Shown: one piece after another, positions 1-64,000 of the stretch
Numbering within the stretch: position 1 is the stretch's first letter
Layout of the letters: each line of letters starts with the position of its first letter
NCBI RefSeq assembly: GCF_016792905.1
Contig: NZ_JAEULP010000068.1
Location: 1-64,000 of the forward strand
Direction: 5' to 3'
DNA length: 64,000 nucleotides
DNA from: Tabrizicola sp.
GTDB lineage: Bacteria; Pseudomonadota; Alphaproteobacteria; Rhodobacterales; Rhodobacteraceae
Made by a program: the position numbers and the translations under genes
Notes under the pieces: model-generated
Databases searched by the model: none
What the model was told of the DNA's origin: nothing
The model's input: the letters and a program-made list of their open reading frames with translations, nothing else

Positions 1-148
1 ATACCCGCCCCCGCGACAGCTCGCGACAGATCGTGCTGGCGGACCGGCCCAGAAGCCGCGCGATCTCCCGCTGGCTCGTGCCCCGGCGATGCTCCGCAAA
101 GATCACCGCACGCTCGCATGCGTCCAGATGCCGCCCCCGCCTCTCCAT
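1..148 (-). CDS. IS30-type transposase, N-terminal part (cut by window edge)
   Basis: An open frame runs leftward from an ATG at 146-148 and leaves the window, so only about 49 residues are visible. They begin MERRGRHLDACERAVIF and carry a helix-turn-helix reading TSQREIARLLGRSASTICRE, the pattern of the N-terminal DNA-binding domain of IS30-family transposases. The catalytic DDE domain would lie outside the window, so completeness cannot be judged. The insertion-sequence end probably falls just upstream of the start, between about 160 and 200, but the inverted repeat cannot be delimited without the other end. Assignment to IS30 rests on the HTH alone. Confidence 0.7.
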   Translation of the reverse strand, partial: MERRGRHLDACERAVIFAEHRRGTSQREIARLLGRSASTICRELSRGRV

Positions 149-234
149 CGCAACCCCCCTCCAAACCTCAGGTGTTGCGTTCCTTTCTAGAGGCTATGCT
201 TTCTTAACAGTTCGCCCGGCAGGTTCGACCGCCG
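149..234. mobile_element. probable end of the IS30-type element
   Basis: This 86-bp stretch separates the transposase start from the HxlR regulator stop and should contain the terminal inverted repeat. A GGTGTTGCGTTCC stretch at 171-183 resembles IS30-type ends as I remember them. The exact boundary and target duplication cannot be fixed because the opposite end is outside the window. Confidence 0.35.
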
Positions 235-927
235 TCACGCAACCCGGCGTTCGACCGGGGCAAAGGTGCTGAGCTTCAGCCAGTGCTGCATCGCGCGGCG
301 GATGGCGGGATCGCCCTCCAGCTGGACATGGCCTGCCCGGACCTCGGCGTCCAGCCGGGCAAGGCCCATCCAGATCGAGGTCATGGTGCGGAGCGAGCTT
401 GTCACGAGGAGATCGATCTCGAAGCCGGGGTCGGTGTAGCAGAGGTCGACCCCGCCCGATTCGACGACCAGCCAGTAGTTGCGATGGGTCGTTGCCAGTT
501 CGGGATACAGAAACTGTATCGTGCAGCGGCGCGGCGGAAGGGGGTCGGTCGAGAGGTTGCGGCGCATGTCCCACATCAGGAGCGTCGGGTCGAGGTTGCG
601 GAGCGACAGGCGCGATTCCACCCAGCGCTGGCCCCAGTTGCCGATGCCGAGGATGATGGGGCGCAGGTCTTCGCCTGCCTCGGTCAGCTTGTATTCGGAC
701 GCGCCGGAGGGGGTGGGAACGCTGCGGATCACCCCGGCCAGTTCAAGTTCCTTCAGGCGCTTCGACAACAGCGTCGGCGACATGCGTGCGAGACCGCGGC
801 GCAGGTCGTTGAAGCGGGTGGAGCCGCAGAGCATTTCGCGCAAGAGCACGATGGTCCAGCGCGAACAGAGGATCTCTGACGCCATGGAGACGGGGCAGAA
901 CTGGCCGTAACCGGATGACTCGGGCAT
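235..927 (-). CDS. HxlR-family transcriptional regulator with C-terminal sterol-carrier-like extension
   Basis: The 230-aa protein has an HxlR winged helix in residues 10-95: CPVSMASEIL, then SRWTIVLLREM, the RFNDLRRGLARMSPTLLSKRLKELE recognition region and a basic wing ending YKLTEAG. HxlR regulators are usually about 110 aa; the extra 120 residues may correspond to the SCP2-like domain found on some family members. The ATG at 925-927 has an AGGAAAG ribosome site upstream. It is divergent from the acyl-CoA dehydrogenase at 1054, with a 126-bp shared promoter region, so it may control that gene and itself. The effector is unknown. Confidence 0.85.
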   Translation of the reverse strand: MPESSGYGQFCPVSMASEILCSRWTIVLLREMLCGSTRFNDLRRGLARMSPTLLSKRLKELELAGVIRSVPTPSGASEYKLTEAGEDLRPIILGIGNWGQRWVESRLSLRNLDPTLLMWDMRRNLSTDPLPPRRCTIQFLYPELATTHRNYWLVVESGGVDLCYTDPGFEIDLLVTSSLRTMTSIWMGLARLDAEVRAGHVQLEGDPAIRRAMQHWLKLSTFAPVERRVA

Positions 928-1053
928 GGCGCTTTCCTGATTGGAGACCCGATCCTACCACCGGCGCCCTGTGCGACCTAGTACAGATCGTGGACTGGCC
1001 GGAAACCGGCGATTTCGCGATCCTTGGGGCATTCATTGAAACGGAGTGAACCA

Positions 1054-2230
1054 ATGAGTTTGACAGCAGAGAAACGGGCCGTGGAGACCGGGGATGCAGT
1101 GACGATTGCCGAGGGTTTGTCGGAAAGGATTGGGGCGGGCGCTGCCCGGGCGGATGCCGAGGATCGGTTTGTCGCCGAGAACTACGGGTTGCTGAAGGAC
1201 GCGGGGCTGGTCGAGGCCGGGGTTCCGGCGGAACTGGGCGGCGGCGGCGCGGAGGTGCGCGAGCTTGCGGGCATGCTGCGCGTCCTGGGCCGGGCCTGCG
1301 GGTCGACGGCGCTGGCGTTTTCGATGCATACGCATCAGGTGGCGATCCCGGCCTGGCGCTGGCGGCACCAGAAGATTGCGGCGGTGGAACCGCTGCTGCG
1401 GCGGGTGGCGGCCGAGCGGATCGTGCTGCTGTCGAGCGGCGGGTCGGACTGGATTGCCGGGTCCGGCACGGCGGTGAGGGTCGAGGGCGGCTACCACGGC
1501 GGTGAGGGTCGAGGGCGGCTACAGGGTCAGCGGGCGCAAGGTCTTCACCTCGGGCGCCGAGGCGGGCGATCTGCTGATGACCGGCGCGGTGCTCGAGGAG
1601 GGCGGTGAACGCTTCGTGCTGCATTTCGGGGCGCCGATGAAGGCCAAGGAGGTGCGGGTGGAGGACACCTGGCATACGCTCGGGATGCGGGGCACCGGGT
1701 CGCATGACGTGGTGATCGACGGGCTGTTCGTGCCGGAGGCGGGCGTCGCCCTGAAGCGGAAGGCGGGGGAATGGCACCCGCTGTTCCAGATCATCGCGAC
1801 GACGGCGTTTCCGCTGGTCTATGCGGCCTATCTGGGCGTGTCGGACCGGGCGCGGGAGATTGCGCTGGAGTTGGCGAAGAAGCGGGCGATGACGCCGGAC
1901 CTGCGGTCGCTGGTCGGGCGGATGGAGACCGAGCTGCGGGGCGCCGAGATCGCGCATGGCGCGATGCTGGCGGCGGTGGACAGGAATGCTCCGTCAGCCG
2001 ACAGCGTGAACGAGGTGATGATGGCGAAGACCCTGGTCGCGGATCACGCGATCCGGGCGGTGGAGCTGGCGATGGAACTGGCGGGCGGGGCGGGGTTCTA
2101 TCGGGCCGCCGGGCTGGAACGCTGCTTCCGCGACATCCAGGGCGCGCGCTATCACCCGATGCAGAAGGGTGCGCAGGCGCAGTATGCGGGCGCGCTGGCG
2201 CTGGGCGAGCCGGTGGCGACTGTGTTCTGA
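1054..2230 (+). pseudogene. acyl-CoA dehydrogenase, frameshifted by a 28-bp tandem duplication
   Basis: The ATG at 1054 follows a GGAG site with seven bases between. The first frame encodes the N-terminal helical domain and part of the middle domain of an acyl-CoA dehydrogenase (for example ENYGLLKDAGLVEAGVPAE and STALAFSMHTHQVAIPAWRW). At 1467-1494 a 28-bp segment is repeated exactly at 1495-1522, and this moves the reading into the +1 frame. The remainder, including LGMRGTGSHDVV and the C-terminal helical domain (ELAMELAGGAGFYRA, then GLERCFRDIQGARYHPMQKG), reads from there to TGA at 2228-2230. Removing one repeat copy restores one continuous protein of about 382 aa, the usual family size. 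As read, the product is truncated. A recent mutation, a reversible slip or a sequencing/assembly error are all possible. Confidence 0.85.
1467..1522. repeat. exact 28-bp tandem duplication inside the acyl-CoA dehydrogenase gene
   Basis: Positions 1467-1494 and 1495-1522 are identical and directly adjacent. Each copy starts CACGGCGGTGAGGG and ends GGGCGGCTAC. The unit is 28 bp, one more than nine codons, so the second copy shifts the frame. Confidence 0.95.
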
Positions 2231-2267
2231 TCCGGCGCGTGGGGCATAGCCCGCCCGACCGCTGCCG

Positions 2268-3167
2268 TCAGGACTGGCTGCGCAGCAGAAGGGCGACGCC
2301 CGCAAGAAGGATCGCCAGCCCGAGCAGTTCGCGCGGGCTGGTGCGCTGGCCGAAGGCTATCCGGGCGAGGAGGAGGGCGAAGATCACCTCGACCAGCGCC
2401 AGCGTGCGGACATTGGCGGCCGTGGTCAGGGCAAAGCCGGTGAACCAGAAGGCCGAGGCGAGGGCGCCAAGGAAGCCTGCCGCCAGCGAGGGGCCGAAGG
2501 CGCGAAGGCTGCCGGTAAGGGCAGGGCGGTCGCGGAAGGCGAGCCAGAGGCCGAGCGCTGCGGTCTGGAGGGCGAGCGAGAGGGCAAGGATGGTGAGGGC
2601 GCGGATCAGGAACGTGCCCTCGGGGAGCGCGGTGATCGCGCCGCGAAAGCCGATGGCGGAGAGGCCGAAGCAGAGGCCCGCCGCAAGGCCGAGCGCGGCG
2701 GGGCCGAGGCCGGACAGCATGGCGCGGCCCTGGCCGGGTTTCAGGGTCATCACCAGCACTCCGCCGATGGAGACGGCGATGGCGCCGAGCATCGGCAGCG
2801 TCAGCGGCTCGTCCAGCACGGCCCAGCCGGTGAGGGCAACCAGGACGGGCTCGACCTTCAGCCAGGCGGTGACGATGCCGAAGCCCCGGTGGCGCATGGC
2901 TTGCAGCATGAGCGCGGTGGCGGTGATCTGCGCGGCGGCCCCGAGCGCGGTGAAGCCGAGGGCCCGGGGGGTGAGGGGGAGCGGCGGTGTGCCGCTTAGC
3001 CAGAGGGCGAGGCCGAGGAAGGCGCAGGCGAAGGGCAGGCCGAAGAGGAAGCGGACATTGGTCGCGCCCAGCGTGCCGAGCCGTTCGGTCAGCCCGCGCT
3101 GGGCGGCGTTGCGCCCGGTCTGGGCGAGGGCGGCGGCGAGGGTTACGGGGATCCAGAGGTGGTCCAT
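2268..3167 (-). CDS. EamA/DMT-family membrane transporter
   Basis: This 299-aa protein is almost wholly hydrophobic, with about ten predicted membrane segments in two similar halves, as in EamA drug/metabolite transporters. Recognisable pieces are the conserved VALTGWAVLDEPLTLPMLGA segment near the end of the first half and a matching hydrophobic repeat ending LLLARIAFGQRTSPRELLG in the second. Members export small metabolites or amino acids; nothing here fixes the substrate. It converges on the broken acyl-CoA dehydrogenase with a 37-bp gap. Confidence 0.85.
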   Translation of the reverse strand: MDHLWIPVTLAAALAQTGRNAAQRGLTERLGTLGATNVRFLFGLPFACAFLGLALWLSGTPPLPLTPRALGFTALGAAAQITATALMLQAMRHRGFGIVTAWLKVEPVLVALTGWAVLDEPLTLPMLGAIAVSIGGVLVMTLKPGQGRAMLSGLGPAALGLAAGLCFGLSAIGFRGAITALPEGTFLIRALTILALSLALQTAALGLWLAFRDRPALTGSLRAFGPSLAAGFLGALASAFWFTGFALTTAANVRTLALVEVIFALLLARIAFGQRTSPRELLGLAILLAGVALLLRSQS

Positions 3168-3311
3168 GGGTCGGCTGCTGTCGGTGGCGGGATGTCCCGG
3201 GGGGGGGCGGGTCGACGGGCTTGATCCGCCCTGCGCGCGAAGACGGGGGGCGAGGGCGGGGAGGATCGCAATTGCCGCGCCTTGGCGGCGTGTCGCGCGC
3301 TGGCCGGTGGC

Positions 3312-4604
3312 TCAGCCCGGGCTGGCGATGGCGTCGGCCATCCGGCCCCGAAGGGCGGCGACCCGGGCCTCGGCGCCGACAAGCTGGATGCCGAAGACGG
3401 CGTTGAAATCGCTGACGTAGCCGCGGATCTGCTGGCGAATGCAGCTCTTGAACCGGTCCGGCACTAGGCCTGCCTTGCGGAATTCGTCCTCGGTCACGTC
3501 GGGGCGGCGGGCATAGGCCAGGAGATTGTCGAGGATCATGCCGCCGGACTGCGTCGGCTTGCCGGCTTCGCCATGGCGGTAGGACCTGACGACGACGGCC
3601 GCGCGCAGGGCCGCGCCAAAGCCGTTCCGGGCCAGCCGTTCGGCAATCAGGCAATTCTCGGCCGCGCGTTCAAGCACCGGCTTGTCGATCGAGGCGGCCC
3701 ATTCGGCGGCCGTGTAGCGCCGGAACATCTGGTCGGGCGGCGCGGCGCGGACGACCTCAGGATCGGGGGCAAGCGGGTGGTCGTAGGCGCAGGTGCCGTC
3801 GGCCGCCCGCAGGATCTTCATTTGCAGTTCGGGCACATAGAAGGCCCAGGTACCGGCCTTGATCGCGTAGGACTTGCCGTCGATCACCGCGCTTTCCTTG
3901 GCGACGACGACCTCGTCGATGGTGACGACCGGAAGCTCGCCCACGGGTTTCGCCGTGATGAAGGTGACGCGCTTCTTGGCGTTTTCCTCGATCACCGCTT
4001 CTTGCACGACATCGAGGCCCACGCGGCGGAACATGGCGCGGACGTCCTGTTCCTCGTGCAGGTGGTAGATGCCTTTCTCGCGGATGCCGAGCCGGGTGCG
4101 GAGGTTCTTCCACGAGATGCGCAGGCGGGCGCGCAGCCGCTGGGCGGCGGACCAGTGCTGCGGAATGTAGGCGATCATCAGGAGATAGGTGCCCGCCCCG
4201 GTCTGGCGCATCTTGCGCAGGCAGATCTCGACGTCGGCGAGGGATATCCAGTTGAGGAAGTTGGTGGTGACGACCGTGTCGGCCTTGGGGAAGGGGGTGT
4301 CGTCGATCGCGCTGATCTGTTCGACGCGGGCCTCGACCCCGAGCGAACGGGCCTTTTCGGCGGCTATGGCCAGCATGTCGGCGGAGGCGTCGGTCAGCGT
4401 GACCTTCAGGTCAAGCTCCTTGTAGACGGGAAGCCAGCGCGCGGTGCCGGCGGCGACATCAAGGACGCTGCTGCGGGAGGGAATGCCGCGCAGGACGGGT
4501 TCGATCACCGAGGCTTCGCGCTTCCAGCGCGGCAGGCGGTTGCGGACCTCGTCATACCTGGAGGCGACAGAGCCGGTGTAGACGTCGTCGATTTTCTTGG
4601 CCAT
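3312..4604 (-). CDS. class I SAM-dependent methyltransferase with a long C-terminal domain
   Basis: The 430-aa protein starts at an ATG preceded by a GGAGA site. Residues about 45-150 form a Rossmann methyltransferase domain: SVLDVAAGTARWLP (motif I, SAM binding), VTLTDASADML (acidic residue for the SAM ribose) and ADTVVTTNFLNWI. After about residue 215 comes a second part of some 215 residues that I cannot assign; it includes a stretch shaped like a small beta domain (VITIDEVVVAKESAVIDGK-like strands) and a helical tail. The substrate is unknown. It stands alone between the transporter and hemE and has no evident operon partner. Confidence 0.75.
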   Translation of the reverse strand: MAKKIDDVYTGSVASRYDEVRNRLPRWKREASVIEPVLRGIPSRSSVLDVAAGTARWLPVYKELDLKVTLTDASADMLAIAAEKARSLGVEARVEQISAIDDTPFPKADTVVTTNFLNWISLADVEICLRKMRQTGAGTYLLMIAYIPQHWSAAQRLRARLRISWKNLRTRLGIREKGIYHLHEEQDVRAMFRRVGLDVVQEAVIEENAKKRVTFITAKPVGELPVVTIDEVVVAKESAVIDGKSYAIKAGTWAFYVPELQMKILRAADGTCAYDHPLAPDPEVVRAAPPDQMFRRYTAAEWAASIDKPVLERAAENCLIAERLARNGFGAALRAAVVVRSYRHGEAGKPTQSGGMILDNLLAYARRPDVTEDEFRKAGLVPDRFKSCIRQQIRGYVSDFNAVFGIQLVGAEARVAALRGRMADAIASPG

Positions 4605-4683
4605 CGGCTCTCTCCAGTGGCGGATGTGCGACCGTCATTACAGGTGGGTCGTCGGGATGTCTATCGGAGGGCAGTTCGGCGGG

Positions 4684-5712
4684 TCAGGTGCCGCGGATCG
4701 TGTCGATCATCAGTTGGACGTTGTCGGGATGCGCCTCGGGGGTGATGCCGTGGCCGAGATTGAAGATGTGCGGCCCTTTGGAGAAGGCCTTCACCACATG
4801 CCGGGTGGCGGCGATCAGGGCCTGGCCGCCGGTGACCATGTGCTCGGGCGCGAGGTTGCCCTGGACGCAGCCGTCGATCTGGACGTTGGCGGCGGCCCAT
4901 TCCGGGCTGACGGAATTGTCGATGGCGACGCAGTCGGCGCCGGTGCGGTGGGCAAAGCCGATATAGCCCTGGCCGGCCTCGCGCGGGAAGGCGATGACGG
5001 GCACGCCGGGGTGGCGGGCTTTCAGGGCGGCGATGATCCTGGCGGCGGGGGCTTCGGCGAAGTCGCGGAAGTCCTGGCCTTTCAGGCTTCCGGCCCAGCT
5101 GTCGAAGAGTTTCACCACCTCGGCCCCGGCCTCGATCTGGGCGGAGAGGTATTCGACGGTCGCCTCGGTGATGCGGTCGATCAGGGCCTGGAAGGTGGGG
5201 CGGTCGTGGGATTTGAGCGCATGGGCGGCGGCCTGGTCCTTCGAGCCGCGCCCGGCAATCATGTAGGTGGCGACGGTCCAGGGGGCACCGGCGAAACCGA
5301 TGAGCGTTGTCTCGGTCGGGAGTTCCCGGGTCAGGATGCGGATGGTTTGGTAGATGGGCGCGAGGGTCTCGTGGATCGCTTCGGTGGGCTTGAGGTTGGC
5401 GACCTGGGCGGCGGTGTCGGTGGTTTCCATCCGGGGGCCTTCGCCGGTCTCGAACCAGAGTTTCGGGCCGAGCGCCTGGGGCAGGAGGAGGATGTCGGCG
5501 AAGAGGATGGCCGCGTCGAACCCGTAGCGGCGGATCGGTTGCAGGGTGACTTCCGCGGCGAGGTCGGGGGTGTAGCAGAGCGTGAGGAAATCGCCCGCCT
5601 TGGCGCGCGTCTCGCGGTATTCCGGCAGGTAGCGGCCGGCCTGGCGCATCATCCAGATCGGGGGGGTGGGCAGCACCTCGCCCTTGAGCGCGCGGAGGAT
5701 GGTCTTGGTCAT
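4684..5712 (-). CDS. hemE: uroporphyrinogen decarboxylase
   Basis: HemE removes four carboxyl groups from uroporphyrinogen III to give coproporphyrinogen III in haem and bacteriochlorophyll synthesis. The 342-aa length is normal. Signature one, [16 protein letters not shown], is at residues 18-33; signature two, [14 protein letters not shown], is at 139-152; the presumed catalytic Asp is in FADIL (D73). The ATG at 5710-5712 has an AGGA site. The gene is divergent from hemC, with an 87-bp shared promoter region, so two steps of one pathway are set back to back. Confidence 0.97.
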
Positions 5713-5799
5713 GGGTCTGCTTCCTGTCGGGTCGCCCTTGGGTCGGCTGACAGGCGGGGGATGTCAAGAGTTGTAAGCCTGGCCCGGCGGGGGTAAGCC

Positions 5800-6744
5800 A
5801 TGCCCATGCGCGATGACCTGCCCACCCCCGCTGAACCTCTGAAGATCGGAACCCGTGGCTCGCCCCTGGCCCTGTGGCAGGCGCATGAGGTGCGGCGCTG
5901 CCTGATGGAGGCGTTCAGCCTGCCCGAGGCGGCGTTCGAGGTGGTGGTGATCAAGGTCACGGGCGACCAGGTCCAGGACAAGGCGCTGCGCGAGATCGGC
6001 GGCAAGGGGCTTTTCACCCGCGAGATCGAGGAGGCGCTCTTGGACCGGGGCATCGACATCGCGGTGCATTCGATGAAGGACATGCCGACCTTGCAGCCCG
6101 AGGGGCTGGTGCTGGACTGCTACCTGAAGCGGGCGGATGTGCGGGATGCCTTCGTGTCGCCGCGCCATGGGTCGATTGCCGAGCTGCCTTTGGGGGCCAC
6201 GGTCGGGTCGTCGTCGTTGCGGCGGCGGGCGCAACTGGCGCTGCGGCGACCGGATCTGAAGCTGGTGGAGTTCCGCGGCAACGTGCAGACAAGGATGCGC
6301 AAGCTGGAGGAAGGGGTGGCGGAGGCGACGTTCCTTGCCATGGCGGGGCTGACGCGGCTGGGGATGGCGGATGTGGCGCGCGGCGCGATCGCGCCGGAGG
6401 AGATGCTGCCTGCGGTGGCGCAGGGGGCGATCGGGGTGGAGCGGCGGGCGGACGACGCAGGGGTGGCGGCAATGCTGGCCAGGGTCCATGATGCGGAAAC
6501 CGGCTTGCGGCTGGCGGCGGAGCGGGCGTTCCTGCTACGGCTGGACGGATCGTGCCAGACGCCGATTGCCGGGCTTGCGGTGGTCGAGGGCGGGGAAGTC
6601 TGGCTGCGCGGGGAAATCCTGCGGCCGGACGGGTCGGCGTCGGTCAGCGGCGAGCGGCGAGGGCCGGTGGATCAGGGGGCGACGATCGGTCGCGTGCTGG
6701 CGGAGGAACTGCTGGAGCGCGCGGGCCCGGGGTTCTTCGGCTGA
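5800..6744 (+). CDS. hemC: hydroxymethylbilane synthase (porphobilinogen deaminase)
   Basis: HemC joins four porphobilinogen molecules into hydroxymethylbilane. The 314-aa protein shows the N-terminal KIGTRGSPLALWQA motif, the catalytic Asp in HSMKDMP (D94), and the cysteine that carries the dipyrromethane cofactor in LDGSCQTPIAG (C252). An ATG at 5806 is an alternative start two codons downstream. The GGGGG run at about 5790 can serve as ribosome site. The next gene begins 17 bases after the stop and is probably cotranscribed. Confidence 0.96.
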   Translation: MPMRDDLPTPAEPLKIGTRGSPLALWQAHEVRRCLMEAFSLPEAAFEVVVIKVTGDQVQDKALREIGGKGLFTREIEEALLDRGIDIAVHSMKDMPTLQPEGLVLDCYLKRADVRDAFVSPRHGSIAELPLGATVGSSSLRRRAQLALRRPDLKLVEFRGNVQTRMRKLEEGVAEATFLAMAGLTRLGMADVARGAIAPEEMLPAVAQGAIGVERRADDAGVAAMLARVHDAETGLRLAAERAFLLRLDGSCQTPIAGLAVVEGGEVWLRGEILRPDGSASVSGERRGPVDQGATIGRVLAEELLERAGPGFFG

Positions 6745-6761
6745 GGGCCGGGAGTGCGCGC

Positions 6762-7484
6762 TTGATCGATCCTGACCTGGAGACAGCGCTGCAGGCGGCA
6801 TTGGCCGAACCACCCCGTCGGGTGCGGGCAGTCGTGCTGCCGGACGGTCGGCGGTTCTGGCTGAAGCGGGTGGAGCGGCTGTCGGGGCGGCTTCGGCTGC
6901 AGAAGGGCGATCCGGGGCGGGCCTTCGCGGCGGAACGCGAGGGGCTGCGGGCGCTGGCGGCGGCGGGGGTGCCGGTGGCGGGCGTCGCGGCGGAGGGGCC
7001 GGACTGGATGCTGATGCCGGATGCGGGGCCGGTTCTGACGGCGGTGGTGGCAGACACCGGTCGCGGCGAGGCGGAAAAGCTGCGGGCCTTTGCCGAGGCA
7101 GGGCAGGCACTGGGCCGTTTGCATCGGGCTGGGTTGGCGCATGGCCGCCCGGCGGTGCGTGATGTCTGCTGGGACGGGGCGGAGGCGCGGTTCATCGACC
7201 TGGAGCGGTTCCGGCGGGCGCGGCGGGCGGGGTTCTGGCAGGCGGCGGATGTGGTGATGTTCGCACAGACGGCGTTCACCGCCTGGCCCGGTGATCCGCG
7301 CTGGCTGGATGCGGCGCTGGATGCTTACGCGGTTTCGGCGCCGGAAGGGGCGATGGTGGCGGTGCGGCGGCTGGTCTGGTGGCTGACGCCGGTGGGGTGG
7401 CTGGCCGCGGGGCTGGCCCGGTCGCGGTCGGGGAGCCGGGAGCTGCGCGCGGCGGGGCTGACCCTGGGGCGGTTGCGGCGGTAG
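6762..7484 (+). CDS. kinase-fold protein (InaA/WaaP-like) with altered catalytic loop
   Basis: I chose the TTG at 6762 because GGGAG ends eight bases before it and the coding signal begins there; this gives 240 aa. The layout is that of small protein-kinase-like folds: a region RRFWLKRVERL that could hold the nucleotide-binding Lys, AEREGLRALAAAGVPV as helix C, and GQALGRLHRAGLAHGRPAVRD followed by FIDLERF. In active lipopolysaccharide kinases the loop reads HGD-x4-N; here the Asp position is Arg (HGR) and the Asn position is Asp. It may be a pseudokinase or a divergent subfamily with that loop. A hydrophobic segment VWWLTPVGWLAAGLA near the C-terminus suggests membrane contact. It lies 17 bp after hemC. 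Confidence 0.55.
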   Translation: MIDPDLETALQAALAEPPRRVRAVVLPDGRRFWLKRVERLSGRLRLQKGDPGRAFAAEREGLRALAAAGVPVAGVAAEGPDWMLMPDAGPVLTAVVADTGRGEAEKLRAFAEAGQALGRLHRAGLAHGRPAVRDVCWDGAEARFIDLERFRRARRAGFWQAADVVMFAQTAFTAWPGDPRWLDAALDAYAVSAPEGAMVAVRRLVWWLTPVGWLAAGLARSRSGSRELRAAGLTLGRLRR

Positions 7485-7491
7485 GGCGAGA

Positions 7492-7510
7492 GGTGGGCAT
7501 TTTGCCCACC
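7492..7510. terminator. hairpin between convergent kinase-like gene and lpdA
   Basis: An 8-bp perfect stem (GGTGGGCA / TGCCCACC) with a TTT loop lies between the two convergent stop codons. There is no long T run on either side, so it may be a dispersed palindrome used as a terminator rather than a classical terminator. Confidence 0.5.
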
Positions 7511-7559
7511 CTGCCCGTTTCTTGCGAGGGGGAGGCGCGTTGAAGGGCGCGCGACCCGG

Positions 7560-8948
7560 TCAGGCGTGGATCGCGCCGTCGCCGCAGGCGAGGGCGGCTT
7601 CGCGCACGGCTTCCGAATAGGTCGGGTGGGCGTGGCAGGTGAGCGCGAGGTCCTGGGCAGAGGCGCCGAATTCCATCGCGACGCAGACTTCGTGGATCAG
7701 GTCGCCCGCGCCGGGGCCGATGATGTGGCAGCCGAGGATGCGATCGGTTTCCTTGTCGGCGAGAAGCTTGACGAAGCCTTCGGCCTGGAAGATCGCCTTG
7801 GCCCGCGCGTTGCCCATGAAGGGGAACTTGCCGACCTTGTAGGCGCGGCCGTCTTCTTTCAGCTGTTCCTCGGTCTTGCCGACCGAGGCGACCTCGGGCG
7901 TGGTGTAGATCACGCCGGGGATGACGTTGTAGTTCACATGGCCGTGCTTGCCGGACAGGATCTCGGCCACCGCCATGCCTTCGTCTTCCGCCTTGTGGGC
8001 GAGCATCGGACCGGCGACGGCATCGCCGATGGCGTAGAGGCCGGGGATATTGGTCTGGAAGTGGTCGTCGGTCTTGATCGTGCCGCGGGGGCCGGTCTCG
8101 ACGCCCAGGACTTCGAGGCCAAGTCCGCTGGTGTAGGGTTTGCGGCCGGTGGCGAGGAGGACGATGTCAGCGTCGAGGCTGGCCTCGCTGTCGTTCTTCT
8201 TCAGCTTCCAGGTGACGGTCGCGCCGGTCTTGCCCTTGGTGACGGACTGGACGGCGGCCCCGAGCACGAATTTCAGGCCCTGTTTCGACAGGATGCGCTG
8301 GAAGCTCTTGGCGACCTCGGCGTCCATGCCGGGGGTGATGGCGTCGAGATATTCGACCACGGTGACTTGCGTGCCGAGCCGGGCGTAGACCGAGCCCATC
8401 TCAAGCCCGATCACGCCCGCGCCGATGACGACCATCGACTTCGGAGGCTTGGCGAGAGTCAGGGCGCCGGTGGAGGTGACGATGGTTTCCTCATCGACCG
8501 TCACGCCGGGAAGGCTGGAGGCTTCGGAGCCGGTGGCGATGACGATGTTCTTGGCCGAGTGGACCTCGTCGCCGACCTTCACCTGGCCGGGGGCGGGAAT
8601 GCTGGCCCAGCCTTTCAGCCATGTCACCTTGTTCTTCTTGAACAGGAACTCGATCCCCTTGGTGTTGCCGGTGACGACATCGGCCTTGTAGGCCTGCATC
8701 TTCGCCCAGTCGACGGTGGGAGGAGCGCCCATCAGGCCCATCTTCTCGAAGTTCTCGTGCGTCTCGTGCAGGAGGTGCGTGGCGTGGAGAAGCGCCTTCG
8801 AGGGGATGCAGCCGACGTTGAGGCAGGTGCCTCCGAGCGTCTCGCGCCCCTCGACACAGGCGACCTTCTGGCCAAGCTGGGCTGCGCGGATCGCGGCGAC
8901 ATAGCCGCCGGGGCCGGCGCCGATGATGATGGTGTCGAATTCTGCCAT
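7560..8948 (-). CDS. lpdA: dihydrolipoyl dehydrogenase (E3)
   Basis: E3 reoxidises the lipoyl arm of the 2-oxoglutarate dehydrogenase complex using FAD and NAD+. The 462-aa protein has the N-terminal FAD motif [20 protein letters not shown], the redox-active pair in [14 protein letters not shown] (C42, C47), an NAD-binding motif [14 protein letters not shown], and the C-terminal catalytic HPTYSE (H441, E446). It is the distal gene of the suc block; the position next to sucAB indicates that it serves that complex, though E3 can be shared. There is no N-terminal lipoyl domain. Confidence 0.97.
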
Positions 8949-8979
8949 GGTCAGGTCCTTGGGTAGGGGTGATCCACGC

Positions 8980-9375
8980 CTAGAAAAGGGCGGCCAGGAT
9001 CATCGTCAGGGTTGCGAGGAAGCCTATCCCCCAGATCGCCGAACGCCAAGGGCGCCAGCCGAAGGCATAGGCGGGTATGTAGAGCACGCGCGCGGCGAGA
9101 TAGGTCCAGGCGGCGTATTGGGTGAGGGCGGTGGACTGGTTGCCGAGGGTCACGACGGTGACGGCAAGGGTGAAGAGGATCAGCCCCTCGAAATGGTTGT
9201 TCATCGCGCGTTGCAGCCGCCCGGTCAGGGCGGAGAGCGGCCGGGACGGCGGGGTGTCGCGCGGGCTGGAGGTGTAGCCGGTGCCAAGCTCCAGGTTCGC
9301 GGGAACGGCGAAGAGGTTCAGCTGCACGGCCTGCAGGAGCCCGGCGAGGGCGAGGGCGGTCAGTTCCGGGGTCAT
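8980..9375 (-). CDS. MAPEG-family integral membrane protein
   Basis: The 131-aa product has four hydrophobic segments and the MAPEG-like stretch [20 protein letters not shown] followed by [18 protein letters not shown], matching bacterial MAPEG proteins (the membrane glutathione-metabolism/eicosanoid family). The start codon overlaps the stop of the upstream glycosyltransferase by four bases (ATGA, 9372-9375), which points to translational coupling. The function in bacteria is mostly undefined. It sits 31 bp upstream of lpdA within the suc block. Confidence 0.8.
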
Positions 9376-10322
9376 GCGGCGGCTCCCTTGGGACGGTGGG
9401 GTTGGGTCGGGCGCTGGGTCCGGGCTTCGGTGAACCAGTCGCGGCAGGCGGCCTCGGCTGCGCTGACGCCGGGCAGGGCGCGGAGGCGGGCGAGTTCCGC
9501 CGCGACCTCCGGCCAGCGGCGGAGGATCGAGCGGTCCTGCACCTCGTTGCGGTTGGCGTGGCGGTGCCATTTCGAGCCGAGGCGATACTTGTTCGACAGG
9601 GGCCCCATGCCGCCGCCGCGGTCGTGCTTCAGCAGGAAGACGTCGGTCGAGCGGATGGCGTAGTGATTGATCACAGCCCCGCCCCGGACCGCGATCTCGG
9701 CCGGAGCGTAGCGGGCGCGCGGGGGGCCGTGCAGCACGGCGGAGGACAGCGGTTCGCCCGCGCCGTTCACGGCAAGGGGCGTTTCGATCCGGGGCGCGGT
9801 GGGCATGTGGTCGCTTGCCGCCGCGAAGTCGCGGAAGCGGAACAGCGACTTGAACTTGACGGTGGCGGGGTCGATCGCTGCCTCGCAGGCGGTGAAGGCA
9901 TTCAGCGTCTCGCCCGGCCAGTCGTTGTGACCGTTGTCGCCGAAGAGCCGCCAGGGCAGCGCGATCACATGGGCATCCTCGGCCCGGGCGACGAGCCCCC
10001 CCACCGGTGCCGCCCCGGGGGCGATGTTCAGGAATTCGTCGCTGTCGAGATGGGCCAGCCAGTTGGCGGGGCTGGGCTCCAGCTGCGCCATGACAAGGGA
10101 CGTGCCGCGGATTTGCGGCGGAACGCCGGGGGTCATCGGGTTCGGCAGGTGGTCGACGGCGCCATGGGTGGCGAGAACGTCGAGCAGGTGGTCGGAGCCA
10201 TCGTCGCAGTCGTTGGTGCATATGACAATGGGGCCGAAGCCGATCACCCGGTGGTAGGCCAGCCATTCCAGGATGTGGATGCCTTCGTTCCGCATGCAGG
10301 ACATGAGCGCGATGGCGGTCAC
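9372..10322 (-). CDS. glycosyltransferase family 2 (Glyco_tranf_2_4 type)
   Basis: I place the start at the GTG at 10320-10322, which overlaps the upstream stop as GTGA; the protein is then 316 aa and starts MTAIALMSCMRNEG. The N-terminal stretch RNEGIHILEWLAYHRVIGF followed by IVICTNDCDDGSDHLL is the hallmark of the PF13704-type family, with WLAHLDSDEFL giving the DxD-like metal/sugar-nucleotide site. Such enzymes move sugars onto cell-surface polysaccharides, but acceptor and donor cannot be read here. It is coupled at both ends by 4-nt overlaps, to the exported protein upstream and the MAPEG protein downstream. Confidence 0.85.
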   Translation of the reverse strand: MTAIALMSCMRNEGIHILEWLAYHRVIGFGPIVICTNDCDDGSDHLLDVLATHGAVDHLPNPMTPGVPPQIRGTSLVMAQLEPSPANWLAHLDSDEFLNIAPGAAPVGGLVARAEDAHVIALPWRLFGDNGHNDWPGETLNAFTACEAAIDPATVKFKSLFRFRDFAAASDHMPTAPRIETPLAVNGAGEPLSSAVLHGPPRARYAPAEIAVRGGAVINHYAIRSTDVFLLKHDRGGGMGPLSNKYRLGSKWHRHANRNEVQDRSILRRWPEVAAELARLRALPGVSAAEAACRDWFTEARTQRPTQPHRPKGAAA

Positions 10323-10726
10323 TGGAAGGCCCCGGGCAGTTTCAGCTCGAGGATCGTCAGGTTGAATTCGTAGTAGGTCTTCTGCCAGTCGGGGTGGGTG
10401 TCGCAAAGGCCCTTGACCTCGGCCCAGGGGGTGTCGTCGGCGGGCATCAGGACGGCGGGGTCGGCGGCGGTGGTGAAGGCGGCGATGGCGTCTTGCGGGA
10501 CGGTGTGGGCTTGCAGGATGGCGGTTGCGGCGGCGGTGTCCTTCTGCCAGTTCGTCAGGATTTGCTGGTGCGTCAGCGGGTCGAGGGCGGAGCAGGTGAG
10601 GAAGACGCGGTGTTCCGCGATGGCCTGCGACAGGAGGATGTCGGCGGCGGGGGTGCCGGTGGGGATGACCTGGGCCGACAGCGGGGCGGCGAGGAGGAGG
10701 GCGAGGAGTGGTGCGCTGTAGCGCAC
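10319..10726 (-). CDS. small exported protein of unknown function
   Basis: The product starts at a GTG (10724-10726) inside the palindrome at 10710-10731 and reads MRYSAPLLALLLAAPLSA, a good signal peptide, followed by a mature domain of about 117 aa with two cysteines (LTCSALDPLTHQQ and KGLCDTHPDWQ). Length with this start is 135 aa. The other in-frame start is the ATG at 10820-10822, which overlaps the upstream stop (ATGA) but would place a translated dispersed repeat before the signal peptide. Both starts lie in repeat DNA, so the true one is uncertain. I do not recognise the family. Confidence 0.65.
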   Translation of the reverse strand: MRYSAPLLALLLAAPLSAQVIPTGTPAADILLSQAIAEHRVFLTCSALDPLTHQQILTNWQKDTAAATAILQAHTVPQDAIAAFTTAADPAVLMPADDTPWAEVKGLCDTHPDWQKTYYEFNLTILELKLPGAFQ

Positions 10727-10731
10727 CCTAC
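10710..10731. repeat. short palindromic repeat (GGTGCGCTGTAGCGCACC type)
   Basis: This palindrome, with one central mismatch, matches the element at 11229-11250. It overlaps the likely start codon of the exported protein. Confidence 0.75.
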
Positions 10732-10739
10732 GGGTGGGA

Positions 10740-10822
10740 TGCGGGCGGCACTCTACCCCCGGCCCCTGCCCACGAGGGGGAGGGGAGGCGCTTGGCGCGG
10801 CGGTGTGGATGGGGCGGGTCAT
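10740..10822 (+). repeat. dispersed repeat, copy A
   Basis: An 83-bp block with the core CACGAGGGGGAGGGGAGGCG and the ending GGGCGGGTCATG closely matches the block at 11076-11162 in the same orientation. A third, shorter match is at 25031-25082. Copy A covers the 5-prime end of the exported-protein frame and the stop of the small upstream gene. Confidence 0.8.
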
Positions 10823-11058
10823 GCGGTTTCCAGGAATTCCGCCCGGTAGCCGCGACCGAAGGCGGCCTGCTTGTCGAGCCACGCTTGCGCGTTCTTGCGG
10901 TCGGCGACCTCGAAGAGGACGAGGACCGCGTTGCCGTCGCCTTTCCAGATTTGCAGGGTGTTGAGGCTGGCTGCGGCTATGTTCTCGGCTTCCGCGTCGA
11001 AGGCGGCTTTCCAGGCGGTGTAGTCGGGGGCGGAGGTCTGGATCAGGAGTTGGGTCAT
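10819..11058 (-). CDS. small conserved-looking protein, ferredoxin-like alpha/beta fold guess
   Basis: The 79-aa protein starts at an ATG (11056-11058) with AGGAG eight bases upstream. It reads MTQLLIQTSAPDYTAWKAAF, then IAAASLNTLQIWKGDGNAV, then VLFEVADRKNAQAWLDKQAA. The strand-helix-strand pattern with an aspartate/tryptophan pair resembles small dimeric alpha-beta barrel proteins (the antibiotic-biosynthesis-monooxygenase-like superfamily), but I do not recognise a named family. It is flanked by direct repeats A and B, and its last codons fall at the edge of copy A. Confidence 0.65.
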   Translation of the reverse strand: MTQLLIQTSAPDYTAWKAAFDAEAENIAAASLNTLQIWKGDGNAVLVLFEVADRKNAQAWLDKQAAFGRGYRAEFLETA

Positions 11059-11075
11059 TTGTGGGCTCCTTGGGC

Positions 11076-11162
11076 GGGCGGGGTGCCCCCCACCCCCCGG
11101 CCCCTTCCCACGAGGGGGAGGGGAGGCGCTTTGCGGGCGGCGGTGGGGGTGGGGTGGGTCAT
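11076..11162 (+). repeat. dispersed repeat, copy B
   Basis: Same orientation and about the same length as copy A, with the core CACGAGGGGGAGGGGAGGCG followed by GCTTTGCGGGCGGCGGTG. It ends in GGGTGGGTCATG as A ends in GGGCGGGTCATG. Confidence 0.8.
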
Positions 11163-11199
11163 GTGGGGTCCGGGGTGGGGGTGGCCGGCTGGAAGTAGT

Positions 11200-11250
11200 G
11201 TAGGGTGCGCTACAGCGCGTCGGCGGATGGTGCGCTATAGCGCACCCTAC
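11200..11250. repeat. large hairpin of paired 19-bp arms
   Basis: Arms at 11200-11218 and 11232-11250 are complementary with one mismatch. The right arm contains a perfect 18-bp palindrome, GGTGCGCTATAGCGCACC, at 11229-11246. The right arm matches the element at 10710-10731. It lies downstream of the small membrane-protein gene and could fold in the transcript. Confidence 0.75.
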
Positions 11251-11261
11251 GAAATGGAGCC

Positions 11262-11462
11262 TCACTCTTCACGCGAGAACAGCCGTCTCAGATGAACAAG
11301 CAGATCTCCAACCGATAGAAGCAGCAGCAGGCCGAAGAACAGCAATGCAACCGAAACAAGAATGTGCAGTCCTATTCCCCACATGCTGCTCCAACCAAAG
11401 AGGTGCGCGATCCACAATGCGAGGACAGCGTTTGGGATCAGCAACCACAAGACTCTGGCCAT
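11262..11462 (-). CDS. small two-helix membrane protein
   Basis: The 66-aa protein has two membrane segments: VLWLLIPNAVLALWIAHLFGW and LHILVSVALLFFGLLLLLSV, followed by a basic cytoplasmic tail LVHLRRLFSREE. A TTG one codon upstream (11463-11465) is an alternative start; GAGG lies six to nine bases before either. The base composition is clearly lower in G+C than the neighbouring suc genes, which suggests separate origin. No family recognised. Confidence 0.6.
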   Translation of the reverse strand: MARVLWLLIPNAVLALWIAHLFGWSSMWGIGLHILVSVALLFFGLLLLLSVGDLLVHLRRLFSREE

Positions 11463-11516
11463 CAAGGTAGACCTCGCGTTTGACGGTTTATCAGCGAAAA
11501 CAGAGTTCTCGTTGTT

Positions 11517-12776
11517 TCACAAATCCATCAACAGCCGCCTCGGGTCCTCCAGCGCTTCCTTGACCCGCACCAGGAACGTCACCGCGCCCTTGCCGTCGAC
11601 GATCCGGTGGTCGTAGCTCAGCGCGAGATACATCATCGGGCGGATGACGATCTGGCCGTTTACCACGACGGGGCGGTCCTGGATCTTGTGCATTCCCAGA
11701 ATCCCGGACTGCGGAGGGTTCAGGATGGGCGACGACATCAGGCTGCCGTAGACGCCGCCGTTGGAGATGGTGAAGGAGCCGCCCTGCATCTCTGCCATCG
11801 ACAGTTTGCCGTCGCGGGCGCGGAGGCCAAGCTCGGCGATCTTCTTCTCGATGGCGGCGAAGCTCATCTGGTCGGCGTCGCGCACCACGGGGACGACGAG
11901 GCCGGAGGGGGTGCCGACGGCGACGCCCATGTGGACGTAGTTCTTGTAGACCACGTCCTGGCCGTCGATCTCGGCGTTGACCTCGGGGACTTCCTTCAGC
12001 GCGTGGCAGCAGGCTTTGACGAAGAAGGACATGAAGCCGAGCTTGACGCCGTGCTTCTTCTCGAAGGCGTCCTTGTATTCGTTGCGCAAGGACATGATGC
12101 CGGACATGTCGACCTCGTTGTAGGTCGTCAGCATCGCGGCGGTGTTCTGCGCGTCCTTCAGGCGGCGGGCGATGGTCTGGCGCAGGCGCGTCATCTTCAC
12201 CCGTTCCTCGCGCGCGGCATCATCCGCTGGCACCGGGGCGCGCGGGATGGCGGCGGGGGCGGGTGCGGGGGCAGCGGCAGCGGCGGCGGCACCTGCGGCA
12301 CCGGCGACGGTGCGGGCGACGTCTTCCTTCATCACCCGACCGTCGCGGCCGGTGCCCTTGACCTCGTCGGCGGAAAGACCGGCCTCGGCCAGCGCCTTTT
12401 TCGCGGAGGGCGCGTTTTCCACGTCGGCGCGCGGGGTGACTTCCTCATGCCCCGCACCCGGCGAGCCGATGGCGGCGGCGGCCTTGATCTTCGGATCGGG
12501 CGTCACCGGAGCCGGGGCCTCGGCCTTCGGGGCCGCCGTCGCACCCTCGGTCACGATGGCGAGGCGGGCGTTGGCGGCGACGGTCGTGCCCTCCGGCGCC
12601 AGGATCTCGGCGAGGACGCCGGCGACGGGCGAGGGCACCTCGACCGAGACCTTGTCGGTTTCCAGTTCGCAGAGCATCTCGTCCTGCTTCACGGCATCGC
12701 CCGGTTTCTTGAACCAGGTCGATACGGTGGCCTCGGACACGGATTCGCCGAGGGCGGGCACCATTACATCAGTCAT
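11517..12776 (-). CDS. sucB: 2-oxoglutarate dehydrogenase E2, dihydrolipoyl succinyltransferase
   Basis: E2 transfers the succinyl group from the lipoyl arm to CoA and forms the core of the complex. The 419-aa protein has a lipoyl domain at 1-77 with the modified Lys in [10 protein letters not shown] (K42), an Ala/Pro-rich linker, a peripheral subunit-binding domain around residues 115-155 ([20 protein letters not shown]), a second Ala/Pro linker, and the catalytic domain ending [13 protein letters not shown] (H390, D394). It follows sucA by 20 bp. Confidence 0.97.
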
Positions 12777-12796
12777 GTCTGTTCTCCGGTCTTCGG

Positions 12797-15766
12797 TCAG
12801 TTCAGGCCAAGGGCCTGGGCGACGAGTTGTTGCTGTTCGAATTTGTGGCGGGAGGCGAGGCCCGTGGCGGGCGAGGCGCTGGCCTTGCGGCCGGCGAAGC
12901 TCATCCGCGTGGGCTTGCCGCGCAGCTTGGTGAGGATCGCCTCAAGTTCGGGCTCGATGAAGGACCAGGCGCCCTGGTTCTTCGGTTCTTCCTGGCACCA
13001 GACGAATTCAGCCTTCGGGAAACGCCCGAGTTCCTGGGTGAGCGAGATGGACGGCACCGGGTAGAGCTGCTCGACGCGGAGGAGATAGGTGTCTTCCAGC
13101 CCCTGGGCGTCACGTTCGGCGAGGAGGTCGTAGTAGACCTTGCCCGAGCAGAGGACGACCCGCTTGATCTTGTCGTCGGGTTTCAGCTTCTGGGTCGAAT
13201 TGCCTTTCTGCGCATCGTCCCAGAGGACGCGGTGGAAGGTCGAGCCATCGGTGAAGTCTTCCGCCCGGCTGATCGCCATCGGATGCCGCAGGAGCGACTT
13301 CGGCGTCATCAGGATCAGCGGCTTCCGGTAGGTCCGGTGCAACTGGCGGCGCAGGATGTGGAAGTAGTTGGCGGGCGTCGAACAGTTGGCCACGATCCAG
13401 TTATCTTCGGCGCTGAGTTGCAGGAACCGTTCCAGCCGGGCCGAGGAATGCTCCGGCCCCTGGCCCTCGTAGCCGTGCGGCAGAAGCATGACGAGGCCCG
13501 ACATCCGCAGCCATTTCGATTCGCCCGAGTTGATGAACTGGTCGATCATGATCTGCGCGCCGTTGGCGAAATCGCCGAACTGGGCTTCCCAGAGCGTGAG
13601 CGCGTTCGGTTCCGACAGCGAATAGCCGTATTCGAAGCCAAGGACGGCATATTCCGAGAGCATCGAGTCGATGACCTCGTACCGCGCCTGGCCGGGGCGG
13701 ATGTGGTTCAGCGGATAGTAGCGTTCCTCGGTCGTCTGGTCGACCCAGCCGGAATGCCGCTGCGAGAAGGTGCCGCGGGTGCAGTCCTGGCCCGAGAGGC
13801 GCACCGGGAAGCCTTCCAGCTCCAGCGATCCGAAGGCCAGAGCCTCGGCCGTCGCCCAGTCGAAGCCTTGACCTTTTGCAAACATTTCCCGCTTTGCGTC
13901 GAGCTGACGGCCCACCGTCTTGTGCAAATCGAACCCGTCGGGCACGCGGGTCAGGGCTGCTCCCACTTCGGCAAGGGTCTCGGCCTTGATCCAGGTCTCG
14001 CCGCGCTGGTAGTTGTTGAGGTCCTTGGTCACAAGGTTCTTCCAGCGGCCGTCCAGCCAGTCGGCCTTGTTCGGCAGGAAGGACTTGCCGGCCTCGAACT
14101 CCTCGTTCAGCCGGGCCTGGAAAGCCGCTTTCATCTGCTCGATCTCGCCTTCCGGGATCAGGCCGTCGGCGACGAGGCGGTCGGTGTAAAGTTGCAGCGT
14201 GGTCTTCTGCTTGCGGATGCGGTTGTACATCGCCGGGTTGGTGAACATCGGCTCGTCGCCTTCGTTGTGACCGAAGCGGCGGTAGCAGAAGATGTCGATG
14301 ACCACGTCCTTGTGGAACTTCTGGCGGAACTCGGTCGCGACCTTGGCGGCATGGACCACGGCTTCCGGATCGTCGCCGTTGACGTGGAAGATCGGTGCCT
14401 CGACCATCAGGGCGATGTCGGTCGGATAGGGCGAGGAGCGGCTAAAGGCGGGCGCGGTGGTAAAACCGATCTGGTTGTTGACGATGATGTGGATGCAGCC
14501 GCCGGTGCGGTGGCCCTTGATGCCGGAAAGCTGAAGACATTCGGCGACCACGCCCTGACCGGCAAAGGCCGCGTCGCCGTGCAGAAGGATCGGCAGGCAG
14601 GCGGTGCGGTCGATGGCGTCGTTCATCTGGTCCTGCTTGGCGCGGACCTTGCCAAGGACGACGGGGTTCACGGCTTCAAGATGCGAGGGGTTGGCGGTCA
14701 GCGACAGGTGAACCTTGTTGCCGTCGAACTCACGGTCCGAGGAGGCGCCGAGGTGGTATTTCACGTCGCCCGAGCCATCCACGTCCTCGGGTTTGTAGGA
14801 CCCGCCCTGGAATTCGTGGAAGATCGCCCGGTAGGGTTTCAGCATCACGTTGGCAAGAATGTTCAACCGCCCCCGGTGCGGCATGCCGATGATGATGTCC
14901 TTCACCCCAAGCGCTCCGCCGCGCTTGATGATCTGCTCCATCGCCGGGATCACCGATTCCGCGCCGTCGAGGCCGAAGCGCTTGGTGCCCATGTATTTGA
15001 CATGGAGGAACTTCTCGTAGCCCTCTGCCTCGACCAGCTTGTTCAGGATTGCCTTGCGGCCCTCGCGCGTGAAGGCGATTTCCTTGCCATAGCCCTCGAT
15101 CCGCTCCTTCAGCCAGGCCGCCTGTTCGGGGTCGGAGATGTGCATGTACTGGAGCGCAAAGGTGCCGCAATAGGTGCGCTTCACGATGTCGATGATCTCG
15201 CGCATCGAGGCATGGGTCAGCCCCAGCACGTTGTCGATGAAGATCGGCCGGTCCATATCCGACTCGGCAAAGCCGTAGGAGACAGGCTCCAACTCCGGGT
15301 GGTTGCCGCGTTCGGTCATGCCGAGGGGGTCGAGGTCGGCGGCGAGGTGGCCACGGATCCGGTAGGCCCGGATGATCATGAGCGCGCGGATCGAGTCGAG
15401 CACGGCGCGCTGGATCTGTTCCTGGCTGAGGGCGACGCCTGCCTCGGCGGCCTTGGCGGCGATTTTCTCGCCCGCGGCCCGGGCTTCTTTCGCCGGGGGC
15501 GGAGCGGCCCATTCGCCGGTCAGCGCGGCGGTCAGGTCGTCGGCCGGATGTGGAGGCCAGTCGGTGCGGGCCCAGCTCGGACCGGACGCGGCGCGCTTTG
15601 CGTCGACCTCGCTGTCGCCAAGGGCGCGGAAGAACTCGGCCCAGGCTGCGTCGACCGAGTTGGGATCGGTGGCGTAGCGGGCCTGAAGCTGGTCGACGTA
15701 ATCGGCATTGGCCCCGTCGAGGAAAGAGGAAGAGTGGAACTGGGCGTTCGGGGATTGATCGGTCAT
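12797..15766 (-). CDS. sucA: 2-oxoglutarate dehydrogenase E1
   Basis: The thiamine-diphosphate-dependent E1 decarboxylates 2-oxoglutarate. The 989-aa length is normal. Visible features are the N-terminal [14 protein letters not shown] region, [12 protein letters not shown], the ThDP motif beginning [14 protein letters not shown] with NNQIGFTT, and the C-terminal domain with YPLNHI and [17 protein letters not shown]. Its ATG overlaps the stop of an upstream glycosyltransferase gene (ATGA, 15763-15766), so sucA translation is probably coupled to that gene, which is unusual. Confidence 0.97.
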
Positions 15767-16920
15767 TTGCCTGATCCCTTGTGGTTGTGCGGAGACGTGG
15801 AAGCGGTCGGCCCGGCAGATGGAAGAACCGGGGCCGGACGAACGGATGGCCAGTCAAGGACGCGCATCTGCTGCGCTTGATACCAATCGTCAAAGCCTGT
15901 GCGGCCGTGGCGGAAGATGGCCACGGTGGGCCAGAAGGCGGAAAGCGCGCCCAGGAACTGCGGGAAGGTGAAGCGGCGACTGAGCCCGTCCTTCAGAAGC
16001 TCGGCCACGAGGCGGCGACCGTAGCGCAGGTAATAGGCCGGGATGTCGCGTACCGGGCGGGCGCTTTTGCGCGCAACGAAGGAAGCGAGGTTCATCAGCC
16101 CGAGCGTGATGGCCTTGCGGCGTTCGATCCGGCCGGAGGCGGCTTCGAAATGGTGGACGCGAGCGGTCTCGCAGAGGACGTTCATGCCGTGCCGAGAGAA
16201 GCGGTAGGTGGCGTCCAGATCTTCCGCCGGACAGTAGGAAAGCAGCGCGCTGTCGAAGGGCTCGCGCCGCGCGATCTCGGCACGGACGGTCATGGCATAG
16301 CCGGGCAGGAGCGGCAGGCGAAGGAGACGGAGGGCGCCGACTGTCACCGTCCCGGGCTTCTCCAGCCGCCGGGGCGTGTCGTAGGCGATGAAGTGGCTGG
16401 CGGCGTTCATCATGAAGACATGGTCCCAGATCCAGCGCAAGGCGGGATGGTCGCGCGGGCCAGAGCGGATGGCGGCGGACCCGGTGACCTTCCGGTCGTC
16501 GTCGGCGACCCGGGCTGCACCGGGGAGGTCAGGGGTGTTGACCGCAGATGCGGCGGCAATCTTGTGGCCGGTGTCGCCGGCGTAGATCTTGAGGATCGCT
16601 TCGGCGCAGTCGGAGAACATCAGGGTGTCGTCGTCGAAGAGAAAGAGGACATCGCCCACCGCGCGCCGAATGGCAATGTTGCGTTGATGGGTCAGCGATC
16701 TGAGGGGGCTGGCGATGTAGTGGAGCGCGGGTCTGGGGCCTTCGTGGGCCGCGAAGATGGCCTCGATCCGGGCGCGGTGCCGGTCCACGTTGTCGCTGGC
16801 GTCGACGATGATGATTTCCTGGGACGGGCAGGTCTGGAGAAGCGACAGCCTTACCGCCTGCTCCAGGATGTCGATCCGGTTCAGCGTGGGGATGCAGTGC
16901 GACCAGGTGGGGAGAGTCAT
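15763..16920 (-). CDS. glycosyltransferase family 2
   Basis: The start at 16920 (ATG) has GAGGG eight bases upstream, giving 385 aa. It reads MTLPTWSHCIPTLNRIDILE, then EIIIVDASDN, and LFLFDDDTLMF, the order of a GT-A glycosyltransferase with a DDD metal site. The acceptor is not apparent; a role in surface polysaccharide is the default inference. It lies immediately before sucA with a 4-nt overlap. A gap of 195 bp with a strong hairpin separates it from the next upstream gene. Confidence 0.85.
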   Translation of the reverse strand: MTLPTWSHCIPTLNRIDILEQAVRLSLLQTCPSQEIIIVDASDNVDRHRARIEAIFAAHEGPRPALHYIASPLRSLTHQRNIAIRRAVGDVLFLFDDDTLMFSDCAEAILKIYAGDTGHKIAAASAVNTPDLPGAARVADDDRKVTGSAAIRSGPRDHPALRWIWDHVFMMNAASHFIAYDTPRRLEKPGTVTVGALRLLRLPLLPGYAMTVRAEIARREPFDSALLSYCPAEDLDATYRFSRHGMNVLCETARVHHFEAASGRIERRKAITLGLMNLASFVARKSARPVRDIPAYYLRYGRRLVAELLKDGLSRRFTFPQFLGALSAFWPTVAIFRHGRTGFDDWYQAQQMRVLDWPSVRPAPVLPSAGPTASTSPHNHKGSGK

Positions 16921-16963
16921 GGGGCGACCCTCAAGCAAGACAAGGGCGTGGGCCGCCATGAAG

Positions 16964-16984
16964 CGGACCGGGATGCCCGGTCCG
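16964..16984. terminator. hairpin within the suc block
   Basis: A perfect 9-bp stem, CGGACCGGG / CCCGGTCCG, closes a three-base loop. There is no T run after it, so it may be a processing or attenuation site rather than a full terminator. It stands in the 195-bp space between the glycosyltransferase-like gene and the GT2 gene next to sucA. Confidence 0.45.
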
Positions 16985-17115
16985 GGACTTGCACGGACTT
17001 GGCAAGGCCGGTCCGCATGGCTTGCGTCGGCTTCATGCCGCACGACCGCGACGCAATTGCCACTGGTCCGATCAGGGAGGTGAAGGTCAGCTCTTGGTGC
17101 GTGCCTGTCATCGGA

Positions 17116-17898
17116 TCACAACCAGAGCGAGGGGGCGTACCGCCGGGTCATCCGGCGGACGGAATTCTTCAGTCGCGAGGGCAGGTCGTTGTAATTCTTG
17201 TTGGAGTCCGCGCCCACCCCGATCATGACGGGTTGCACGGCGAAACGGGGCTCGATCGCGGCGCCAGCTTTCCAGGCGTCGAGGTAGACCGGAAACAGCG
17301 CCTCTTCCACGACGAAGACATGGTCCGGCGTTCCGACGATCTGCCGCTTGTCGAGGATATGCTTGCGGTAGCCTTCGGGGGTGAAGCCGATGATCCGGGT
17401 GTCGGCCCATTTGTCCGTGCCGAAGCCGCGCAGGGCGCGCGGCACGAGGCGCAGGTCGATGTAGAGCTGGAACGCAGGCGGGGCGGTGCGGATGAGGGCG
17501 GCGATGTTCTGGATGATCAGCCGCCCGGTGACCTTCCAGTACCGGGTGGTTTCCGGCTGGCCCTTGATGGCTTCCGCGTAGCCCTTGTCCATCAGGGTCA
17601 GCTCGGCATGGCCCTTGCCGTAGTCAGGCGGGCAGTCGGAGAGCGCCTGGATGAAGCGGGCCGGGATCTTGTCGGGGTTGTCGGTTTTCGCGATGGCTTC
17701 GAGGCTGGAGAGGTCGGCGTCGGAGTTTTCAAGGAAGAGGATGCCGTCCACGACACCTTTCCCGAGCCCGAGATAGAACCGCAGCGCCTGTTCGTAGTCG
17801 CGGCGGCGGACCCCGGGGTCACACCTGGCGGTGCTGAAGTTGTCCGCCATCGGTCGGATGGTGGCGGTCAGCAGGATGATGTTCTTCGGGCGGGTCAT
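17116..17898 (-). CDS. putative glycosyltransferase-like protein
   Basis: The 260-aa protein opens MTRPKNIILLTATIRP and continues RRRDYEQALRFYLGLG, GILFLENSDADLSSL and RYWKVTGRLIIQNIAAL. This order of a short N-terminal beta strand, a charged helix, an EN-S-D motif and a K-x-TGR motif resembles some polysaccharide-synthesis glycosyltransferases, but I cannot name the family. No signal peptide or membrane segment. It lies between sucD and the GT2 gene, with glycosyltransferase neighbours on both sides of sucD, which supports the guess. Confidence 0.5.
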   Translation of the reverse strand: MTRPKNIILLTATIRPMADNFSTARCDPGVRRRDYEQALRFYLGLGKGVVDGILFLENSDADLSSLEAIAKTDNPDKIPARFIQALSDCPPDYGKGHAELTLMDKGYAEAIKGQPETTRYWKVTGRLIIQNIAALIRTAPPAFQLYIDLRLVPRALRGFGTDKWADTRIIGFTPEGYRKHILDKRQIVGTPDHVFVVEEALFPVYLDAWKAGAAIEPRFAVQPVMIGVGADSNKNYNDLPSRLKNSVRRMTRRYAPSLWL

Positions 17899-17953
17899 GG
17901 GGAGACCTCCCGCCTTCCTTGGAACCCCTGCTGCCCTCCGCCCCGTCGCATGA

Positions 17954-18838
17954 TCAGCCCTTGATTGCCTTCAGCACCGCCTCGCCCAAGCCCGCCGGGC
18001 TGTCGGCCACCACGATCCCGGCGCGTTTCATCGCCTCGATCTTCGAGCCCGCGTCGCCCTTGCCGCCCGCGACGATGGCTCCGGCATGGCCCATGCGGCG
18101 GCCCGGGGGGGCGGTGCGGCCGGCGATGAAACCGGCGGTGGGTTTCCAGCGGCCCTTCTTCTTTTCATCGGCGAGGAACTGGGCGGCGTCTTCTTCGGCG
18201 GCCCCGCCGATCTCGCCGATCATGATGATCGACTGGGTCGCCGGGTCGGCGAGGAACATCTCCAGCACGTCGATATGTTCGGTGCCCTTGATCGGGTCGC
18301 CGCCGATGCCGACGGCGGTGGTCTGGCCGAGGCCGACATCGGTGGTCTGCTTCACGGCCTCATAGGTCAGCGTGCCGGAGCGGGAGACGACGCCGACCGA
18401 GCCCTTGGAGAAGATGGACCCCGGCATGATGCCGATCTTGCATTCGCCGGGGGTCAGGACGCCGGGGCAGTTCGGGCCGATGAGGCGGGACTTCGAGTTG
18501 ATGAGCGCGCGCTTGACCTTCATCATGTCGAGGACCGGGATGCCCTCGGTGATGCAGACGATCAGCGGGATTTCGGCGTCGATGGCCTCAAGGATCGAGT
18601 CGGCGGCGAAGGGCGGCGGGACGTAGATTGCGGTCGCATCGGCGCCGGTCCTGACCACGGCCTCGTGGACGGAGTCGAAGACGGGGAGGCCGAGGTGTTC
18701 GGTCCCGCCCTTGCCGGGGGTCACGCCGCCGACCATCTGCGTGCCGTAGGCGATGGCCTGTTCGGAGTGGAAGGTGCCCTGCGAGCCGGTGAAGCCTTGG
18801 CAGATGACTTTCGTTGATTTGTTGACGAGGACGGACAT
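17954..18838 (-). CDS. sucD: succinyl-CoA synthetase alpha subunit
   Basis: With SucC it converts succinyl-CoA to succinate with substrate-level phosphorylation. The 294-aa protein begins [21 protein letters not shown], a CoA-binding Rossmann domain, and has the phosphorylated active-site His in [11 protein letters not shown] (H251). The gene is separated from sucC by a glycosyltransferase gene, whereas sucC and sucD are normally adjacent. Confidence 0.97.
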
Positions 18839-18859
18839 GGGGCTTTCCTTGTGACGATC

Positions 18860-19894
18860 TCAGGTGGGGGAAGCGGGCGGGCCGCCGTCCGGCATCTGCC
18901 CGACGTGGAACGTCGGGTTCCGCCGCAGTTTGTTGCGGATAATGTAGGCAAGGTTCAGCGCGCTGCCGATCATTCCGATCGGCAGGCCGCGCAGGCTGGG
19001 GTTGCGGGGCAGAAGGCGAAGCATCGTGCGGGCCAGCGCACCATCATTGGAAATCCAGGCCGTCTGGCCAGGGGGCATGTCGGCGCTGTGCGCCTTGGCC
19101 CATTGCCGGTGCAGGCTGAGCTGGCTTAGCAGCGACAGCGCTTCGGGAGAGCCGGGGGTGTAGCGCCAGGTCTTGCGGCCCTGCGCATGGACGAAGCGCG
19201 GTTCGCCGTTGCGCAGCGTGGCAAGGCGCTGGAACAGGCCGAAGTCGCCCGGCAGCATGTCATGGGCGATGTCACGGCCAGTTTGCAGCGGAGTGACCGG
19301 AACCTGCGCGAAGTCGGTTCCGCCCAGAAGACCGCCCAGGACGTCCTGGTCCCCCGTGATGAAGCGCGGGTCAGCGGTCTGGTAGAGGTCCGAGCGCAGC
19401 AGGGATTTCCAGCGCTCCAAGAGCGGCTGGTGCCGCGCGGTGACGCTGACGACGCAAGAGTTGACGGTGTAGCCCAGTTCGCGCGCGATGGGCTGGCCGA
19501 TGGCGATGGTGCGGCCGCCGGTGCCGGCGTGACGGCTGCGAAAGCCTTCCTGAGCCACAAGGATCGTGTCATCGGAAAGGTAGCGGAAATAGCCCGAGAG
19601 ATCGGCTGTCACCATCAGGTCGGCGTCCAGCCAGGTGATGCGCCGGATGTCGCGGGCAAGCATCTGTTCAAGGAGGTACGGCTTGATGTTCCAGAACGTG
19701 TCCTCGGCCCACAGGTCTTGGTGCAGGACGACGTTCGGTTGTCGGCCCAGCCAATCGAGAGCTGTCGAGCCAAGGTTGCGCGCCGGCAGGTGCAGGCGGG
19801 ACCCCGGGCAATTGCGCCCCAGGCTGACGGCCAGCAGTATCAGTGCCGGCAGGTCCTGCTCGCGATCCTCGAAGGTGAGGAAGTCCATCTGCAC
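18860..19894 (-). CDS. glycosyltransferase-like protein (GT8-type fold)
   Basis: The 344-aa protein has no signal peptide and a nucleotide-diphospho-sugar-transferase look: [20 protein letters not shown], then [20 protein letters not shown], where D90-A-D92 is the expected DxD metal motif, followed by [11 protein letters not shown]. The ATG at 19892-19894 is followed by another at 19886-19888. It is inserted between sucC and sucD with 33-bp and 21-bp gaps, so it is probably in the same transcript. Substrate unknown. Confidence 0.7.
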
Positions 19895-19927
19895 CGGGCT
19901 CCTTTGCGTGTCAGCCGACTGTCGGTC

Positions 19928-21121
19928 TTACCCCTTCACCGCCTTCACGATCTTCTCGGCCCCGTCCTTCAGGTCGTCGGCCGCGATGACGTTCAGGCCC
20001 GACTTGCGGATGATGTCCTTGCCAAGCTCGACGTTCGTCCCTTCCAGCCGCACCACCAGCGGGACCTTGAGGCCGACTTCCTTCACCGCGGCGATCACGC
20101 CTTCGGCGATGATGTCGCAGCGCATGATGCCGCCGAAGATGTTGACGAGGATGCCCTTCACCTGCGGGTCGGAGGTGATGATCTTGAAGGCTTCCGTAAC
20201 CTTCTCCTTCGTCGCGCCGCCGCCCACGTCGAGGAAGTTGGCCGGTTCGGCGCCGTAGAGCTTGATGATGTCCATCGTGGCCATCGCAAGGCCCGCGCCG
20301 TTGACCATGCAGCCGATCTCACCATCCAGCGCGATGTAGTTCAGGTCGAATTTCGAGGCGGCGAGTTCCTTCGGGTCTTCCTCGGTCTCGTCGCGGAGGG
20401 CGGCGATGTCGGGGTGGCGGTAGATCGCGTTGCCGTCGAAGCCCATCTTGGCGTCCAGAAGGCGGAGGGTGCCGTCCTTGAGCAGACAGAAGGGGTTGAT
20501 CTCCAGCATGTCCATGTCCTTGTCGAGGAACAGCTGGTAGAGCTTCTTCACGATCCCCACGCATTGCTTGACCTGCCCGCCGGAGAGGCCGAGGGCGAAG
20601 GCGACGCGGCGGCCGTGGAAATCCTGCAGGCCGGTGGCGGGGTCGATGGTGAAGGTGTGGATCTTCTCGGGCGTGTCATGCGCCACGTCCTCGATACTCA
20701 TCCCGCCTTCGGTGGAGGCGACGATGGAGATGCGGCTGGTCTGCCGGTCGATCAGGAAGGCGAGGTAGAACTCGCGCTCGATGTCCGAGCCGTCCTCGAT
20801 GTAGATGCGGTTGACCTGCTTGCCTGCCGGCCCGGTCTGGATGGTGACAAGGGTGCGGCCCAGCATCTGGCGGGCGAATTCGGCGGCCTCGCCCACGCTG
20901 CGGGCAAGGCGGACGCCGCCCTTTTCCCCGGCCTCGGGTTCCTTGAAATGGCCCTTGCCGCGGCCCCCGGCGTGGATCTGCGACTTCACCACCCAGAGCG
21001 GGCCGTCAAGCTCGCCCGCGGCGGTCTTGGCGTCCTCGGCCTTCAGGACCACGCGGCCGTCACTGACCGGGATGCCGTAGCTGCGCAGAAGCTCTTTCGC
21101 CTGGTATTCGTGGATGTTCAT
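19928..21121 (-). CDS. sucC: succinyl-CoA synthetase beta subunit
   Basis: An ATP-grasp subunit that binds nucleotide and succinate. I chose ATG 21119-21121 because the protein then begins [20 protein letters not shown], the normal N-terminus; longer in-frame reading upstream is not SucC-like. At 397 aa it is full length and contains the [13 protein letters not shown] nucleotide loop and [17 protein letters not shown]. It is the first gene of the block. Three TGTGATCACA-type palindromes lie 118-169 bp upstream. Confidence 0.97.
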
Positions 21122-21238
21122 GGGGCGCCCCTTGGGTATCACGGTCGGGAAGTGGTCAGGGGCGTTCTGGCATGGGTTCGTTTCCGATCCAAACGGCAAA
21201 TGCCTGTAATGCGGGCGAAATGCCGGGAAAATGAACGA

Positions 21239-21290
21239 TGTGATCACATTTCTGAAACGTGTGATCACACGATGGAAAAGCGTGATCACA
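21239..21290. promoter_or_regulatory. three TGTGATCACA palindromes at exact 21-bp spacing
   Basis: TGTGATCACA occurs at 21239-21248 and 21260-21269, and CGTGATCACA at 21281-21290, so starts are 21 bp apart both times, two helical turns. The array lies between sucC (minus) and the class III aminotransferase (plus). Same-face spacing of three operators suggests cooperative binding of one regulator. I cannot assign the protein; the sequence lacks the six-base spacer of a CRP site. Confidence 0.7.
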
Positions 21291-21395
21291 TGGTGGCGGT
21301 AACGCCAGATCAGGGCGCGAATCACCGGCGGCATGGCCAGATTGACAAGGATCGGGGCGCTTGCGAAGGCTGGGCGGCAAACAGAGGAGGCCCTC

Positions 21396-22724
21396 ATGCC
21401 GCGCCCAAGCGCCAACGACATCACGCAAGAAACCCTGCCGAAGATCAGCCATGGTCGCGGCGTTTACCTGTGGGATGTATCGGGGCGACAATACATCGAC
21501 GGCTCGGGCGGGCCTGCGGTGTTCTCCATCGGGCATGGCGACCCACGGGTGAACGCGGCGGTGGCGCGGCAGATGGAGAAGGTGGCCTATGGCTACCGTT
21601 ACCTGTTCACCACCGATCCGCTGGAGGAGATGAGTGCGATCATCTGCAAGGCCACGGGGCTGGCGGACATGGTCTATACGACCAGCGGCTCCGAGGCGGT
21701 GGAAAGCGCGGTGAAGATCGCTTTGCAGTACCATTTTGACCGGGGCGAGCCAGGGCGGGTGAAGTTCATCGCGCGGCAGCGGTCCTGGCATGGCAACACG
21801 CTGATGGCAACGGCGCTGTCGGGGTTCGAGGACCGGCAGCGGGCGTTCGCCGGGGCCCTGCCGGTGGTGGGCCGGGTGAGCGCGGCGAATACCTACCGGC
21901 TGCCCGAGGGCGTCACGCGGGAGAAGCTCGTCGCGCATCTGGCGGCGGAGCTGGAATCAGAGATCCTGCGGCTGGGGCCGGAGACGGTGGCGGGCTTCCT
22001 CTTCGAGCCGGTCGTCGGGGCGGCGGGCGGGGCTTTGCCTGCGCCGGAGGGCTACGCCAAGGCCGTGGCCGAGGTCTGCCGCCGTCACGGGGTGCTGGTG
22101 ATTTGCGACGAGGTGATGTGCGGCTCGGGCCGGACCGGGGTCTGGCGGGCCTCGGAAGAGGACGGGATCACGGCGGATATCATCACGGTGGCGAAGTCCT
22201 TGTCGGGGGGCTATCTGCCTTTGGGGGCGGCGGTCTACACGAAAGGCATCGCCGATGTTATGGCGGCAGGCCATGGCGGACCGCTGACGGGGCACACCTA
22301 TACCGGACACACGGCCTGTCTGGCGGCCGGGGTGGCGGTGCAGAAGATCGTGGAGGAAGAAGGTTTGCTGGCGCGCATCCGGGACAAGGGGCCGCGCTGG
22401 CGGTCGGACCTGCGGGCGCGGATGGCACATCTGCCGCAGGTCGGCGACGTGCGGGGCCGGGGGTTCTTCATCGGGGTGGAGCTGGTGGCGGACCCGGAGA
22501 CGAAGGCTCCGTTCGCGGCGTCGCTGGGGGTGAACGGGCGCATCCGGGCCGAGGCGCTGCGGCGCGGGCTGATCTGTTACCCCTCGGGCGGCCATGTCGA
22601 CGGGGCGGCGGGGGATACGGTGATCCTCGCGCCGCCGTTCAATGCAAGCGACGCCGAGCTGGACGAGATCGCCGACAAATTGGTCGCGACGCTGGAGACG
22701 GTGCTGGCGGGGCTGCCGAGCTGA
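21396..22724 (+). CDS. class III PLP aminotransferase
   Basis: The ATG at 21396 has GAGGAGG six bases upstream; a longer frame from 21333 lacks such a site. The 442-aa protein has the class III layout: [14 protein letters not shown] phosphate-binding region, EPVVGAAGG, the PLP-interacting Asp in [16 protein letters not shown] (D238), and the Schiff-base Lys in [12 protein letters not shown] (K267). Class III enzymes include omega-amino-acid:pyruvate aminotransferases, glutamate-1-semialdehyde mutase relatives and others; the substrate is not clear. It is divergent from the suc block and shares the palindrome array. Confidence 0.85.
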
Positions 22725-22727
22725 GCG

Positions 22728-22794
22728 CCGGAAACTTGGAAGTTTCCGGACCGGAGCCTTTTAAGGCTCCGGAACGATTTCTTCGAAGAAATCG
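22728..22794. terminator. three consecutive perfect hairpins
   Basis: Three near-adjacent palindromes follow the aminotransferase stop: 22728-22749 (CCGGAAACTT arms), 22751-22772 (CCGGAGCCTT arms) and 22775-22794 (CGATTTCTTC arms, ATCG ends). The genes on either side converge here, so they can serve as a two-way terminator. None has a clear T run. Confidence 0.75.
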
Positions 22795-22802
22795 ATGGCC
22801 CG

Positions 22803-23984
22803 TCAGTTCAGGAACACGGCGAAGAGCATGGCGTCGCCCTGGACGAAATCCTCGAAGTCGCGCCAGGACTGCATGCTCATCTGGGGGCCCTTCTCGGCGT
22901 AGGGCAACAGGCCCTCGCCCTGGATCCAGGTGATCAGATCGACGGGCGGCGGGTTGTCGAAGGCCTTCTTCAGGTTGATCCCGGCCTCGGCCCCGAAGCG
23001 CCAGTGCGGGATCAGGACTTCGCCTTTCAGGAGCTTCTCGGCATCGGCCAGCACGGCCTGCCAGCGGTCGCCGGTGCCGGGCGGCATGGTCAGCCCGAGG
23101 CCGGAGACCTGATGATCGTTCGGGACCCATTCACCGGTGTTGTCGGTCTCCAGCGCGACTAGGGTCCAGAAGCGGCGGTTCTCCTCGATCATCGACAGGA
23201 AATGGCCATAGGCGTCCTGCGCCAGCGCCTTGTCGGGGGTGTTCGAGAGGGCGTGGAGGACCATTGCTGCGCGGTCGACCTGACGGCCGAACATCATGTC
23301 CATCGCGTTGTTGGGCGGCGTCGTGCCCCAGAGGGCGTAGATCGCCTTGGACGAGTCGAGGACGCGCTGGATCGCGGGTTCCGGGTCGTAGGCCAGAGCG
23401 GTCGAGGCGAAGCCGGAGAGGAAATGGGTGTAGGCGGAGAGCCAGGCGGCGTCGGCGGTGTCGAAGGTGATGACCGGGTCTTCGACCTGAACGCCGGATC
23501 TGCGACCGCCACCGAGGGCCATGCCGGTGACTTCGGCCAGGCCTTCGCCGGGCTCGCGGCTGCCGTTCGCGTTGATGTCGAACCAGAGGTCGGCGACGCG
23601 GATGGGGAGCTGGAAGGGCTTGTCGCCGAGTTGGGCGAGGGCCTCGCGCGAGGCGTCCATATCGGCGTCGAGGTTCTTGATCAGGGCGGTGAAATCGGCG
23701 GCCTGGAAGGGGATGGCGTTCGGGTTTTCCGGGATGGGGAGGCGGAGGATCGGAAGCTCGGACCAGTCGGCCTTGACCCCTGTCTGCCAGCGGAGTTGCA
23801 GGGCCTCTTCGATGCCGCCGAGGAAGCGGAGGCCCGCAAGGGCGAAGAGGTCTTCGTTGCTGGGCGAGGGGAGGGCGGCGAGACGGGCTTCGGTGGGCGC
23901 GAGGCCGGTGCGGGCGATTTCCTCGGAGAGGGTTTCGGCCGAGAGGGGGGTGGCGAGGAGAAGGGCGAGGGCGAGGGTGCGCAT
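22803..23984 (-). CDS. exported protein with an EF-hand-type calcium loop
   Basis: The 393-aa protein begins MRTLALALLLATPLSAETL, a signal peptide, so it is probably periplasmic. A twelve-residue loop DINANGSREPGE (136-147) has acidic/Asn ligands at positions 1, 3, 5, 9 and 12, the pattern of an EF-hand. The rest is mainly alpha-helical, with a conserved-looking region around NNAMDMMFGRQVDRAAM. I do not recognise the family; it lacks the GxHxxE motif of imelysins. The ATG has a GGAGA site. Confidence 0.7.
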   Translation of the reverse strand: MRTLALALLLATPLSAETLSEEIARTGLAPTEARLAALPSPSNEDLFALAGLRFLGGIEEALQLRWQTGVKADWSELPILRLPIPENPNAIPFQAADFTALIKNLDADMDASREALAQLGDKPFQLPIRVADLWFDINANGSREPGEGLAEVTGMALGGGRRSGVQVEDPVITFDTADAAWLSAYTHFLSGFASTALAYDPEPAIQRVLDSSKAIYALWGTTPPNNAMDMMFGRQVDRAAMVLHALSNTPDKALAQDAYGHFLSMIEENRRFWTLVALETDNTGEWVPNDHQVSGLGLTMPPGTGDRWQAVLADAEKLLKGEVLIPHWRFGAEAGINLKKAFDNPPPVDLITWIQGEGLLPYAEKGPQMSMQSWRDFEDFVQGDAMLFAVFLN

Positions 23985-24048
23985 GGGGGTCTCCTTTGTT
24001 CAGGAGAGTGTGGGGGGCCGTGGGTGACTGCGCAAGGTGGGGAAGGCC

Positions 24049-24699
24049 TCAGGTGGCGGACCAGAGGACCTGACCGCGGGGGAGGAGTGTGGGGAGGCGG
24101 GTGGCGATGAAGCCTGCAGCTTCGATCGCGGTCGCCACCTGGGATTCCGGGACATGGTAGGGCGGGCGGTCGGGGTGGGTGACGACGCCGTCGGGTTGGC
24201 GGGTGGGGCCGGGGGCGTCGGAGAGGAATGTGGTGAAGAGGGCGGCGCGGAGGCTCGGGAAGCGGCGGAGGTTTGTCAGGGCGGCTTGCAGGGCGGAATG
24301 GGGCAGGTGGGTGAAGACGCCGAAGGCGATGGCCAGCGTGATGGTGTCGGGAATGCCGGGGAAGGCGAAGGTGGCGTCCTCGACCAGATGGTCTTCGGGG
24401 AGTTGGGTGGGGTCGGGGAGTTCGGTGAGGCGACCGTGCCGCATCAGGGCGAGGGAGGCGTCGGTGCCCCAGTAGTGGCCGGGGCGAAGAAAGGGGACGG
24501 CCTTGTGGCCGAGACGGAGGGCGCCGCAGCCGATGTCGAGGACGTGGTCCTCGGGCGTCATTCCGGCGGCTGTCAGGGCGGCCATCTGGGCGCGGCCCGT
24601 CTCGTCCCAGCGGCCGCCGACGATGTCGCGGTGGCGGCCCTTCGCGATGGCGTCGTCATAGAAGCCGGGGGCGAGGTAGGGAGAGGCGAGGCGGGTCAG
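24049..24699 (-). CDS. class I SAM-dependent methyltransferase, probable CTG start
   Basis: The domain DHVLDIGCGALRLGHKAVPFL with YWGTDASLAL is a SAM-binding Rossmann motif, followed by AFGVFTHLPHSALQAAL. No ATG, GTG or TTG is available in frame between the domain and the upstream gene; the frame continues back through the upstream 54-aa gene without a start. The CTG at 24697-24699 overlaps the stop of that gene as CTGA and has AAGGA eight bases upstream, so I propose CTG as start, giving 216 aa. Alternatives are a start further upstream that would be almost wholly shadow sequence, or a frameshift. The substrate is unknown. Confidence 0.6.
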   Translation of the reverse strand: MTRLASPYLAPGFYDDAIAKGRHRDIVGGRWDETGRAQMAALTAAGMTPEDHVLDIGCGALRLGHKAVPFLRPGHYWGTDASLALMRHGRLTELPDPTQLPEDHLVEDATFAFPGIPDTITLAIAFGVFTHLPHSALQAALTNLRRFPSLRAALFTTFLSDAPGPTRQPDGVVTHPDRPPYHVPESQVATAIEAAGFIATRLPTLLPRGQVLWSAT

Positions 24700-24860
24700 G
24701 CCTTCGGGTCCTTCTTGGCGGCGGCCTTCATGCGGGCGAGGAGGTCTTCCTGGGACTCGCGGGGGGGCTTGACCGACTTCGGGGCGCCCTTCTGGGCGTG
24801 GTCGGGGCCGCGAAGGGTGCTGCGGGCGCCCTTGGGGTTGCCGGATTTCGAGTAGTCCAT
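24696..24860 (-). CDS. small basic protein of 54 aa, coupled to the methyltransferase
   Basis: It starts at ATG 24858-24860 with GGAGG eight bases upstream and reads MDYSKSGNPKGARSTLRGPD, then SVKPPRESQEDLLARMKAAA. It is strongly basic and hydrophilic with a helical C-terminal half. I recall similar short proteins in Rhodobacterales but no assigned function. It overlaps the methyltransferase start by four bases (CTGA), so one ribosome could re-start on the next gene. Confidence 0.6.
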   Translation of the reverse strand: MDYSKSGNPKGARSTLRGPDHAQKGAPKSVKPPRESQEDLLARMKAAAKKDPKA

Positions 24861-25030
24861 CGGGAGGCCTCCGGGGGATGGTGTGGCCCTTGGGGATGCC
24901 GGATTCGGGGGGCGGGGGCAAGGGGGTGTGGGAGTGTCCACGGTGGACAGTTTTTTCGAGTGAGCTATTTCAAGGGGTTGGTCGCGGACGTTAGGGTAAT
25001 GTTAAGGTTTGTGACCCGGGAGTTCGGGTC

Positions 25031-25082
25031 CGGCCCCCCCACCCCATCCCTCCCCCACGAGGGGGAGGGAGGCGCTTTGCCG
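25031..25082 (+). repeat. dispersed repeat, copy C
   Basis: The block shares CCCCCACGAGGGGGAGGG and GGCGCTTTGC with copies A and B near 10.7-11.1 kb, in the same orientation, but is shorter. Confidence 0.75.
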
Positions 25083-25121
25083 GTGAGCGTGGTGCGGGGT
25101 TTGGGGCGGGGGAGACCGGGG

Positions 25122-25177
25122 TAGGGTGGGTGGCAACCCAACGATGACGCGGCGGCGGTGGGTTGCCACCCACCCTG
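25122..25177. repeat. long inverted repeat, 19-bp arms
   Basis: Arm 25122-25140 (TAGGGTGGGTGGCAACCCA) and arm 25159-25177 are complementary in 18 of 19 positions with an 18-base loop. It resembles the short intergenic palindromes common in this genome. Confidence 0.75.
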
Positions 25178-25183
25178 CGGAGA

Positions 25184-25201
25184 GTCGGGGCGAGCCCCGA
25201 C
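25184..25201. terminator. hairpin directly after the DNA methyltransferase stop
   Basis: A 7-bp stem (GTCGGGG / CCCCGAC) with loop CGAG ends one base before the stop codon of the methyltransferase-nuclease gene. No T run follows. Confidence 0.5.
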
Positions 25202-26803
25202 CTACAGGTCGAGGGCGCCCTGGCGGTGGGGGGCTTCCTCACGCGCGGCGCGCTTGAAGGTGTCGTCGCGGCGGGCGGGGAGGTGGACGGCGCGTTCCCG
25301 CAAGGCCATCGCCTGTTCGACGGTGACGATTTGCAGGCGGGGGACGGGGGCGAAGCCGGGTTCCTCGTGCAGGCCCGCAGAGGCGGCCTCGGCGATCATG
25401 GGCTTGGTCGGCTCGGTCAGGGTCAGGAACACGCCGACCCCGGCGCGTTCGCGGTCGAGCACGCCCTTGAGGTCACGGATCATGCTGACGCCGATGTTCT
25501 CACCCGCCTTGACGCTGACGATGCCGAGCGTGGTGCCCTTGGCCCCGAAGTAGAGCCGCCCGTCAAGGCCGCGGTCCGCGCCCTTTTTCCCGAAGTTGCC
25601 GGGCTGGGCGGCGATGAGGGAGAGCGCCCATTTTTCGAACTCGTGGTATTTGCCACGGGCGGCGAGGTCGCGGGCGGCGTGAATATCCTGCGGGACGCCG
25701 TGGGTCTGGAACTGGACGGCCGGAAAGGCATCGCGCAGGCGCTTTTCGATCAGGCCGATGGCGAGGTGGGTGACGTCGATGCCGATCCATTGCCGCCCGA
25801 GCTTTTCCGCCGCATGGACGGTGGTGCCGCAGCCGCAGAACGGGTCGAGCACCACATCGCCGGGGTTGGAGGAGGCGTTGAGGATGCGTTCGAGGAGCGC
25901 GACGGGCTTCTGGGTGGGGTAGCCGAGACGTTCCTGGGCTTGGGAGTTGATTGGGAAGATGTCGGTCCACACCGAGGAAATTGGAGTGCCCTTCATTTCA
26001 TCGAGGTAGCGCTTGAAACGAGGCGCGCCGGACTTTGTGTAAACAAGTCGGCCCTCGTCATGCATCTGCTGCATGCGTTCCCGAGTCCACCTCCAGACCT
26101 TCGTTACTCCTTGCCATTCGTAGTTCAGGTTCGGTCGGTCGGGGTTTGGGTTGGTGCAGTCGCCGAGAGTGTATTGGCGTCCGGTGCCCTCTTCGATATT
26201 GCCGTAGTGGGACTTGATGTAGCTTTCTGAGTGGGGAAGAAACTGCGCGTTCCATATCGCGGGTTCGCCCTTGCGATAGAACAGAATTACGTCGTGCGAC
26301 GAAGAGAAGCGCGTGAAAGCATGCGCTTTTGTGTTGGTGCGTTGCCAGACTATTTCGTTCGTAAAAGCGTGCTTCCCGAACACCGCATCCAGCAGGATCT
26401 TCAGGTAGTGGCTCGCTGTCGGGTCGCAGTGCAGGTAGAGGCTGCCGGTCGGCTTCAGCACCCGGTGCAGCTCGATCAGGCGGGCAGCCATCATGGCAAG
26501 GTAGGCCATCATGTCGTTCTCGCCCAGAAAGCCGCGCATGGCGCGCAGCATCTCGGCGGCGGCGCTGTTGCCCGAGCGGAGGACATCGGCGAAGGCGGCT
26601 TCTGCGCTGTCGTTCCAGTGCCAGGTGTCGTCGAAGGCCTCGATCTGGGCGGCGCTGCCGGAACCGTCGGGGGCCTTGAAGAGGACGTTGTAGCCCGCGT
26701 TCGAGTTGAAGGGCGGGTCGAGGTAGATGAGGTCCACGGACTCGCTCGCGATGCTGTCACGCAGGACGGTGAGATTGTCGCCGTAGTGCAGGTGGTTGGG
26801 CAT
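25202..26803 (-). CDS. DNA methyltransferase fused to a PD-(D/E)XK-like nuclease domain
   Basis: The 533-aa protein has the beta-class order of an adenine or cytosine-N4 methyltransferase: catalytic motif LDPPFNSN near the N-terminus (D29-F32), a middle variable target-recognition part, then the SAM motif VVLDPFCGCGTTVH (D320 onward). After residue about 385 comes a domain with GADRGLDG (408-415) and VSVKAG (429-434), the spacing expected of a restriction-endonuclease catalytic core (D then E/V-x-K). This would make a single-chain restriction-modification enzyme. No separate restriction gene or specificity gene is adjacent. The C-terminal nuclease call is inference from motifs. Confidence 0.75.
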   Translation of the reverse strand: MPNHLHYGDNLTVLRDSIASESVDLIYLDPPFNSNAGYNVLFKAPDGSGSAAQIEAFDDTWHWNDSAEAAFADVLRSGNSAAAEMLRAMRGFLGENDMMAYLAMMAARLIELHRVLKPTGSLYLHCDPTASHYLKILLDAVFGKHAFTNEIVWQRTNTKAHAFTRFSSSHDVILFYRKGEPAIWNAQFLPHSESYIKSHYGNIEEGTGRQYTLGDCTNPNPDRPNLNYEWQGVTKVWRWTRERMQQMHDEGRLVYTKSGAPRFKRYLDEMKGTPISSVWTDIFPINSQAQERLGYPTQKPVALLERILNASSNPGDVVLDPFCGCGTTVHAAEKLGRQWIGIDVTHLAIGLIEKRLRDAFPAVQFQTHGVPQDIHAARDLAARGKYHEFEKWALSLIAAQPGNFGKKGADRGLDGRLYFGAKGTTLGIVSVKAGENIGVSMIRDLKGVLDRERAGVGVFLTLTEPTKPMIAEAASAGLHEEPGFAPVPRLQIVTVEQAMALRERAVHLPARRDDTFKRAAREEAPHRQGALDL

Positions 26804-27168
26804 CGGATCCCCTTCGCGCGCAGGATGGGGAATCCTATGCGGGGGGAAGGGTTAAGCGCAAGTGAACGGGTGGGGACGGTGGGCGGATTGCAGGGCCTGC
26901 GGAAAGGGGAGGTTCGGCGATCCGGCAGGCTCATGGATGCATGAATCTTTTTGACCTTTACGGAATCCGGTCCAAACCGCACCGTCATTGCAGGTTCACG
27001 ACGACAGGCGCTCCGGACGCCTCGGTCGTGGGGCTTGGCAACAATGAATGGCGGGACCGTGTCGGTCTGTCGGGCCGCGCGACGCTTCGCCGGGCGCGGA
27101 ACCGGCCCCCCTCGCATGAGGCGGAGGGGCCCGCCTCGCGAACGTCACCCACAACAAGGAGAAGTCAC
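26804..27168. other. 365-bp intergenic region with operator and leader hairpin
   Basis: It separates the DNA methyltransferase from the betaine transporter operon. It contains the TCATG-N4-CATGA block at 26931-26964, and a possible stem at 27104-27131 (GGCCCC / GGGGCC arms) between the operator and the TTG start. I see no gene in it. Confidence 0.6.
26931..26964 (+). promoter_or_regulatory. candidate LysR operator upstream of the betaine transporter
   Basis: TCATG (26931-26935), four bases, then CATGA (26940-26944) forms an inverted repeat and is followed by ATCTTTTTGACCTTTACGGA. The same 34 bp, with four mismatches, occurs at 33641-33674 upstream of the demethylase gene and over the start of its divergent LysR gene. 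Shared binding by that regulator is the simplest explanation. Confidence 0.65.
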
Positions 27169-28155
27169 TTGCAGAAGTTCCTGATTTCCACCGCGGCCGT
27201 CCTTCTGGGCACCGCAGCCAATGCCGAATGCGGCGACATCTCGATGGCGGTGTTCAGCTGGCAGGCGGCCGAGGCGCATGCCTATGTCGACCAGTTCATC
27301 CTGACCCATGGCTACGGCTGCAACGTCGAGATGGTCGCTGGCGACACCGTACCGACGGTCGCGTCCATGGTCGAGAAGGGTCAGCCGGACCTTGTTTCGG
27401 AAGGCAATCCGGGTGCGATGGGCGCCACCTATGCCGACGGCCTGGCAGAAGGGCGCATCGGGCCGATTGGCCCGGGGATCATCGAGGGGTCGGAGTCCGG
27501 CTGGTACATCCCGCAATACGTCGCCGATGCGCATCCCGACATCAAGACGGTGGAAGACGCCGTTGCCCATCCCGAACTGTTCCCGGCTCCGGAAGATGCC
27601 AGCAAGGGCGGGGTGATCCAGGGTCCGCAGGGCTGGGGCGACACGGTGGTCACGGCGCAGCTGTACAAGGCGCTGGACCTTGACAACAAGGGCTTCATGC
27701 TGGTGCCCTCGGGCTCGGCGGCGGCGCTCGACGGGGCCATCGTCAAGGCCTATGAGCAGAAGCAGGGGTTCATTGCCGCCTATTGGGCGCCGACCTCGCT
27801 GCTGGCCCAGTATCCGATGCTGCGCCTGACCATGGCGCATGACGCCGACGAGTGGACGCGCTGCACCACGGTCCAGGACTGCCCCGATCCGAAGCCGAAC
27901 TACTGGGAGTCCTCGCCGGAGCTCCGGATCGCGACCAAGGCCTTCATGGATCGCACCGATATCCCGGAGGTGAAGGACTATCTGGCGAACAGTGGCTGGA
28001 CGCAGGCCGAGGTCGGCAAGCTGATGATCTGGATGACCGAAAACCAGGCGAACGGCGAAGACGCCGCCAAGTGGTTCATCCAGAACATGCCCGATGTCTG
28101 GACCAAATGGGTTCCCGCCGACGTGGCGGAAAAGGTCAAGGCTGCGGCGATGTAA
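27169..28155 (+). CDS. glycine betaine/proline-betaine-type ABC transporter, substrate-binding protein
   Basis: I chose the TTG at 27169 because AAGGAG lies seven bases upstream and the product begins MQKFLISTAAVLLGTAANA, a signal peptide; 328 aa. The body is OpuAC/ProX-like, with MAVFSWQAAEAHAYVDQFIL and a C-terminal region ending in WIQNMPDVWTKWVPADVAEK-like sequence (about 290-320). The substrate is presumably a quaternary ammonium compound. It is the first of three transporter genes and has the shared operator upstream. Confidence 0.85.
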   Translation: MQKFLISTAAVLLGTAANAECGDISMAVFSWQAAEAHAYVDQFILTHGYGCNVEMVAGDTVPTVASMVEKGQPDLVSEGNPGAMGATYADGLAEGRIGPIGPGIIEGSESGWYIPQYVADAHPDIKTVEDAVAHPELFPAPEDASKGGVIQGPQGWGDTVVTAQLYKALDLDNKGFMLVPSGSAAALDGAIVKAYEQKQGFIAAYWAPTSLLAQYPMLRLTMAHDADEWTRCTTVQDCPDPKPNYWESSPELRIATKAFMDRTDIPEVKDYLANSGWTQAEVGKLMIWMTENQANGEDAAKWFIQNMPDVWTKWVPADVAEKVKAAAM

Positions 28156-28224
28156 CCGGTTGTGCCGGAATGGCGGGGCCCCGGACCATCGGGGCCTCTT
28201 CCTGTCTGACTTCAGAGGCCGCTC

Positions 28225-29112
28225 ATGGACTGGCTCATCAGCTTCCCGCAACTCGACCCCGACCTGCTGTTGTCCGTCAAACGGGCCATCGACGGGTCGC
28301 TCAAGGCCCTGACCCGGACCTGGGGCCAGGGGATCGAGGATTTCTTCCATCCGCTGCAGGTGATCCTGATCCTGTTCGAGCGGGCGATGACCGGAGTGCC
28401 GTGGCCCCTGGTGATCCTGGCGCTTGGGGCGGTTGCCTGGGTGTCCACCCGGTCGTGGCGGATCGTCGCGGTGGCGGTGGCGCTTTTGTGCGCCGTCGGC
28501 CTTCTGGGGCTGTGGGAAGATGCGATGCTGACCATCTCGCTGGTCCTGACATCGACGATCTTCGCGATCCTGATCGGGCTGCCGCTGGGCATCGTGATGA
28601 ACCGATACCCCCGCCTCGGTCGCGTGATGTCGACGGTGCTGGACGTGATGCAGACGATGCCGCCCTTCGTCTACCTCATCCCGGTGGTGATGCTTCTGGG
28701 CATCGGGCGGGTGCCGGGCTTCATCGCGGTGGTGATCTACGCCCTGCCGCCGATCATCCGGCTGACCGACCTTGGCATCCGGCTGGTCGACAAGGAAGTG
28801 CTGGAGGCGGCCGAGGCCTATGGCTGTTCGCCGAACCAGAAGCTGTGGAAGGTGCAACTGCCGCTCGCCTTGCCGACGATCATGGCAGGGATCAACCAGA
28901 CCATCATGATGGCGCTTGGCATGGTGGTCATCGCCTCGATGATCGGGGTGCAGGGGCTGGGGTTGAACGTGTTGCAGGCCATCGCGAACCAGTATTTCAC
29001 CCAGGGCATCTTCAACGGTTTCGCCATCGTCGCGATCGCCATCATCTTCGACCGCATCAGCCAGGCCTACGGCCGCCGCCTGCAGAAACATCGGGAGGCC
29101 GGACATGACTGA
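28225..29112 (+). CDS. betaine-type ABC transporter permease
   Basis: The 295-aa protein is hydrophobic with about six membrane segments and the permease cytoplasmic loop EAAEAYGCSPNQKLWKVQLP, the EAA motif of binding-protein-dependent transporters (ProW type). It overlaps the ATP-binding gene by eight bases (29105-29112). It forms a transporter with the genes on both sides. Confidence 0.9.
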   Translation: MDWLISFPQLDPDLLLSVKRAIDGSLKALTRTWGQGIEDFFHPLQVILILFERAMTGVPWPLVILALGAVAWVSTRSWRIVAVAVALLCAVGLLGLWEDAMLTISLVLTSTIFAILIGLPLGIVMNRYPRLGRVMSTVLDVMQTMPPFVYLIPVVMLLGIGRVPGFIAVVIYALPPIIRLTDLGIRLVDKEVLEAAEAYGCSPNQKLWKVQLPLALPTIMAGINQTIMMALGMVVIASMIGVQGLGLNVLQAIANQYFTQGIFNGFAIVAIAIIFDRISQAYGRRLQKHREAGHD

Positions 29113-30118
29113 GGCGCAGAGCATCGAGATCCGCAACCTCTACAAGATCTTCGGCGGCAATCCGGCGGCGCATGTGGGCGCGGTGCGGGCGGGCATGTCC
29201 AAGGCTGACCTTGGCAGCAAGCATGGGCATATCCTGGGGCTGAGGGACATCAACATCTCCATGCCCGCGGGGAAGATACAGGTTGTCATGGGGCTTTCGG
29301 GGTCGGGCAAGTCGACCCTGATCCGCCACATCAACCGGCTGATCGAGCCGACCTCCGGCCAGGTGCTGGTCAACGGACAGGACGTCCTGCGCATGTCGGA
29401 GTCCGAGTTGCGGGACTTCCGGCGGACGCATACGGCGATGGTGTTCCAGAAGTTCGGCCTTCTGCCGCACCGGACCGTCATCGACAACGTGACCTTCGGG
29501 CTGGAAGTGTGCGGGATTGGCCCGGACACGGCGCGGAAGACGGGCCTGCGCTGGCTGGACCGGGTGGGGCTTTCCGGTTTCGAGGCGCGGTATCCGAAGG
29601 AGCTGTCGGGGGGCATGCAGCAACGTGTCGGCCTAGCGCGCGCCTTGGCCAGCGATGCGCCGATCCTTCTGATGGACGAGGCCTATTCGGCGCTTGATCC
29701 CCTGATCCGCACCGACATGCAGACCATGCTCCTCGACCTGCAGGCCGAGCTGAAGAAGACCATCGTCTTCATCACCCACGATCTGGACGAAGCCCTGCGC
29801 CTGGGCGACGGGATCGTCATCTTGCGCGATGGCGAGGTGGTGCAGGCCGGCGACAGCCAGTCGATCCTGCTGCGCCCCGCCGACGACTACATCTGCCGCT
29901 TCGTGCGCGACGTGAACCGGGGGCGCTTCCTGCGCGTGGAGTCGGTGATGGAGGAGACCCCGGGCGACGGCATGCCCATCGCCTCGGGCACGGTTCTGGA
30001 GGCTGCCGCAGCAGCGCTTACCCGCGAGGGGCAGGATGCGGCCCTGGTGATGGACGGGGCGCGGCGGCTGGGTCGGCTGACCTTGCGGCAGATCACGTCG
30101 GCCCTGTCTGCCGGATAG
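29105..30118 (+). CDS. betaine-type ABC transporter, ATP-binding protein
   Basis: The 337-aa ATPase shows Walker A GLSGSGKST, the signature ELSGGMQQRVGLARALA, Walker B PILLMDEAYSALDP and the switch His in FITHDLDEAL. A C-terminal tail of about 70 residues resembles the ProV regulatory region, shorter than a full pair of CBS domains. Stop is 12 bp from the convergent LysR gene. Confidence 0.92.
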   Translation: MTEAQSIEIRNLYKIFGGNPAAHVGAVRAGMSKADLGSKHGHILGLRDINISMPAGKIQVVMGLSGSGKSTLIRHINRLIEPTSGQVLVNGQDVLRMSESELRDFRRTHTAMVFQKFGLLPHRTVIDNVTFGLEVCGIGPDTARKTGLRWLDRVGLSGFEARYPKELSGGMQQRVGLARALASDAPILLMDEAYSALDPLIRTDMQTMLLDLQAELKKTIVFITHDLDEALRLGDGIVILRDGEVVQAGDSQSILLRPADDYICRFVRDVNRGRFLRVESVMEETPGDGMPIASGTVLEAAAAALTREGQDAALVMDGARRLGRLTLRQITSALSAG

Positions 30119-30130
30119 GGCGGCCCCCGT

Positions 30131-31051
30131 TCAGGGGTCAATCCCGGCACGGCCTGCTTCCGCCATCAGTTCCGCCGCCAGCCAGGATTTGACCAGTTCC
30201 ACCTGCGAAGAGGCCCTTCGACCGGTCGCCACAACGAGGTTGTAGGCCGCCGGCGAGATGATTTCCCGGTCGCCGACCCGGACAAGGACGCCTGAGGCCA
30301 GATCGTCGCCCAGCAGCATCCGCCAACCCATCGCGATCCCCGCCCCGGCCCGTGCGGCCGCCAGCGTGTCGGTGAAATAGGTAAACCGCAACGTGGCGCT
30401 GGCCTGCCGGGGCCGCGTTCCGGTTTGCGCGAACCAGTCGGCCCAGCGGTACCAGCTGCGATCCGGGACATCCTGTTCGATCAGGTCGAAGGCGCAATCC
30501 GGAAAGGCGGAGAGGTCCTGGCGCGCGGCATAGCCGGGGGCGCAGACCGGCAGGATCACGTCCCGTGCCTTCGCCACCACATCGCCATCCGGGAAAGACC
30601 CCTGACCGAACCGGATCACCATGTCGGCCTCGCCGCCGTCCAGGTCGATCCTGTCGTCGCGGGACACGACCCGGAAGGCCGCCGTTGGATGCACCGCGCG
30701 GAACCGCAAGAGCCGCGGGACGAGCCAGAGATGCGAAAAGGCGACCGGTGCCCCGATGGTCACCACATCCTTCGACGTCGTGCGCATCGCGTCGATGGCT
30801 TCGGCCATGCCGTAGAAGTTGTCGGCCAGCACCCGGCCCAGCATCAGGCATTCCGCCGTGGGCTGCACCGCCCGATGCGCCCGGACGAAGAGCGGGCGAC
30901 CGAAATCCTCTTCCAGCGCGGCGATCTGGCGGCTGACGGCGGCCTGGGTCACGCCAATCTCGCGCGCGGCGGCGGAGATCGAGCGATGACGGGCGACGGC
31001 CTCCAGGGCGACGAGGGCGGTCAGGGACGACAGCTTGCGACGGAAGTGCAT
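30131..31051 (-). CDS. LysR-family transcriptional regulator
   Basis: The 306-aa protein has the N-terminal helix-turn-helix HRSISAAAREIGVTQAAVSRQI and an effector domain that contains VGDREIISPAAYNLV. Its gene is divergent from the MttB-family gene at 31188, so it probably regulates that gene. Effector unknown. Confidence 0.9.
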   Translation of the reverse strand: MHFRRKLSSLTALVALEAVARHRSISAAAREIGVTQAAVSRQIAALEEDFGRPLFVRAHRAVQPTAECLMLGRVLADNFYGMAEAIDAMRTTSKDVVTIGAPVAFSHLWLVPRLLRFRAVHPTAAFRVVSRDDRIDLDGGEADMVIRFGQGSFPDGDVVAKARDVILPVCAPGYAARQDLSAFPDCAFDLIEQDVPDRSWYRWADWFAQTGTRPRQASATLRFTYFTDTLAAARAGAGIAMGWRMLLGDDLASGVLVRVGDREIISPAAYNLVVATGRRASSQVELVKSWLAAELMAEAGRAGIDP

Positions 31052-31187
31052 GGGTAACTCCTGCTTGCTGCAATCTGCATCAATTTCAGCCTCAACGATA
31101 CTTCATGTTATGGATACCGATAGAATTGGTGATCTTGAGTGAAAAGGACGTTGCGTTAGTCTCTGGCGAAGCTTGCGGGAGATGCCC

Positions 31188-32726
31188 ATGAACGATCACG
31201 CCCCACCCCATGCCCGTCGCCGCGGAGGCCGGGCGGTCGTGGCCGCCGCCCGTCAGGCGGAACGCATCCCGCGCCTGTCGGTCATCCGCTACGGTATCGA
31301 CCCCGTTACGGCCCTGACCGAGGCGGAGCTTGACCGCATCCACGCCGCCTCGATGACGATCCTGCGCGACATCGGGATCGAGTTCCGCGACGAGACCGCA
31401 GTTGTCCAGTGGCGCGCGGCGGGGGCGGATGTTCAGGGCACCCGCGTGCGGCTGAGCGAGGCAATGATCATGGAATTGATCGCCAGGGCGCCCGACCGCT
31501 TCACGATCCATGGCCGCAACCCGGACCATGTGGTCGAGATCGGCCCCGACACGATGGTCTTCGCCACGATGCAGGGCGCGCCCTGCGTGCGTGACCTTGA
31601 TGGCGTGCGCCGTGCCTCGACGCTGGAGGACCTGCGCAATTTCAACCGGCTGACCCAGTCGCTGCCCGGCTTCCACATCGCGGGCGGCTTCACCTGCGAG
31701 CCGACCGACGTCGCGGTGCCCTGGCGCCACCTGGAAATCGTGCGGACGGCGCTTCTCGACACGGACCTGCCGTTCTTCGGGCTGGCGACCGGCCAGGCCC
31801 GGGCCGAGGACTGCGTCGCCATGGCGCGGCTGGTGCATGGCGACTTCATGGACGAGCACGCGGTGATGGCCTGCCATATCTCGGGCAATTCGCCGCTGGT
31901 CTGGGATTCCACGATGCTGGAAGGCCTGCGGGTCTATGCCGAGGCGGGGCAGGTCGTGCTGATGTCGCCCTTTGTGCTGGGTGCCGCGAACACCCCGGCC
32001 GACGTGGCGGCGACCGTGGCGCAATTGAATGCAGAAGCGCTTGCCGGATTGGCCTATGCCCAGTTGGTGCGGGCGGGAACGCGGGTGATCTACGGGCAAT
32101 ACACGGTTTCCGTCTCGATGAAGTCCGGGGCGCCGATGTCGGGCATGCCCGAGGTGACGCTGATGAACGTGATGATCGGCCAGCTGGCCCGACGCTACGG
32201 CCTGCCCTGGCGGACAACGGCGTCGCAGGCATCGTCCAAGCTTTTCGACGCGCAATCCGGTTATGAATCGGCCACGGCGATGATGTCGGGGGCGACGGCG
32301 GGGGCGAACCTGATGCTGCACGCGGGCGGCTGGGACGAGGCGGGCCTGGTCTGCTGCATGGGCAAGATCGTGGCCGATGCCGAACAGAACCTTCTGATCG
32401 CGAAATATGCCCAAGGCGTCAGCTTCGACCGGTTCGACGAGGCGCTGGAGGCCGTCACGCGCATCGGTCCCGGCGGACATTATCTCGGCGATGCCTTCAC
32501 GCTGAAGCACTTCCGCGAGGCCTTCATCGCGCCGGAGATGCTGGACTACCTGAGCCACGAGCAATGGAAGGCCGCGGGCGAGAAGAGCATGGACCAGCGC
32601 TGCCGCGAGAAGGCGGCAGAGATCCTCGCGGAGTTCGAGGCGCCGCCCATTGACCCCGCCTTGCGCGCCGCCTTGGACGAGTTCGTGACAATGAGGCAGG
32701 CCGAAATCTCTCCGGCGATTGCCTGA
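31188..32726 (+). CDS. MttB-family methyltransferase (non-pyrrolysine type)
   Basis: I use ATG 31188 because GGGAG ends seven bases upstream; 512 aa. The body has the MttB/MtgB alpha-beta barrel pattern (for example YHFGLATGQARAEDC-like and GLPWRTTASQASSKLF). No in-frame TAG exists, so there is no pyrrolysine, unlike trimethylamine methyltransferase. Non-pyrrolysine relatives demethylate glycine betaine or other quaternary amines with a corrinoid protein. No corrinoid-binding partner or methyl-tetrahydrofolate methyltransferase is present nearby. Substrate inferred from the transporter and demethylase neighbours. Confidence 0.8.
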   Translation: MNDHAPPHARRRGGRAVVAAARQAERIPRLSVIRYGIDPVTALTEAELDRIHAASMTILRDIGIEFRDETAVVQWRAAGADVQGTRVRLSEAMIMELIARAPDRFTIHGRNPDHVVEIGPDTMVFATMQGAPCVRDLDGVRRASTLEDLRNFNRLTQSLPGFHIAGGFTCEPTDVAVPWRHLEIVRTALLDTDLPFFGLATGQARAEDCVAMARLVHGDFMDEHAVMACHISGNSPLVWDSTMLEGLRVYAEAGQVVLMSPFVLGAANTPADVAATVAQLNAEALAGLAYAQLVRAGTRVIYGQYTVSVSMKSGAPMSGMPEVTLMNVMIGQLARRYGLPWRTTASQASSKLFDAQSGYESATAMMSGATAGANLMLHAGGWDEAGLVCCMGKIVADAEQNLLIAKYAQGVSFDRFDEALEAVTRIGPGGHYLGDAFTLKHFREAFIAPEMLDYLSHEQWKAAGEKSMDQRCREKAAEILAEFEAPPIDPALRAALDEFVTMRQAEISPAIA

Positions 32727-32729
32727 CGG

Positions 32730-33644
32730 TCAGCGCGCCTCGGCCGCCAGCCAGTCGACGAACTGCCGCACCGCCTTGCGAGGGCGGGCGGCTTTCGGCG
32801 TCAGGATGTGGAAATACATGTCGGTTTGCAGCACCTGCGGCAGGGCCTGGACGATGCGGCCCTGTTCCAGCGCGCGGTCGGCAGTGATCCGCCAGCCAAG
32901 GGCCAGCCCCTCCCCCGCTTCGGCGGCCTGCAACGAGACGAGCGAGTCGTTGACCTGCATCGTGACAGGCAGCCTGCCCGACAGCTCGACACCCAGGGCG
33001 CGCAGCCATTCGGCCCAACCGATGCGAAAGCGCAGCGGGTCGACATAGAGGATCAGCCGGTGGTTCAGCAGCTCGGCCGGATCCCGCAACGGATGGTCGG
33101 CCAGATAGGCCGGGCTTGCCACGGCGAAGATCTCCTCGCGCCAGAGCCGGATTGCCTCGTAGTCCGGCCAGACCCCGTCGCCGAGCCGCAACTGCACGTC
33201 GATGCCATGCGCCATCATGTCGGGATCGCGGTCGAAACACCGCACATCGACCTTGAGGTCGGGCAAGGACGACCGCAGGCGCGGCAACCGTGGCAGAAGC
33301 CATTCCGTCGCCATGATGGTCGAGCAACTGACCACCAGCGTGTCCTTCTGCGCGGCGGCGCTGATGTCGCCCACCGTCTCGGCAATCGATCCGAAGCCCC
33401 GCGCCACCGAGGCGAAGAGTCTTTGGCCCTGCGTGGTCAGGGTCAGCGCCCGGTTCTCGCGCAGGAAGAGCGGATGGCCGAGGGTATCTTCCAGCTGCTT
33501 CACGGCATGGCTGACCGCCGACTGCGTGATCGACAGTTCCTCTGCCGCCTTCGAGAAGTTCAGGTGACGGGCCGAAGCTTCGAACACCATCAGCCCGTGC
33601 AGCGAGGGCAGGCTTTGGCGCAGGGTGCGGCGGATCGTGTTCAT
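32730..33644 (-). CDS. LysR-family transcriptional regulator
   Basis: The 304-aa protein begins MNTIRRTLRQSLPSLHG and has FSKAAEELSITQSAVSHAV as helix-turn-helix. It is divergent from the demethylase gene at 33727; the shared 34-bp operator block begins at its own start codon, so it may repress itself and control both the demethylase and the betaine transporter at 26.9 kb. Confidence 0.92.
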   Translation of the reverse strand: MNTIRRTLRQSLPSLHGLMVFEASARHLNFSKAAEELSITQSAVSHAVKQLEDTLGHPLFLRENRALTLTTQGQRLFASVARGFGSIAETVGDISAAAQKDTLVVSCSTIMATEWLLPRLPRLRSSLPDLKVDVRCFDRDPDMMAHGIDVQLRLGDGVWPDYEAIRLWREEIFAVASPAYLADHPLRDPAELLNHRLILYVDPLRFRIGWAEWLRALGVELSGRLPVTMQVNDSLVSLQAAEAGEGLALGWRITADRALEQGRIVQALPQVLQTDMYFHILTPKAARPRKAVRQFVDWLAAEAR

Positions 33645-33674
33645 GGGTCCATGAATCTTATTGGCCTTTACGGA
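33641..33674 (+). promoter_or_regulatory. candidate LysR operator at the demethylase/LysR divergent promoter
   Basis: TCATG (33641-33645), four bases, CATGA (33650-33654), then ATCTTATTGGCCTTTACGGA. It overlaps the start codon of the LysR gene and matches 26931-26964 with four mismatches. Confidence 0.65.
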
Positions 33675-33726
33675 TCACCCCACCAGGGGCACCCTTTGGC
33701 GCACAGATTACAAGGAAATCAACACC

Positions 33727-35757
33727 ATGTCATCCGATCCGCTGCTTCAGCCCTACCGGCTGAAGCACCTGGCCCTGCGCAACCGCATGATGTCGACGGC
33801 GCACGAGCCTGCCTATACCGACGACGGCCTGCCGAAGGAGCGCTATCGCCTCTACCACTCGGAAAAAGCCAAGGGTGGCATGGCCTTGACCATGATCGGG
33901 GGGTCTTCGGTCATCGACCTCGACAGCCCGCAGTCCTTTGGCCAGATCCAGCTGCACAAGGACGAATGCGTGCGCTGGCTGGGGGAACTGGCCGATGACG
34001 TGCATTCGCACGGCGCGGCGGTGATGATCCAGATGACCCACATGGGCGCGCGCGGGAGGTGGAGCACGGCGGAGTGGCTGCCGCTGATCGCGCCCTCGTC
34101 GATCCCCGAACCCGTCCACCGCGCCTTCCCGAAGGCGATGGAGGACTGGGATTTCACCCGGGTCCTGAAGGCCTATGCCGATGCGGCGGAAAAGGTGCAG
34201 GCGGCGGGGCTGGACGGGATCGAGCTGGAATGCGCCTCGCATCTGGTGGCGCAGTTCATGTCGCCGGGGACGAACAAGCGGACGGACCAGTATGGTGGCT
34301 CGGTCGAGAACCGGTTGCGGTTCCTGCGCGAGGTCATCGGCGCGATCCGCGACCGGATCGGCGAGCGGATGATCCTTGGCGTCCGCATGGTCTGCGACGA
34401 GGACTGGCAGCGGGGTCTGGTCAAGGACGACGGCGTGGCCATGGCGCGTCTGTTGAAAGACGACGGGCAGATCGACTTCCTAAGCGTGATCCGGGGCCGG
34501 GCTGCGACGGACGAGGCGTTGTCCAAGGTCATCCCGTCGATGGGGTCGCGCTCGGCCCCGCATCTGGAGTTCGCCGGAGAGCTGCGCCAGGAGGTGAAGT
34601 TTCCCACCTTCCACGCCGCCCGCATCCAGGATGTGCCGACCGCGCGCTATGCCATCGAGGCGGGCAAGCTGGACATGGTGGCGATGACCCGCGCCCATAT
34701 CGCCGACCCCCACATCACCCGCAAGATCATGGCGGGGCAGGAGGACCGGATCAGGCCCTGCGTCGGCATGGGCTATTGCATCGACTCGATCTATGGCGGC
34801 CAGGCGGCCTGTGTCCACAATCCCGCGACCGGGCGTGAGTCGGTCCTGCCGCATGACGTGCCGAAGGCGGCTGCCCGCAAGAAGGTGGTCGTCGTCGGCG
34901 CGGGGCCCGGGGGGCTTGAAGCGGCCCGGGTGGCAGCGGAACGCGGCCACGATGTCGTGGTCTTCGAGGCGGCCTCCAAGGCCGGGGGACAGATCCAGTT
35001 GATCGCCGCCCTGAAGCGGCGGCGGGAAATCCTCGGCATCGTCGACTGGCGCGTGTCCGAGTGTGAGCGGCTCGGCGTGCGGTTCCACTTCAACACCTGG
35101 GCCGAGGCGAGCGACGTGCTTGCCGAAAGCCCGGACTATGTGGTGGTGGCAACCGGCGGCCTGCCGAGCTTTGACCTTCTGTCGCACGGTCAGGATCTCG
35201 CGACCTCCAGCTGGGACATCCTGTCGGGGTCGGTCATGCCGGGGCGCCAGGTCCTTGTGATCGACAACAACGGCAGCCATTCGGCCATGACGATTGCCGA
35301 ATACCTGTCGGAACGCGCCGACACCCTGGAATTCGTGACCTCGGACCGCATTCTTGCGCCCGAGATCGGATCGACCAGCTATCCGGGCTACCTGCGTGTC
35401 CTGCACAAGGCCGAAGCCACGATGACCATGAACCTGCGGATTGACCGGCTTGAGACGCGGGGAAACAAGATCGCCGCGATCTTCACCGATGAATTCGCCG
35501 GGGTCGAGCGGGTGAAAGAGGCCGATCAGGTGGTGGTCGACTATGGCACCGCGCCCCTGGATGACCTTTACTTCGCGCTGAAGGAAGGTTCGGTGAACCG
35601 TGGCGAAGTCGATATTGCGGCGCTGCTGAAAACCCGGCCCCAGACCTTGAAAGTCCAGGACGGATCGTACCGGCTGTTCCGTATCGGCGATGCCGTGGCC
35701 AGCCGCAACATCCACGCCGCGATCCTGGATGCCTATCGCCTGATGATTGCGGCGTGA
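33727..35757 (+). CDS. FMN/FAD demethylase, N-methylproline/dimethylglycine type
   Basis: The ATG at 33727 has AAGGA upstream; 676 aa. The N-terminal half is an old-yellow-enzyme barrel with the HEPAYTDDGLPKERYRLYH start typical of DgcA/StcD-type proteins. Three cysteines near C345, C351 and C362 (PCVGMGYC and AACVHNP) would hold an Fe-S cluster; the second cysteine of the trimethylamine dehydrogenase quartet is Met here, as I recall it is in this subfamily. The C-terminal half has the FAD motif VVVVGAGPGGLEAA. Family enzymes remove a methyl group from dimethylglycine or N-methylproline. The electron acceptor is not encoded next to it. Confidence 0.85.
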   Translation: MSSDPLLQPYRLKHLALRNRMMSTAHEPAYTDDGLPKERYRLYHSEKAKGGMALTMIGGSSVIDLDSPQSFGQIQLHKDECVRWLGELADDVHSHGAAVMIQMTHMGARGRWSTAEWLPLIAPSSIPEPVHRAFPKAMEDWDFTRVLKAYADAAEKVQAAGLDGIELECASHLVAQFMSPGTNKRTDQYGGSVENRLRFLREVIGAIRDRIGERMILGVRMVCDEDWQRGLVKDDGVAMARLLKDDGQIDFLSVIRGRAATDEALSKVIPSMGSRSAPHLEFAGELRQEVKFPTFHAARIQDVPTARYAIEAGKLDMVAMTRAHIADPHITRKIMAGQEDRIRPCVGMGYCIDSIYGGQAACVHNPATGRESVLPHDVPKAAARKKVVVVGAGPGGLEAARVAAERGHDVVVFEAASKAGGQIQLIAALKRRREILGIVDWRVSECERLGVRFHFNTWAEASDVLAESPDYVVVATGGLPSFDLLSHGQDLATSSWDILSGSVMPGRQVLVIDNNGSHSAMTIAEYLSERADTLEFVTSDRILAPEIGSTSYPGYLRVLHKAEATMTMNLRIDRLETRGNKIAAIFTDEFAGVERVKEADQVVVDYGTAPLDDLYFALKEGSVNRGEVDIAALLKTRPQTLKVQDGSYRLFRIGDAVASRNIHAAILDAYRLMIAA

Positions 35758-35770
35758 GGGGAAAACGGGG

Positions 35771-36592
35771 TCATCCCGCCGCCGCGACGGCTGCGGGCCT
35801 GCCCGCCGAAGCGAGGCGTTTCAGCGCCTCGGACACCTCGACCCGGCGGTAGGTTTCCGTCGCCAGCCCCTCGGGCGAGCGCAACCGCTGCCGGGATTGC
35901 TGCGCCCGTTGACGGCCTTCGGGGGCAAGGTCGGCGTCGCAGGCGACCAGCCAGCGGGCATAATCGTCGTCGGCTTCCTTGATCGGGATGCCGCTTGACG
36001 ACACTGCCCCCGGGGCGCGGCGCGCGGCAACCAGTTCGGCCACCGGGCGCAGCGTTTGGGAAGGGTTGAACTCGGTCCGCTTGTCGGTCCCGGAGATCTC
36101 CAGATCGCCCCCGCTCAGGCGTCCGGTCGCACTGTAGACAAAGGCCGAGGCGATGCGGTCAAGCGCGGCCTCCACCTCCTTCGGGCGGTGAACGACGTCG
36201 CGCAAGGGACGGTCGGGAATGGCAAGCCGGGTGATGCCACGATCATTGATCGCGTCGAGAATTTCCCGGTGATCCTCGGTGCGCAATATCACCTCGCGCC
36301 GGGCAGGCCAGAAATCATAGGGCGCATGCGCGCCGTGGCTTTTTCCGATGTGGAAGGCATAGATCTCGGGATAGACCGCCCGGCTCGTGCGACGCTCGGG
36401 CTTCGCGTCGTAATAGGCCATCATCGCGCATTGCAACAGGTGGGTGGCGCCCACGCCCCCAAGCGGTTCATCTATCACCAGCCCGAAACGGTCCAGCGCC
36501 GTCCATCCGGGGAAAAGCGCGTCCAGTCCGGCAGGCTGGCCACCGATCCGGATCTCGAACATCTCGGTGCGAAGCAGTGATACGACGTGCAT
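35771..36592 (-). CDS. hypothetical protein next to the demethylase
   Basis: The 273-aa protein begins MHVVSLLRTEMFEIRIGG; an internal Met at residue 11 is an alternative start. It has a mixed alpha/beta region (DRFGLVIDEPLGGVGATHLL, then GITRLAIPDRPLRDVVHRPK) with no recognisable catalytic motif and no membrane segment. I do not recognise the family. Its stop converges on the demethylase stop (14-bp gap), and it is separated from aconitase X by a 215-bp gap on the same strand. Confidence 0.55.
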   Translation of the reverse strand: MHVVSLLRTEMFEIRIGGQPAGLDALFPGWTALDRFGLVIDEPLGGVGATHLLQCAMMAYYDAKPERRTSRAVYPEIYAFHIGKSHGAHAPYDFWPARREVILRTEDHREILDAINDRGITRLAIPDRPLRDVVHRPKEVEAALDRIASAFVYSATGRLSGGDLEISGTDKRTEFNPSQTLRPVAELVAARRAPGAVSSSGIPIKEADDDYARWLVACDADLAPEGRQRAQQSRQRLRSPEGLATETYRRVEVSEALKRLASAGRPAAVAAAG

Positions 36593-36807
36593 GAGGGATG
36601 CTCCCGTGGTCTCAAATGGTGCCGAAGGGGATTGATAGCGGACGGCTTTTCAGTCTTTCCCGCCGCGCTTCGGCAAGATTCTAGGCGCGTCCATGCTCCG
36701 CGGCAATGGCCGGGAGCGGATGGCGCCTGGATTGTCCGGTGGAATTCCCCTTCCGATCAAGCCGGTTGATTCTCGTGCGGGATCGACATCGGCAATGCAC
36801 ATGGGCC
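36593..36807. other. 215-bp intergenic region
   Basis: Between the hypothetical gene and aconitase X, both on the minus strand. I see no gene, no strong palindrome and no clear promoter. Confidence 0.5.
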
Positions 36808-38565
36808 TCATCGATCATCGTGCCCATGGATTGTGTCTGCACTGGGAAACCCGGTCTGTTGGCACCATGCGGGAAGACCGTTTGTCATGTGGCCCGCGCA
36901 GGCGGCTTCGACGCAGGTGGAAAGGCTGGCAAAGTGAAATGCCTTTCCGACGAGAGACGGGCCGTAGTGGGCGTATTTTCCGGAGTTTGTTGCGATGTTG
37001 CGGATTGAGCCCGACACGATCGGCTCGCCGATCAGGCACCAGCAGGTGTCGTTCAGGAAGCGACCGCCGAAAGCGTGTATCCGTTCGACCAGGCCTGCAT
37101 CCTTGGCCTGTGAAAACACCTCGCGCCCGCACGCAATGATGAGAGCGACCTCCGGATGCTTCAGCCGCCCGTCGCAGAGCTGCGCCAGTGCCGCGATCTC
37201 GGTCAGCGAGAAATGCGGGTTGCCGAGGGAGACGAGGTCGACGTCCGGGCTGGTGGCGCTGTTCAGTTCGGCCCAGGTTTCGGCGAGGTCAGCGTGGCTG
37301 ATGGCATGGCGGGGCAATCCGGTCAGGTCGGGGTCCATCGCCCCGGGCGTGATGCCGCGGATGTGGAACATGGCGGCGGCAGACGTGGTGGCGAATGCCG
37401 CGCCGAAGGCCTTGAGGTCATCATGGCTTGCGGGCAGGTGCTCCATCCCGCAGATCACCGGGATGTTGTTGGGCGAGAGCTTGCCGACCAGATAGCCGAG
37501 CAGGGGATAGAAGGCGTCGTCCACCCCGGCCAGTGGCGGCAAATCAAGGCGCAGGGTGGGTTTGCGGTGTTCATCCAGATAGCAGTCGAGCGCCGGGGCG
37601 CGGCCGGTCAGGGCCACGAGGATGTCGAGGTAGTCGGGGTATTTCAGCGTCCGCGCGCCAAGGACTGAATTGGCAAAGACCACTGCATTGGATTCGCCCC
37701 AGGCGATGCGCTGGCCGGGCTTTGGCGCCGGGTCGAGGAGGTAGGGCGCGCAGGTGTAGGTGGGTTTGACCCCCATCGCGACATAGGCCTCGGCCAGGTC
37801 TTCGGACGCCAGCCCGAGCGCCTCGGGCACGCCCTGCGCCCGCCAGGTTTTCCGGTCAATGCAGATCGCGTTCATGGTCGAGGGGATGCGGACCCTGCCG
37901 CCAAGTTCGACCAGCCGACGGGCAAAGCGCAGGCCCGCCGGGCCGTGGTAGAATACGCCGTCCATATGGGCCATCTCGACGTCGATCAGTTCGCGTGCGC
38001 CCTCGATGCGCGCGACGTGCAGGATCAGGCGCATGGCAAGGCGCGACGCTTCGCCCTCGGCCGCGTCCAGAAGGGCAAGGTCGCGCGGGGTCAGGTTGAA
38101 GCCTGAGGGGTCGAGGTCGGGCAGGTATGCGGCGGATGCGAGCGAACCTGCCGGTGCCGCGGCAATCCGGTCGCCGTCGATCCGGGCGAAGGGCATCCCG
38201 GCCAGCGCATCGAAATCGGCCTTTTCGAGGAGAAGGACCGGAATGCCGCGCTGGAAAAGCTCCAGCCCGATCAGGACTCCCAGGGTCAGGATCGTCTCGC
38301 GATGGCAGAAGACCAGTGCAGCCGGGGCGTGGCCGTTCATAAGAAGCTCGAACATGACCAGAGAGCCCGAGCAGGAGCCGCGTCCGCTGGGGATGGCGAG
38401 GACCTTGCCCGCAACGGATTGGCCCTGCAGCGGATGGTGCGTGTCGATCACCACCCCCGTTGCCGGATCGACCCCGCCCATGAAGCTGAGCCCGACGTCG
38501 GCGTGCAGGAGAGCGCCTGCCGCCTGGCCCGCGATCAGCGCCTTGCCGTTGAGGACATGTGCCAT
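36808..38565 (-). CDS. aconitase X (AcnX), cis-3-hydroxy-L-proline dehydratase family
   Basis: The 585-aa protein joins the small domain (GKVLAIPSGRGSCSGSLVMF, N-terminal) to the large domain in one chain, the bacterial type I AcnX arrangement. Cysteines such as in RGSCSGS and NDTCWC are the likely Fe-S ligands, and GRGSCSGS is the small-domain substrate loop. Known AcnX enzymes dehydrate cis-3-hydroxyproline to an imine. The nearby amino-acid transporter and the methylproline-type demethylase fit a hydroxyproline/proline-betaine role. ATG with GGAAGGAA upstream. Confidence 0.85.
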   Translation of the reverse strand: MAHVLNGKALIAGQAAGALLHADVGLSFMGGVDPATGVVIDTHHPLQGQSVAGKVLAIPSGRGSCSGSLVMFELLMNGHAPAALVFCHRETILTLGVLIGLELFQRGIPVLLLEKADFDALAGMPFARIDGDRIAAAPAGSLASAAYLPDLDPSGFNLTPRDLALLDAAEGEASRLAMRLILHVARIEGARELIDVEMAHMDGVFYHGPAGLRFARRLVELGGRVRIPSTMNAICIDRKTWRAQGVPEALGLASEDLAEAYVAMGVKPTYTCAPYLLDPAPKPGQRIAWGESNAVVFANSVLGARTLKYPDYLDILVALTGRAPALDCYLDEHRKPTLRLDLPPLAGVDDAFYPLLGYLVGKLSPNNIPVICGMEHLPASHDDLKAFGAAFATTSAAAMFHIRGITPGAMDPDLTGLPRHAISHADLAETWAELNSATSPDVDLVSLGNPHFSLTEIAALAQLCDGRLKHPEVALIIACGREVFSQAKDAGLVERIHAFGGRFLNDTCWCLIGEPIVSGSIRNIATNSGKYAHYGPSLVGKAFHFASLSTCVEAACAGHMTNGLPAWCQQTGFPSADTIHGHDDR

Positions 38566-38585
38566 GGGGTTTCCTTCCGGTCGGG

Positions 38586-38936
38586 TCAGATCACGAGGCC
38601 GTTGTTCACATGCAGCGACTGGCCGGCAATGTAGCCCGCCGGGCCGGACGGGAGGAAGGCCACGGCCGCCGCTACCTCTGCCGGGCGACCCGGGCGGCCA
38701 AGCGGGATCCGGCTGTTTGCGGCGAGCCTCTCGGTATCGGGGATGGCATCGGCGGTACCTGCATCCTTTGCGATCAGCCCGGGCACGACGCAGTTCAACG
38801 TCACGCCATGCGGCGCGAAATGCATGGCAAGGCTTTTCATCCCGGACTCGATTGCGGCCTTCGAGGCGATCTCCGGCGCGACGACCGCCCCGATCCCGGA
38901 CGACGCCCCGGGAGATGTGGCAACCTTTCCAGACAT
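38586..38936 (-). pseudogene. short-chain dehydrogenase with a large internal deletion
   Basis: The frame is open for 116 aa but jumps from the start of the cofactor motif, MSGKVATSPGASSGIG, directly to the catalytic-region tail ASKAAIESGMKSLAMHF and the C-terminal GYIAGQSLHVNNGLVI. About 130 residues of the Rossmann core, including the Tyr-x3-Lys tyrosine, are missing, so it cannot be an active SDR. The deletion is in frame. It lies between aconitase X and the aapP-like gene. Confidence 0.7.
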
Positions 38937-38990
38937 GGGTCGCTTCCTTGCATGGGCTATCGAGTGGAGAAATCCGGTCGGTCCCGCCGG

Positions 38991-39737
38991 TCAGTGCCCG
39001 AGCACCTGCGACAGGAACAGGCGGGTCCGGTCGCTTTTCGGGTTGCCGAAGAAGTCCTCCGGCGGAGCTTCCTCGATGATCTCGCCCTTGTCCATGAAGA
39101 CCACCCGGTCGGCCACCTTGCGGGCAAAGCCCATCTCGTGCGTCACGCAGATCATGGTCATGCCTTCCTGGGCGAGCGTGACCATGACATCCAGCACCTC
39201 GGCGATCATCTCGGGGTCAAGCGCGCTGGTCGGTTCGTCAAAGAGCAGGATTTCCGGCTGCATGCAGAGCGCCCGGGCGATGGCGACGCGCTGCTGCTGG
39301 CCGCCGGAGAGCTGGCCGGGATACTTCTGCGCCTGATCCGGGATGCGAACCTTTTCCAGGTAGCGCATGGCGGTCGCCTCGGCATCGGCGCGCGAGGTCT
39401 TGCGGACCAGCATGGGCGCGAGGGTGCAGTTCTCCAGCACGGTCATGTGCGGGAAGAGGTTGAACTGCTGGAAGACCATGCCGACCTCGCGCCGGATTTC
39501 GTCGATCAAGCCGACGTTGTCGTCAAGCGTCGTGCCGAAGACGCGGATCGTGCCGCCGTCATGTTCCTCCAGCTGGTTGATGCAGCGGATCATGGTGGAC
39601 TTGCCGGAACCGGAGGGGCCGCAGACCACGACCTTTTCACCCTTGGCCACGGTCAGGCTGATGCCTTTCAACGCGTGGAAGGTGCCGTAGAACTTGTCGA
39701 GATCGGTCAATTCGATGGCGGGGGCGGTCAGGTCCAT
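38991..39737 (-). CDS. aapP: polar amino acid ABC transporter ATP-binding protein (AapP/BztD type)
   Basis: The 248-aa ATPase shows Walker [10 protein letters not shown], the signature [16 protein letters not shown], Walker [16 protein letters not shown] and the His in [11 protein letters not shown]. With the two permeases and binding protein upstream it forms a general L-amino-acid uptake system of the Aap/Bzt type. It follows the permease by 4 bp. Confidence 0.9.
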
Positions 39738-39741
39738 GCGG

Positions 39742-40815
39742 TCAGTCCTTGCGGTGGCCGACGTTCATCCGGGCTTCCAGATAGGCGCCGTAGCGCGAGA
39801 GGCCGAAGACGAAGGCGAAGTAGATGGCGGCGATGAAGACGTAGACTTCGGCATAGGCGAACTTCCACTCGCCGGTCTTGAAGGCGGTGTTTCCGGCGGC
39901 CAGAAGCTCCATGAAGCCGACGACGACGATCAGCGAGGTTTCCATGAAGGCGATGACGAACTGGTTGATCGTGGCGGGCAGCGCGAGGCGGAAGGCCTGC
40001 GGCAGGACGATGCGGCCCATGCGCTGCCAGTAGGAAAGGCCCAGGGCCTTGGCAGCCTCTTCCTGGCCCTTGGGGATGCCCTGGAACCCGCCGCGGATGA
40101 TCTCGGCCTGGTAGGCGGCGAAGAAGAGCGCGGCGCCGAAGACGACACGGTAGAGCTTTTCGCCGATCAGGAAGCCGGGCAGCATGAAGGGCAGCACGAT
40201 GGCGCAGGTGAAGAGGATCGAGAGCAAGGGCAGCGAGCGGATCGTGTCGATGATCCAGCCCGAGACGCGCGCGATGACCGGGTAGTCCGAGCGGCGGAGG
40301 AGGGCGAGGCCGATGGCGAGCGGCATGCCGATGATGCCGGTCGCGACGAAGACGAAAAGCGTCAGCGGCAGGCCGCCCCACTGCTGTTCGTTGACGGAGG
40401 CCAGTCCGAGGATACCGCCACGCATCAGCGTGTAGAAGACGATGGTGCCGATGGTCCAGGTCAGGGCCAGCTTGCCGAAGCTCCACATCCTGGGCAGGCA
40501 GGACAGCACGATCACCCCGGCGACCACAAGGCAGGCCAAGGCGGGGCGCCATTGTTCCTCGTAAGGGTAGATGCCGAACAGGATCACCCGCCAGCGCGTC
40601 GCGATGACCGACCAGCAGGCGCCGCCCTTGGCCGCGCAGGTTTCCTGCGTGCCGCTGGCGTCGAAGGTGGCGTGGATCAGGCCCCAGTCCAGGAGCTTCC
40701 ACAGGATGAAGCCGAGGATCGCGGCGCTGAGAAGGGTCATCAGCGCCGACAGGGGCGAACCGAAATAGGCCTTGCGCAGGCGTCTCAGGCGCGCGGAACC
40801 GGCAGGAGCGGTCAT
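39742..40815 (-). CDS. aapM: polar amino acid ABC transporter permease (AapM type)
   Basis: The 357-aa membrane protein has the cytoplasmic loop [20 protein letters not shown] and several hydrophobic segments, with the large N-terminal extension seen in AapM-type permeases. Its start overlaps the end of the second permease by four bases (40812-40815, ATGA). Confidence 0.9.
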
Positions 40816-41990
40816 GTCGCCCCCGTGGTCTGGTGGCCCTTGAGAGCGATGGCGCGGTTCAGGCGGTTCAGCACGGCGGCAAGGCTGAAGTTGATCAGGA
40901 GGAAGCCGCCCATCAGGATGGCGATGAACTCCAGCGTCTGCCCCGAATGGGTGATCGACGAGGCGATGACCATGAAGAAGTCGGAGAAGCCGACGGCGAT
41001 GCCAAGGGTCGTCGCCTTGATGAGCCAGACATACTGGTTGATCAGGATCGGCAGCATGGCGCGGAAGGCCAGCGGAAACCGGACGCGGGAAAACACCTGC
41101 CAGGGCGACAGGCCGAGGGCATTCGCAGCCTCCATCTGGCCGCGACCCACGGCCTTGAAGCCGCCGCGGACGATCTCGCCGACATAGGCCGCGCCGTAGG
41201 TCATGATGGCGATGGCAAGGGCGTAGAATTCGGGCTGGATGCGGAAGCCGCCGTCGATCTTCAGGCCGGCAAGCTTAGGCATGGTGATCCAGGGTTGCGA
41301 GGGGTCATGGCCCAGAACCACCGCCAGGGCGGCAAGCGCCAGTCCGGCGGCGGTGCTGCAAAGTGCGAGGCGGCGCTGGCGGGTGGGCTCGATCTGCCGG
41401 AAGCGGCGGGAGGCGAGGATCCAGACGGCGAGGGCGGCGCTGACCAGGATCGCCAGCACGGCCAGCGCAACGGTTCCGCGCCCGATGACCAGGCCCGGCA
41501 GGTAGATGCCGCGCGCGTTGAGCAGCGCGCCCGCGAAGGCGAGAGAGTTGCGCGGGTTCGGCAGGGCGTTCGCCAGCGCGTACCAGAAGAACAGTTGCAG
41601 GATCAGCGGCAGGTTGCGGAACAGCTCGATGTAGATCGTGCCGAGCAGCCGCGCGGCAGGGTTCCTGCCGGACCGCATCAGGCCGACGATCAGGCCAAGG
41701 ATCGAGGCCCCCGCAAGGCCGATCACGCCCATGAACAATGTGTTCAGCAATCCCATCAGCAGATACCACCAATAGGGATCGGTCGTCGTGGTCTCCATCA
41801 GGGTGAAGTTTATTTCCCAGCCCGTCGACTTCCACAGGAAGCCGAAGCCCGAGGTCAGGCCCTGTGCCGACAGGTTGGCGCGCGCGGTCAGGGTGGCGCC
41901 GATGATCAGCGCGACCAGGACGGCGACGAAGCCGGCCTGGATCGCGGCGCCGCGAAATCTCTTGCTGCGCCAGATGGACGGTGCGGCCAT
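40812..41990 (-). CDS. aapQ: polar amino acid ABC transporter permease (AapQ type)
   Basis: I take ATG 41988-41990 (392 aa), the first reasonable start. The EAA-type loop ALGLSPWQVFSRVRFPLAFR and a large insert between the membrane segments match the longer AapQ-type permease. It lies 63 bp after the binding-protein gene, with a strong hairpin between. Confidence 0.9.
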   Translation of the reverse strand: MAAPSIWRSKRFRGAAIQAGFVAVLVALIIGATLTARANLSAQGLTSGFGFLWKSTGWEINFTLMETTTTDPYWWYLLMGLLNTLFMGVIGLAGASILGLIVGLMRSGRNPAARLLGTIYIELFRNLPLILQLFFWYALANALPNPRNSLAFAGALLNARGIYLPGLVIGRGTVALAVLAILVSAALAVWILASRRFRQIEPTRQRRLALCSTAAGLALAALAVVLGHDPSQPWITMPKLAGLKIDGGFRIQPEFYALAIAIMTYGAAYVGEIVRGGFKAVGRGQMEAANALGLSPWQVFSRVRFPLAFRAMLPILINQYVWLIKATTLGIAVGFSDFFMVIASSITHSGQTLEFIAILMGGFLLINFSLAAVLNRLNRAIALKGHQTTGAT

Positions 41991-42015
41991 GGGACTGCCC
42001 TCAGCAGATGGGAAA

Positions 42016-42042
42016 GCCCGTGGCGGCAGGTCCGCCACGGGC
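42016..42042. promoter_or_regulatory. 11-bp perfect hairpin between binding protein and permease genes
   Basis: GCCCGTGGCGG and CCGCCACGGGC form an 11-bp stem with a five-base loop in the space between aapJ-like and aapQ-like genes. Such hairpins usually lower downstream expression so that the binding protein is made in excess. Confidence 0.65.
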
Positions 42043-42053
42043 GATGTTCGGGA

Positions 42054-43085
42054 TCAGTCGAAGACCAGCGGGAAGAGGACGCCGCCGTCTTTCCAGAGCG
42101 CCGTCATCTCGCGCGGCATCTTGTAGGGCGAACCCTGGCCGAGGCTGCGCTCGAAGATTTCCGAGAAATTGCCGACCTTCTTGATCACGTTGTAGCCCCA
42201 GTCGTCCGACAGCCCGAGGTTGGCGCCGACGCCCGGGGTGGCGCCAAGGAACTTGCCGATCTCTGCCGAGGGCGGGTTGGCCTTGATCTCGTCGACGTTG
42301 GCCGAGGTGATGCCTTCCTGCTCGGCGAACAGAAGCGCCGAAAGCGTCCAGTTGGCGACATCGACCCAGTTGTCGTCGCCCTGGCGGACGATCATCACTT
42401 CCGGCTCGAGCGCCAGCACGTCGGGGAGGAGGACATGGGCCGTCGGATCATCCGATTGCGAGGCGGCGATGGCCAGGACCGGCCCCCACTGGGCGTAGGT
42501 GTCGCAGCGGCCCGAGAAATAGGCGGCCTCGACTTCCTCGTTCTTCTCGATGGCGACGATTTCCATCTTGATGCCCTTGGCTTCAAGGTAGGACGCCACC
42601 TGACGTTCGGTCGAGGTCGAGGCGGGGACACAGATCGAACCGCCGTCGGCATCCTTCAGCGAGGCCAGGTTCAGCTCCTTGTGGGCCATCACCTTGGTGG
42701 TGCCGAGGTAGTAGGAGTTCGAGAATTGCAGGCCCAGCTCGGTGTCGCGCGAGCGGGTGCCGCCCGAGGCCTTGATGACGATGTCGATGTCGCCCGATTG
42801 CAGGGCGGGCCAGCGCTGCGCCCAATCGATCGGGACGATGTTCGACTTGGCCGGATCGCCGAAGATCGCGGCGGCCATTGCGTGGCAAAGCTCGATGTCG
42901 AGTCCCTTCCAGACGCCCTTGTCATCGACTTCGGCAAAGCCGAGGTAAGAGCCGATGTCGCCGGGGCAATTCAGCGTGCCGCGGGCCTGGACGGCTTTCA
43001 GCGTATCGCCGTTCTCGGCATGGGCCAGCCCGGCCGACAGGGCGACTGTCGCGGCGGCGAGGGTCAGTTGCATGGTCTTTTTCAT
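42054..43085 (-). CDS. aapJ: polar amino acid ABC transporter substrate-binding protein (AapJ type)
   Basis: The start at ATG 43083-43085 (343 aa) gives a signal peptide MKKTMQLTLAAATVALSAGL. The body matches bacterial extracellular solute-binding family 3: NIVPIDWAQRWPALQSGDID and RDTELGLQFSNSYY. It would deliver amino acids to the two permeases. Longer in-frame reading upstream is unlikely because the signal peptide starts here. Confidence 0.9.
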   Translation of the reverse strand: MKKTMQLTLAAATVALSAGLAHAENGDTLKAVQARGTLNCPGDIGSYLGFAEVDDKGVWKGLDIELCHAMAAAIFGDPAKSNIVPIDWAQRWPALQSGDIDIVIKASGGTRSRDTELGLQFSNSYYLGTTKVMAHKELNLASLKDADGGSICVPASTSTERQVASYLEAKGIKMEIVAIEKNEEVEAAYFSGRCDTYAQWGPVLAIAASQSDDPTAHVLLPDVLALEPEVMIVRQGDDNWVDVANWTLSALLFAEQEGITSANVDEIKANPPSAEIGKFLGATPGVGANLGLSDDWGYNVIKKVGNFSEIFERSLGQGSPYKMPREMTALWKDGGVLFPLVFD

Positions 43086-43199
43086 ATGGACTTCCCTGGT
43101 TGATGGTTGGTGCAGACATGCTTTCCCAGTCACCGGAACCGCCTGCGGAACCTCCGGTGTCTGATCGTGTTGCTGTGGAGGATGGGCCGGGTCAGGCCG

Positions 43200-43943
43200 T
43201 CAGGCGTAGATGTAACCGCCTGACACGATGATGTTTTCCCCGGTCATGTAGGTATTCTTCGGGCTGCCGGCCATGACGACCCACTCGGCGATTTCGCGGG
43301 GTAGGGCGCCACGGCCAAGGGGCGAGGCCTTGGCGAGTTCATCGAGGAACCCCGAAGCCCGGGCCTTTTCGGTAGCCATCCCGGCGGGAGCAACCGAGTT
43401 CACCAGGATGCCGTCGGGGGCCACATAGTCGGCGACCGACTTGGTCAGGCTGACCACGGCGGCCTTGGTGGCGGCGTAGTGGATGTTCTTCGGATGCGCC
43501 TTGAAGGCATCGACGGAGGTGATGTTGACGATCCGGCCGCGGACATGGGCGACGGGGTCCTGCGTCTTCATGTGGGCGATGGCCGAGACCATCATGTGGT
43601 AGGTGCCCTTGATGTTGATCGCATTCGAAAGGTCCCATTCCTCGTCGGTCACGCCCAGCGTCGGCTTGCGGGGATAGATCGCGGCGCAGTTGACCAGCGT
43701 GTCGACGCGGCCCAGCTTTTCGGCCACGGCGTCGAAGGCGGCCTGGCAGGCGGCGGCAGTGCGGATGTCGGCCTTGGCAGAGGCAGTCTTCACGCCCTTG
43801 GCGGCCAGCGGCGCAAGAACCTCCGCCGCGTCGGCAAGGTCGATGATCCCGATGCCCTTGGCCCCGGCCTCGACGGCCATTTCGGCAATCAGCGCGCCAA
43901 AGCCCATGGCCCCGCCGACGATGACAATGTTGAGATCCTTCAT
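43200..43943 (-). CDS. SDR-family oxidoreductase
   Basis: The 247-aa protein has the NAD(P)-binding motif [14 protein letters not shown] (less usual than TGxxxGxG), NCAAIYP and the catalytic YAATK (Tyr-x3-Lys). Product and substrate cannot be read. It lies seven bases downstream of the next SDR gene, so the two probably form an operon. Confidence 0.85.
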
Positions 43944-43950
43944 TTCGTCC

Positions 43951-44664
43951 TCATTTCAGAGAGATAGGGGGAACCGGGCGCGTCGGCATGATGTCGAGGC
44001 GCGTGACATCGGCATGGGGCGGCAAGCGCAGCACGGCCAGGACGACGTCGGCAATGTCGGAGGGTTGCAGCGACCCGCCGCCCGCATACATCGCGGCGCG
44101 GGCGTCGTCGCTGATCACGCCCTGATAGAGCGCGGTCTCCACCCGGCCGGGGACAAGCTCGGTGACGCGGATGCCGTCGGCAGACACCTCGGCGCGCAGC
44201 GCAGTGGCGAAGGCGGCAATGGCGGCCTTGGTTGCCGCGTAGACCGCGAAGTTCGCGCCCGGCGCATGGGCGGCGGAGGAGCCGGTGAAGATGACATGAC
44301 CCGACTTCCGCGCCCGCATCTGGGGGATCAGGAGATGGGTCAGCGAAAGGACGGCGGACAGGTTGACCTCGACCGTCTGGTCGATGGCTTCGATTGCCAT
44401 GGCGTCGAAGGCGCCCGGCCTGGGCATCACGCCGGCGTTGTTGATCAGGATGTCAACCCGGCGACCTTGAAGTGCCGCCTCGACTGCAGGACGGTCGGAC
44501 AGGTCCAGACACAGCGTTTCGATCCCGGGCGCCTCGGAGGCCAGTTCGGCCAGGGCGGTCTGGTTGCGCCCGGTCGCGGCTACCGGGAAACCGGCCTTGT
44601 GCAGGGTCACGGCAATTGCGCGGCCGATGCCGCTGGTTGCTCCGGTGACGAGGACCTGGTTCAT
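43951..44664 (-). CDS. SDR-family oxidoreductase
   Basis: The 237-aa protein has [29 protein letters not shown] and YAATK. It is a classical SDR. It starts the two-gene SDR unit, and a 178-bp gap separates it from the GntR gene. Confidence 0.85.
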
Positions 44665-44842
44665 GAAACCCCCAAGGATGATTGCGGCAGGATGTCGCCT
44701 TGATCGTCACGACAAAAGGAAGAAATGGCGTAAAAAGCAAAGCTCAGCTTTGGCCTCACGGGGCGATTCATCGCCTGCGCAAATGCAAGCGAGCTGTCGA
44801 ACACGACAGCGGGCGACCGGGGCGGGCTGGCAGCTTCAGGTA
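44665..44842. other. 178-bp intergenic region between GntR gene and SDR gene
   Basis: Contains a short AAAGCTCAGCTTT palindrome at about 44738 and no gene that I can see. Confidence 0.45.
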
Positions 44843-45568
44843 TCAGGCCGCGCCGGGCAGGGGTCTCGTGCCCGCCACTTTGGCCAGGGCGCGCAGCCTT
44901 TCAAGGCTGTTTGACAGGTGGTTCCGCATCGCCTCGCGCGCGAGATCGGGATTGCGCTGTTCGATCGCCTCGACCACGGCGCGATGTTCGCCATGGATGC
45001 GGTCGAAATATTCGTCCTTCAGCGCGGGCAACAGGATATAGCCCAGGCGCAACCGGGGTCCGATCTGCTGACCCAGATAGGAAAGAAAGTCGATGATCTG
45101 AGGATTGTGCGACCCCCGGGCGATCAGCAAGTGAAACTCATGGTCGTAATGCACCCGGGTCGAGGTGGGGTCGGGGTGGGTGGCATCCACGCGCTCCATC
45201 TCGGCCCGGATGGCCTGAGCCTCATCCCTTGTGCAGCGCAGGGCACAGAGGCCGGCCGATTCCACCTCGACGCCCAGCCGAAGCTCGAGCAGGGCCAGGG
45301 TTTGCGGCAGGGCGTCAAGGTCTTGGTCGGGAATGGAAAAGCTGCCGAGTGGGGCCTCACTGACAAAGACGCCTTTGCCCTGACGCGGGATCACCAGCCC
45401 TTCGGACCGCAGGCGTGCCACGGCCTCGCGCACCACGGTCCGACTGACGGCAAAGCTGTCGCACAGGTCGGCTTCGGTCGGCAGTTGGGCGCCGGGGCCA
45501 AGCCTGCCGGAGCGGATCTGATCCAGCAGGCCTTCGAAGACAACGGTGGATAAGGATTTGCGCTTCAT
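44843..45568 (-). CDS. GntR/FadR-subfamily transcriptional regulator
   Basis: The 241-aa protein starts at ATG 45566-45568 with AGGG five bases upstream; GTG 45574 is an alternative. The winged helix LGPGAQLPTEADLCDSFAVS with RTVVREAVARLRSEGL is followed by an FCD ligand domain (EFHLLIARGSHNPQIIDFL). Such regulators respond to organic or amino acids. The TCAGTYATCATACA motif upstream of two nearby gene pairs may be its site. Confidence 0.85.
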   Translation of the reverse strand: MKRKSLSTVVFEGLLDQIRSGRLGPGAQLPTEADLCDSFAVSRTVVREAVARLRSEGLVIPRQGKGVFVSEAPLGSFSIPDQDLDALPQTLALLELRLGVEVESAGLCALRCTRDEAQAIRAEMERVDATHPDPTSTRVHYDHEFHLLIARGSHNPQIIDFLSYLGQQIGPRLRLGYILLPALKDEYFDRIHGEHRAVVEAIEQRNPDLAREAMRNHLSNSLERLRALAKVAGTRPLPGAA

Positions 45569-45601
45569 CGGCACCCTGTCGGCTCGGCTGCTTCAGACCT
45601 A

Positions 45602-45946
45602 TCAGACGGCGGCGGTGACGATCAACTCTACCAGCATGCCGGGCTTCGCCATCCGTCCCTCGCCGCTGGAGCGGGCGGGGGCGTGTTCGGGGGTGATCCA
45701 GCGATCCCAGACCCGGTTGACCGCGTCGAAATCACGGATGTCGTCCAGCCACATCTGGACGTGCAGGATCCTGTCGCGGCTGGTGCCCGCCTTTGCGAGC
45801 AGACGGTCGATCTTGTCCAGCACCTCCTGCATCTGCGCTTCGGCGCTGGTGCCGGGGGTGCCGACCTGGCCGGTCAGATAGACCGTGCCGTTGTGGACCA
45901 CCCCATGGTGGATGCGGGTGTCGAAGTCGAAGCGCGTGATGGTCAT
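45602..45946 (-). CDS. ridA: RidA-family imine/enamine deaminase
   Basis: The 114-aa protein starts at ATG 45944-45946. It has the RidA pattern TVYLTGQVGT, ILHVQMWLDDI and ARSSGEGRMAKPGMLVE. Such proteins hydrolyse reactive imines made by PLP enzymes or amino-acid oxidases, which suits the flavin oxidase at 47.6 kb. The ATG is one base after the upstream SDR stop, so they are probably cotranslated. Confidence 0.85.
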   Translation of the reverse strand: MTITRFDFDTRIHHGVVHNGTVYLTGQVGTPGTSAEAQMQEVLDKIDRLLAKAGTSRDRILHVQMWLDDIRDFDAVNRVWDRWITPEHAPARSSGEGRMAKPGMLVELIVTAAV

Positions 45947-45947
45947 G

Positions 45948-46724
45948 TCAGCCTCTGATCGGGTTGCCGCGCTGGTAATGCGCGAAAGGTGCCTGGACGA
46001 GCCAACCGGCGTCGACGGGCAGGGTGACGCCGGTGATGCTGGCGGCGCGGGGGGAGCAGAGGAAAAGCGCGGCTTCGGCCACATCCTCGGGCTGGACGAA
46101 CTTCTTCAGCGCGGTCGTGTCGAGGATGGCTTCGGGGTTGCGTTCCCCCGCCGCGATCTTCGCCTTCAACCCGTCGGAGAGCGTGAAGCCGGGGGCGACG
46201 GCATTGACGCGGATGCCCTTGGGGCCAAGCTCGCAGGCGAGGATTTCGGTGAGCGCCTTCACGGCCTGCTTGCCGGGCGTATAGGCGGGCAGCGACAGCG
46301 GCGCGAAGGAGGCGAGGGAGCCGACGTTCAGGATCGCATCCCCCGGGCCCATGCGACGGCCAAAGACCTGTGCGCCGACCAGCGTGCCGCGATAGTTGAT
46401 GCGCCAGAGCCGTTCGTCTTCGTCCAGCGGCTGATCCAGCACCCGCTTGCCGCTTTGCAGGATGCCCGCGCAGTTGACGAGGATATGGGGCGCCTCCGGC
46501 ATGGCCTGCGACAGGGCTTCGACGCTGGCCGGGTCGGCGACGTCGACCGGCAGGAAGTTGGCGTCCGGCGCGCCCGCCGCCCGGCAGTCCTCGGCCACAG
46601 CCTTGCCGCGCGTCGCATCGCGCCCGGCGACGGTGACGCGCATGCCTTCGGCGGCAAGGCGCAGCGCGATGGCGCGGCCGATGCCGGACGTGCCACCGAT
46701 GATCAGGGCGAGAGTGTCAGCCAT
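45948..46724 (-). CDS. SDR-family oxidoreductase
   Basis: The 258-aa SDR has [27 protein letters not shown] and the catalytic YTPGK (Tyr-x3-Lys). It overlaps the upstream shikimate-dehydrogenase-like gene by eight bases. Substrate unknown. Confidence 0.85.
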   Translation of the reverse strand: MADTLALIIGGTSGIGRAIALRLAAEGMRVTVAGRDATRGKAVAEDCRAAGAPDANFLPVDVADPASVEALSQAMPEAPHILVNCAGILQSGKRVLDQPLDEDERLWRINYRGTLVGAQVFGRRMGPGDAILNVGSLASFAPLSLPAYTPGKQAVKALTEILACELGPKGIRVNAVAPGFTLSDGLKAKIAAGERNPEAILDTTALKKFVQPEDVAEAALFLCSPRAASITGVTLPVDAGWLVQAPFAHYQRGNPIRG

Positions 46725-47526
46725 TGCGGTGCGTCCGGTCCATGTCGAAGAAGTCCACCCAGGCCTGCATCTGCGCGTCCATCATCGGTCTCCCGCCATG
46801 GGAATGGCAGCCGCGCGCCCTCGCCTCGGCCATCAGGCGGGTCTCGGCGGGTTCCATGATGATGTCATAAACCACCATGCCGGGGCGCAGTCCTTCGACG
46901 GCCATCGGGAAAGGATCGGCGGGTTTCATTCCCACCGGGGTCGCGTTGACCGCAATGTCCATGCCGGTCGGATCCGCGGGGCCGACCTTGATCTTGCAGG
47001 ACGGGAAGTTCGCCTGCACCGCCGCCGCCAGAGCCTGGACCTTTTCGACGTCCGTGTCGGCGATGGTCAGGTCGGCCACGCCTTCCTCGGCCAGACAATG
47101 CGCGATGGAGGATCCTCCGCCACCGCCGCCGACCAGCAGGGCCTTCTTGCCCGCCATCACATGCCCGGCATTCTTCATCGCCATGATGAAGCCGTAGCCG
47201 TCGAAATTGTCGGCCTCCCAGCCACCCTCGGGCAGGCGGCGCATCACGTTCACTGCCCCGACCCGCGACGCTCGCGGATGGGCCTTCGCTGCCTTCTCCA
47301 GAAGCTTCCCCTTGTAGGGAATGGAGACGATGATCCCGCGCAGGTTCGACATCGCGTCGAGGCCGGTCCAGAGATCCTCCAGCCGATCCGGCGTGCAGGT
47401 CACGGGCACCATCAGGCTGTCGAGACCTCGCTCTTCGAAGAATGCATTGCAGGCTCCCGGACTTTTCGCGTGGCCCACCGGATGGGCCAGCATGGCGAAT
47501 ACATCCGCTTTTCCAGTTCCACGCAT
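46717..47526 (-). CDS. shikimate dehydrogenase-like protein
   Basis: The 269-aa protein has AMLAHPVGHAKSPGACNAF, the catalytic Lys in VSIPYKGKLLEKA, DNFDGYGF and the NADP loop VGGGGGGSSIAH. This is the AroE fold. Primary aroE usually sits elsewhere with other housekeeping genes, so this is probably a catabolic relative, for example a quinate/shikimate or amino-ketone dehydrogenase. It starts the small operon SDR-RidA-GntR. Confidence 0.75.
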   Translation of the reverse strand: MRGTGKADVFAMLAHPVGHAKSPGACNAFFEERGLDSLMVPVTCTPDRLEDLWTGLDAMSNLRGIIVSIPYKGKLLEKAAKAHPRASRVGAVNVMRRLPEGGWEADNFDGYGFIMAMKNAGHVMAGKKALLVGGGGGGSSIAHCLAEEGVADLTIADTDVEKVQALAAAVQANFPSCKIKVGPADPTGMDIAVNATPVGMKPADPFPMAVEGLRPGMVVYDIIMEPAETRLMAEARARGCHSHGGRPMMDAQMQAWVDFFDMDRTHRNG

Positions 47527-47571
47527 CCGTCAGTCTCCAATGCAGATTCGAGTCTTGCAATTTCCATGTTA

Positions 47572-47585
47572 TCAGTCATCATACA
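47572..47585. promoter_or_regulatory. TCAGTCATCATACA motif, candidate GntR operator
   Basis: TCAGTCATCATACA lies between the divergent shikimate-dehydrogenase-like gene and the flavin oxidase gene. TCAGTTATCATACA at 58873-58886 is the same in 13 of 14 bases. A half-palindrome GTCAT-N7-ATGAC covers 47575-47591 approximately. Confidence 0.45.
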
Positions 47586-47599
47586 AATGACAACTATTA

Positions 47600-48829
47600 A
47601 TGAGATCCACGATGCCGATTCCGTCCTACGCCGCTCCGAAACAGCAGTCCTATGACGTGGTGATCGTGGGGGGGGCCGCCGTGGGTTCCTCGGTCGCCTA
47701 CTGGCTGGGCGAGGAGATGCGGGGCAAGCTGTCGATCCTGGTGGTCGAGCGGGATTCGACCTATGAGTTCTCCTCGACCGCACTCTCGACCAGCGCGATC
47801 CGGCAGCAGTATTCCAACCCGATCAACGTCAAGATCAGCCAGTTCGGGGTGGAGGTCATCCGCAGCTTTCAGGAGCGGATGGCGCCATATTTCCCCGGCG
47901 AACCGGCACCGGACCTGGGGTTCAAGGAATATGGCTACCTGTACTGTTGTTCGCCGGAAGGGGTCGATGCCGCCAAGGCCCGGGTCGAGATGCAGCAGGC
48001 CCATGGCGCCCATACCGTGTTTCTGGAGCCGGGCGCGCTGAAGGCGCAGTTTCCCTGGCTGAACGTCGATGACCTTGGCGGCGGGTCATGGGGCACCCAA
48101 GCCGAGGGCTGGTTCGACTCGATGGGCCTGCTCATGGGCTTCAAGCGCGGCGCGCGGGCGCTGGGGGCGGAATATATCGACAACGCCGTGACCGGGCTGG
48201 ACCTTGAGGGTGGCCGCGTCAGCTCGGTGCGGCTGGCGACGGGCGAGGTGGTGTCCTGCGGCATCCTCGTCAACGCCGCTGGCCCGCGTGCGCAGCAGGT
48301 GGCGGCGATGGCAGGGCTGTCGATTCCGGTCGCGCCTTACAAGCGTTACAGCTTTGTCTTTGCCAGCGCGAACCCGATCCCCGGGCGGATGCCCAACGTG
48401 ATCGACCTGTCCGGCACCTTCGTTCGCCCCGAAGGCCCGCTGTTCCTGACCGGCAACACGCCGGGCGACGATGGCCCCGCCGATTATGATGACTTCGGGC
48501 CCCGTGACGAGGAGTTCGAGGAGGCGATCTGGCCCTCTCTCTGGCATCGTATCCCCGATTTCGATGCGCTGAAGGTGCAGACCCGCTGGACCGGCCATTA
48601 TGAGATGAACATGATGGACCACAACGGCATCGTCGGCTGGTCGCCGGATGTGACAAACTTCATGTTCTGCAACGGCTTCTCCGGCCACGGGCTGCAACAG
48701 TCGCCTGCCACGGGGCGCGGCGTGATGGAACTGATCGTCCATGGCGGCTTCCGCACGCTGGACCTGTCGCCGATGGCCTATGAGCGCGTGCCGGCGAACC
48801 GGCCCTTCATGGAAGATGCGGTGATCTGA
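47600..48829 (+). CDS. DAO-family FAD-dependent oxidoreductase
   Basis: The 409-aa protein has the FAD motif DVVIVGGAAVGSSVAYWLG at 19-37 and the C-terminal region NGFSGHGLQQSPATGRG typical of the D-amino-acid/sarcosine oxidase family. An ATG at 47612 is an alternative start with slightly better upstream sequence. It is divergent from the shikimate-dehydrogenase-like/RidA operon; imines from its reaction would be RidA substrates. Which N-methyl or amino acid it oxidises is not visible. Confidence 0.85.
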   Translation: MRSTMPIPSYAAPKQQSYDVVIVGGAAVGSSVAYWLGEEMRGKLSILVVERDSTYEFSSTALSTSAIRQQYSNPINVKISQFGVEVIRSFQERMAPYFPGEPAPDLGFKEYGYLYCCSPEGVDAAKARVEMQQAHGAHTVFLEPGALKAQFPWLNVDDLGGGSWGTQAEGWFDSMGLLMGFKRGARALGAEYIDNAVTGLDLEGGRVSSVRLATGEVVSCGILVNAAGPRAQQVAAMAGLSIPVAPYKRYSFVFASANPIPGRMPNVIDLSGTFVRPEGPLFLTGNTPGDDGPADYDDFGPRDEEFEEAIWPSLWHRIPDFDALKVQTRWTGHYEMNMMDHNGIVGWSPDVTNFMFCNGFSGHGLQQSPATGRGVMELIVHGGFRTLDLSPMAYERVPANRPFMEDAVI

Positions 48830-48835
48830 ACGCAA

Positions 48836-48864
48836 AAAGGCCCCGGAGAAAATCCGGGGCCTTT
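48836..48864. terminator. bidirectional rho-independent terminator
   Basis: A 12-bp stem (AAAGGCCCCGGA / TCCGGGGCCTTT) with a five-base loop lies between the convergent flavin oxidase and uronate dehydrogenase genes. A-rich and T-rich flanks on either side make it usable in both directions. Confidence 0.8.
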
Positions 48865-48884
48865 CGCTTTGAACGGGCGTTTGA

Positions 48885-49700
48885 TCAGCCCTGCGGATCG
48901 TCGGGGTGGCCGGTTTCCACGAAGAACCCGCCCAGGCACTGAACGGCGGGGGCCTTGGGGTCGGGAACCGGGGTTTTCGCCTCCATAGCGGCGCGGAAGC
49001 GTTCGGTGTTGTCCTGCGGGATATAGCCCAGATGCCCGGCAAGGCGGTTGTCGACCGGCTTTTCGTTGTTGTCGGAAATCCCGAAGGACACGGTGAAGCC
49101 CACGCGCGGCGCGGTCAGGGCGGCGGCGGTCAGGCGGTTGCAATCCTCGAACGACAGCCACGACCACAGGTGCCGCCGGTCGGCCGGTTCGGGGAAGGAT
49201 GAGAAGATCCGCAAAGCCACGCTTTCGATGCCGAACTTGTCCCAGTAAAGCCGCCCAAGGTCTTCGACGAAGCATTTCGACAGGCCGTAAAGCCCGTCGG
49301 GGCGGTGCGGGGCGGTGGTGTCGATATGGTCTTCAAGCTTGTGAAAGCCGATGGCATGGACGGACGACGCATAGACGACGCGCTTGACGCGATGTTTCCG
49401 TGCCGCCTCATAGATGTGATAGCTGCCGCGGATATTGCTATCGAGGATTTCCTGCCAGGGCCGCTCCATCGGCGCGCCGCCGAAATGGACGATGGCATCG
49501 ACGCCCTCGCAGGCGGCCATCACCGCCGCCTCATCGGACAGGTCGAACACCACCGATTCTTCGTTGGCGGCAAGGTTGGCGATCGGGGCGCGGGCGGCCA
49601 GACGCAGCTTGCGCGCCAGGGGCGCAAGGCCCCGGCGCAGCTCGGTTCCAAGGCGGCCGGCGGCGCCGGTGATCAGGATCGTATCGTAACGAGGGGTCAT
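48885..49700 (-). CDS. udh: uronate dehydrogenase-like NAD-dependent enzyme
   Basis: The 271-aa protein has ILITGAAGRLGTELRRGLAP, the VVFDLSDEAAVMAACEGVDA segment, SSVHAIGFHK and the catalytic YGLSK. The overall order strongly resembles bacterial uronate dehydrogenases, which oxidise D-galacturonate or D-glucuronate to aldarolactone. It is the last gene of the five-gene operon, overlapping the aminotransferase by four bases (49697-49700). Confidence 0.8.
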   Translation of the reverse strand: MTPRYDTILITGAAGRLGTELRRGLAPLARKLRLAARAPIANLAANEESVVFDLSDEAAVMAACEGVDAIVHFGGAPMERPWQEILDSNIRGSYHIYEAARKHRVKRVVYASSVHAIGFHKLEDHIDTTAPHRPDGLYGLSKCFVEDLGRLYWDKFGIESVALRIFSSFPEPADRRHLWSWLSFEDCNRLTAAALTAPRVGFTVSFGISDNNEKPVDNRLAGHLGYIPQDNTERFRAAMEAKTPVPDPKAPAVQCLGGFFVETGHPDDPQG

Positions 49701-50908
49701 TTGGCCTCCGAAAGGGCGGCGACGGCGCGGGCAATGCGGGCGATGGCCTCGGTCAGCACGGCGTCGGACGTGGCGGTGGAGATGCGGAAGAACGGCGACA
49801 GGCCAAAGGCGGCGCCCGGAACCGAGGAGACATGCCCCTCGGCCAGAAGATAGGCGACGACGGCGGCTTCGTCCGACAGGATCGTGCCCTTGGGCGTGCG
49901 CTTACCGATCAGGCCACCGCAGCCGATGAAGGCGTAGAACGCCCCTTCCGGCGGCGGCAGGGTCAGGCCCGGAATCTTGGCAATGCCCGCCACGACCAGA
50001 TCGCGGCGACGTTCGAAAGCCGCCTTGAAGGTGGCGATGCAGTCCTGCGGCCCGGTCAGCGCCGCCAGCGCGGCGGCCTGCATGGGCGCGGCAACCGAGG
50101 TGCAGCTTTGGCTTTGCACCGTGGCCATCGCCTTGATCAGCGGCGCCGGACCCGCGGCATAGCCCACGCGCCAGCCGGTCATGGCATAGGCCTTGGCGAC
50201 CCCGTTCACGATCAGCGTGCGGTCCTTCAACTCGGGGCAGGCCTTGCCGAAGCTGACGAACGCCCGCCCGTCGAACAGGATATGTTCGTAGATTTCATCC
50301 GACAGGATCAGCACCTGCGGGTGCCGCGCCAGAACCGCCCCCAGCGCCTGCATCTCGGCCAGGGAATAGACCGCGCCCGAGGGGTTGCCCGGCGCATTCA
50401 GGAACAGCCATTTGGTTTTTGGCGTGATCGCGGCTTCCAGAATCTCCGGCGTCAGGCGAAAGCCCGCTTCGGCGGAACAGACCGCCGTGACCGGCACACC
50501 GCCCAGCAGCTTGGTCATCTCGGGATAGCTGACGAAATAGGGCGCGGGGGTGATCACCTCGTCCCCGTCGTTCAGCGTCGCCATCAGCGCGTTGAAGATG
50601 ATCTGCTTGGCGCCATTGGCCACCACGATGTCATCGGGGCCATAGTCCAGCCCATTCTCGCGGCGGAACTTTTCCGCCACCGCCGCGCGCAGGGCGGGCG
50701 TGCCGGGCGAGGCGGTGTAGAGCGTCTCGCCCCGCAGGGCGGCGGCATGGGCCGCCTCGGCGATATGCGGGGGCGTCGGGAAATCGGGTTCCCCAAGGCC
50801 AAGGTCGATCACGTCCACCCCGGTCGCCCGCAGCGCCTTGGCCGCCATCGAAGCCGCCATCGAGGCCGAGGGTTTCACCGCCGCCAGACGGCCTGCGACA
50901 TAGCTCAT
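49697..50908 (-). CDS. class I/II PLP aminotransferase (aspartate-aminotransferase type)
   Basis: The 403-aa protein has DVIDLGLGEPDFPTPPHIAE, LFLNAPGNPSGAVYS, the PLP Lys in NGVAKAYAMTGWRVGY and FRISTATSD. The fold is the aspartate-aminotransferase type I family. Its partners are unusual for this family: HyuB upstream and uronate dehydrogenase downstream, both with 4-nt overlaps. The amino donor and acceptor are not clear. Confidence 0.88.
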   Translation of the reverse strand: MSYVAGRLAAVKPSASMAASMAAKALRATGVDVIDLGLGEPDFPTPPHIAEAAHAAALRGETLYTASPGTPALRAAVAEKFRRENGLDYGPDDIVVANGAKQIIFNALMATLNDGDEVITPAPYFVSYPEMTKLLGGVPVTAVCSAEAGFRLTPEILEAAITPKTKWLFLNAPGNPSGAVYSLAEMQALGAVLARHPQVLILSDEIYEHILFDGRAFVSFGKACPELKDRTLIVNGVAKAYAMTGWRVGYAAGPAPLIKAMATVQSQSCTSVAAPMQAAALAALTGPQDCIATFKAAFERRRDLVVAGIAKIPGLTLPPPEGAFYAFIGCGGLIGKRTPKGTILSDEAAVVAYLLAEGHVSSVPGAAFGLSPFFRISTATSDAVLTEAIARIARAVAALSEAK

Positions 50909-52539
50909 TTGCGATCTCCGCTGATATAGCCCTTCGAGATGTCATTGGCGCGTGCCGCCGGATCGCGCAAGGCCGGGTCGCCATAACCGCCGCCGCCCGG
51001 CAGGTGCAGCACCAGCTTGCGGCCCGCAGGCACATGCTGCCAGCCCTTGGGGTTCAGGGGGGTGCCATCGTCCAGGGCAACGGTGCCCTTCTTGCCCTCC
51101 TTGCCACCATTGCGGCCGCGCGGGGCGTTCAGGGTGCGGTCGAACATGGCCGAAAACTCGAACTCATGGCCCTTGGCCGGTTCGATCTCGATGATCTGGC
51201 CAAGGCCGCCGCGATACTGGCCATCGCCTGCCGAGTCGGGGCGCAACTCCTTGCGCCAGATCACCACCGGCCCGGCATGTTCCGTCGCCTCGATCGGCAT
51301 GGTCATCACGCCCGAGGGGAAGGCGGTGGCGTTCAGCCCGTCCTGTTCGGGCCGCGCCCCCATGCCGCCCGAGTTGAACATCAGGATCTCGGCGCGTTGG
51401 CCCTGCTGCCCGGCGGCGGGGCGCACCGACATGTGGATGTTCCACAAGGCGCCCGACCCTTCGGCCAGAATCCTGCCCGGCAGCGCCTGCGCCAGCGCGC
51501 CCAGCACGAGGTCGGGCACCATATGGCCAAAGACATGGCGCAGCGAGACGGGCGCGGGGCGCGGCGCGTTCAGGATGTTTTCGGGGCTGGAGACGGTGAA
51601 CGGTTCCAGCGAGGCCCAGTTGTTCGGAATATCGGGCGCGACCACGCATTTCATCGCATAGCAGGCATAGGCCTTGGTATAGATGATCGGGGTGTTGATG
51701 CCCCAGCGGCTGATGCCGTCGGTGCCGGTGAAATCCACGTTCACCTCGGCCTCATGCGTCGTCACGGTGGCTTGAAGCGTGACGGGCTTGTCATAGCCGT
51801 CGGTCGTCAGGCGGTTGGTCCAGGTGCCCTTGGGCAGGGCAGCGATGCGTTCCAGCGTGGCCGCCCGTGTGCGGGCAAAGATGAACGCGCCCAGATCGTC
51901 CAGCGTATCGAGGCCGACCTCCTCCATCATCGCGATCAGCCGCCGGTGGCCCACATCGTTGCAGGCGGCCAGCGAGTAGAAATCGCCCACCACCTGATTG
52001 GCCTCGCGCACGTTGGCGCGCAGCATCTGCACGAGGAAGGCGTTCACCACGCCCCGCTCGGCAAATTTCATGATCGGGATCTGGATGCCTTCCTCATAGA
52101 CCGACTTGCCATCGGCCCCGAAGCCGCGCCCGCCCACGTCGACCACATGGGCGGTGCAGGCGAAAAAGCCGACCAGCACGTGGCCCTTGAAGCTGGGCGA
52201 GACCATGGTGATGTCATGCAGGTGCCCGGTGCCCTTCCACGGGTCATTCGTCACATAGGTGTCGCCGGGGAACATGTTCTGGCGGCCGATCTCGTCGATG
52301 AAATGCAGCACCGCCTCGGCCATGGTGTTGACGTGGCCCGGCGTGCCGGTGACGGCCTGCGCCAGCATCCGGCCCTCGGGATCGAAGACGCCGGCCGACA
52401 GGTCGCCCGCCTCGCGGACAGAGGTGGAAAAGGCGGTGCGCAGCAGGGTCATCGCCTGTTCTTCCACCACGGAAATCAGGCGGTTCCACATGACCTGCAT
52501 GTGGATTTCACGGGTCTGGTCGCGGGTTGCGGCGGACAT
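50905..52539 (-). CDS. hyuB: hydantoinase B / N-methylhydantoinase B-type subunit
   Basis: The 544-aa protein is a HyuB-family subunit: RLISVVEEQAMTLLRTAFSTSVREAGD, then HLHDITMVSPSFKGHVLVGF, GVMTMPIEATEHAGPVVIWR and the C-terminal ending GGGYGDPALRDP. With HyuA it forms an ATP-dependent hydantoinase or a related carboxylase/oxoprolinase. The substrate is undecided. Start overlaps the HyuA stop by one base (52539). Confidence 0.9.
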   Translation of the reverse strand: MSAATRDQTREIHMQVMWNRLISVVEEQAMTLLRTAFSTSVREAGDLSAGVFDPEGRMLAQAVTGTPGHVNTMAEAVLHFIDEIGRQNMFPGDTYVTNDPWKGTGHLHDITMVSPSFKGHVLVGFFACTAHVVDVGGRGFGADGKSVYEEGIQIPIMKFAERGVVNAFLVQMLRANVREANQVVGDFYSLAACNDVGHRRLIAMMEEVGLDTLDDLGAFIFARTRAATLERIAALPKGTWTNRLTTDGYDKPVTLQATVTTHEAEVNVDFTGTDGISRWGINTPIIYTKAYACYAMKCVVAPDIPNNWASLEPFTVSSPENILNAPRPAPVSLRHVFGHMVPDLVLGALAQALPGRILAEGSGALWNIHMSVRPAAGQQGQRAEILMFNSGGMGARPEQDGLNATAFPSGVMTMPIEATEHAGPVVIWRKELRPDSAGDGQYRGGLGQIIEIEPAKGHEFEFSAMFDRTLNAPRGRNGGKEGKKGTVALDDGTPLNPKGWQHVPAGRKLVLHLPGGGGYGDPALRDPAARANDISKGYISGDRK

Positions 52540-54617
52540 CAGACGATCTCCTTCTTCAGCATCAGAAGCGAGCCGTCGGATTGCATGACGACATCGAAGG
52601 GGGCGGTGACGACGGTCGAGGTTTCACGTTCGACCACCACGGTGGGGCCGGAAACCCGGTCACCAGCGGCAAGGCTTTCGCGGGCCACGATGCCGGTTTT
52701 CAGCGCGCGGGCCGAGGACGGGTCGAACACCGCGCGGAATTGGGGCGCGGCCACGCTGCGGGAGCCATGGGTCAGCGTGGCCGGCTCCGGGGCGGGGCGC
52801 TTGTCCGCCGCCTTGACGGAAATTGTGACGATCTCGATCTCCAGCCCCGACAGCCCGTCGATGGCGCGTCCGAAGAAGCGGGCATAGGCCGTGAGGAACC
52901 CCTCGCGGATCAGCGCCACATCGGCATCGGTAAAGGCGCGGTCGGGCAGCGGCACCGGAATTTCCCAGCCCTGCCCGCGATAGCGCATGAAGGCCACGAT
53001 CTCGGCATGGATCGCGCCGTCGGTGCCCTGGCGCACGAAGCTCTCGGCGGTGGCCTTCAGATCGGCGATCAGCAGGTTGACGGCAGTGGCATCGAAGCTG
53101 GACAGGCCGATGATGCGCGAGGCAAGGGATTCATAGCCGAAGGGCGCCTTGAGGAACCCGATGGCCGAGCCCACGCCCGCGCCGGGCGGCACAAGGCAGC
53201 GGTCGATGCCCAGCTTTTCGCACAGCCGCGCGGCGTGCAGGGGGGCGGCGCCGCCAAAGGCCACCATCATGTTGTCGGAAATGTCCTTGCCGTTTTCCAC
53301 CGCATGAACGCGGGCGGCGTTGGCCATGTTTTCATCCACCACCTCGCCAATGCCAAAGGCGGCGGCTTCGGTGTTCAGGGAAAGGCGGCTGCCCACGTCA
53401 CGGTCAATCGCGGCCTCGGCATTGGCGAGTGACAGCTTGATCGCGCCCCCCGCGAAGTTGTCGGGGTCAAGCTTGCCCAGAACCAGATCGGCATCGGTGA
53501 TCGCCGGGCGCTTGCCGCCGCGCTGATAACAGGCGGGCCCCGGTTCCGACCCCGCCGATTCCGGGCCGGTCTGGATGCGGCCCATGGCATCGACCCAGGC
53601 GATGGAGCCGCCGCCCGCGCCGATCTCGATCATCTCGATCACCGGGATGGAGATTGGCATCCCCGATCCCTTGGCAAAGCGCGTGGTGCGGGCAACTTCG
53701 AAGGTGCGGGCGGTCTTGGGGGCGAAATCCTCGATCAGGCAGATCTTGGCCGTGGTGCCGCCCATGTCATAGCTGACGACCTTATCAAGGCCGAACTTCC
53801 GCGCCACGTCGGCGGCAAAGATCGCCCCGCCCGCCGGGCCGGATTCCACCAGCCGCACCGGAAACTCGGCGGCAGTATCGACCGAGACCAGACCCCCGCC
53901 CGAGTGGATCATGAACACCGGGCAGCCCGCACCCTTTTCCTTCAGCCGCACTTGCAGCCGGTCGAGATAGCTCGCCATCTGGGGCCGCACATAGGCATTG
54001 GCGCAGACGGTGTTGAACCGCTCGAACTCGCGCATCTGCGGCGAGACTTCGGACGAGATCGAGATCGGCAGATCGACCGATGCCGCGATGATGTCGCGCG
54101 CCCGGCGTTCATGCGCGGGGTTGAGGTAAGAGTGGATGAAGCCGATGGCGACCGCGCCATAGCCGCCCGCCGCGATGCGGTCGGCCAGCGTGTGCAGCGC
54201 GGCCTCGTCCAAGGGCGCGAGTTCCTGCCCCTGCGCGCCGATCCGGCCCGCGACGGTGAAACGGTCCTCGCGCGGCACCAAGGGCGTCGGCAGCGTCAGG
54301 TTCAGGTCATACTGATCGAACCGGCTTTCGGTCCGCATCTCGATCACGTCGCGGAAGCCTTCGGTGGTGATGAAGGCGGTCTTTGCGCCGCGCCGCTCGA
54401 TCAGCGCATTGGTCGCCAGCGTGGTGCCGTGGATGACGATCTCCAGATCGCCATAGCCGATCCCGGCCTGGTCCAGCACCATATCCATGCCGTCCAGAAT
54501 GGCCTGTTCCGGCGCGGCATAGTTGGTCAGCACCTTGGTCGAGAACATCCGGCCCCGGCAGTCCAGCGCAATATCGGTGAAGGTGCCGCCGATGTCGGCG
54601 CCAAGTCGAATGGTCAT
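52539..54617 (-). CDS. hyuA: hydantoinase A / N-methylhydantoinase A-type subunit
   Basis: The start at ATG 54615-54617 gives 692 aa beginning MTIRLGADIGGTFTDIALD, the ATP-binding motif, with a second one in YDMGGTTAKICLI and a serine/threonine-rich middle. Lengths of HyuA and HyuB are normal. A long frame that continues upstream reads through the ThDP gene in another frame and is not real. It overlaps the ThDP gene stop by four bases. Confidence 0.92.
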   Translation of the reverse strand: MTIRLGADIGGTFTDIALDCRGRMFSTKVLTNYAAPEQAILDGMDMVLDQAGIGYGDLEIVIHGTTLATNALIERRGAKTAFITTEGFRDVIEMRTESRFDQYDLNLTLPTPLVPREDRFTVAGRIGAQGQELAPLDEAALHTLADRIAAGGYGAVAIGFIHSYLNPAHERRARDIIAASVDLPISISSEVSPQMREFERFNTVCANAYVRPQMASYLDRLQVRLKEKGAGCPVFMIHSGGGLVSVDTAAEFPVRLVESGPAGGAIFAADVARKFGLDKVVSYDMGGTTAKICLIEDFAPKTARTFEVARTTRFAKGSGMPISIPVIEMIEIGAGGGSIAWVDAMGRIQTGPESAGSEPGPACYQRGGKRPAITDADLVLGKLDPDNFAGGAIKLSLANAEAAIDRDVGSRLSLNTEAAAFGIGEVVDENMANAARVHAVENGKDISDNMMVAFGGAAPLHAARLCEKLGIDRCLVPPGAGVGSAIGFLKAPFGYESLASRIIGLSSFDATAVNLLIADLKATAESFVRQGTDGAIHAEIVAFMRYRGQGWEIPVPLPDRAFTDADVALIREGFLTAYARFFGRAIDGLSGLEIEIVTISVKAADKRPAPEPATLTHGSRSVAAPQFRAVFDPSSARALKTGIVARESLAAGDRVSGPTVVVERETSTVVTAPFDVVMQSDGSLLMLKKEIV

Positions 54618-56281
54618 GCGGTTTCCTTTGCTTTCAGCGCGGCTTCGCGCATCTGGCTGAGTGTCTGGCGCGGGGTCAGCGCCTCGGGAGAGATGTTCAG
54701 GTCCAGCACCGCGCCAGTGCCCGAAGCCATGGCGCGGGCGAAAGCCGCCGCGAAATCCTCGGTCCGCTCCACCCGTTCCGAATGGAAGCCATAGGCGCGC
54801 GACAGGGCCACGAAATCGGGGTTCACCATGTCGGTGCCGGAAACCCGGGTGGGATAGGTGCGTTCCTGATGGGCGCGGATCGTGCCGTAGATGCCGTTGT
54901 TCAACAGCAGGATGATCGGCTGCGCGCCATATTGCAGCGCGGTGGCCAGTTCCTGACAGTTCATCTGGAAATCGCCGTCGCCCGCAAAGCAGACGACCGT
55001 GCGGGCCGGATCGGCGACCTTCGCGGCCACAGCGGCGGGCAGGCCATAGCCCATGGCGCCCGACTGCGGCGCCAGCAGCCGCGCCTTGGGCCCGAACTTG
55101 TAGAACTTGTTCGGCCAGACGGTGAAATTGCCCGCGCCGTTGGTCAGGATCGCATCCTCGGGCAGCACTTCGCGCAGATGCGCCATGGCCACGCCCATAT
55201 CGACGGGCGAGGGCAGGGGGGCCAGGTCGAACCCCGCCTCCCAATCGGCCCGCGCCCTGGCGCGCCATGCAGCCCAGCCGCCCCTGACCGGCGACAGCGC
55301 GGCGGCAAAGGCGTTCGGCCCGGCCTGAATGCCAAGCGTCGGCTGATAGACCTTGCCGATCTCGCGGTCTGACGCATGGACATGGATCAGCTTTTGCACC
55401 GGCACGGGCACCGACAGCAGAGTGTAACCATCCGTCGTCATCTCGCCAAAGCGGAGGTTGATCGCCATGATCACATCCGCCTCGGTGATCAGGCGGCGCA
55501 CGGGGGCGGGCATCCCGACCCCGGCCTCGCCGGCATAGGCGGGCGAGAAATTGTCGAACTGGTCCTGATAGCGGAAGGCGGCGATGACCGGAATGTCGCT
55601 GGCCTCGGCAAAGCCCTGCAAGGCCGCCTGTCCGGCTTCGGTCCAGTTGCAGCCGCCCATCAGGATCAGCGGGCGCTCGGCCGCGCCCAGCATCGCCTGC
55701 ACCTCGGCCATCGTGACGGCATCGGGGGCGGGCTCGGCCACGCGGGTCGGCCCGGTCAGCGGCAGGGCCTCGGTCAGTCGGGTCAGCATGTCCTCGGGCA
55801 GGGCAATCACCACCGGGCCGGGGCGGCCCGTGATCGCCGTCGTCCAGGCGCGGGCGAGGATTTCGGGGATGCGGTCGGTGTCGTCGATCTCGACCGCCCA
55901 TTTCGCCATGGTGCCAAAGACGGCGCGATAGTCGATCTCCTGAAACGCCTCGCGGCCCTTCATGTCGGTGCCGACCTGGCCCACGAACAGGATCATCGGC
56001 GCGCTGTCCTGCATCGCGGTATGCACCCCGATCGAGGCATTGGTCACACCCGGCCCGCGCGTGACCATGCACAGCCCCGGCTGCGCGGTCAGCTTGCCCC
56101 AGGCGGCGGCCATGAAGGCCGCGCCCCCTTCGTTCCGGCAATTGATGAAATCAAGGCGGCCCTTGGTGTCGTGCAGCGCATCCAGCACGGCCAGATAGCT
56201 TTCGCCCGGCACCCCAAACGCCTTGGTCGCCCCCAGCGCCACCAGGCTTTCGACCAGAATCTGCCCGCCGTTCCGCTTCAT
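54614..56281 (-). CDS. thiamine-diphosphate-dependent enzyme (acetolactate-synthase type)
   Basis: The 555-aa protein has GGQILVESLVALGATKAFGVPG, the catalytic Glu in CRNEGGAAFMAAAWGK (E51), and the ThDP motif beginning GDGDFQMNCQELATAL and ending LLNNGIYGT. That is the ilvB/POX/decarboxylase superfamily, without a regulatory subunit gene beside it. The reaction is unknown. It is the first gene of the overlapping five-gene operon; a gap of 140 bp separates it from the aldehyde dehydrogenase. Confidence 0.88.
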   Translation of the reverse strand: MKRNGGQILVESLVALGATKAFGVPGESYLAVLDALHDTKGRLDFINCRNEGGAAFMAAAWGKLTAQPGLCMVTRGPGVTNASIGVHTAMQDSAPMILFVGQVGTDMKGREAFQEIDYRAVFGTMAKWAVEIDDTDRIPEILARAWTTAITGRPGPVVIALPEDMLTRLTEALPLTGPTRVAEPAPDAVTMAEVQAMLGAAERPLILMGGCNWTEAGQAALQGFAEASDIPVIAAFRYQDQFDNFSPAYAGEAGVGMPAPVRRLITEADVIMAINLRFGEMTTDGYTLLSVPVPVQKLIHVHASDREIGKVYQPTLGIQAGPNAFAAALSPVRGGWAAWRARARADWEAGFDLAPLPSPVDMGVAMAHLREVLPEDAILTNGAGNFTVWPNKFYKFGPKARLLAPQSGAMGYGLPAAVAAKVADPARTVVCFAGDGDFQMNCQELATALQYGAQPIILLLNNGIYGTIRAHQERTYPTRVSGTDMVNPDFVALSRAYGFHSERVERTEDFAAAFARAMASGTGAVLDLNISPEALTPRQTLSQMREAALKAKETA

Positions 56282-56421
56282 CAGATCATCCTTTTTCGAC
56301 CCATCCCAGCGCCTGCGCGCAGGAAGCCTTGCCGGTCATATTGTCAAGCAGCGCCTTCGGTGAAAACAAACTTCCACCCGTAATTAGAAATTTCTTCTTT
56401 CCTGTTTCCGGGGTGGTCCGA
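56282..56421. other. 140-bp intergenic region
   Basis: A/T-rich around 56362-56402, with a stretch ATTAGAAATTTCTTC that might hold the promoter of the ThDP operon. No gene seen. Confidence 0.4.
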
Positions 56422-57855
56422 TCAGCCCGCATAGGTATAGGCGGTCTTGACCGAGGTGTAAAAGTCCATCGCCATGCGGCCCTGTTCGCGCCCGCCCAGG
56501 CTGGAAGCGCCGCGCCCGCCAAAGGGAACGTGATAATCGACCCCTGCGGTCGGCAGGTTCACCATCACCATTCCCGCTTTCGACCGGCGGCGGAACTCGG
56601 TCGCTTCGCGCAGCGACCCGGTGCAGATGCCAGAGGAAAGCCCAAATTGGGTGTCATTGGCCACGGCCACCGCTTCCTCGAAGTCGGCGGCCTTGATGAC
56701 GGCGGCGCAGGGGCCAAAGATTTCCTCGCGCGCAACGCGCATGTCGTTCGCCGCGCCAAGAAACAGCGCGGGGCTTTGGAACGTGCCGGGCCGGTTCAGG
56801 CGCTGGCCGCCGATGACCTCGCAACCCTCGTCGCCCGCAAGCCGCACATAGTCCAGATTGCCCGCCAGTTGGCTTTCCGACACCACGGGGCCGATCTGGG
56901 TCGCCGCATCCAGCGGGTCTCCGATTCGCAACGCCGTCATCGCCGCCGTCAGCTTTTCGACAAAGGCATCGTGGACCGGCGCCTCGACGATCAGCCGCGA
57001 CGAGGCGGTGCAACGCTGGCCGGTGGAAAAGAATGCGCCGTTCAGGCAGGCGGCAACCGCAAGGTCCAGATCGGCCTTGGCCGTCACCACCATCGGGTTC
57101 TTGCCGCCCATTTCCAGCTGCACCTTCTTCATGCCGCGCGCGCAGTCCAGCGCAATGCCGCGCCCGACCCGTTCGGATCCGGTAAAGGATATCGCCGCCA
57201 CATCGGGATGCCCGGTCAGCGCCGCGCCGATCTCGGATCCGCGCCCCATGACCAGGTTGAACACCCCCGGCGGGCAGCCTGCAGCTTCCAGCACCTGGGC
57301 CAGCAGATGTGCGCAGCTGGGCGTCAGGTCTGCCGGTTTCAGCACGACCGCGTTGCCGGCGGCAAGAGCTGGAGCTGTCTTCCATGCCGGTATCGCGATC
57401 GGAAAGTTCCAGGGCGTGATCAGGCCGACGACGCCCAGCGGTTCGCGCGTCACTTCGGCTTCGACGCCATCGCGCAACGACGGCAGTTTCTCCCCGGGAT
57501 TGCGAAGCGCTTCACCCGAGTAGAAATGGAAAAGCTGCGCAGCGCGCAAGGCCTCGCCCCTCGCCTCGGCTAGGGTCTTGCCCTCTTCCCGCGCCAGAAG
57601 GCGGCCCATCTCCTCGACCCGGTCAAGCAGACGATCGCCCACCCGACGCAGCACGTCCGACCTGATCTGCGGCGACGCGCTGCCCCAGGCAGGTTGTGCC
57701 GTTCTGGCCGCCGCCACGGCAGCGTCCACGTCCGCTTTTCCACCCCGCGCGTAGACCCCGACCAGATCCTCCGGGTTGGCCGGATTGCGGTTTTCGCTGG
57801 TCTGATCGGCGCGACTCCACTCGCCGTTGATGAAGTTGTGCTGGATTTCGATCAT
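56422..57855 (-). CDS. NAD(P)-dependent aldehyde dehydrogenase (2-oxoglutarate-semialdehyde type likely)
   Basis: The 477-aa protein has GLITPWNFPIAIPAWKTAPA, the active-site Glu in QLEMGGKNPMVV, the catalytic Cys in TGQRCTASSR and the C-terminal GVDYHVPFGGRGASSLG. Residues around SGICTGSLREATEFRRRSKAG match the subgroup that oxidises 2-oxoglutarate semialdehyde. With uronate dehydrogenase, HpcH aldolase and GarR-type reductase nearby, a role in uronate/aldarate or hydroxyproline breakdown is likely. A 223-bp gap precedes it. Confidence 0.85.
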   Translation of the reverse strand: MIEIQHNFINGEWSRADQTSENRNPANPEDLVGVYARGGKADVDAAVAAARTAQPAWGSASPQIRSDVLRRVGDRLLDRVEEMGRLLAREEGKTLAEARGEALRAAQLFHFYSGEALRNPGEKLPSLRDGVEAEVTREPLGVVGLITPWNFPIAIPAWKTAPALAAGNAVVLKPADLTPSCAHLLAQVLEAAGCPPGVFNLVMGRGSEIGAALTGHPDVAAISFTGSERVGRGIALDCARGMKKVQLEMGGKNPMVVTAKADLDLAVAACLNGAFFSTGQRCTASSRLIVEAPVHDAFVEKLTAAMTALRIGDPLDAATQIGPVVSESQLAGNLDYVRLAGDEGCEVIGGQRLNRPGTFQSPALFLGAANDMRVAREEIFGPCAAVIKAADFEEAVAVANDTQFGLSSGICTGSLREATEFRRRSKAGMVMVNLPTAGVDYHVPFGGRGASSLGGREQGRMAMDFYTSVKTAYTYAG

Positions 57856-58078
57856 TTCGGGCCTGCCCTGTTGTCATCAGGCGCGAAGCAGCGCCGTCGC
57901 GCCGAAGTTAAGCGCAACGCCGACAGAGCGATTGCAAAAATCACTTTGGAATTGGAAGGATTTTCTTTCGTTTTCACCCCTGCGGCAGGCAGGCGCATTT
58001 CCCGTCACGGGATTTCCGCTTCACCGCCGTATTGAAACGCACCGCGAAGAATGTCTTCCCCGGACCCGGCAGACCGGA
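57856..58078. other. 223-bp intergenic region
   Basis: Between the aldehyde dehydrogenase and the aldolase gene, both minus. Contains an AT-rich stretch near 57950-57975 as a possible promoter. No gene seen. Confidence 0.4.
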
Positions 58079-58846
58079 TCAGCGGGGCCTGAACTGCGCC
58101 ACAAGCGCATCCGACCCGCGCGCCAGAAGACCAAGGTCGGATCCGATCGCGACCATCGTGAAACCGGCCGCAAGGTACCGCTGTGCATCGGCCTGCTGCG
58201 GCGCAAGGATTCCGGTGGCCTTGCCCTGCGCCTGCGCCGCCGCCAGCACGGAGGCGATGGCGTCCTGCACATGCGGGGCCGCGGGGTTGCCCATCGCCCG
58301 CATGTTCGTGGACAGATCGCCCGGCCCGACGAACAGCACATCCACGCCCGGCACGGCAGCGATCTCGGCAGCATTGGCCACGCCCGTCTCGCATTCGATC
58401 TGCGCGACCAGCAGCTGCTGGCGATGCGCATTGGCGTGGTAGTCCTTGACCCGTCCGTAGGCATTGGCGCGCTGCGCGACGGAGAAGCCGCGAATGCCGT
58501 CAGGAGCATAAGCCATGGCCGCGACGATGGCTTTCGCCTGTGCGGCCGTGCGGACATTTGGGATCATCAGGCTGCGCGCGCCGATGTCCATCGCCTGCTT
58601 GATCAGGTTCGGGTCATCCGAAGGCAGCCGCACGGCCGCCTCGACCGGAAACGCGGCCGCAGCCTGAAGCTGGGCCAGGATGCTGCGCAGGTCGTTCGGG
58701 CTGTGCTCGCCGTCGATCAGCAGCCAGTCCGCTCCGGATCCGGCAACAATTTCGGTCGTGATCGCCGAGGCGAGCGAGCACCAGATCCCGATGGCCGGAC
58801 GCCCGTCACCCAGGGCCAGTTTCAGACTGTTGACCCGTTCCAGCAT
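58079..58846 (-). CDS. HpcH/HpaI-family aldolase
   Basis: The 255-aa protein shows IGIWCSLASAITTEIVAGSG, the general-base His in DGEHSPND (H48), and the metal-binding Glu and Asp (E151 in AQIECETG and D177 in VGPGDLS). The family includes 5-keto-4-deoxyglucarate aldolase (garL), which yields pyruvate and tartronate semialdehyde. A GarR-type reductase that could use the latter is divergent next to it. Confidence 0.88.
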   Translation of the reverse strand: MLERVNSLKLALGDGRPAIGIWCSLASAITTEIVAGSGADWLLIDGEHSPNDLRSILAQLQAAAAFPVEAAVRLPSDDPNLIKQAMDIGARSLMIPNVRTAAQAKAIVAAMAYAPDGIRGFSVAQRANAYGRVKDYHANAHRQQLLVAQIECETGVANAAEIAAVPGVDVLFVGPGDLSTNMRAMGNPAAPHVQDAIASVLAAAQAQGKATGILAPQQADAQRYLAAGFTMVAIGSDLGLLARGSDALVAQFRPR

Positions 58847-58872
58847 TCCGGCACCTCTGAAGATTGATCTTG

Positions 58873-58886
58873 TCAGTTATCATACA
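58873..58886. promoter_or_regulatory. TCAGTTATCATACA motif, candidate GntR operator
   Basis: It lies between the divergent aldolase and GarR-like reductase genes and matches the motif at 47572-47585 in 13 of 14 positions. Confidence 0.45.
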
Positions 58887-58932
58887 TCATATAAATATGT
58901 GACGCAAGTCACCACCTTGGAGAGGGCATCAC

Positions 58933-59814
58933 ATGCGGATCGGATTCATCGGGCTGGGGGTCATGGGTGCGCCCATGGCGGGGCATCTCACGGCGGGCGG
59001 AAACACGCTTGTGACCTGCCTCAACCGCTCACCCCTGCCCGAAGGGTTGGTCGCGACCGTTGCGCAGAACCCGTGCGCCGTGGCCCGCGACAGCGACATC
59101 GTCATCCTGATGCTGCCCGACACGCCCGATGTCGAACGGGTCCTTATGGGCGCAGATGGCGTTATCGCGGGGCTGAACCCCGGTACGCTCGTCATCGACA
59201 TGAGCACGATCAGCCCGATCGCGACCGCGCAATTCGCCGAAGCGGTGCGTGCGGCTGGAGGCAGCTACCTTGACGCGCCGGTCTCGGGCGGCGAGGTCGG
59301 CGCGAAGGCCGGCAGCCTGACGATCATGGTTGGCGGAGCGGAGGAAGACTTTGCCCGTGCCCTGCCGCTGTTCCAGCTGATGGGCAAGAACATCACCCTT
59401 GTCGGCACCGCCAACGGGGCGGGTCAGACCTGCAAACTGGCCAACCAGATCATCGTCGCGCTGAACATAGAAGCGGTGGCAGAGGCGCTGGTCTTTGCCA
59501 GCAAGGCCGGATGCGACCCCGCCAGAGTACGGCAGGCGTTGATGGGTGGGTTCGCCGCAAGCCGCATCCTTGAGGTCCATGGCGAACGGATGATCGCCCG
59601 CAGCTTCAATCCGGGCTTCCGCATCCGCCTGCATCAGAAGGACCTCGCGCTCGCCCTGTCATCGGCGCGTGAACTGGGGGTGGCCCTGCCCAATACCGCG
59701 ACCGCACAAGAGCTGATGAATGCCTGCTCTGCGAAAGGGTTGAGGGACGCCGACCATTCCGCCCTTGTTCAGGCACTTGAGTCGATGGCGGATCACGCCC
59801 TTTCCGGCGGCTAA
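58933..59814 (+). CDS. 2-hydroxy-3-oxopropionate (tartronate semialdehyde) reductase-type enzyme
   Basis: The 293-aa protein has GFIGLGVMGAPMAGHLTAGG at the N-terminus, SGGEVGAKAGSLTIMVGG and the catalytic Lys in TCKLANQIIVALN. That is the beta-hydroxyacid dehydrogenase family; garR-type members reduce tartronate semialdehyde to glycerate. It ends with a TAA that overlaps the stop of the convergent LysR gene. GGAGAGGG precedes the ATG. Confidence 0.85.
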   Translation: MRIGFIGLGVMGAPMAGHLTAGGNTLVTCLNRSPLPEGLVATVAQNPCAVARDSDIVILMLPDTPDVERVLMGADGVIAGLNPGTLVIDMSTISPIATAQFAEAVRAAGGSYLDAPVSGGEVGAKAGSLTIMVGGAEEDFARALPLFQLMGKNITLVGTANGAGQTCKLANQIIVALNIEAVAEALVFASKAGCDPARVRQALMGGFAASRILEVHGERMIARSFNPGFRIRLHQKDLALALSSARELGVALPNTATAQELMNACSAKGLRDADHSALVQALESMADHALSGG

Positions 59815-60719
59815 GGCTCCTGCCAGTCCTGCTCCAGAAGCCAGCGGTGCAACGCGGCGACATGCTTGGCCCGAAGCCGCGCCTTGGTGGTGATCAGGTA
59901 GAAGCCGGGCACCGTCTCTGGCGGCATGTCGGACAGGATGTCCATGCCCAAGGGTGCCACCAGTTTGCCCGAGGCGATGTCTTCCTCGGCGTCGAGGACC
60001 GAGATCAGCCCGATCCCCAACCCCTGATAGGCCGCGCGGCGCATCGTGGCCGCATCGTCGAAGGTCATGCCCCGGTCAAGCTCGGGCGCCTCGACACCGA
60101 GATGCCGCAGGATGTCCGGCCACAATCGCTTCGACCGGGCCGGTTGCAGAAGGTTGAACTGCAACAGATCTGCGGGAGATGTGATCCTGTCCGCCATGTC
60201 GGGGCGGCAGCAGATGACCTTGGGGTCGCGCGTCAGTAGGTGGCTTTGCCCATCGCGTCGCTCGCCGTAGCCCCATTGCACGGCAAGGTCGATCTGGTCC
60301 CGTTCCAGATCGACAAGGTCGATCATCGTCGTCAACCCGATCTCGGCATCGGGCACGGCCTGCCGGAACAACGCCAGCCGCGGCATGAGATACCGCGTGC
60401 CAAAATAGGGGCTGACGTTCAGGTTGATCCTCTCGCGCTCGCGAGGGCCGGTTACTCGGCGGATGCCTTCCTCGAATTCGTCAAAGCCGGCACTGACGTA
60501 ATGCGACAGGGTGATCGCCTTTTCGGTAAGCCGGATGCCCCGTCCCTCGCGTTCCATCAGCACGACGCCAAGCGCCTCTTCCAGAAGCCGGATCTGCTGG
60601 CCCACGGCCTGCGGCGAGACATAAAGCTCTTCTGCCGCCTCGCGCAGCGACCTGTGACGGACGACGGCGTGAAAGACACGCAGGGAATTCAGGGGCGGCA
60701 GGCGTATCTTGGATGACAT
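59811..60719 (-). CDS. LysR-family transcriptional regulator
   Basis: The start at ATG 60717-60719 gives 302 aa with NSLRVFHAVVRHRSLREAAE and YVSPQAVGQQIRLLEEAL as winged HTH. It is in tandem with another LysR gene, so one may regulate the aldolase/reductase pair and the other the YdiJ-like gene. Its end overlaps the reductase stop. Confidence 0.9.
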   Translation of the reverse strand: MSSKIRLPPLNSLRVFHAVVRHRSLREAAEELYVSPQAVGQQIRLLEEALGVVLMEREGRGIRLTEKAITLSHYVSAGFDEFEEGIRRVTGPRERERINLNVSPYFGTRYLMPRLALFRQAVPDAEIGLTTMIDLVDLERDQIDLAVQWGYGERRDGQSHLLTRDPKVICCRPDMADRITSPADLLQFNLLQPARSKRLWPDILRHLGVEAPELDRGMTFDDAATMRRAAYQGLGIGLISVLDAEEDIASGKLVAPLGMDILSDMPPETVPGFYLITTKARLRAKHVAALHRWLLEQDWQEP

Positions 60720-60809
60720 GGGCAGGCCCTTGGCCGAACTACGGCACCGGGCATACCTAGCACCTTGTCGAGCCAATACAAAGCGCTGCTTTCCTTTGAT
60801 GTACTGCAG

Positions 60810-61694
60810 TCAAGCCGTGGGCCGCAACAGATCGACAAAGGCGCGCGCAGGATTCGATAGTCGCCTGCGCGCCGGGATCAGCAGGTAGAGAACGCGCCAG
60901 AGGTCCAGATCGCGCAGGGGCACAAATCGCAGGGTGGGGTCGGCGAACAGCATCAGCGCGTTGCGCGGGAGCAGCGCCACCCCCATCCCGGCCCGGATCA
61001 TGGCGATCTGTGCAATGGTGGAATGTGCCTCGATCGCCCCGACCCGAAGCGCGGCAGGCACTGCGGGGCATCCCGCGAGAAGCGCCTGTGTCCCGGTGCC
61101 CGGATCAAGCGAGATCACCTCGGCCGGATCGATATCCTGCAAACCTGGGCTTTCCCGTTGCGCCAGGGGATGTGTCACGGCGCAGGCCAGGCCAAAGGGA
61201 TCGCGGCGGATTTCCGTCTGCTTCAGGTCATCCGAATGCAGGGCGCGGCCCGCGACGGCAAGATCCAGCGCCCCCTCGACCACGCCCTGCGCCAGCCGTT
61301 CGGCGATGTCGTCATGAACCCGCAACCGCAGGTCGGGATGCTCCTGTCGCAACCGCGCCAGAACCGGTGCAACGGGATCGGAGATGGCAGAAGGCGTGCA
61401 GCCGATGGAAAGCCTGCCTGCCGTCTGGTCCCGTCGGGCTCGCAAACGATCCAGCGCCAGGTCAAGCCCCTCCAGCAGCGGGGCGGTTTCCTGCAGGAAG
61501 GCCAGGGCCAGCGGCGTCGGGACCGGTGGCCGCTGGCTGCGGTCAAAGAGTGACGCACCCGCCTCTGCCTCGAAATGGCGGATGGTCTCGGTCAGGGCTG
61601 ACGGCACCACCCCCAACTCCTGCGCGGCGCGAGCAAAGCTGCCGTTGGCGCGGATCGCATGCAGGGCGCGGATGTGGCGTAGGGAAATGTTCAT
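60810..61694 (-). CDS. LysR-family transcriptional regulator
   Basis: The 294-aa protein has RANGSFARAAQELGVVPSALTETIRHFE as HTH, with a less typical recognition helix than usual LysR proteins. It is divergent from the YdiJ-like gene at 61776, with an 81-bp space that holds the palindrome at 61730-61740, and probably regulates it. Confidence 0.9.
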   Translation of the reverse strand: MNISLRHIRALHAIRANGSFARAAQELGVVPSALTETIRHFEAEAGASLFDRSQRPPVPTPLALAFLQETAPLLEGLDLALDRLRARRDQTAGRLSIGCTPSAISDPVAPVLARLRQEHPDLRLRVHDDIAERLAQGVVEGALDLAVAGRALHSDDLKQTEIRRDPFGLACAVTHPLAQRESPGLQDIDPAEVISLDPGTGTQALLAGCPAVPAALRVGAIEAHSTIAQIAMIRAGMGVALLPRNALMLFADPTLRFVPLRDLDLWRVLYLLIPARRRLSNPARAFVDLLRPTA

Positions 61695-61740
61695 GAATTT
61701 CGAAACTATCTTTATCAGATACTAATTCTATGAATTTCAT
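61690..61740. promoter_or_regulatory. candidate LysR operator before the YdiJ-like gene
   Basis: ATGAATTTC occurs at 61693-61701 and 61730-61738, and the second copy is an 11-base palindrome ATGAATTTCAT (61730-61740). The first overlaps the start codon of the LysR gene. Low support. Confidence 0.4.
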
Positions 61741-61775
61741 TTTCGTGTTTCAAGGCATTGTTGCAGGAGGCAGCC

Positions 61776-64000
61776 TTGACCGACAAAAGCCCGGTTCTTC
61801 CCGTCACCCGCCTTGCCGCCGACCTGGGCAAGGCCGGGTTTGCTGGCCAGATCGAGACGGACCGGGCCCTGCGCGCCGCGATGTCCACCGACAATTCGGT
61901 CTATGCCATTCTGCCCGATCTGATCGTCGCCCCGACCGATGCCTCCGATGTCCAGCGCTTGTTGCGGGTCATGGCGCGTCCCGACTGGGCCGACACCCCG
62001 ATTACCCCGCGCGGCGGCGGCACCGGCACAAACGGCCAAAGCCTGAACCGTGGCGTGATCGTCGATCTGCGCCGCCACATGAACCGGCTTGTTGCGGTGA
62101 ATGCGGTCGAAGGCTGGGCCGAGGTCGAGCCGGGCATGGTGCTCGATGACCTGAACGACCGGCTTCGCCCGACGGGATGGTTCTTCGCGCCCGAAACCTC
62201 GACCTCGACCCGTTGCACCGTCGGCGGGATGGTCGCGACCGATGCCTCGGGCAAGGGCTCCCGCATCTATGGCAAGACCAGCGACAACATTCTCGCGCTG
62301 GAACTGGCTTGCCCCGAGGGTCTTCTGCACAGCGCTGAACCGCCGCCTGACTGGGCACGTCCCATGCTGAAGGCCGCCGAGGCAGCGGCGAGGGCCGGGC
62401 GCGACGCCTTCATCGCCGCCACCCCCCGCCTGAACCGCCGCTTCACCGGCTACGACCTTGACCGGGCCTGCCCGCCGGATGGCGGCTTTGACTGGTGGCG
62501 CCTTTTCCTCGGGGCCGAGGGCACGCTGGGCCTGATCACCCGCATCCGGGTCAAGCTGCGCCGGATCGAGCGCGAAAAGCGGCTTCTGGTCGTCGGATTC
62601 GACAGCTTCCGCAACGCACTTGCCTCGGCCGCGCCACTGTTGCAGGCCGACCCGACCGCGATCGAGGTGATGGACGAGGTGGTGCAGGATCTTGCGGCCA
62701 AAGCGGGCATCCTGACCCGGCTTCCCCCCGCCTTGCAGTCAAAGCAGGGCGAGCGGCTGGCCTATAGCTTCATCGAGTTCAACGGTGACGACGCGACCGC
62801 CCTGGATGCGCAGGTCGATGCTTGCCGCAGACTGCTGGCCGATCTTCCGGGCGCCTCGGCCGTGCATGAGGCGCGCGACAGGGGCGAAATCCGCGCGCTT
62901 TGGGCAATCCGGTCAGCCGGGGTCGGGCTTCTGGGCAGGATCGACGGACCCGCCCGTCCCGTGGCCTTCGTCGAGGATTGCGTGGTCCCGCCCGAGAATC
63001 TTCCTGCCTTCATCGACGATTTCCTGGCGCTTCTGACACAGCACGGCCTTGGCTTCGGCATCTACGGGCATGTCGATGTCGGTTGCCTGCACGTCCGCCC
63101 TGCCTTGAACATCGACGCCGACGAAGACCGAGCCAAGCTCGTCGCCGTTTCGGACGCTGTCTTTGCCTTGACCCGCAAGCACGGCGGCATCTTCTGGGGC
63201 GAGCACGGCAAGGGGGTTCGCGGTGCCTACCTGAAGGACTGGATCGGCGATGAGGCCTACCGCGCCCTGCAGGGCGTGAAAGCCGCCTTCGACCCTCAAG
63301 GCCGCTACAACCCCGGCAAGCTCGTCTCGGACCGGGACGACATCATGGGTGTCGCCACCACCCCTTTCCGCGCCTTCAACACACCGGAAGACGATGCCTT
63401 GACCAAGGCGTTCCGCTGCAATGGCAACGCGCAATGCCTGAGCTACGCCGCCGCCACCCCGATGTGCCCGTCCTTCAAGGCCACCGCAGACCTGCGCCAC
63501 AGCCCCAAGGGCCGGGCCGATGCGCTGCGCGACTGGCACCGCGCGCGAAGCGCCGGAACAGTCTCGCCGACCATGGAAACCGACCTGATGGCGGCGCTTG
63601 ACGGATGCCTCGGTTGCAAAGCCTGCGCTTCGTCCTGCCCGGTACAGGTGGATATCCCGAGCATGCGGACGGCTTTCCTCTCGGACCATTTCCAACGAAA
63701 CCGTCGGCCGCTCTCCGACCGCCTGGTGCTTGCGGCAGAGCGGCTGAGTCCTCTGCTCCAGCGCCTTGCGCCGGTTGTGTCGCCCCTGTGGCCGGTTCTG
63801 GTGAAGGTGGGCGAGATCGCCACCCGGACGACAGATCTTCCCCGCCGTCTGTCGCCCCGTACGCCGCGATCGCTGCGTCTGGGCAGCGGGCCGTATCCGG
63901 AGAACACCGTCGTTCTGGTCGACGACTGGTTTACTGCGCTTTTCGATCCCGGCCTGCGACGCGATGTCGTGACCGGGATGACCGCGCTGGGCTATGCGCC
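61776..64000 (+). CDS. FAD and Fe-S oxidoreductase, YdiJ/D-2-hydroxyacid dehydrogenase type (cut at right edge)
   Basis: The start is the TTG at 61776, preceded by AGGAGG with five bases between; no ATG lies closer. The open frame runs to the window end (about 741 residues). An FAD-binding PCMH domain has PRGGGTGTNGQSLNRGVIVD near the N-terminus, followed by the GlcD-type C-terminal catalytic part, and then an Fe-S domain with CLGCKACASSCPVQVDIPSM in the last part. E. coli YdiJ, a D-2-hydroxyglutarate dehydrogenase, has this layout; lactate/glycolate-type substrates are also possible. The missing remainder should hold the CCG-type Fe-S region. Confidence 0.88.
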   Translation, partial: MTDKSPVLPVTRLAADLGKAGFAGQIETDRALRAAMSTDNSVYAILPDLIVAPTDASDVQRLLRVMARPDWADTPITPRGGGTGTNGQSLNRGVIVDLRRHMNRLVAVNAVEGWAEVEPGMVLDDLNDRLRPTGWFFAPETSTSTRCTVGGMVATDASGKGSRIYGKTSDNILALELACPEGLLHSAEPPPDWARPMLKAAEAAARAGRDAFIAATPRLNRRFTGYDLDRACPPDGGFDWWRLFLGAEGTLGLITRIRVKLRRIEREKRLLVVGFDSFRNALASAAPLLQADPTAIEVMDEVVQDLAAKAGILTRLPPALQSKQGERLAYSFIEFNGDDATALDAQVDACRRLLADLPGASAVHEARDRGEIRALWAIRSAGVGLLGRIDGPARPVAFVEDCVVPPENLPAFIDDFLALLTQHGLGFGIYGHVDVGCLHVRPALNIDADEDRAKLVAVSDAVFALTRKHGGIFWGEHGKGVRGAYLKDWIGDEAYRALQGVKAAFDPQGRYNPGKLVSDRDDIMGVATTPFRAFNTPEDDALTKAFRCNGNAQCLSYAAATPMCPSFKATADLRHSPKGRADALRDWHRARSAGTVSPTMETDLMAALDGCLGCKACASSCPVQVDIPSMRTAFLSDHFQRNRRPLSDRLVLAAERLSPLLQRLAPVVSPLWPVLVKVGEIATRTTDLPRRLSPRTPRSLRLGSGPYPENTVVLVDDWFTALFDPGLRRDVVTGMTALGYA

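Follow-up and report, generated by a model that had tools for sequence, protein, structure and literature searches.

Bacterial catabolism of pipecolate/D-lysine and of 4-hydroxyproline involves a ring-amine dehydrogenase, diacid intermediates, a YdiJ-type D-2-hydroxyglutarate dehydrogenase and semialdehyde dehydrogenases, features shared with the operon described here or with the pathway proposed for it. In those routes, the cyclic imine is opened as an aldehyde and oxidized directly, which differs from the chemistry proposed below, and we know of none that proceeds via a lactam. The oxidative hexuronate pathway (Udh, KdgD and alpha-ketoglutarate semialdehyde dehydrogenase, or GarL and GarR) shares with the operon the uronate dehydrogenase (UDH) fold, a KdgD end in Sinorhizobium/Ensifer and a GarL/GarR-like end in the window, the 64,000-nucleotide stretch of Tabrizicola sp. 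DNA analysed here; the operon differs in having Asn112 of UDH replaced and amino-acid transporters. To our knowledge, HyuAB, an aminotransferase and a DAO-family enzyme are no part of the hexuronate pathway, and the caprolactam pathway has no UDH, DAO or ThDP partner. The caprolactam pathway of Pseudomonas jessenii reportedly employs the lactamase CapAB and then an aminotransferase, sharing with the operon an ATP-dependent, HyuAB-type lactam opening followed by amino group removal (PMC8453981, PMC6061476). Caprolactam, however, enters as the lactam, and the operon's proteins score below the NCBIfam CapA and CapB equivalog cut-offs (457.6 and 163.4 bits; the cut-off is 1000 for both). IaaCE, the oxindole-acetate hydrolase of anaerobic indoleacetate degradation, is likewise a HyuAB-type enzyme that opens a lactam made by N-heterocycle oxidation, but its substrate is aromatic and its partner enzymes are others (PMC8453981).

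In the window, five minus-strand genes run from 56281 down to 48885 in the order ThDP enzyme, HyuA, HyuB, aminotransferase and UDH-like SDR, and a DAO-family gene lies beside them:

54614..56281, minus strand: ThDP-dependent enzyme, 555 aa, probable 2-oxo acid decarboxylase, PRK08199 subfamily (NF006052)
52539..54617, minus strand: HyuA, ATP-binding subunit of an ATP-dependent amide hydrolase, 692 aa (PF01968, PF05378)
50905..52539, minus strand: HyuB, metal-binding subunit, 544 aa (PF02538)
49697..50908, minus strand: class I/II PLP aminotransferase, 403 aa, aspartate-aminotransferase-like (PF00155)
48885..49700, minus strand: uronate-dehydrogenase-like SDR, 271 aa, proposed cyclic hemiaminal dehydrogenase (3ay3, 3rft)
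47600..48829, plus strand: FAD-dependent amine dehydrogenase (DAO family), 409 aa (PF01266, 176.6 bits)

Reading the sequence at the four junctions gave overlaps of 4, 1, 4 and 4 bases in gene order, as the sequence-only reading had claimed (one or four bases throughout). The five genes, their order and their types were confirmed by the ORFs, the overlaps and the Pfam and NCBIfam matches, with which all five enzyme classes agree. A codon-position GC scan supported four of the five ORFs; HyuA is absent from it, since its reading frame stays open as far upstream as 56141.

The domains Hydantoinase_A, Hydant_A_N and Hydantoinase_B place HyuAB in the ATP-dependent hydantoinase/oxoprolinase family (263.3, 159.2 and 483.2 bits). 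HyuA carries the ATP phosphate motifs DIGGTFTD at 8 and DMGGT at 284, and its structure matches are N-methylhydantoinase 7hk5 (8e-108) and caprolactamase 6yra (5e-96). Residues D46, H106, D109 and H131 of HyuB, equivalent to the CapB metal ligands (PMC8453981), are invariant in 10 sequences, a conservation shared with CapAB. The aminotransferase scored 455.6 bits against AatB 6f35 and 525.2 bits against the aspartate transaminase PRK06107 (NF004769 equivalog), below the cut-off of 617. The ThDP enzyme belongs to NF006052 (PRK08199, function unassigned; 781.6 bits, cut-off 539) and has both the GDG...NN motif and Glu51. We put lower an acetolactate synthase (TIGR00118, 334.3 bits against 538.35), a sulfoacetaldehyde acetyltransferase (225.4 against 676.4), an arginine transaminase route (AruI-like PRK07524, 241.5 against 500) and a glyoxylate carboligase, given that Glu is kept at position 51, where Gcl presumably has Val. 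This enzyme is far more widespread than the gene set: HyuA and HyuB adjoin it at only 9 of 40 fetched loci, hand-picked from a longer list, and a comparison of the neighbours at the ThDP loci lacking HyuAB found no common context.

The UDH-like SDR aligns over its full length with the uronate dehydrogenases 3ay3 (E 1e-71) and 3rft. We take Asn112, within the Ser-Asn-His substrate motif, and Arg174 to have sugar-binding roles in uronate dehydrogenase. In an alignment from which matches with stops or shorter than 220 residues had been removed, the window protein has Val in place of Asn112, with Tyr136, Lys140, Ser165 and Arg174 retained. Among 108 UDH-like sequences (103 distinct, some genomes occurring twice), this position is Val in 102, Ile in 6 and Asn in none, and Ser111, His113, Tyr136, Lys140, Ser165 and Arg174 are kept in all. 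When 20 UDH-like genes located away from HyuAB were sampled, a DAO gene was seen to adjoin 10 of 12 Val/Ile-type genes, the other two having none nearby, and none of the eight Asn-type genes, which are 54–66% identical to A. tumefaciens Udh. Of the earlier label, the fold stands; the substrate name is less well supported, given the replacement of Asn112 in 108 of 108 sequences and the tendency of the genes to adjoin an amine dehydrogenase, and 'uronate dehydrogenase' is now likely a misnomer for this paralogue. The window DAO is 54% identical to the one that closes the Paracoccus yeei operon. Genes adjoining DAO-UDH pairs away from HyuAB encode an M19 dipeptidase, an APH-family kinase, a DsbA-like protein, an N-formylglutamate amidohydrolase and a GarR-like reductase, and they do not settle the substrate.

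A public-genome scan gave 80 loci, the best of 536 relatives, a choice that favours close relatives and includes related, non-independent genomes; at 58 of these, HyuA, the ThDP enzyme, the aminotransferase and UDH were all encoded on the strand of HyuB and no more than 9 kb from it. The set is conserved in many bacteria of soil and water, and was seen complete in Rhodobacteraceae, Mesorhizobium, Labrys, Shinella, Agrobacterium and Halomonas. The gene set that the sequence-only reading had proposed to look for thus recurs elsewhere; its pairs are not always apart, and the conserved linkage supports its idea of one joint pathway. Near HyuB, again among the best 80 of 536, we found DAO at 41 loci, a D-2-hydroxyglutarate-type dehydrogenase at 34 and amino-acid ABC transporter genes at 33. 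The transporters beside relatives are of three kinds (Aap-like, small-permease type and Liv type), and in Mesorhizobium-type loci the amino-acid ABC transporter lies directly upstream of the operon. The conserved cluster in the window itself exceeds five genes: it begins near 38.9 kb with the amino-acid ABC transporter and reaches 59.8 kb or beyond, where GarR and LysR lie:

59811..60776, minus strand: LysR-type regulator, relatives of which adjoin the operon at many loci
58933..59814, plus strand: 2-hydroxy-3-oxopropionate (tartronate semialdehyde) reductase GarR (TIGR01505)
58079..58846, minus strand: HpaI/GarL-type class II aldolase (PF03328)
56422..57855, minus strand: aldehyde dehydrogenase, 477 aa, closest to 2,5-dioxovalerate/alpha-ketoglutarate semialdehyde dehydrogenases (NF052305, NF042993)
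46717..47526, minus strand: shikimate-dehydrogenase-like protein (PF08501), adjoining the operon at 5 of 80 loci
45948..46724, minus strand: SDR oxidoreductase SDR1 (PF13561)
45602..45946, minus strand: RidA family protein (PF01042), start placed after the SDR1 stop
44843..45574, minus strand: GntR/FadR-type regulator (PF00392, PF07729)
43951..44664, minus strand: SDR oxidoreductase SDR2 (PF00106), at 36 of 80 loci
43200..43943, minus strand: SDR oxidoreductase SDR3 (PF13561), at 34 of 80 loci
38991..43133, minus strand: amino-acid ABC transporter with binding protein, two permeases and ATPase (PF00497, PF00528, PF00528, PF00005)

GarR exceeded the TIGR01505 cut-off (379.2 bits, cut-off 340.75) and fell below that of NF011633 (390.1 against 451). 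Scores below cut-off were also obtained for the aldehyde dehydrogenase (NF052305, 507.1 against 750; NF042993, 502.4 against 770), the aldolase (HpaI, 268.1 against 368.8; GarL, 2-dehydro-3-deoxyglucarate aldolase, 258.2 against 406.75) and the window's D-2-hydroxyglutarate dehydrogenase candidate (NF049975, 846.4 against 1350). A cis-3-hydroxy-L-proline dehydratase (774.5 bits, cut-off 700) adjoins the transporter.

Relatives of the operon carry three alternative downstream ends: KdgD with an aldehyde dehydrogenase; an HpaI/GarL-type aldolase; or the ThDP enzyme with aldehyde and D-2-hydroxyacid dehydrogenases. In Sinorhizobium/Ensifer (S. meliloti, S. meliloti RMO17 and E. adhaerens), HyuAB and the aminotransferase are followed by KdgD, which in S. 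meliloti scores 412.6 bits against TIGR03249 (cut-off 373.95). In both the window and P. yeei, GarR adjoins an HpaI/GarL aldolase, and the YdiJ-type gene of R. leguminosarum is a D-2-hydroxyglutarate dehydrogenase by NF049975 (1494.3 bits, cut-off 1350). Distant operons are arranged HyuA-HyuB-DAO-HpaI-(aminotransferase)-UDH, with the aldolase inside. Across 31 distant HyuB loci, hand-picked from longer lists, DAO occurs at 17, UDH at 19, HpaI at 11, the aminotransferase at 4 and the ThDP enzyme at none. Given that 11 of the 31 lack DAO, UDH and HpaI alike, one of them with the aminotransferase (L183), HyuAB may have another role there.

We suggest, at slightly below an even chance, that these five genes encode the central steps by which a cyclic (imino) amino acid is broken down, via a lactam, to a 2-oxo diacid and beyond; we infer the reactions, their order and the substrate. 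The amino-acid ABC transporter would import the compound, and the DAO-family FAD enzyme would turn its ring amine into a cyclic imine, hydration of which would give a hemiaminal. The UDH-like SDR could then oxidize the hemiaminal carbon, giving a lactam, the 6-hydroxypipecolate ring being a nitrogen isostere of the uronate pyranose. Ring opening by HyuAB, at the cost of ATP, would then turn the lactam into an alpha-amino diacid, from which the aminotransferase would make the 2-oxo diacid. This could undergo ThDP decarboxylation, oxidation by the aldehyde dehydrogenase and a finish by the D-2-hydroxyacid dehydrogenase; alternatively, the HpaI/GarL aldolase would release pyruvate and tartronate semialdehyde, the latter reduced by GarR; in Sinorhizobium/Ensifer, KdgD and an aldehyde dehydrogenase would take over. 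More generally, DAO and a repurposed UDH would make a cyclic secondary amine into a lactam for ATP-dependent opening by HyuAB to an alpha-amino diacid, with the UDH-like enzyme as a hemiaminal (6-hydroxypipecolate-type) dehydrogenase and the DAO-UDH pair as a portable module, also present apart from HyuAB; for this general route we see somewhat less than an even chance. We know of no described enzyme with such a hemiaminal dehydrogenase activity, and a literature search found no description of this gene set or pathway. The cyclic amide suggested by the sequence-only reading fits as an intermediate, not as the imported compound. Since a hydroxylated six-carbon diacid best fits the three downstream ends, our guess for the substrate is pipecolic acid in a hydroxylated form, either 5-hydroxy or 4,5-dihydroxy, itself doubtful. 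One substrate does not explain every variant, because the KdgD mechanism needs a 4,5-dihydroxy acid and a 5-hydroxy acid is the better fit for the D-2-hydroxyglutarate end. Also against the lactam pathway, an ATP-using detour looks wasteful when an aldehyde dehydrogenase acting on the open-chain semialdehyde provides a known route at lower cost, and the aldehyde dehydrogenase and HpaI/GarL assignments lie below family cut-offs.

A five-membered ring would allow a parallel scheme, in which hydroxyproline is converted by DAO and UDH to 4-hydroxy-5-oxoproline, by HyuAB to 4-hydroxyglutamate and by transamination to 4-hydroxy-2-oxoglutarate, which HpaI would split into pyruvate and glyoxylate or the ThDP enzyme would decarboxylate towards D-malate and oxaloacetate. 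Hydroxyproline is a possible substrate: HyuAB groups with 5-oxoprolinase-type enzymes, the aminotransferase is aspartate-aminotransferase-like, HpaI sits within distant operons and the window's cis-3-hydroxy-L-proline dehydratase is beside the transporter. KdgD in Sinorhizobium/Ensifer and GarR in the window, however, require a six-carbon dihydroxy acid, and the top aldehyde dehydrogenase matches are five-carbon semialdehyde enzymes; we regard this scheme as unlikely. Neither 4-hydroxyproline epimerase nor pyrroline-4-hydroxy-2-carboxylate deaminase appeared among the annotation names of the clusters inspected. It is rather more unlikely that several partly independent functions share one neighbourhood, HyuAB working with DAO and UDH, and the ThDP enzyme with the aminotransferase in a second unit that is co-transcribed by chance. 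The absence of HyuAB from 31 of the 40 fetched ThDP loci, the Paraburkholderia context, which holds an aldehyde dehydrogenase, an FAD dehydrogenase, the ThDP enzyme and the aminotransferase together with no adjacent HyuAB or UDH, and the distant-clade HyuAB without the ThDP enzyme (0 of 31) would fit such units, but the genes overlap in the window and all occur together at 58 loci of the best 80 of 536, across six named groups.

The nitrogen-containing sugar acid of the sequence-only reading comes near in one respect, KdgD being a sugar-acid enzyme that follows HyuAB and the aminotransferase in Sinorhizobium/Ensifer. In such a route, UDH would oxidize a 2-amino-2-deoxy-uronate or aldarate, HyuAB would open its lactam, the PLP enzyme would eliminate to a 2-dehydro-3-deoxyaldarate and RidA, present in the window and in S. 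meliloti clusters, would clear the enamine. The UDH fold and the KdgD or GarL/GarR ends suit this route, yet the transporters beside the relatives inspected are for amino acids rather than sugar or TRAP transporters, Asn112 is lost and the DAO pairing would be superfluous; we consider it quite improbable. Breakdown of hydantoin, creatinine or a ureido compound by HyuAB as a true ATP-dependent hydantoinase is in line with the name of the nearest solved relative, N-methylhydantoinase 7hk5. This route is disfavoured and very improbable: in the annotated clusters inspected, whose gene table is incomplete, neither a carbamoylase nor a creatininase is listed next to the operon, and UDH, KdgD and GarR would have no role. 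Methylhistidine, ergothioneine and willardiine were dropped as giving no role to KdgD, GarR or UDH.

If the lactam pathway is true, it would provide a function for a widespread, mostly unassigned hydantoinase/oxoprolinase branch, for the uncharacterized ThDP subfamily PRK08199 and for a UDH paralogue that is likely misnamed, and it would represent a second chemical way, via a lactam, to open ring amino acids. It would also connect rhizobia associated with plants and Rhodobacterales from aquatic habitats through a common nutrient. Since plants contain hydroxylated pipecolic acids as metabolites, the substrate may be relevant in the rhizosphere.

As the ORFs confirm, all five genes are minus-strand and follow the order proposed from the sequence alone; their junctions, said to overlap by one or four bases, measured 4, 1, 4 and 4 bases. 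The operon and the adjoining amine dehydrogenase gene are as follows:

56281 to 48885, minus strand, ThDP enzyme, HyuA, HyuB, aminotransferase (AAT) and uronate-dehydrogenase-like SDR (UDH)
47600 to 48829, plus strand, DAO-family FAD amine dehydrogenase (DAO)

Pfam detected all three ThDP domains in the first product, Hydantoinase_A plus its N-terminal region in HyuA, Hydantoinase_B in HyuB, Aminotran_1_2 in AAT and Epimerase in UDH. HyuA keeps the catalytic motifs DIGGTFTD and DMGGT, the ThDP enzyme has the GDG...NN motif and AAT the PLP lysine motif. Asp46, His106, Asp109 and His131 of HyuB align with the metal ligands of CapB, the HyuB-type subunit of the Pseudomonas jessenii caprolactamase, used as reference positions from PMC8453981. 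Outward from the operon, one flank encodes an aldehyde dehydrogenase (ALDH), an HpaI/GarL-type aldolase, GarR and LysR, and the other DAO, a protein resembling shikimate dehydrogenase, three SDRs, RidA, a regulator of the GntR type and an amino-acid ABC transporter, whose binding protein is encoded at 42054-43133.

Scanning the HyuB alignment against one genome per species gave 536 relatives. The best 80, which were kept, are chiefly from Rhodobacteraceae and Mesorhizobium, and also include Labrys, Shinella, Agrobacterium, Ochrobactrum/Brucella and Halomonas. On the same strand as HyuB and no more than 9 kb from it, these best 80 of 536 loci (17 with less than 6 kb of sequence on one side of HyuB) contain HyuA (79), UDH (72), ThDP (70), AAT (63), DAO (41), LysR (40), a D-2-hydroxyglutarate-type dehydrogenase (34), amino-acid ABC genes (33), relatives of the window oxidoreductases SDR2/3 (33) and ALDH (15). 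The sequence-only reading took the tight coupling to suggest one pathway; the same set was sought in other genomes, and HyuA, ThDP, AAT and UDH were found jointly near HyuB at 58 of these 80 loci. Among the matches listed for the window's order (390 genomes), 16 genomes carry HyuB of 72% identity or more, at 17 sites in all; UDH lies within 3 kb at 16 of these sites, ThDP within 5 kb at 15, and AAT of at least 68% identity at 8. Almost the entire window block is present on the Paracoccus yeei plasmid pTT13-1:

first half: DAO, aldolase, GarR, shikimate-dehydrogenase-like, SDR, RidA, GntR, ALDH, FAD dehydrogenase
continuing: ThDP, HyuA, HyuB, AAT, UDH, DAO, LysR, SDR, SDR, ABC transporter

In Rhizobium leguminosarum, Rhizobium sp. 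SL42 and R. jaguaris, a dehydrogenase of the YdiJ type and two SDRs accompany HyuA, HyuB, AAT, UDH, DAO and ThDP; the versions of SL42 and R. jaguaris additionally carry ALDH with electron transfer flavoprotein genes. The enzyme families are known and their combination appears undescribed: the gene set was absent from the literature searched, largely without subscription journals and preprints.

Not every locus fits one fixed combination. ThDP is much more widespread, with matches at E 1e-150 in at least 203 of the 390 genomes from this order, and a mixed neighbourhood of functions is possible, given that ThDP frequently occurs alone. The 40 ThDP loci and 31 distant HyuB loci fetched are selections from longer lists. 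HyuA and HyuB stand beside ThDP at only 9 of the 40; AAT and UDH share the run at 5 of these 9, and at L044, a ThDP locus with HyuA and HyuB, AAT is only distant and on the opposite strand. No ThDP gene was found at the 31 fetched loci of the distant HyuB clade (58-66% identity), which carry DAO (17), UDH (19), HpaI (11) and AAT (4); 11 are without DAO, UDH and HpaI, one of which (L183) has AAT. The usual order in this clade is HyuA-HyuB-DAO-HpaI-(AAT)-UDH, so that the aldolase occupies the place held by the ThDP enzyme in the window's clade. On a Paraburkholderia phenoliruptrix symbiosis plasmid (L162), ALDH, FAD dehydrogenase, ThDP and aminotransferase are grouped, and neither HyuAB nor UDH adjoins them.

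The UDH product aligns over its full length with the uronate dehydrogenases 3ay3, which we take to be the Chromohalobacter-type enzyme, and 3rft (Agrobacterium). The window and the fetched loci supplied 108 UDH-like sequences for comparison, of which 104 are encoded within 6 kb of HyuB. Where A. tumefaciens Udh has Asn112, 102 of these sequences have Val and 6 have Ile; Thr114 is replaced by Ala in all 108, Ser111, His113, Tyr136, Lys140, Ser165 and Arg174 are unchanged throughout, and Ser75 is retained in only 7. Presumably, Asn112 and Ser75 of Udh contact sugar hydroxyls and Arg174 the carboxylate. Confirmation of these roles was not found in the literature searched, which included a passage of PMC5442039. 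As a control, 20 UDH-like genes away from HyuB were taken from the matches listed in the window's order; 8 retain Ser-Asn-His, with 54-66% identity to A. tumefaciens Udh, and 12 are of the Val or Ile type. DAO adjoins 10 of these 12 (the control loci L063 and L262 have none) versus 0 of the 8, 4 of which lie near KdgD. The exact probability is 2.3e-5 for 10/10 versus 0/8, and about 4e-4 for 10/12 with L063 and L262 included, both a rough guide only since the control genes are related to each other. Our reading, from residues and gene adjacency, is that the Val/Ile branch would act on the amine dehydrogenase product.

At three loci (L250, L251 and L252), DAO-UDH pairs distant from HyuAB adjoin genes for a DsbA-like protein and a kinase of the APH family, with an N-formylglutamate-amidohydrolase-family gene also present in L250 and L251. 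Hydroxylysine kinase has the APH fold, and the kinase beside these pairs might point to the substrate. At L262 (2877-5200), a Val-type UDH adjoins relatives of SDR2 and SDR3; an MTTB-family gene lies 4 kb away, and DAO and HyuAB are absent.

Three downstream ends bear on substrate size. Sinorhizobium meliloti and Ensifer adhaerens show the order RidA, amino-acid ABC transporter, HyuA, HyuB, AAT, KdgD and ALDH, and KdgD of S. meliloti scores above its curated cut-off; at the Sinorhizobium/Ensifer loci L170, L214 and L216, KdgD and aldehyde dehydrogenase replace UDH, DAO and ThDP. KdgD acts on 5-dehydro-4-deoxyglucarate, a 4,5-dihydroxy-2-oxoadipate. The GarL/HpaI-like aldolase of the window and P. 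yeei, accompanied by GarR (above the TIGR01505 cut-off), would process the same acid. YdiJ of R. leguminosarum, above the D-2-hydroxyglutarate dehydrogenase cut-off, suits 5-hydroxy-2-oxoadipate as an acid that the ThDP enzyme would decarboxylate and aldehyde dehydrogenase then oxidise. For the three aldehyde dehydrogenases tested, the top families were 2,5-dioxovalerate/alpha-ketoglutarate semialdehyde, all below cut-offs. A six-carbon acid fits all three ends, and two hydroxyls fit two of them. At 61758-64000, continuing beyond the window end, a 963-residue YdiJ-like FAD and Fe-S frame (846.4 bits versus a cut-off of 1350) is a candidate D-2-hydroxyacid dehydrogenase.

Among the mechanisms weighed, a five-membered ring version starting from hydroxyproline would account for HpaI and the aspartate-type aminotransferase and agrees with a neighbouring cis-3-hydroxy-L-proline dehydratase, but leaves KdgD and GarR unexplained. 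This dehydratase is an Aconitase X protein at 36808-38565, adjoining the amino-acid ABC transporter and scoring above the family cut-off (774.5 bits versus 700); it was not found at the best 80 of 536 HyuB loci, in stretches of up to about 10 kb per side. An amino sugar acid would explain KdgD, GarR, RidA and UDH, though not DAO and the amino-acid transporters, and for a hydantoin route no carbamoylase was present among the annotated clusters inspected.

Two further regions of the window were noted:

26941 to 35757, betaine-type binding protein (OpuAC), ABC permease and ATPase, FMN oxidoreductase, LysR genes and an MTTB-family methyltransferase without in-frame stop
7560 to 21424, TCA-cycle block with dihydrolipoamide-dehydrogenase-like protein, E2, 2-oxoglutarate dehydrogenase E1 and succinyl-CoA synthetase beta

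The former probably serves N-methylated amino acid breakdown, possibly feeding the pathway of the five-gene operon from upstream.

Lactam logic is the best supported of these mechanisms. DAO would yield a cyclic imine, UDH a lactam, HyuAB with ATP would open it, and AAT would give a 2-oxo diacid. As six carbons fit all three downstream ends, the ring opened by HyuAB would be a six-membered lactam of the 6-oxopipecolate type; its hemiaminal precursor would be a nitrogen isostere of a uronate pyranose, in agreement with the UDH ancestry. The operon itself is real, widely conserved and probably catabolic.
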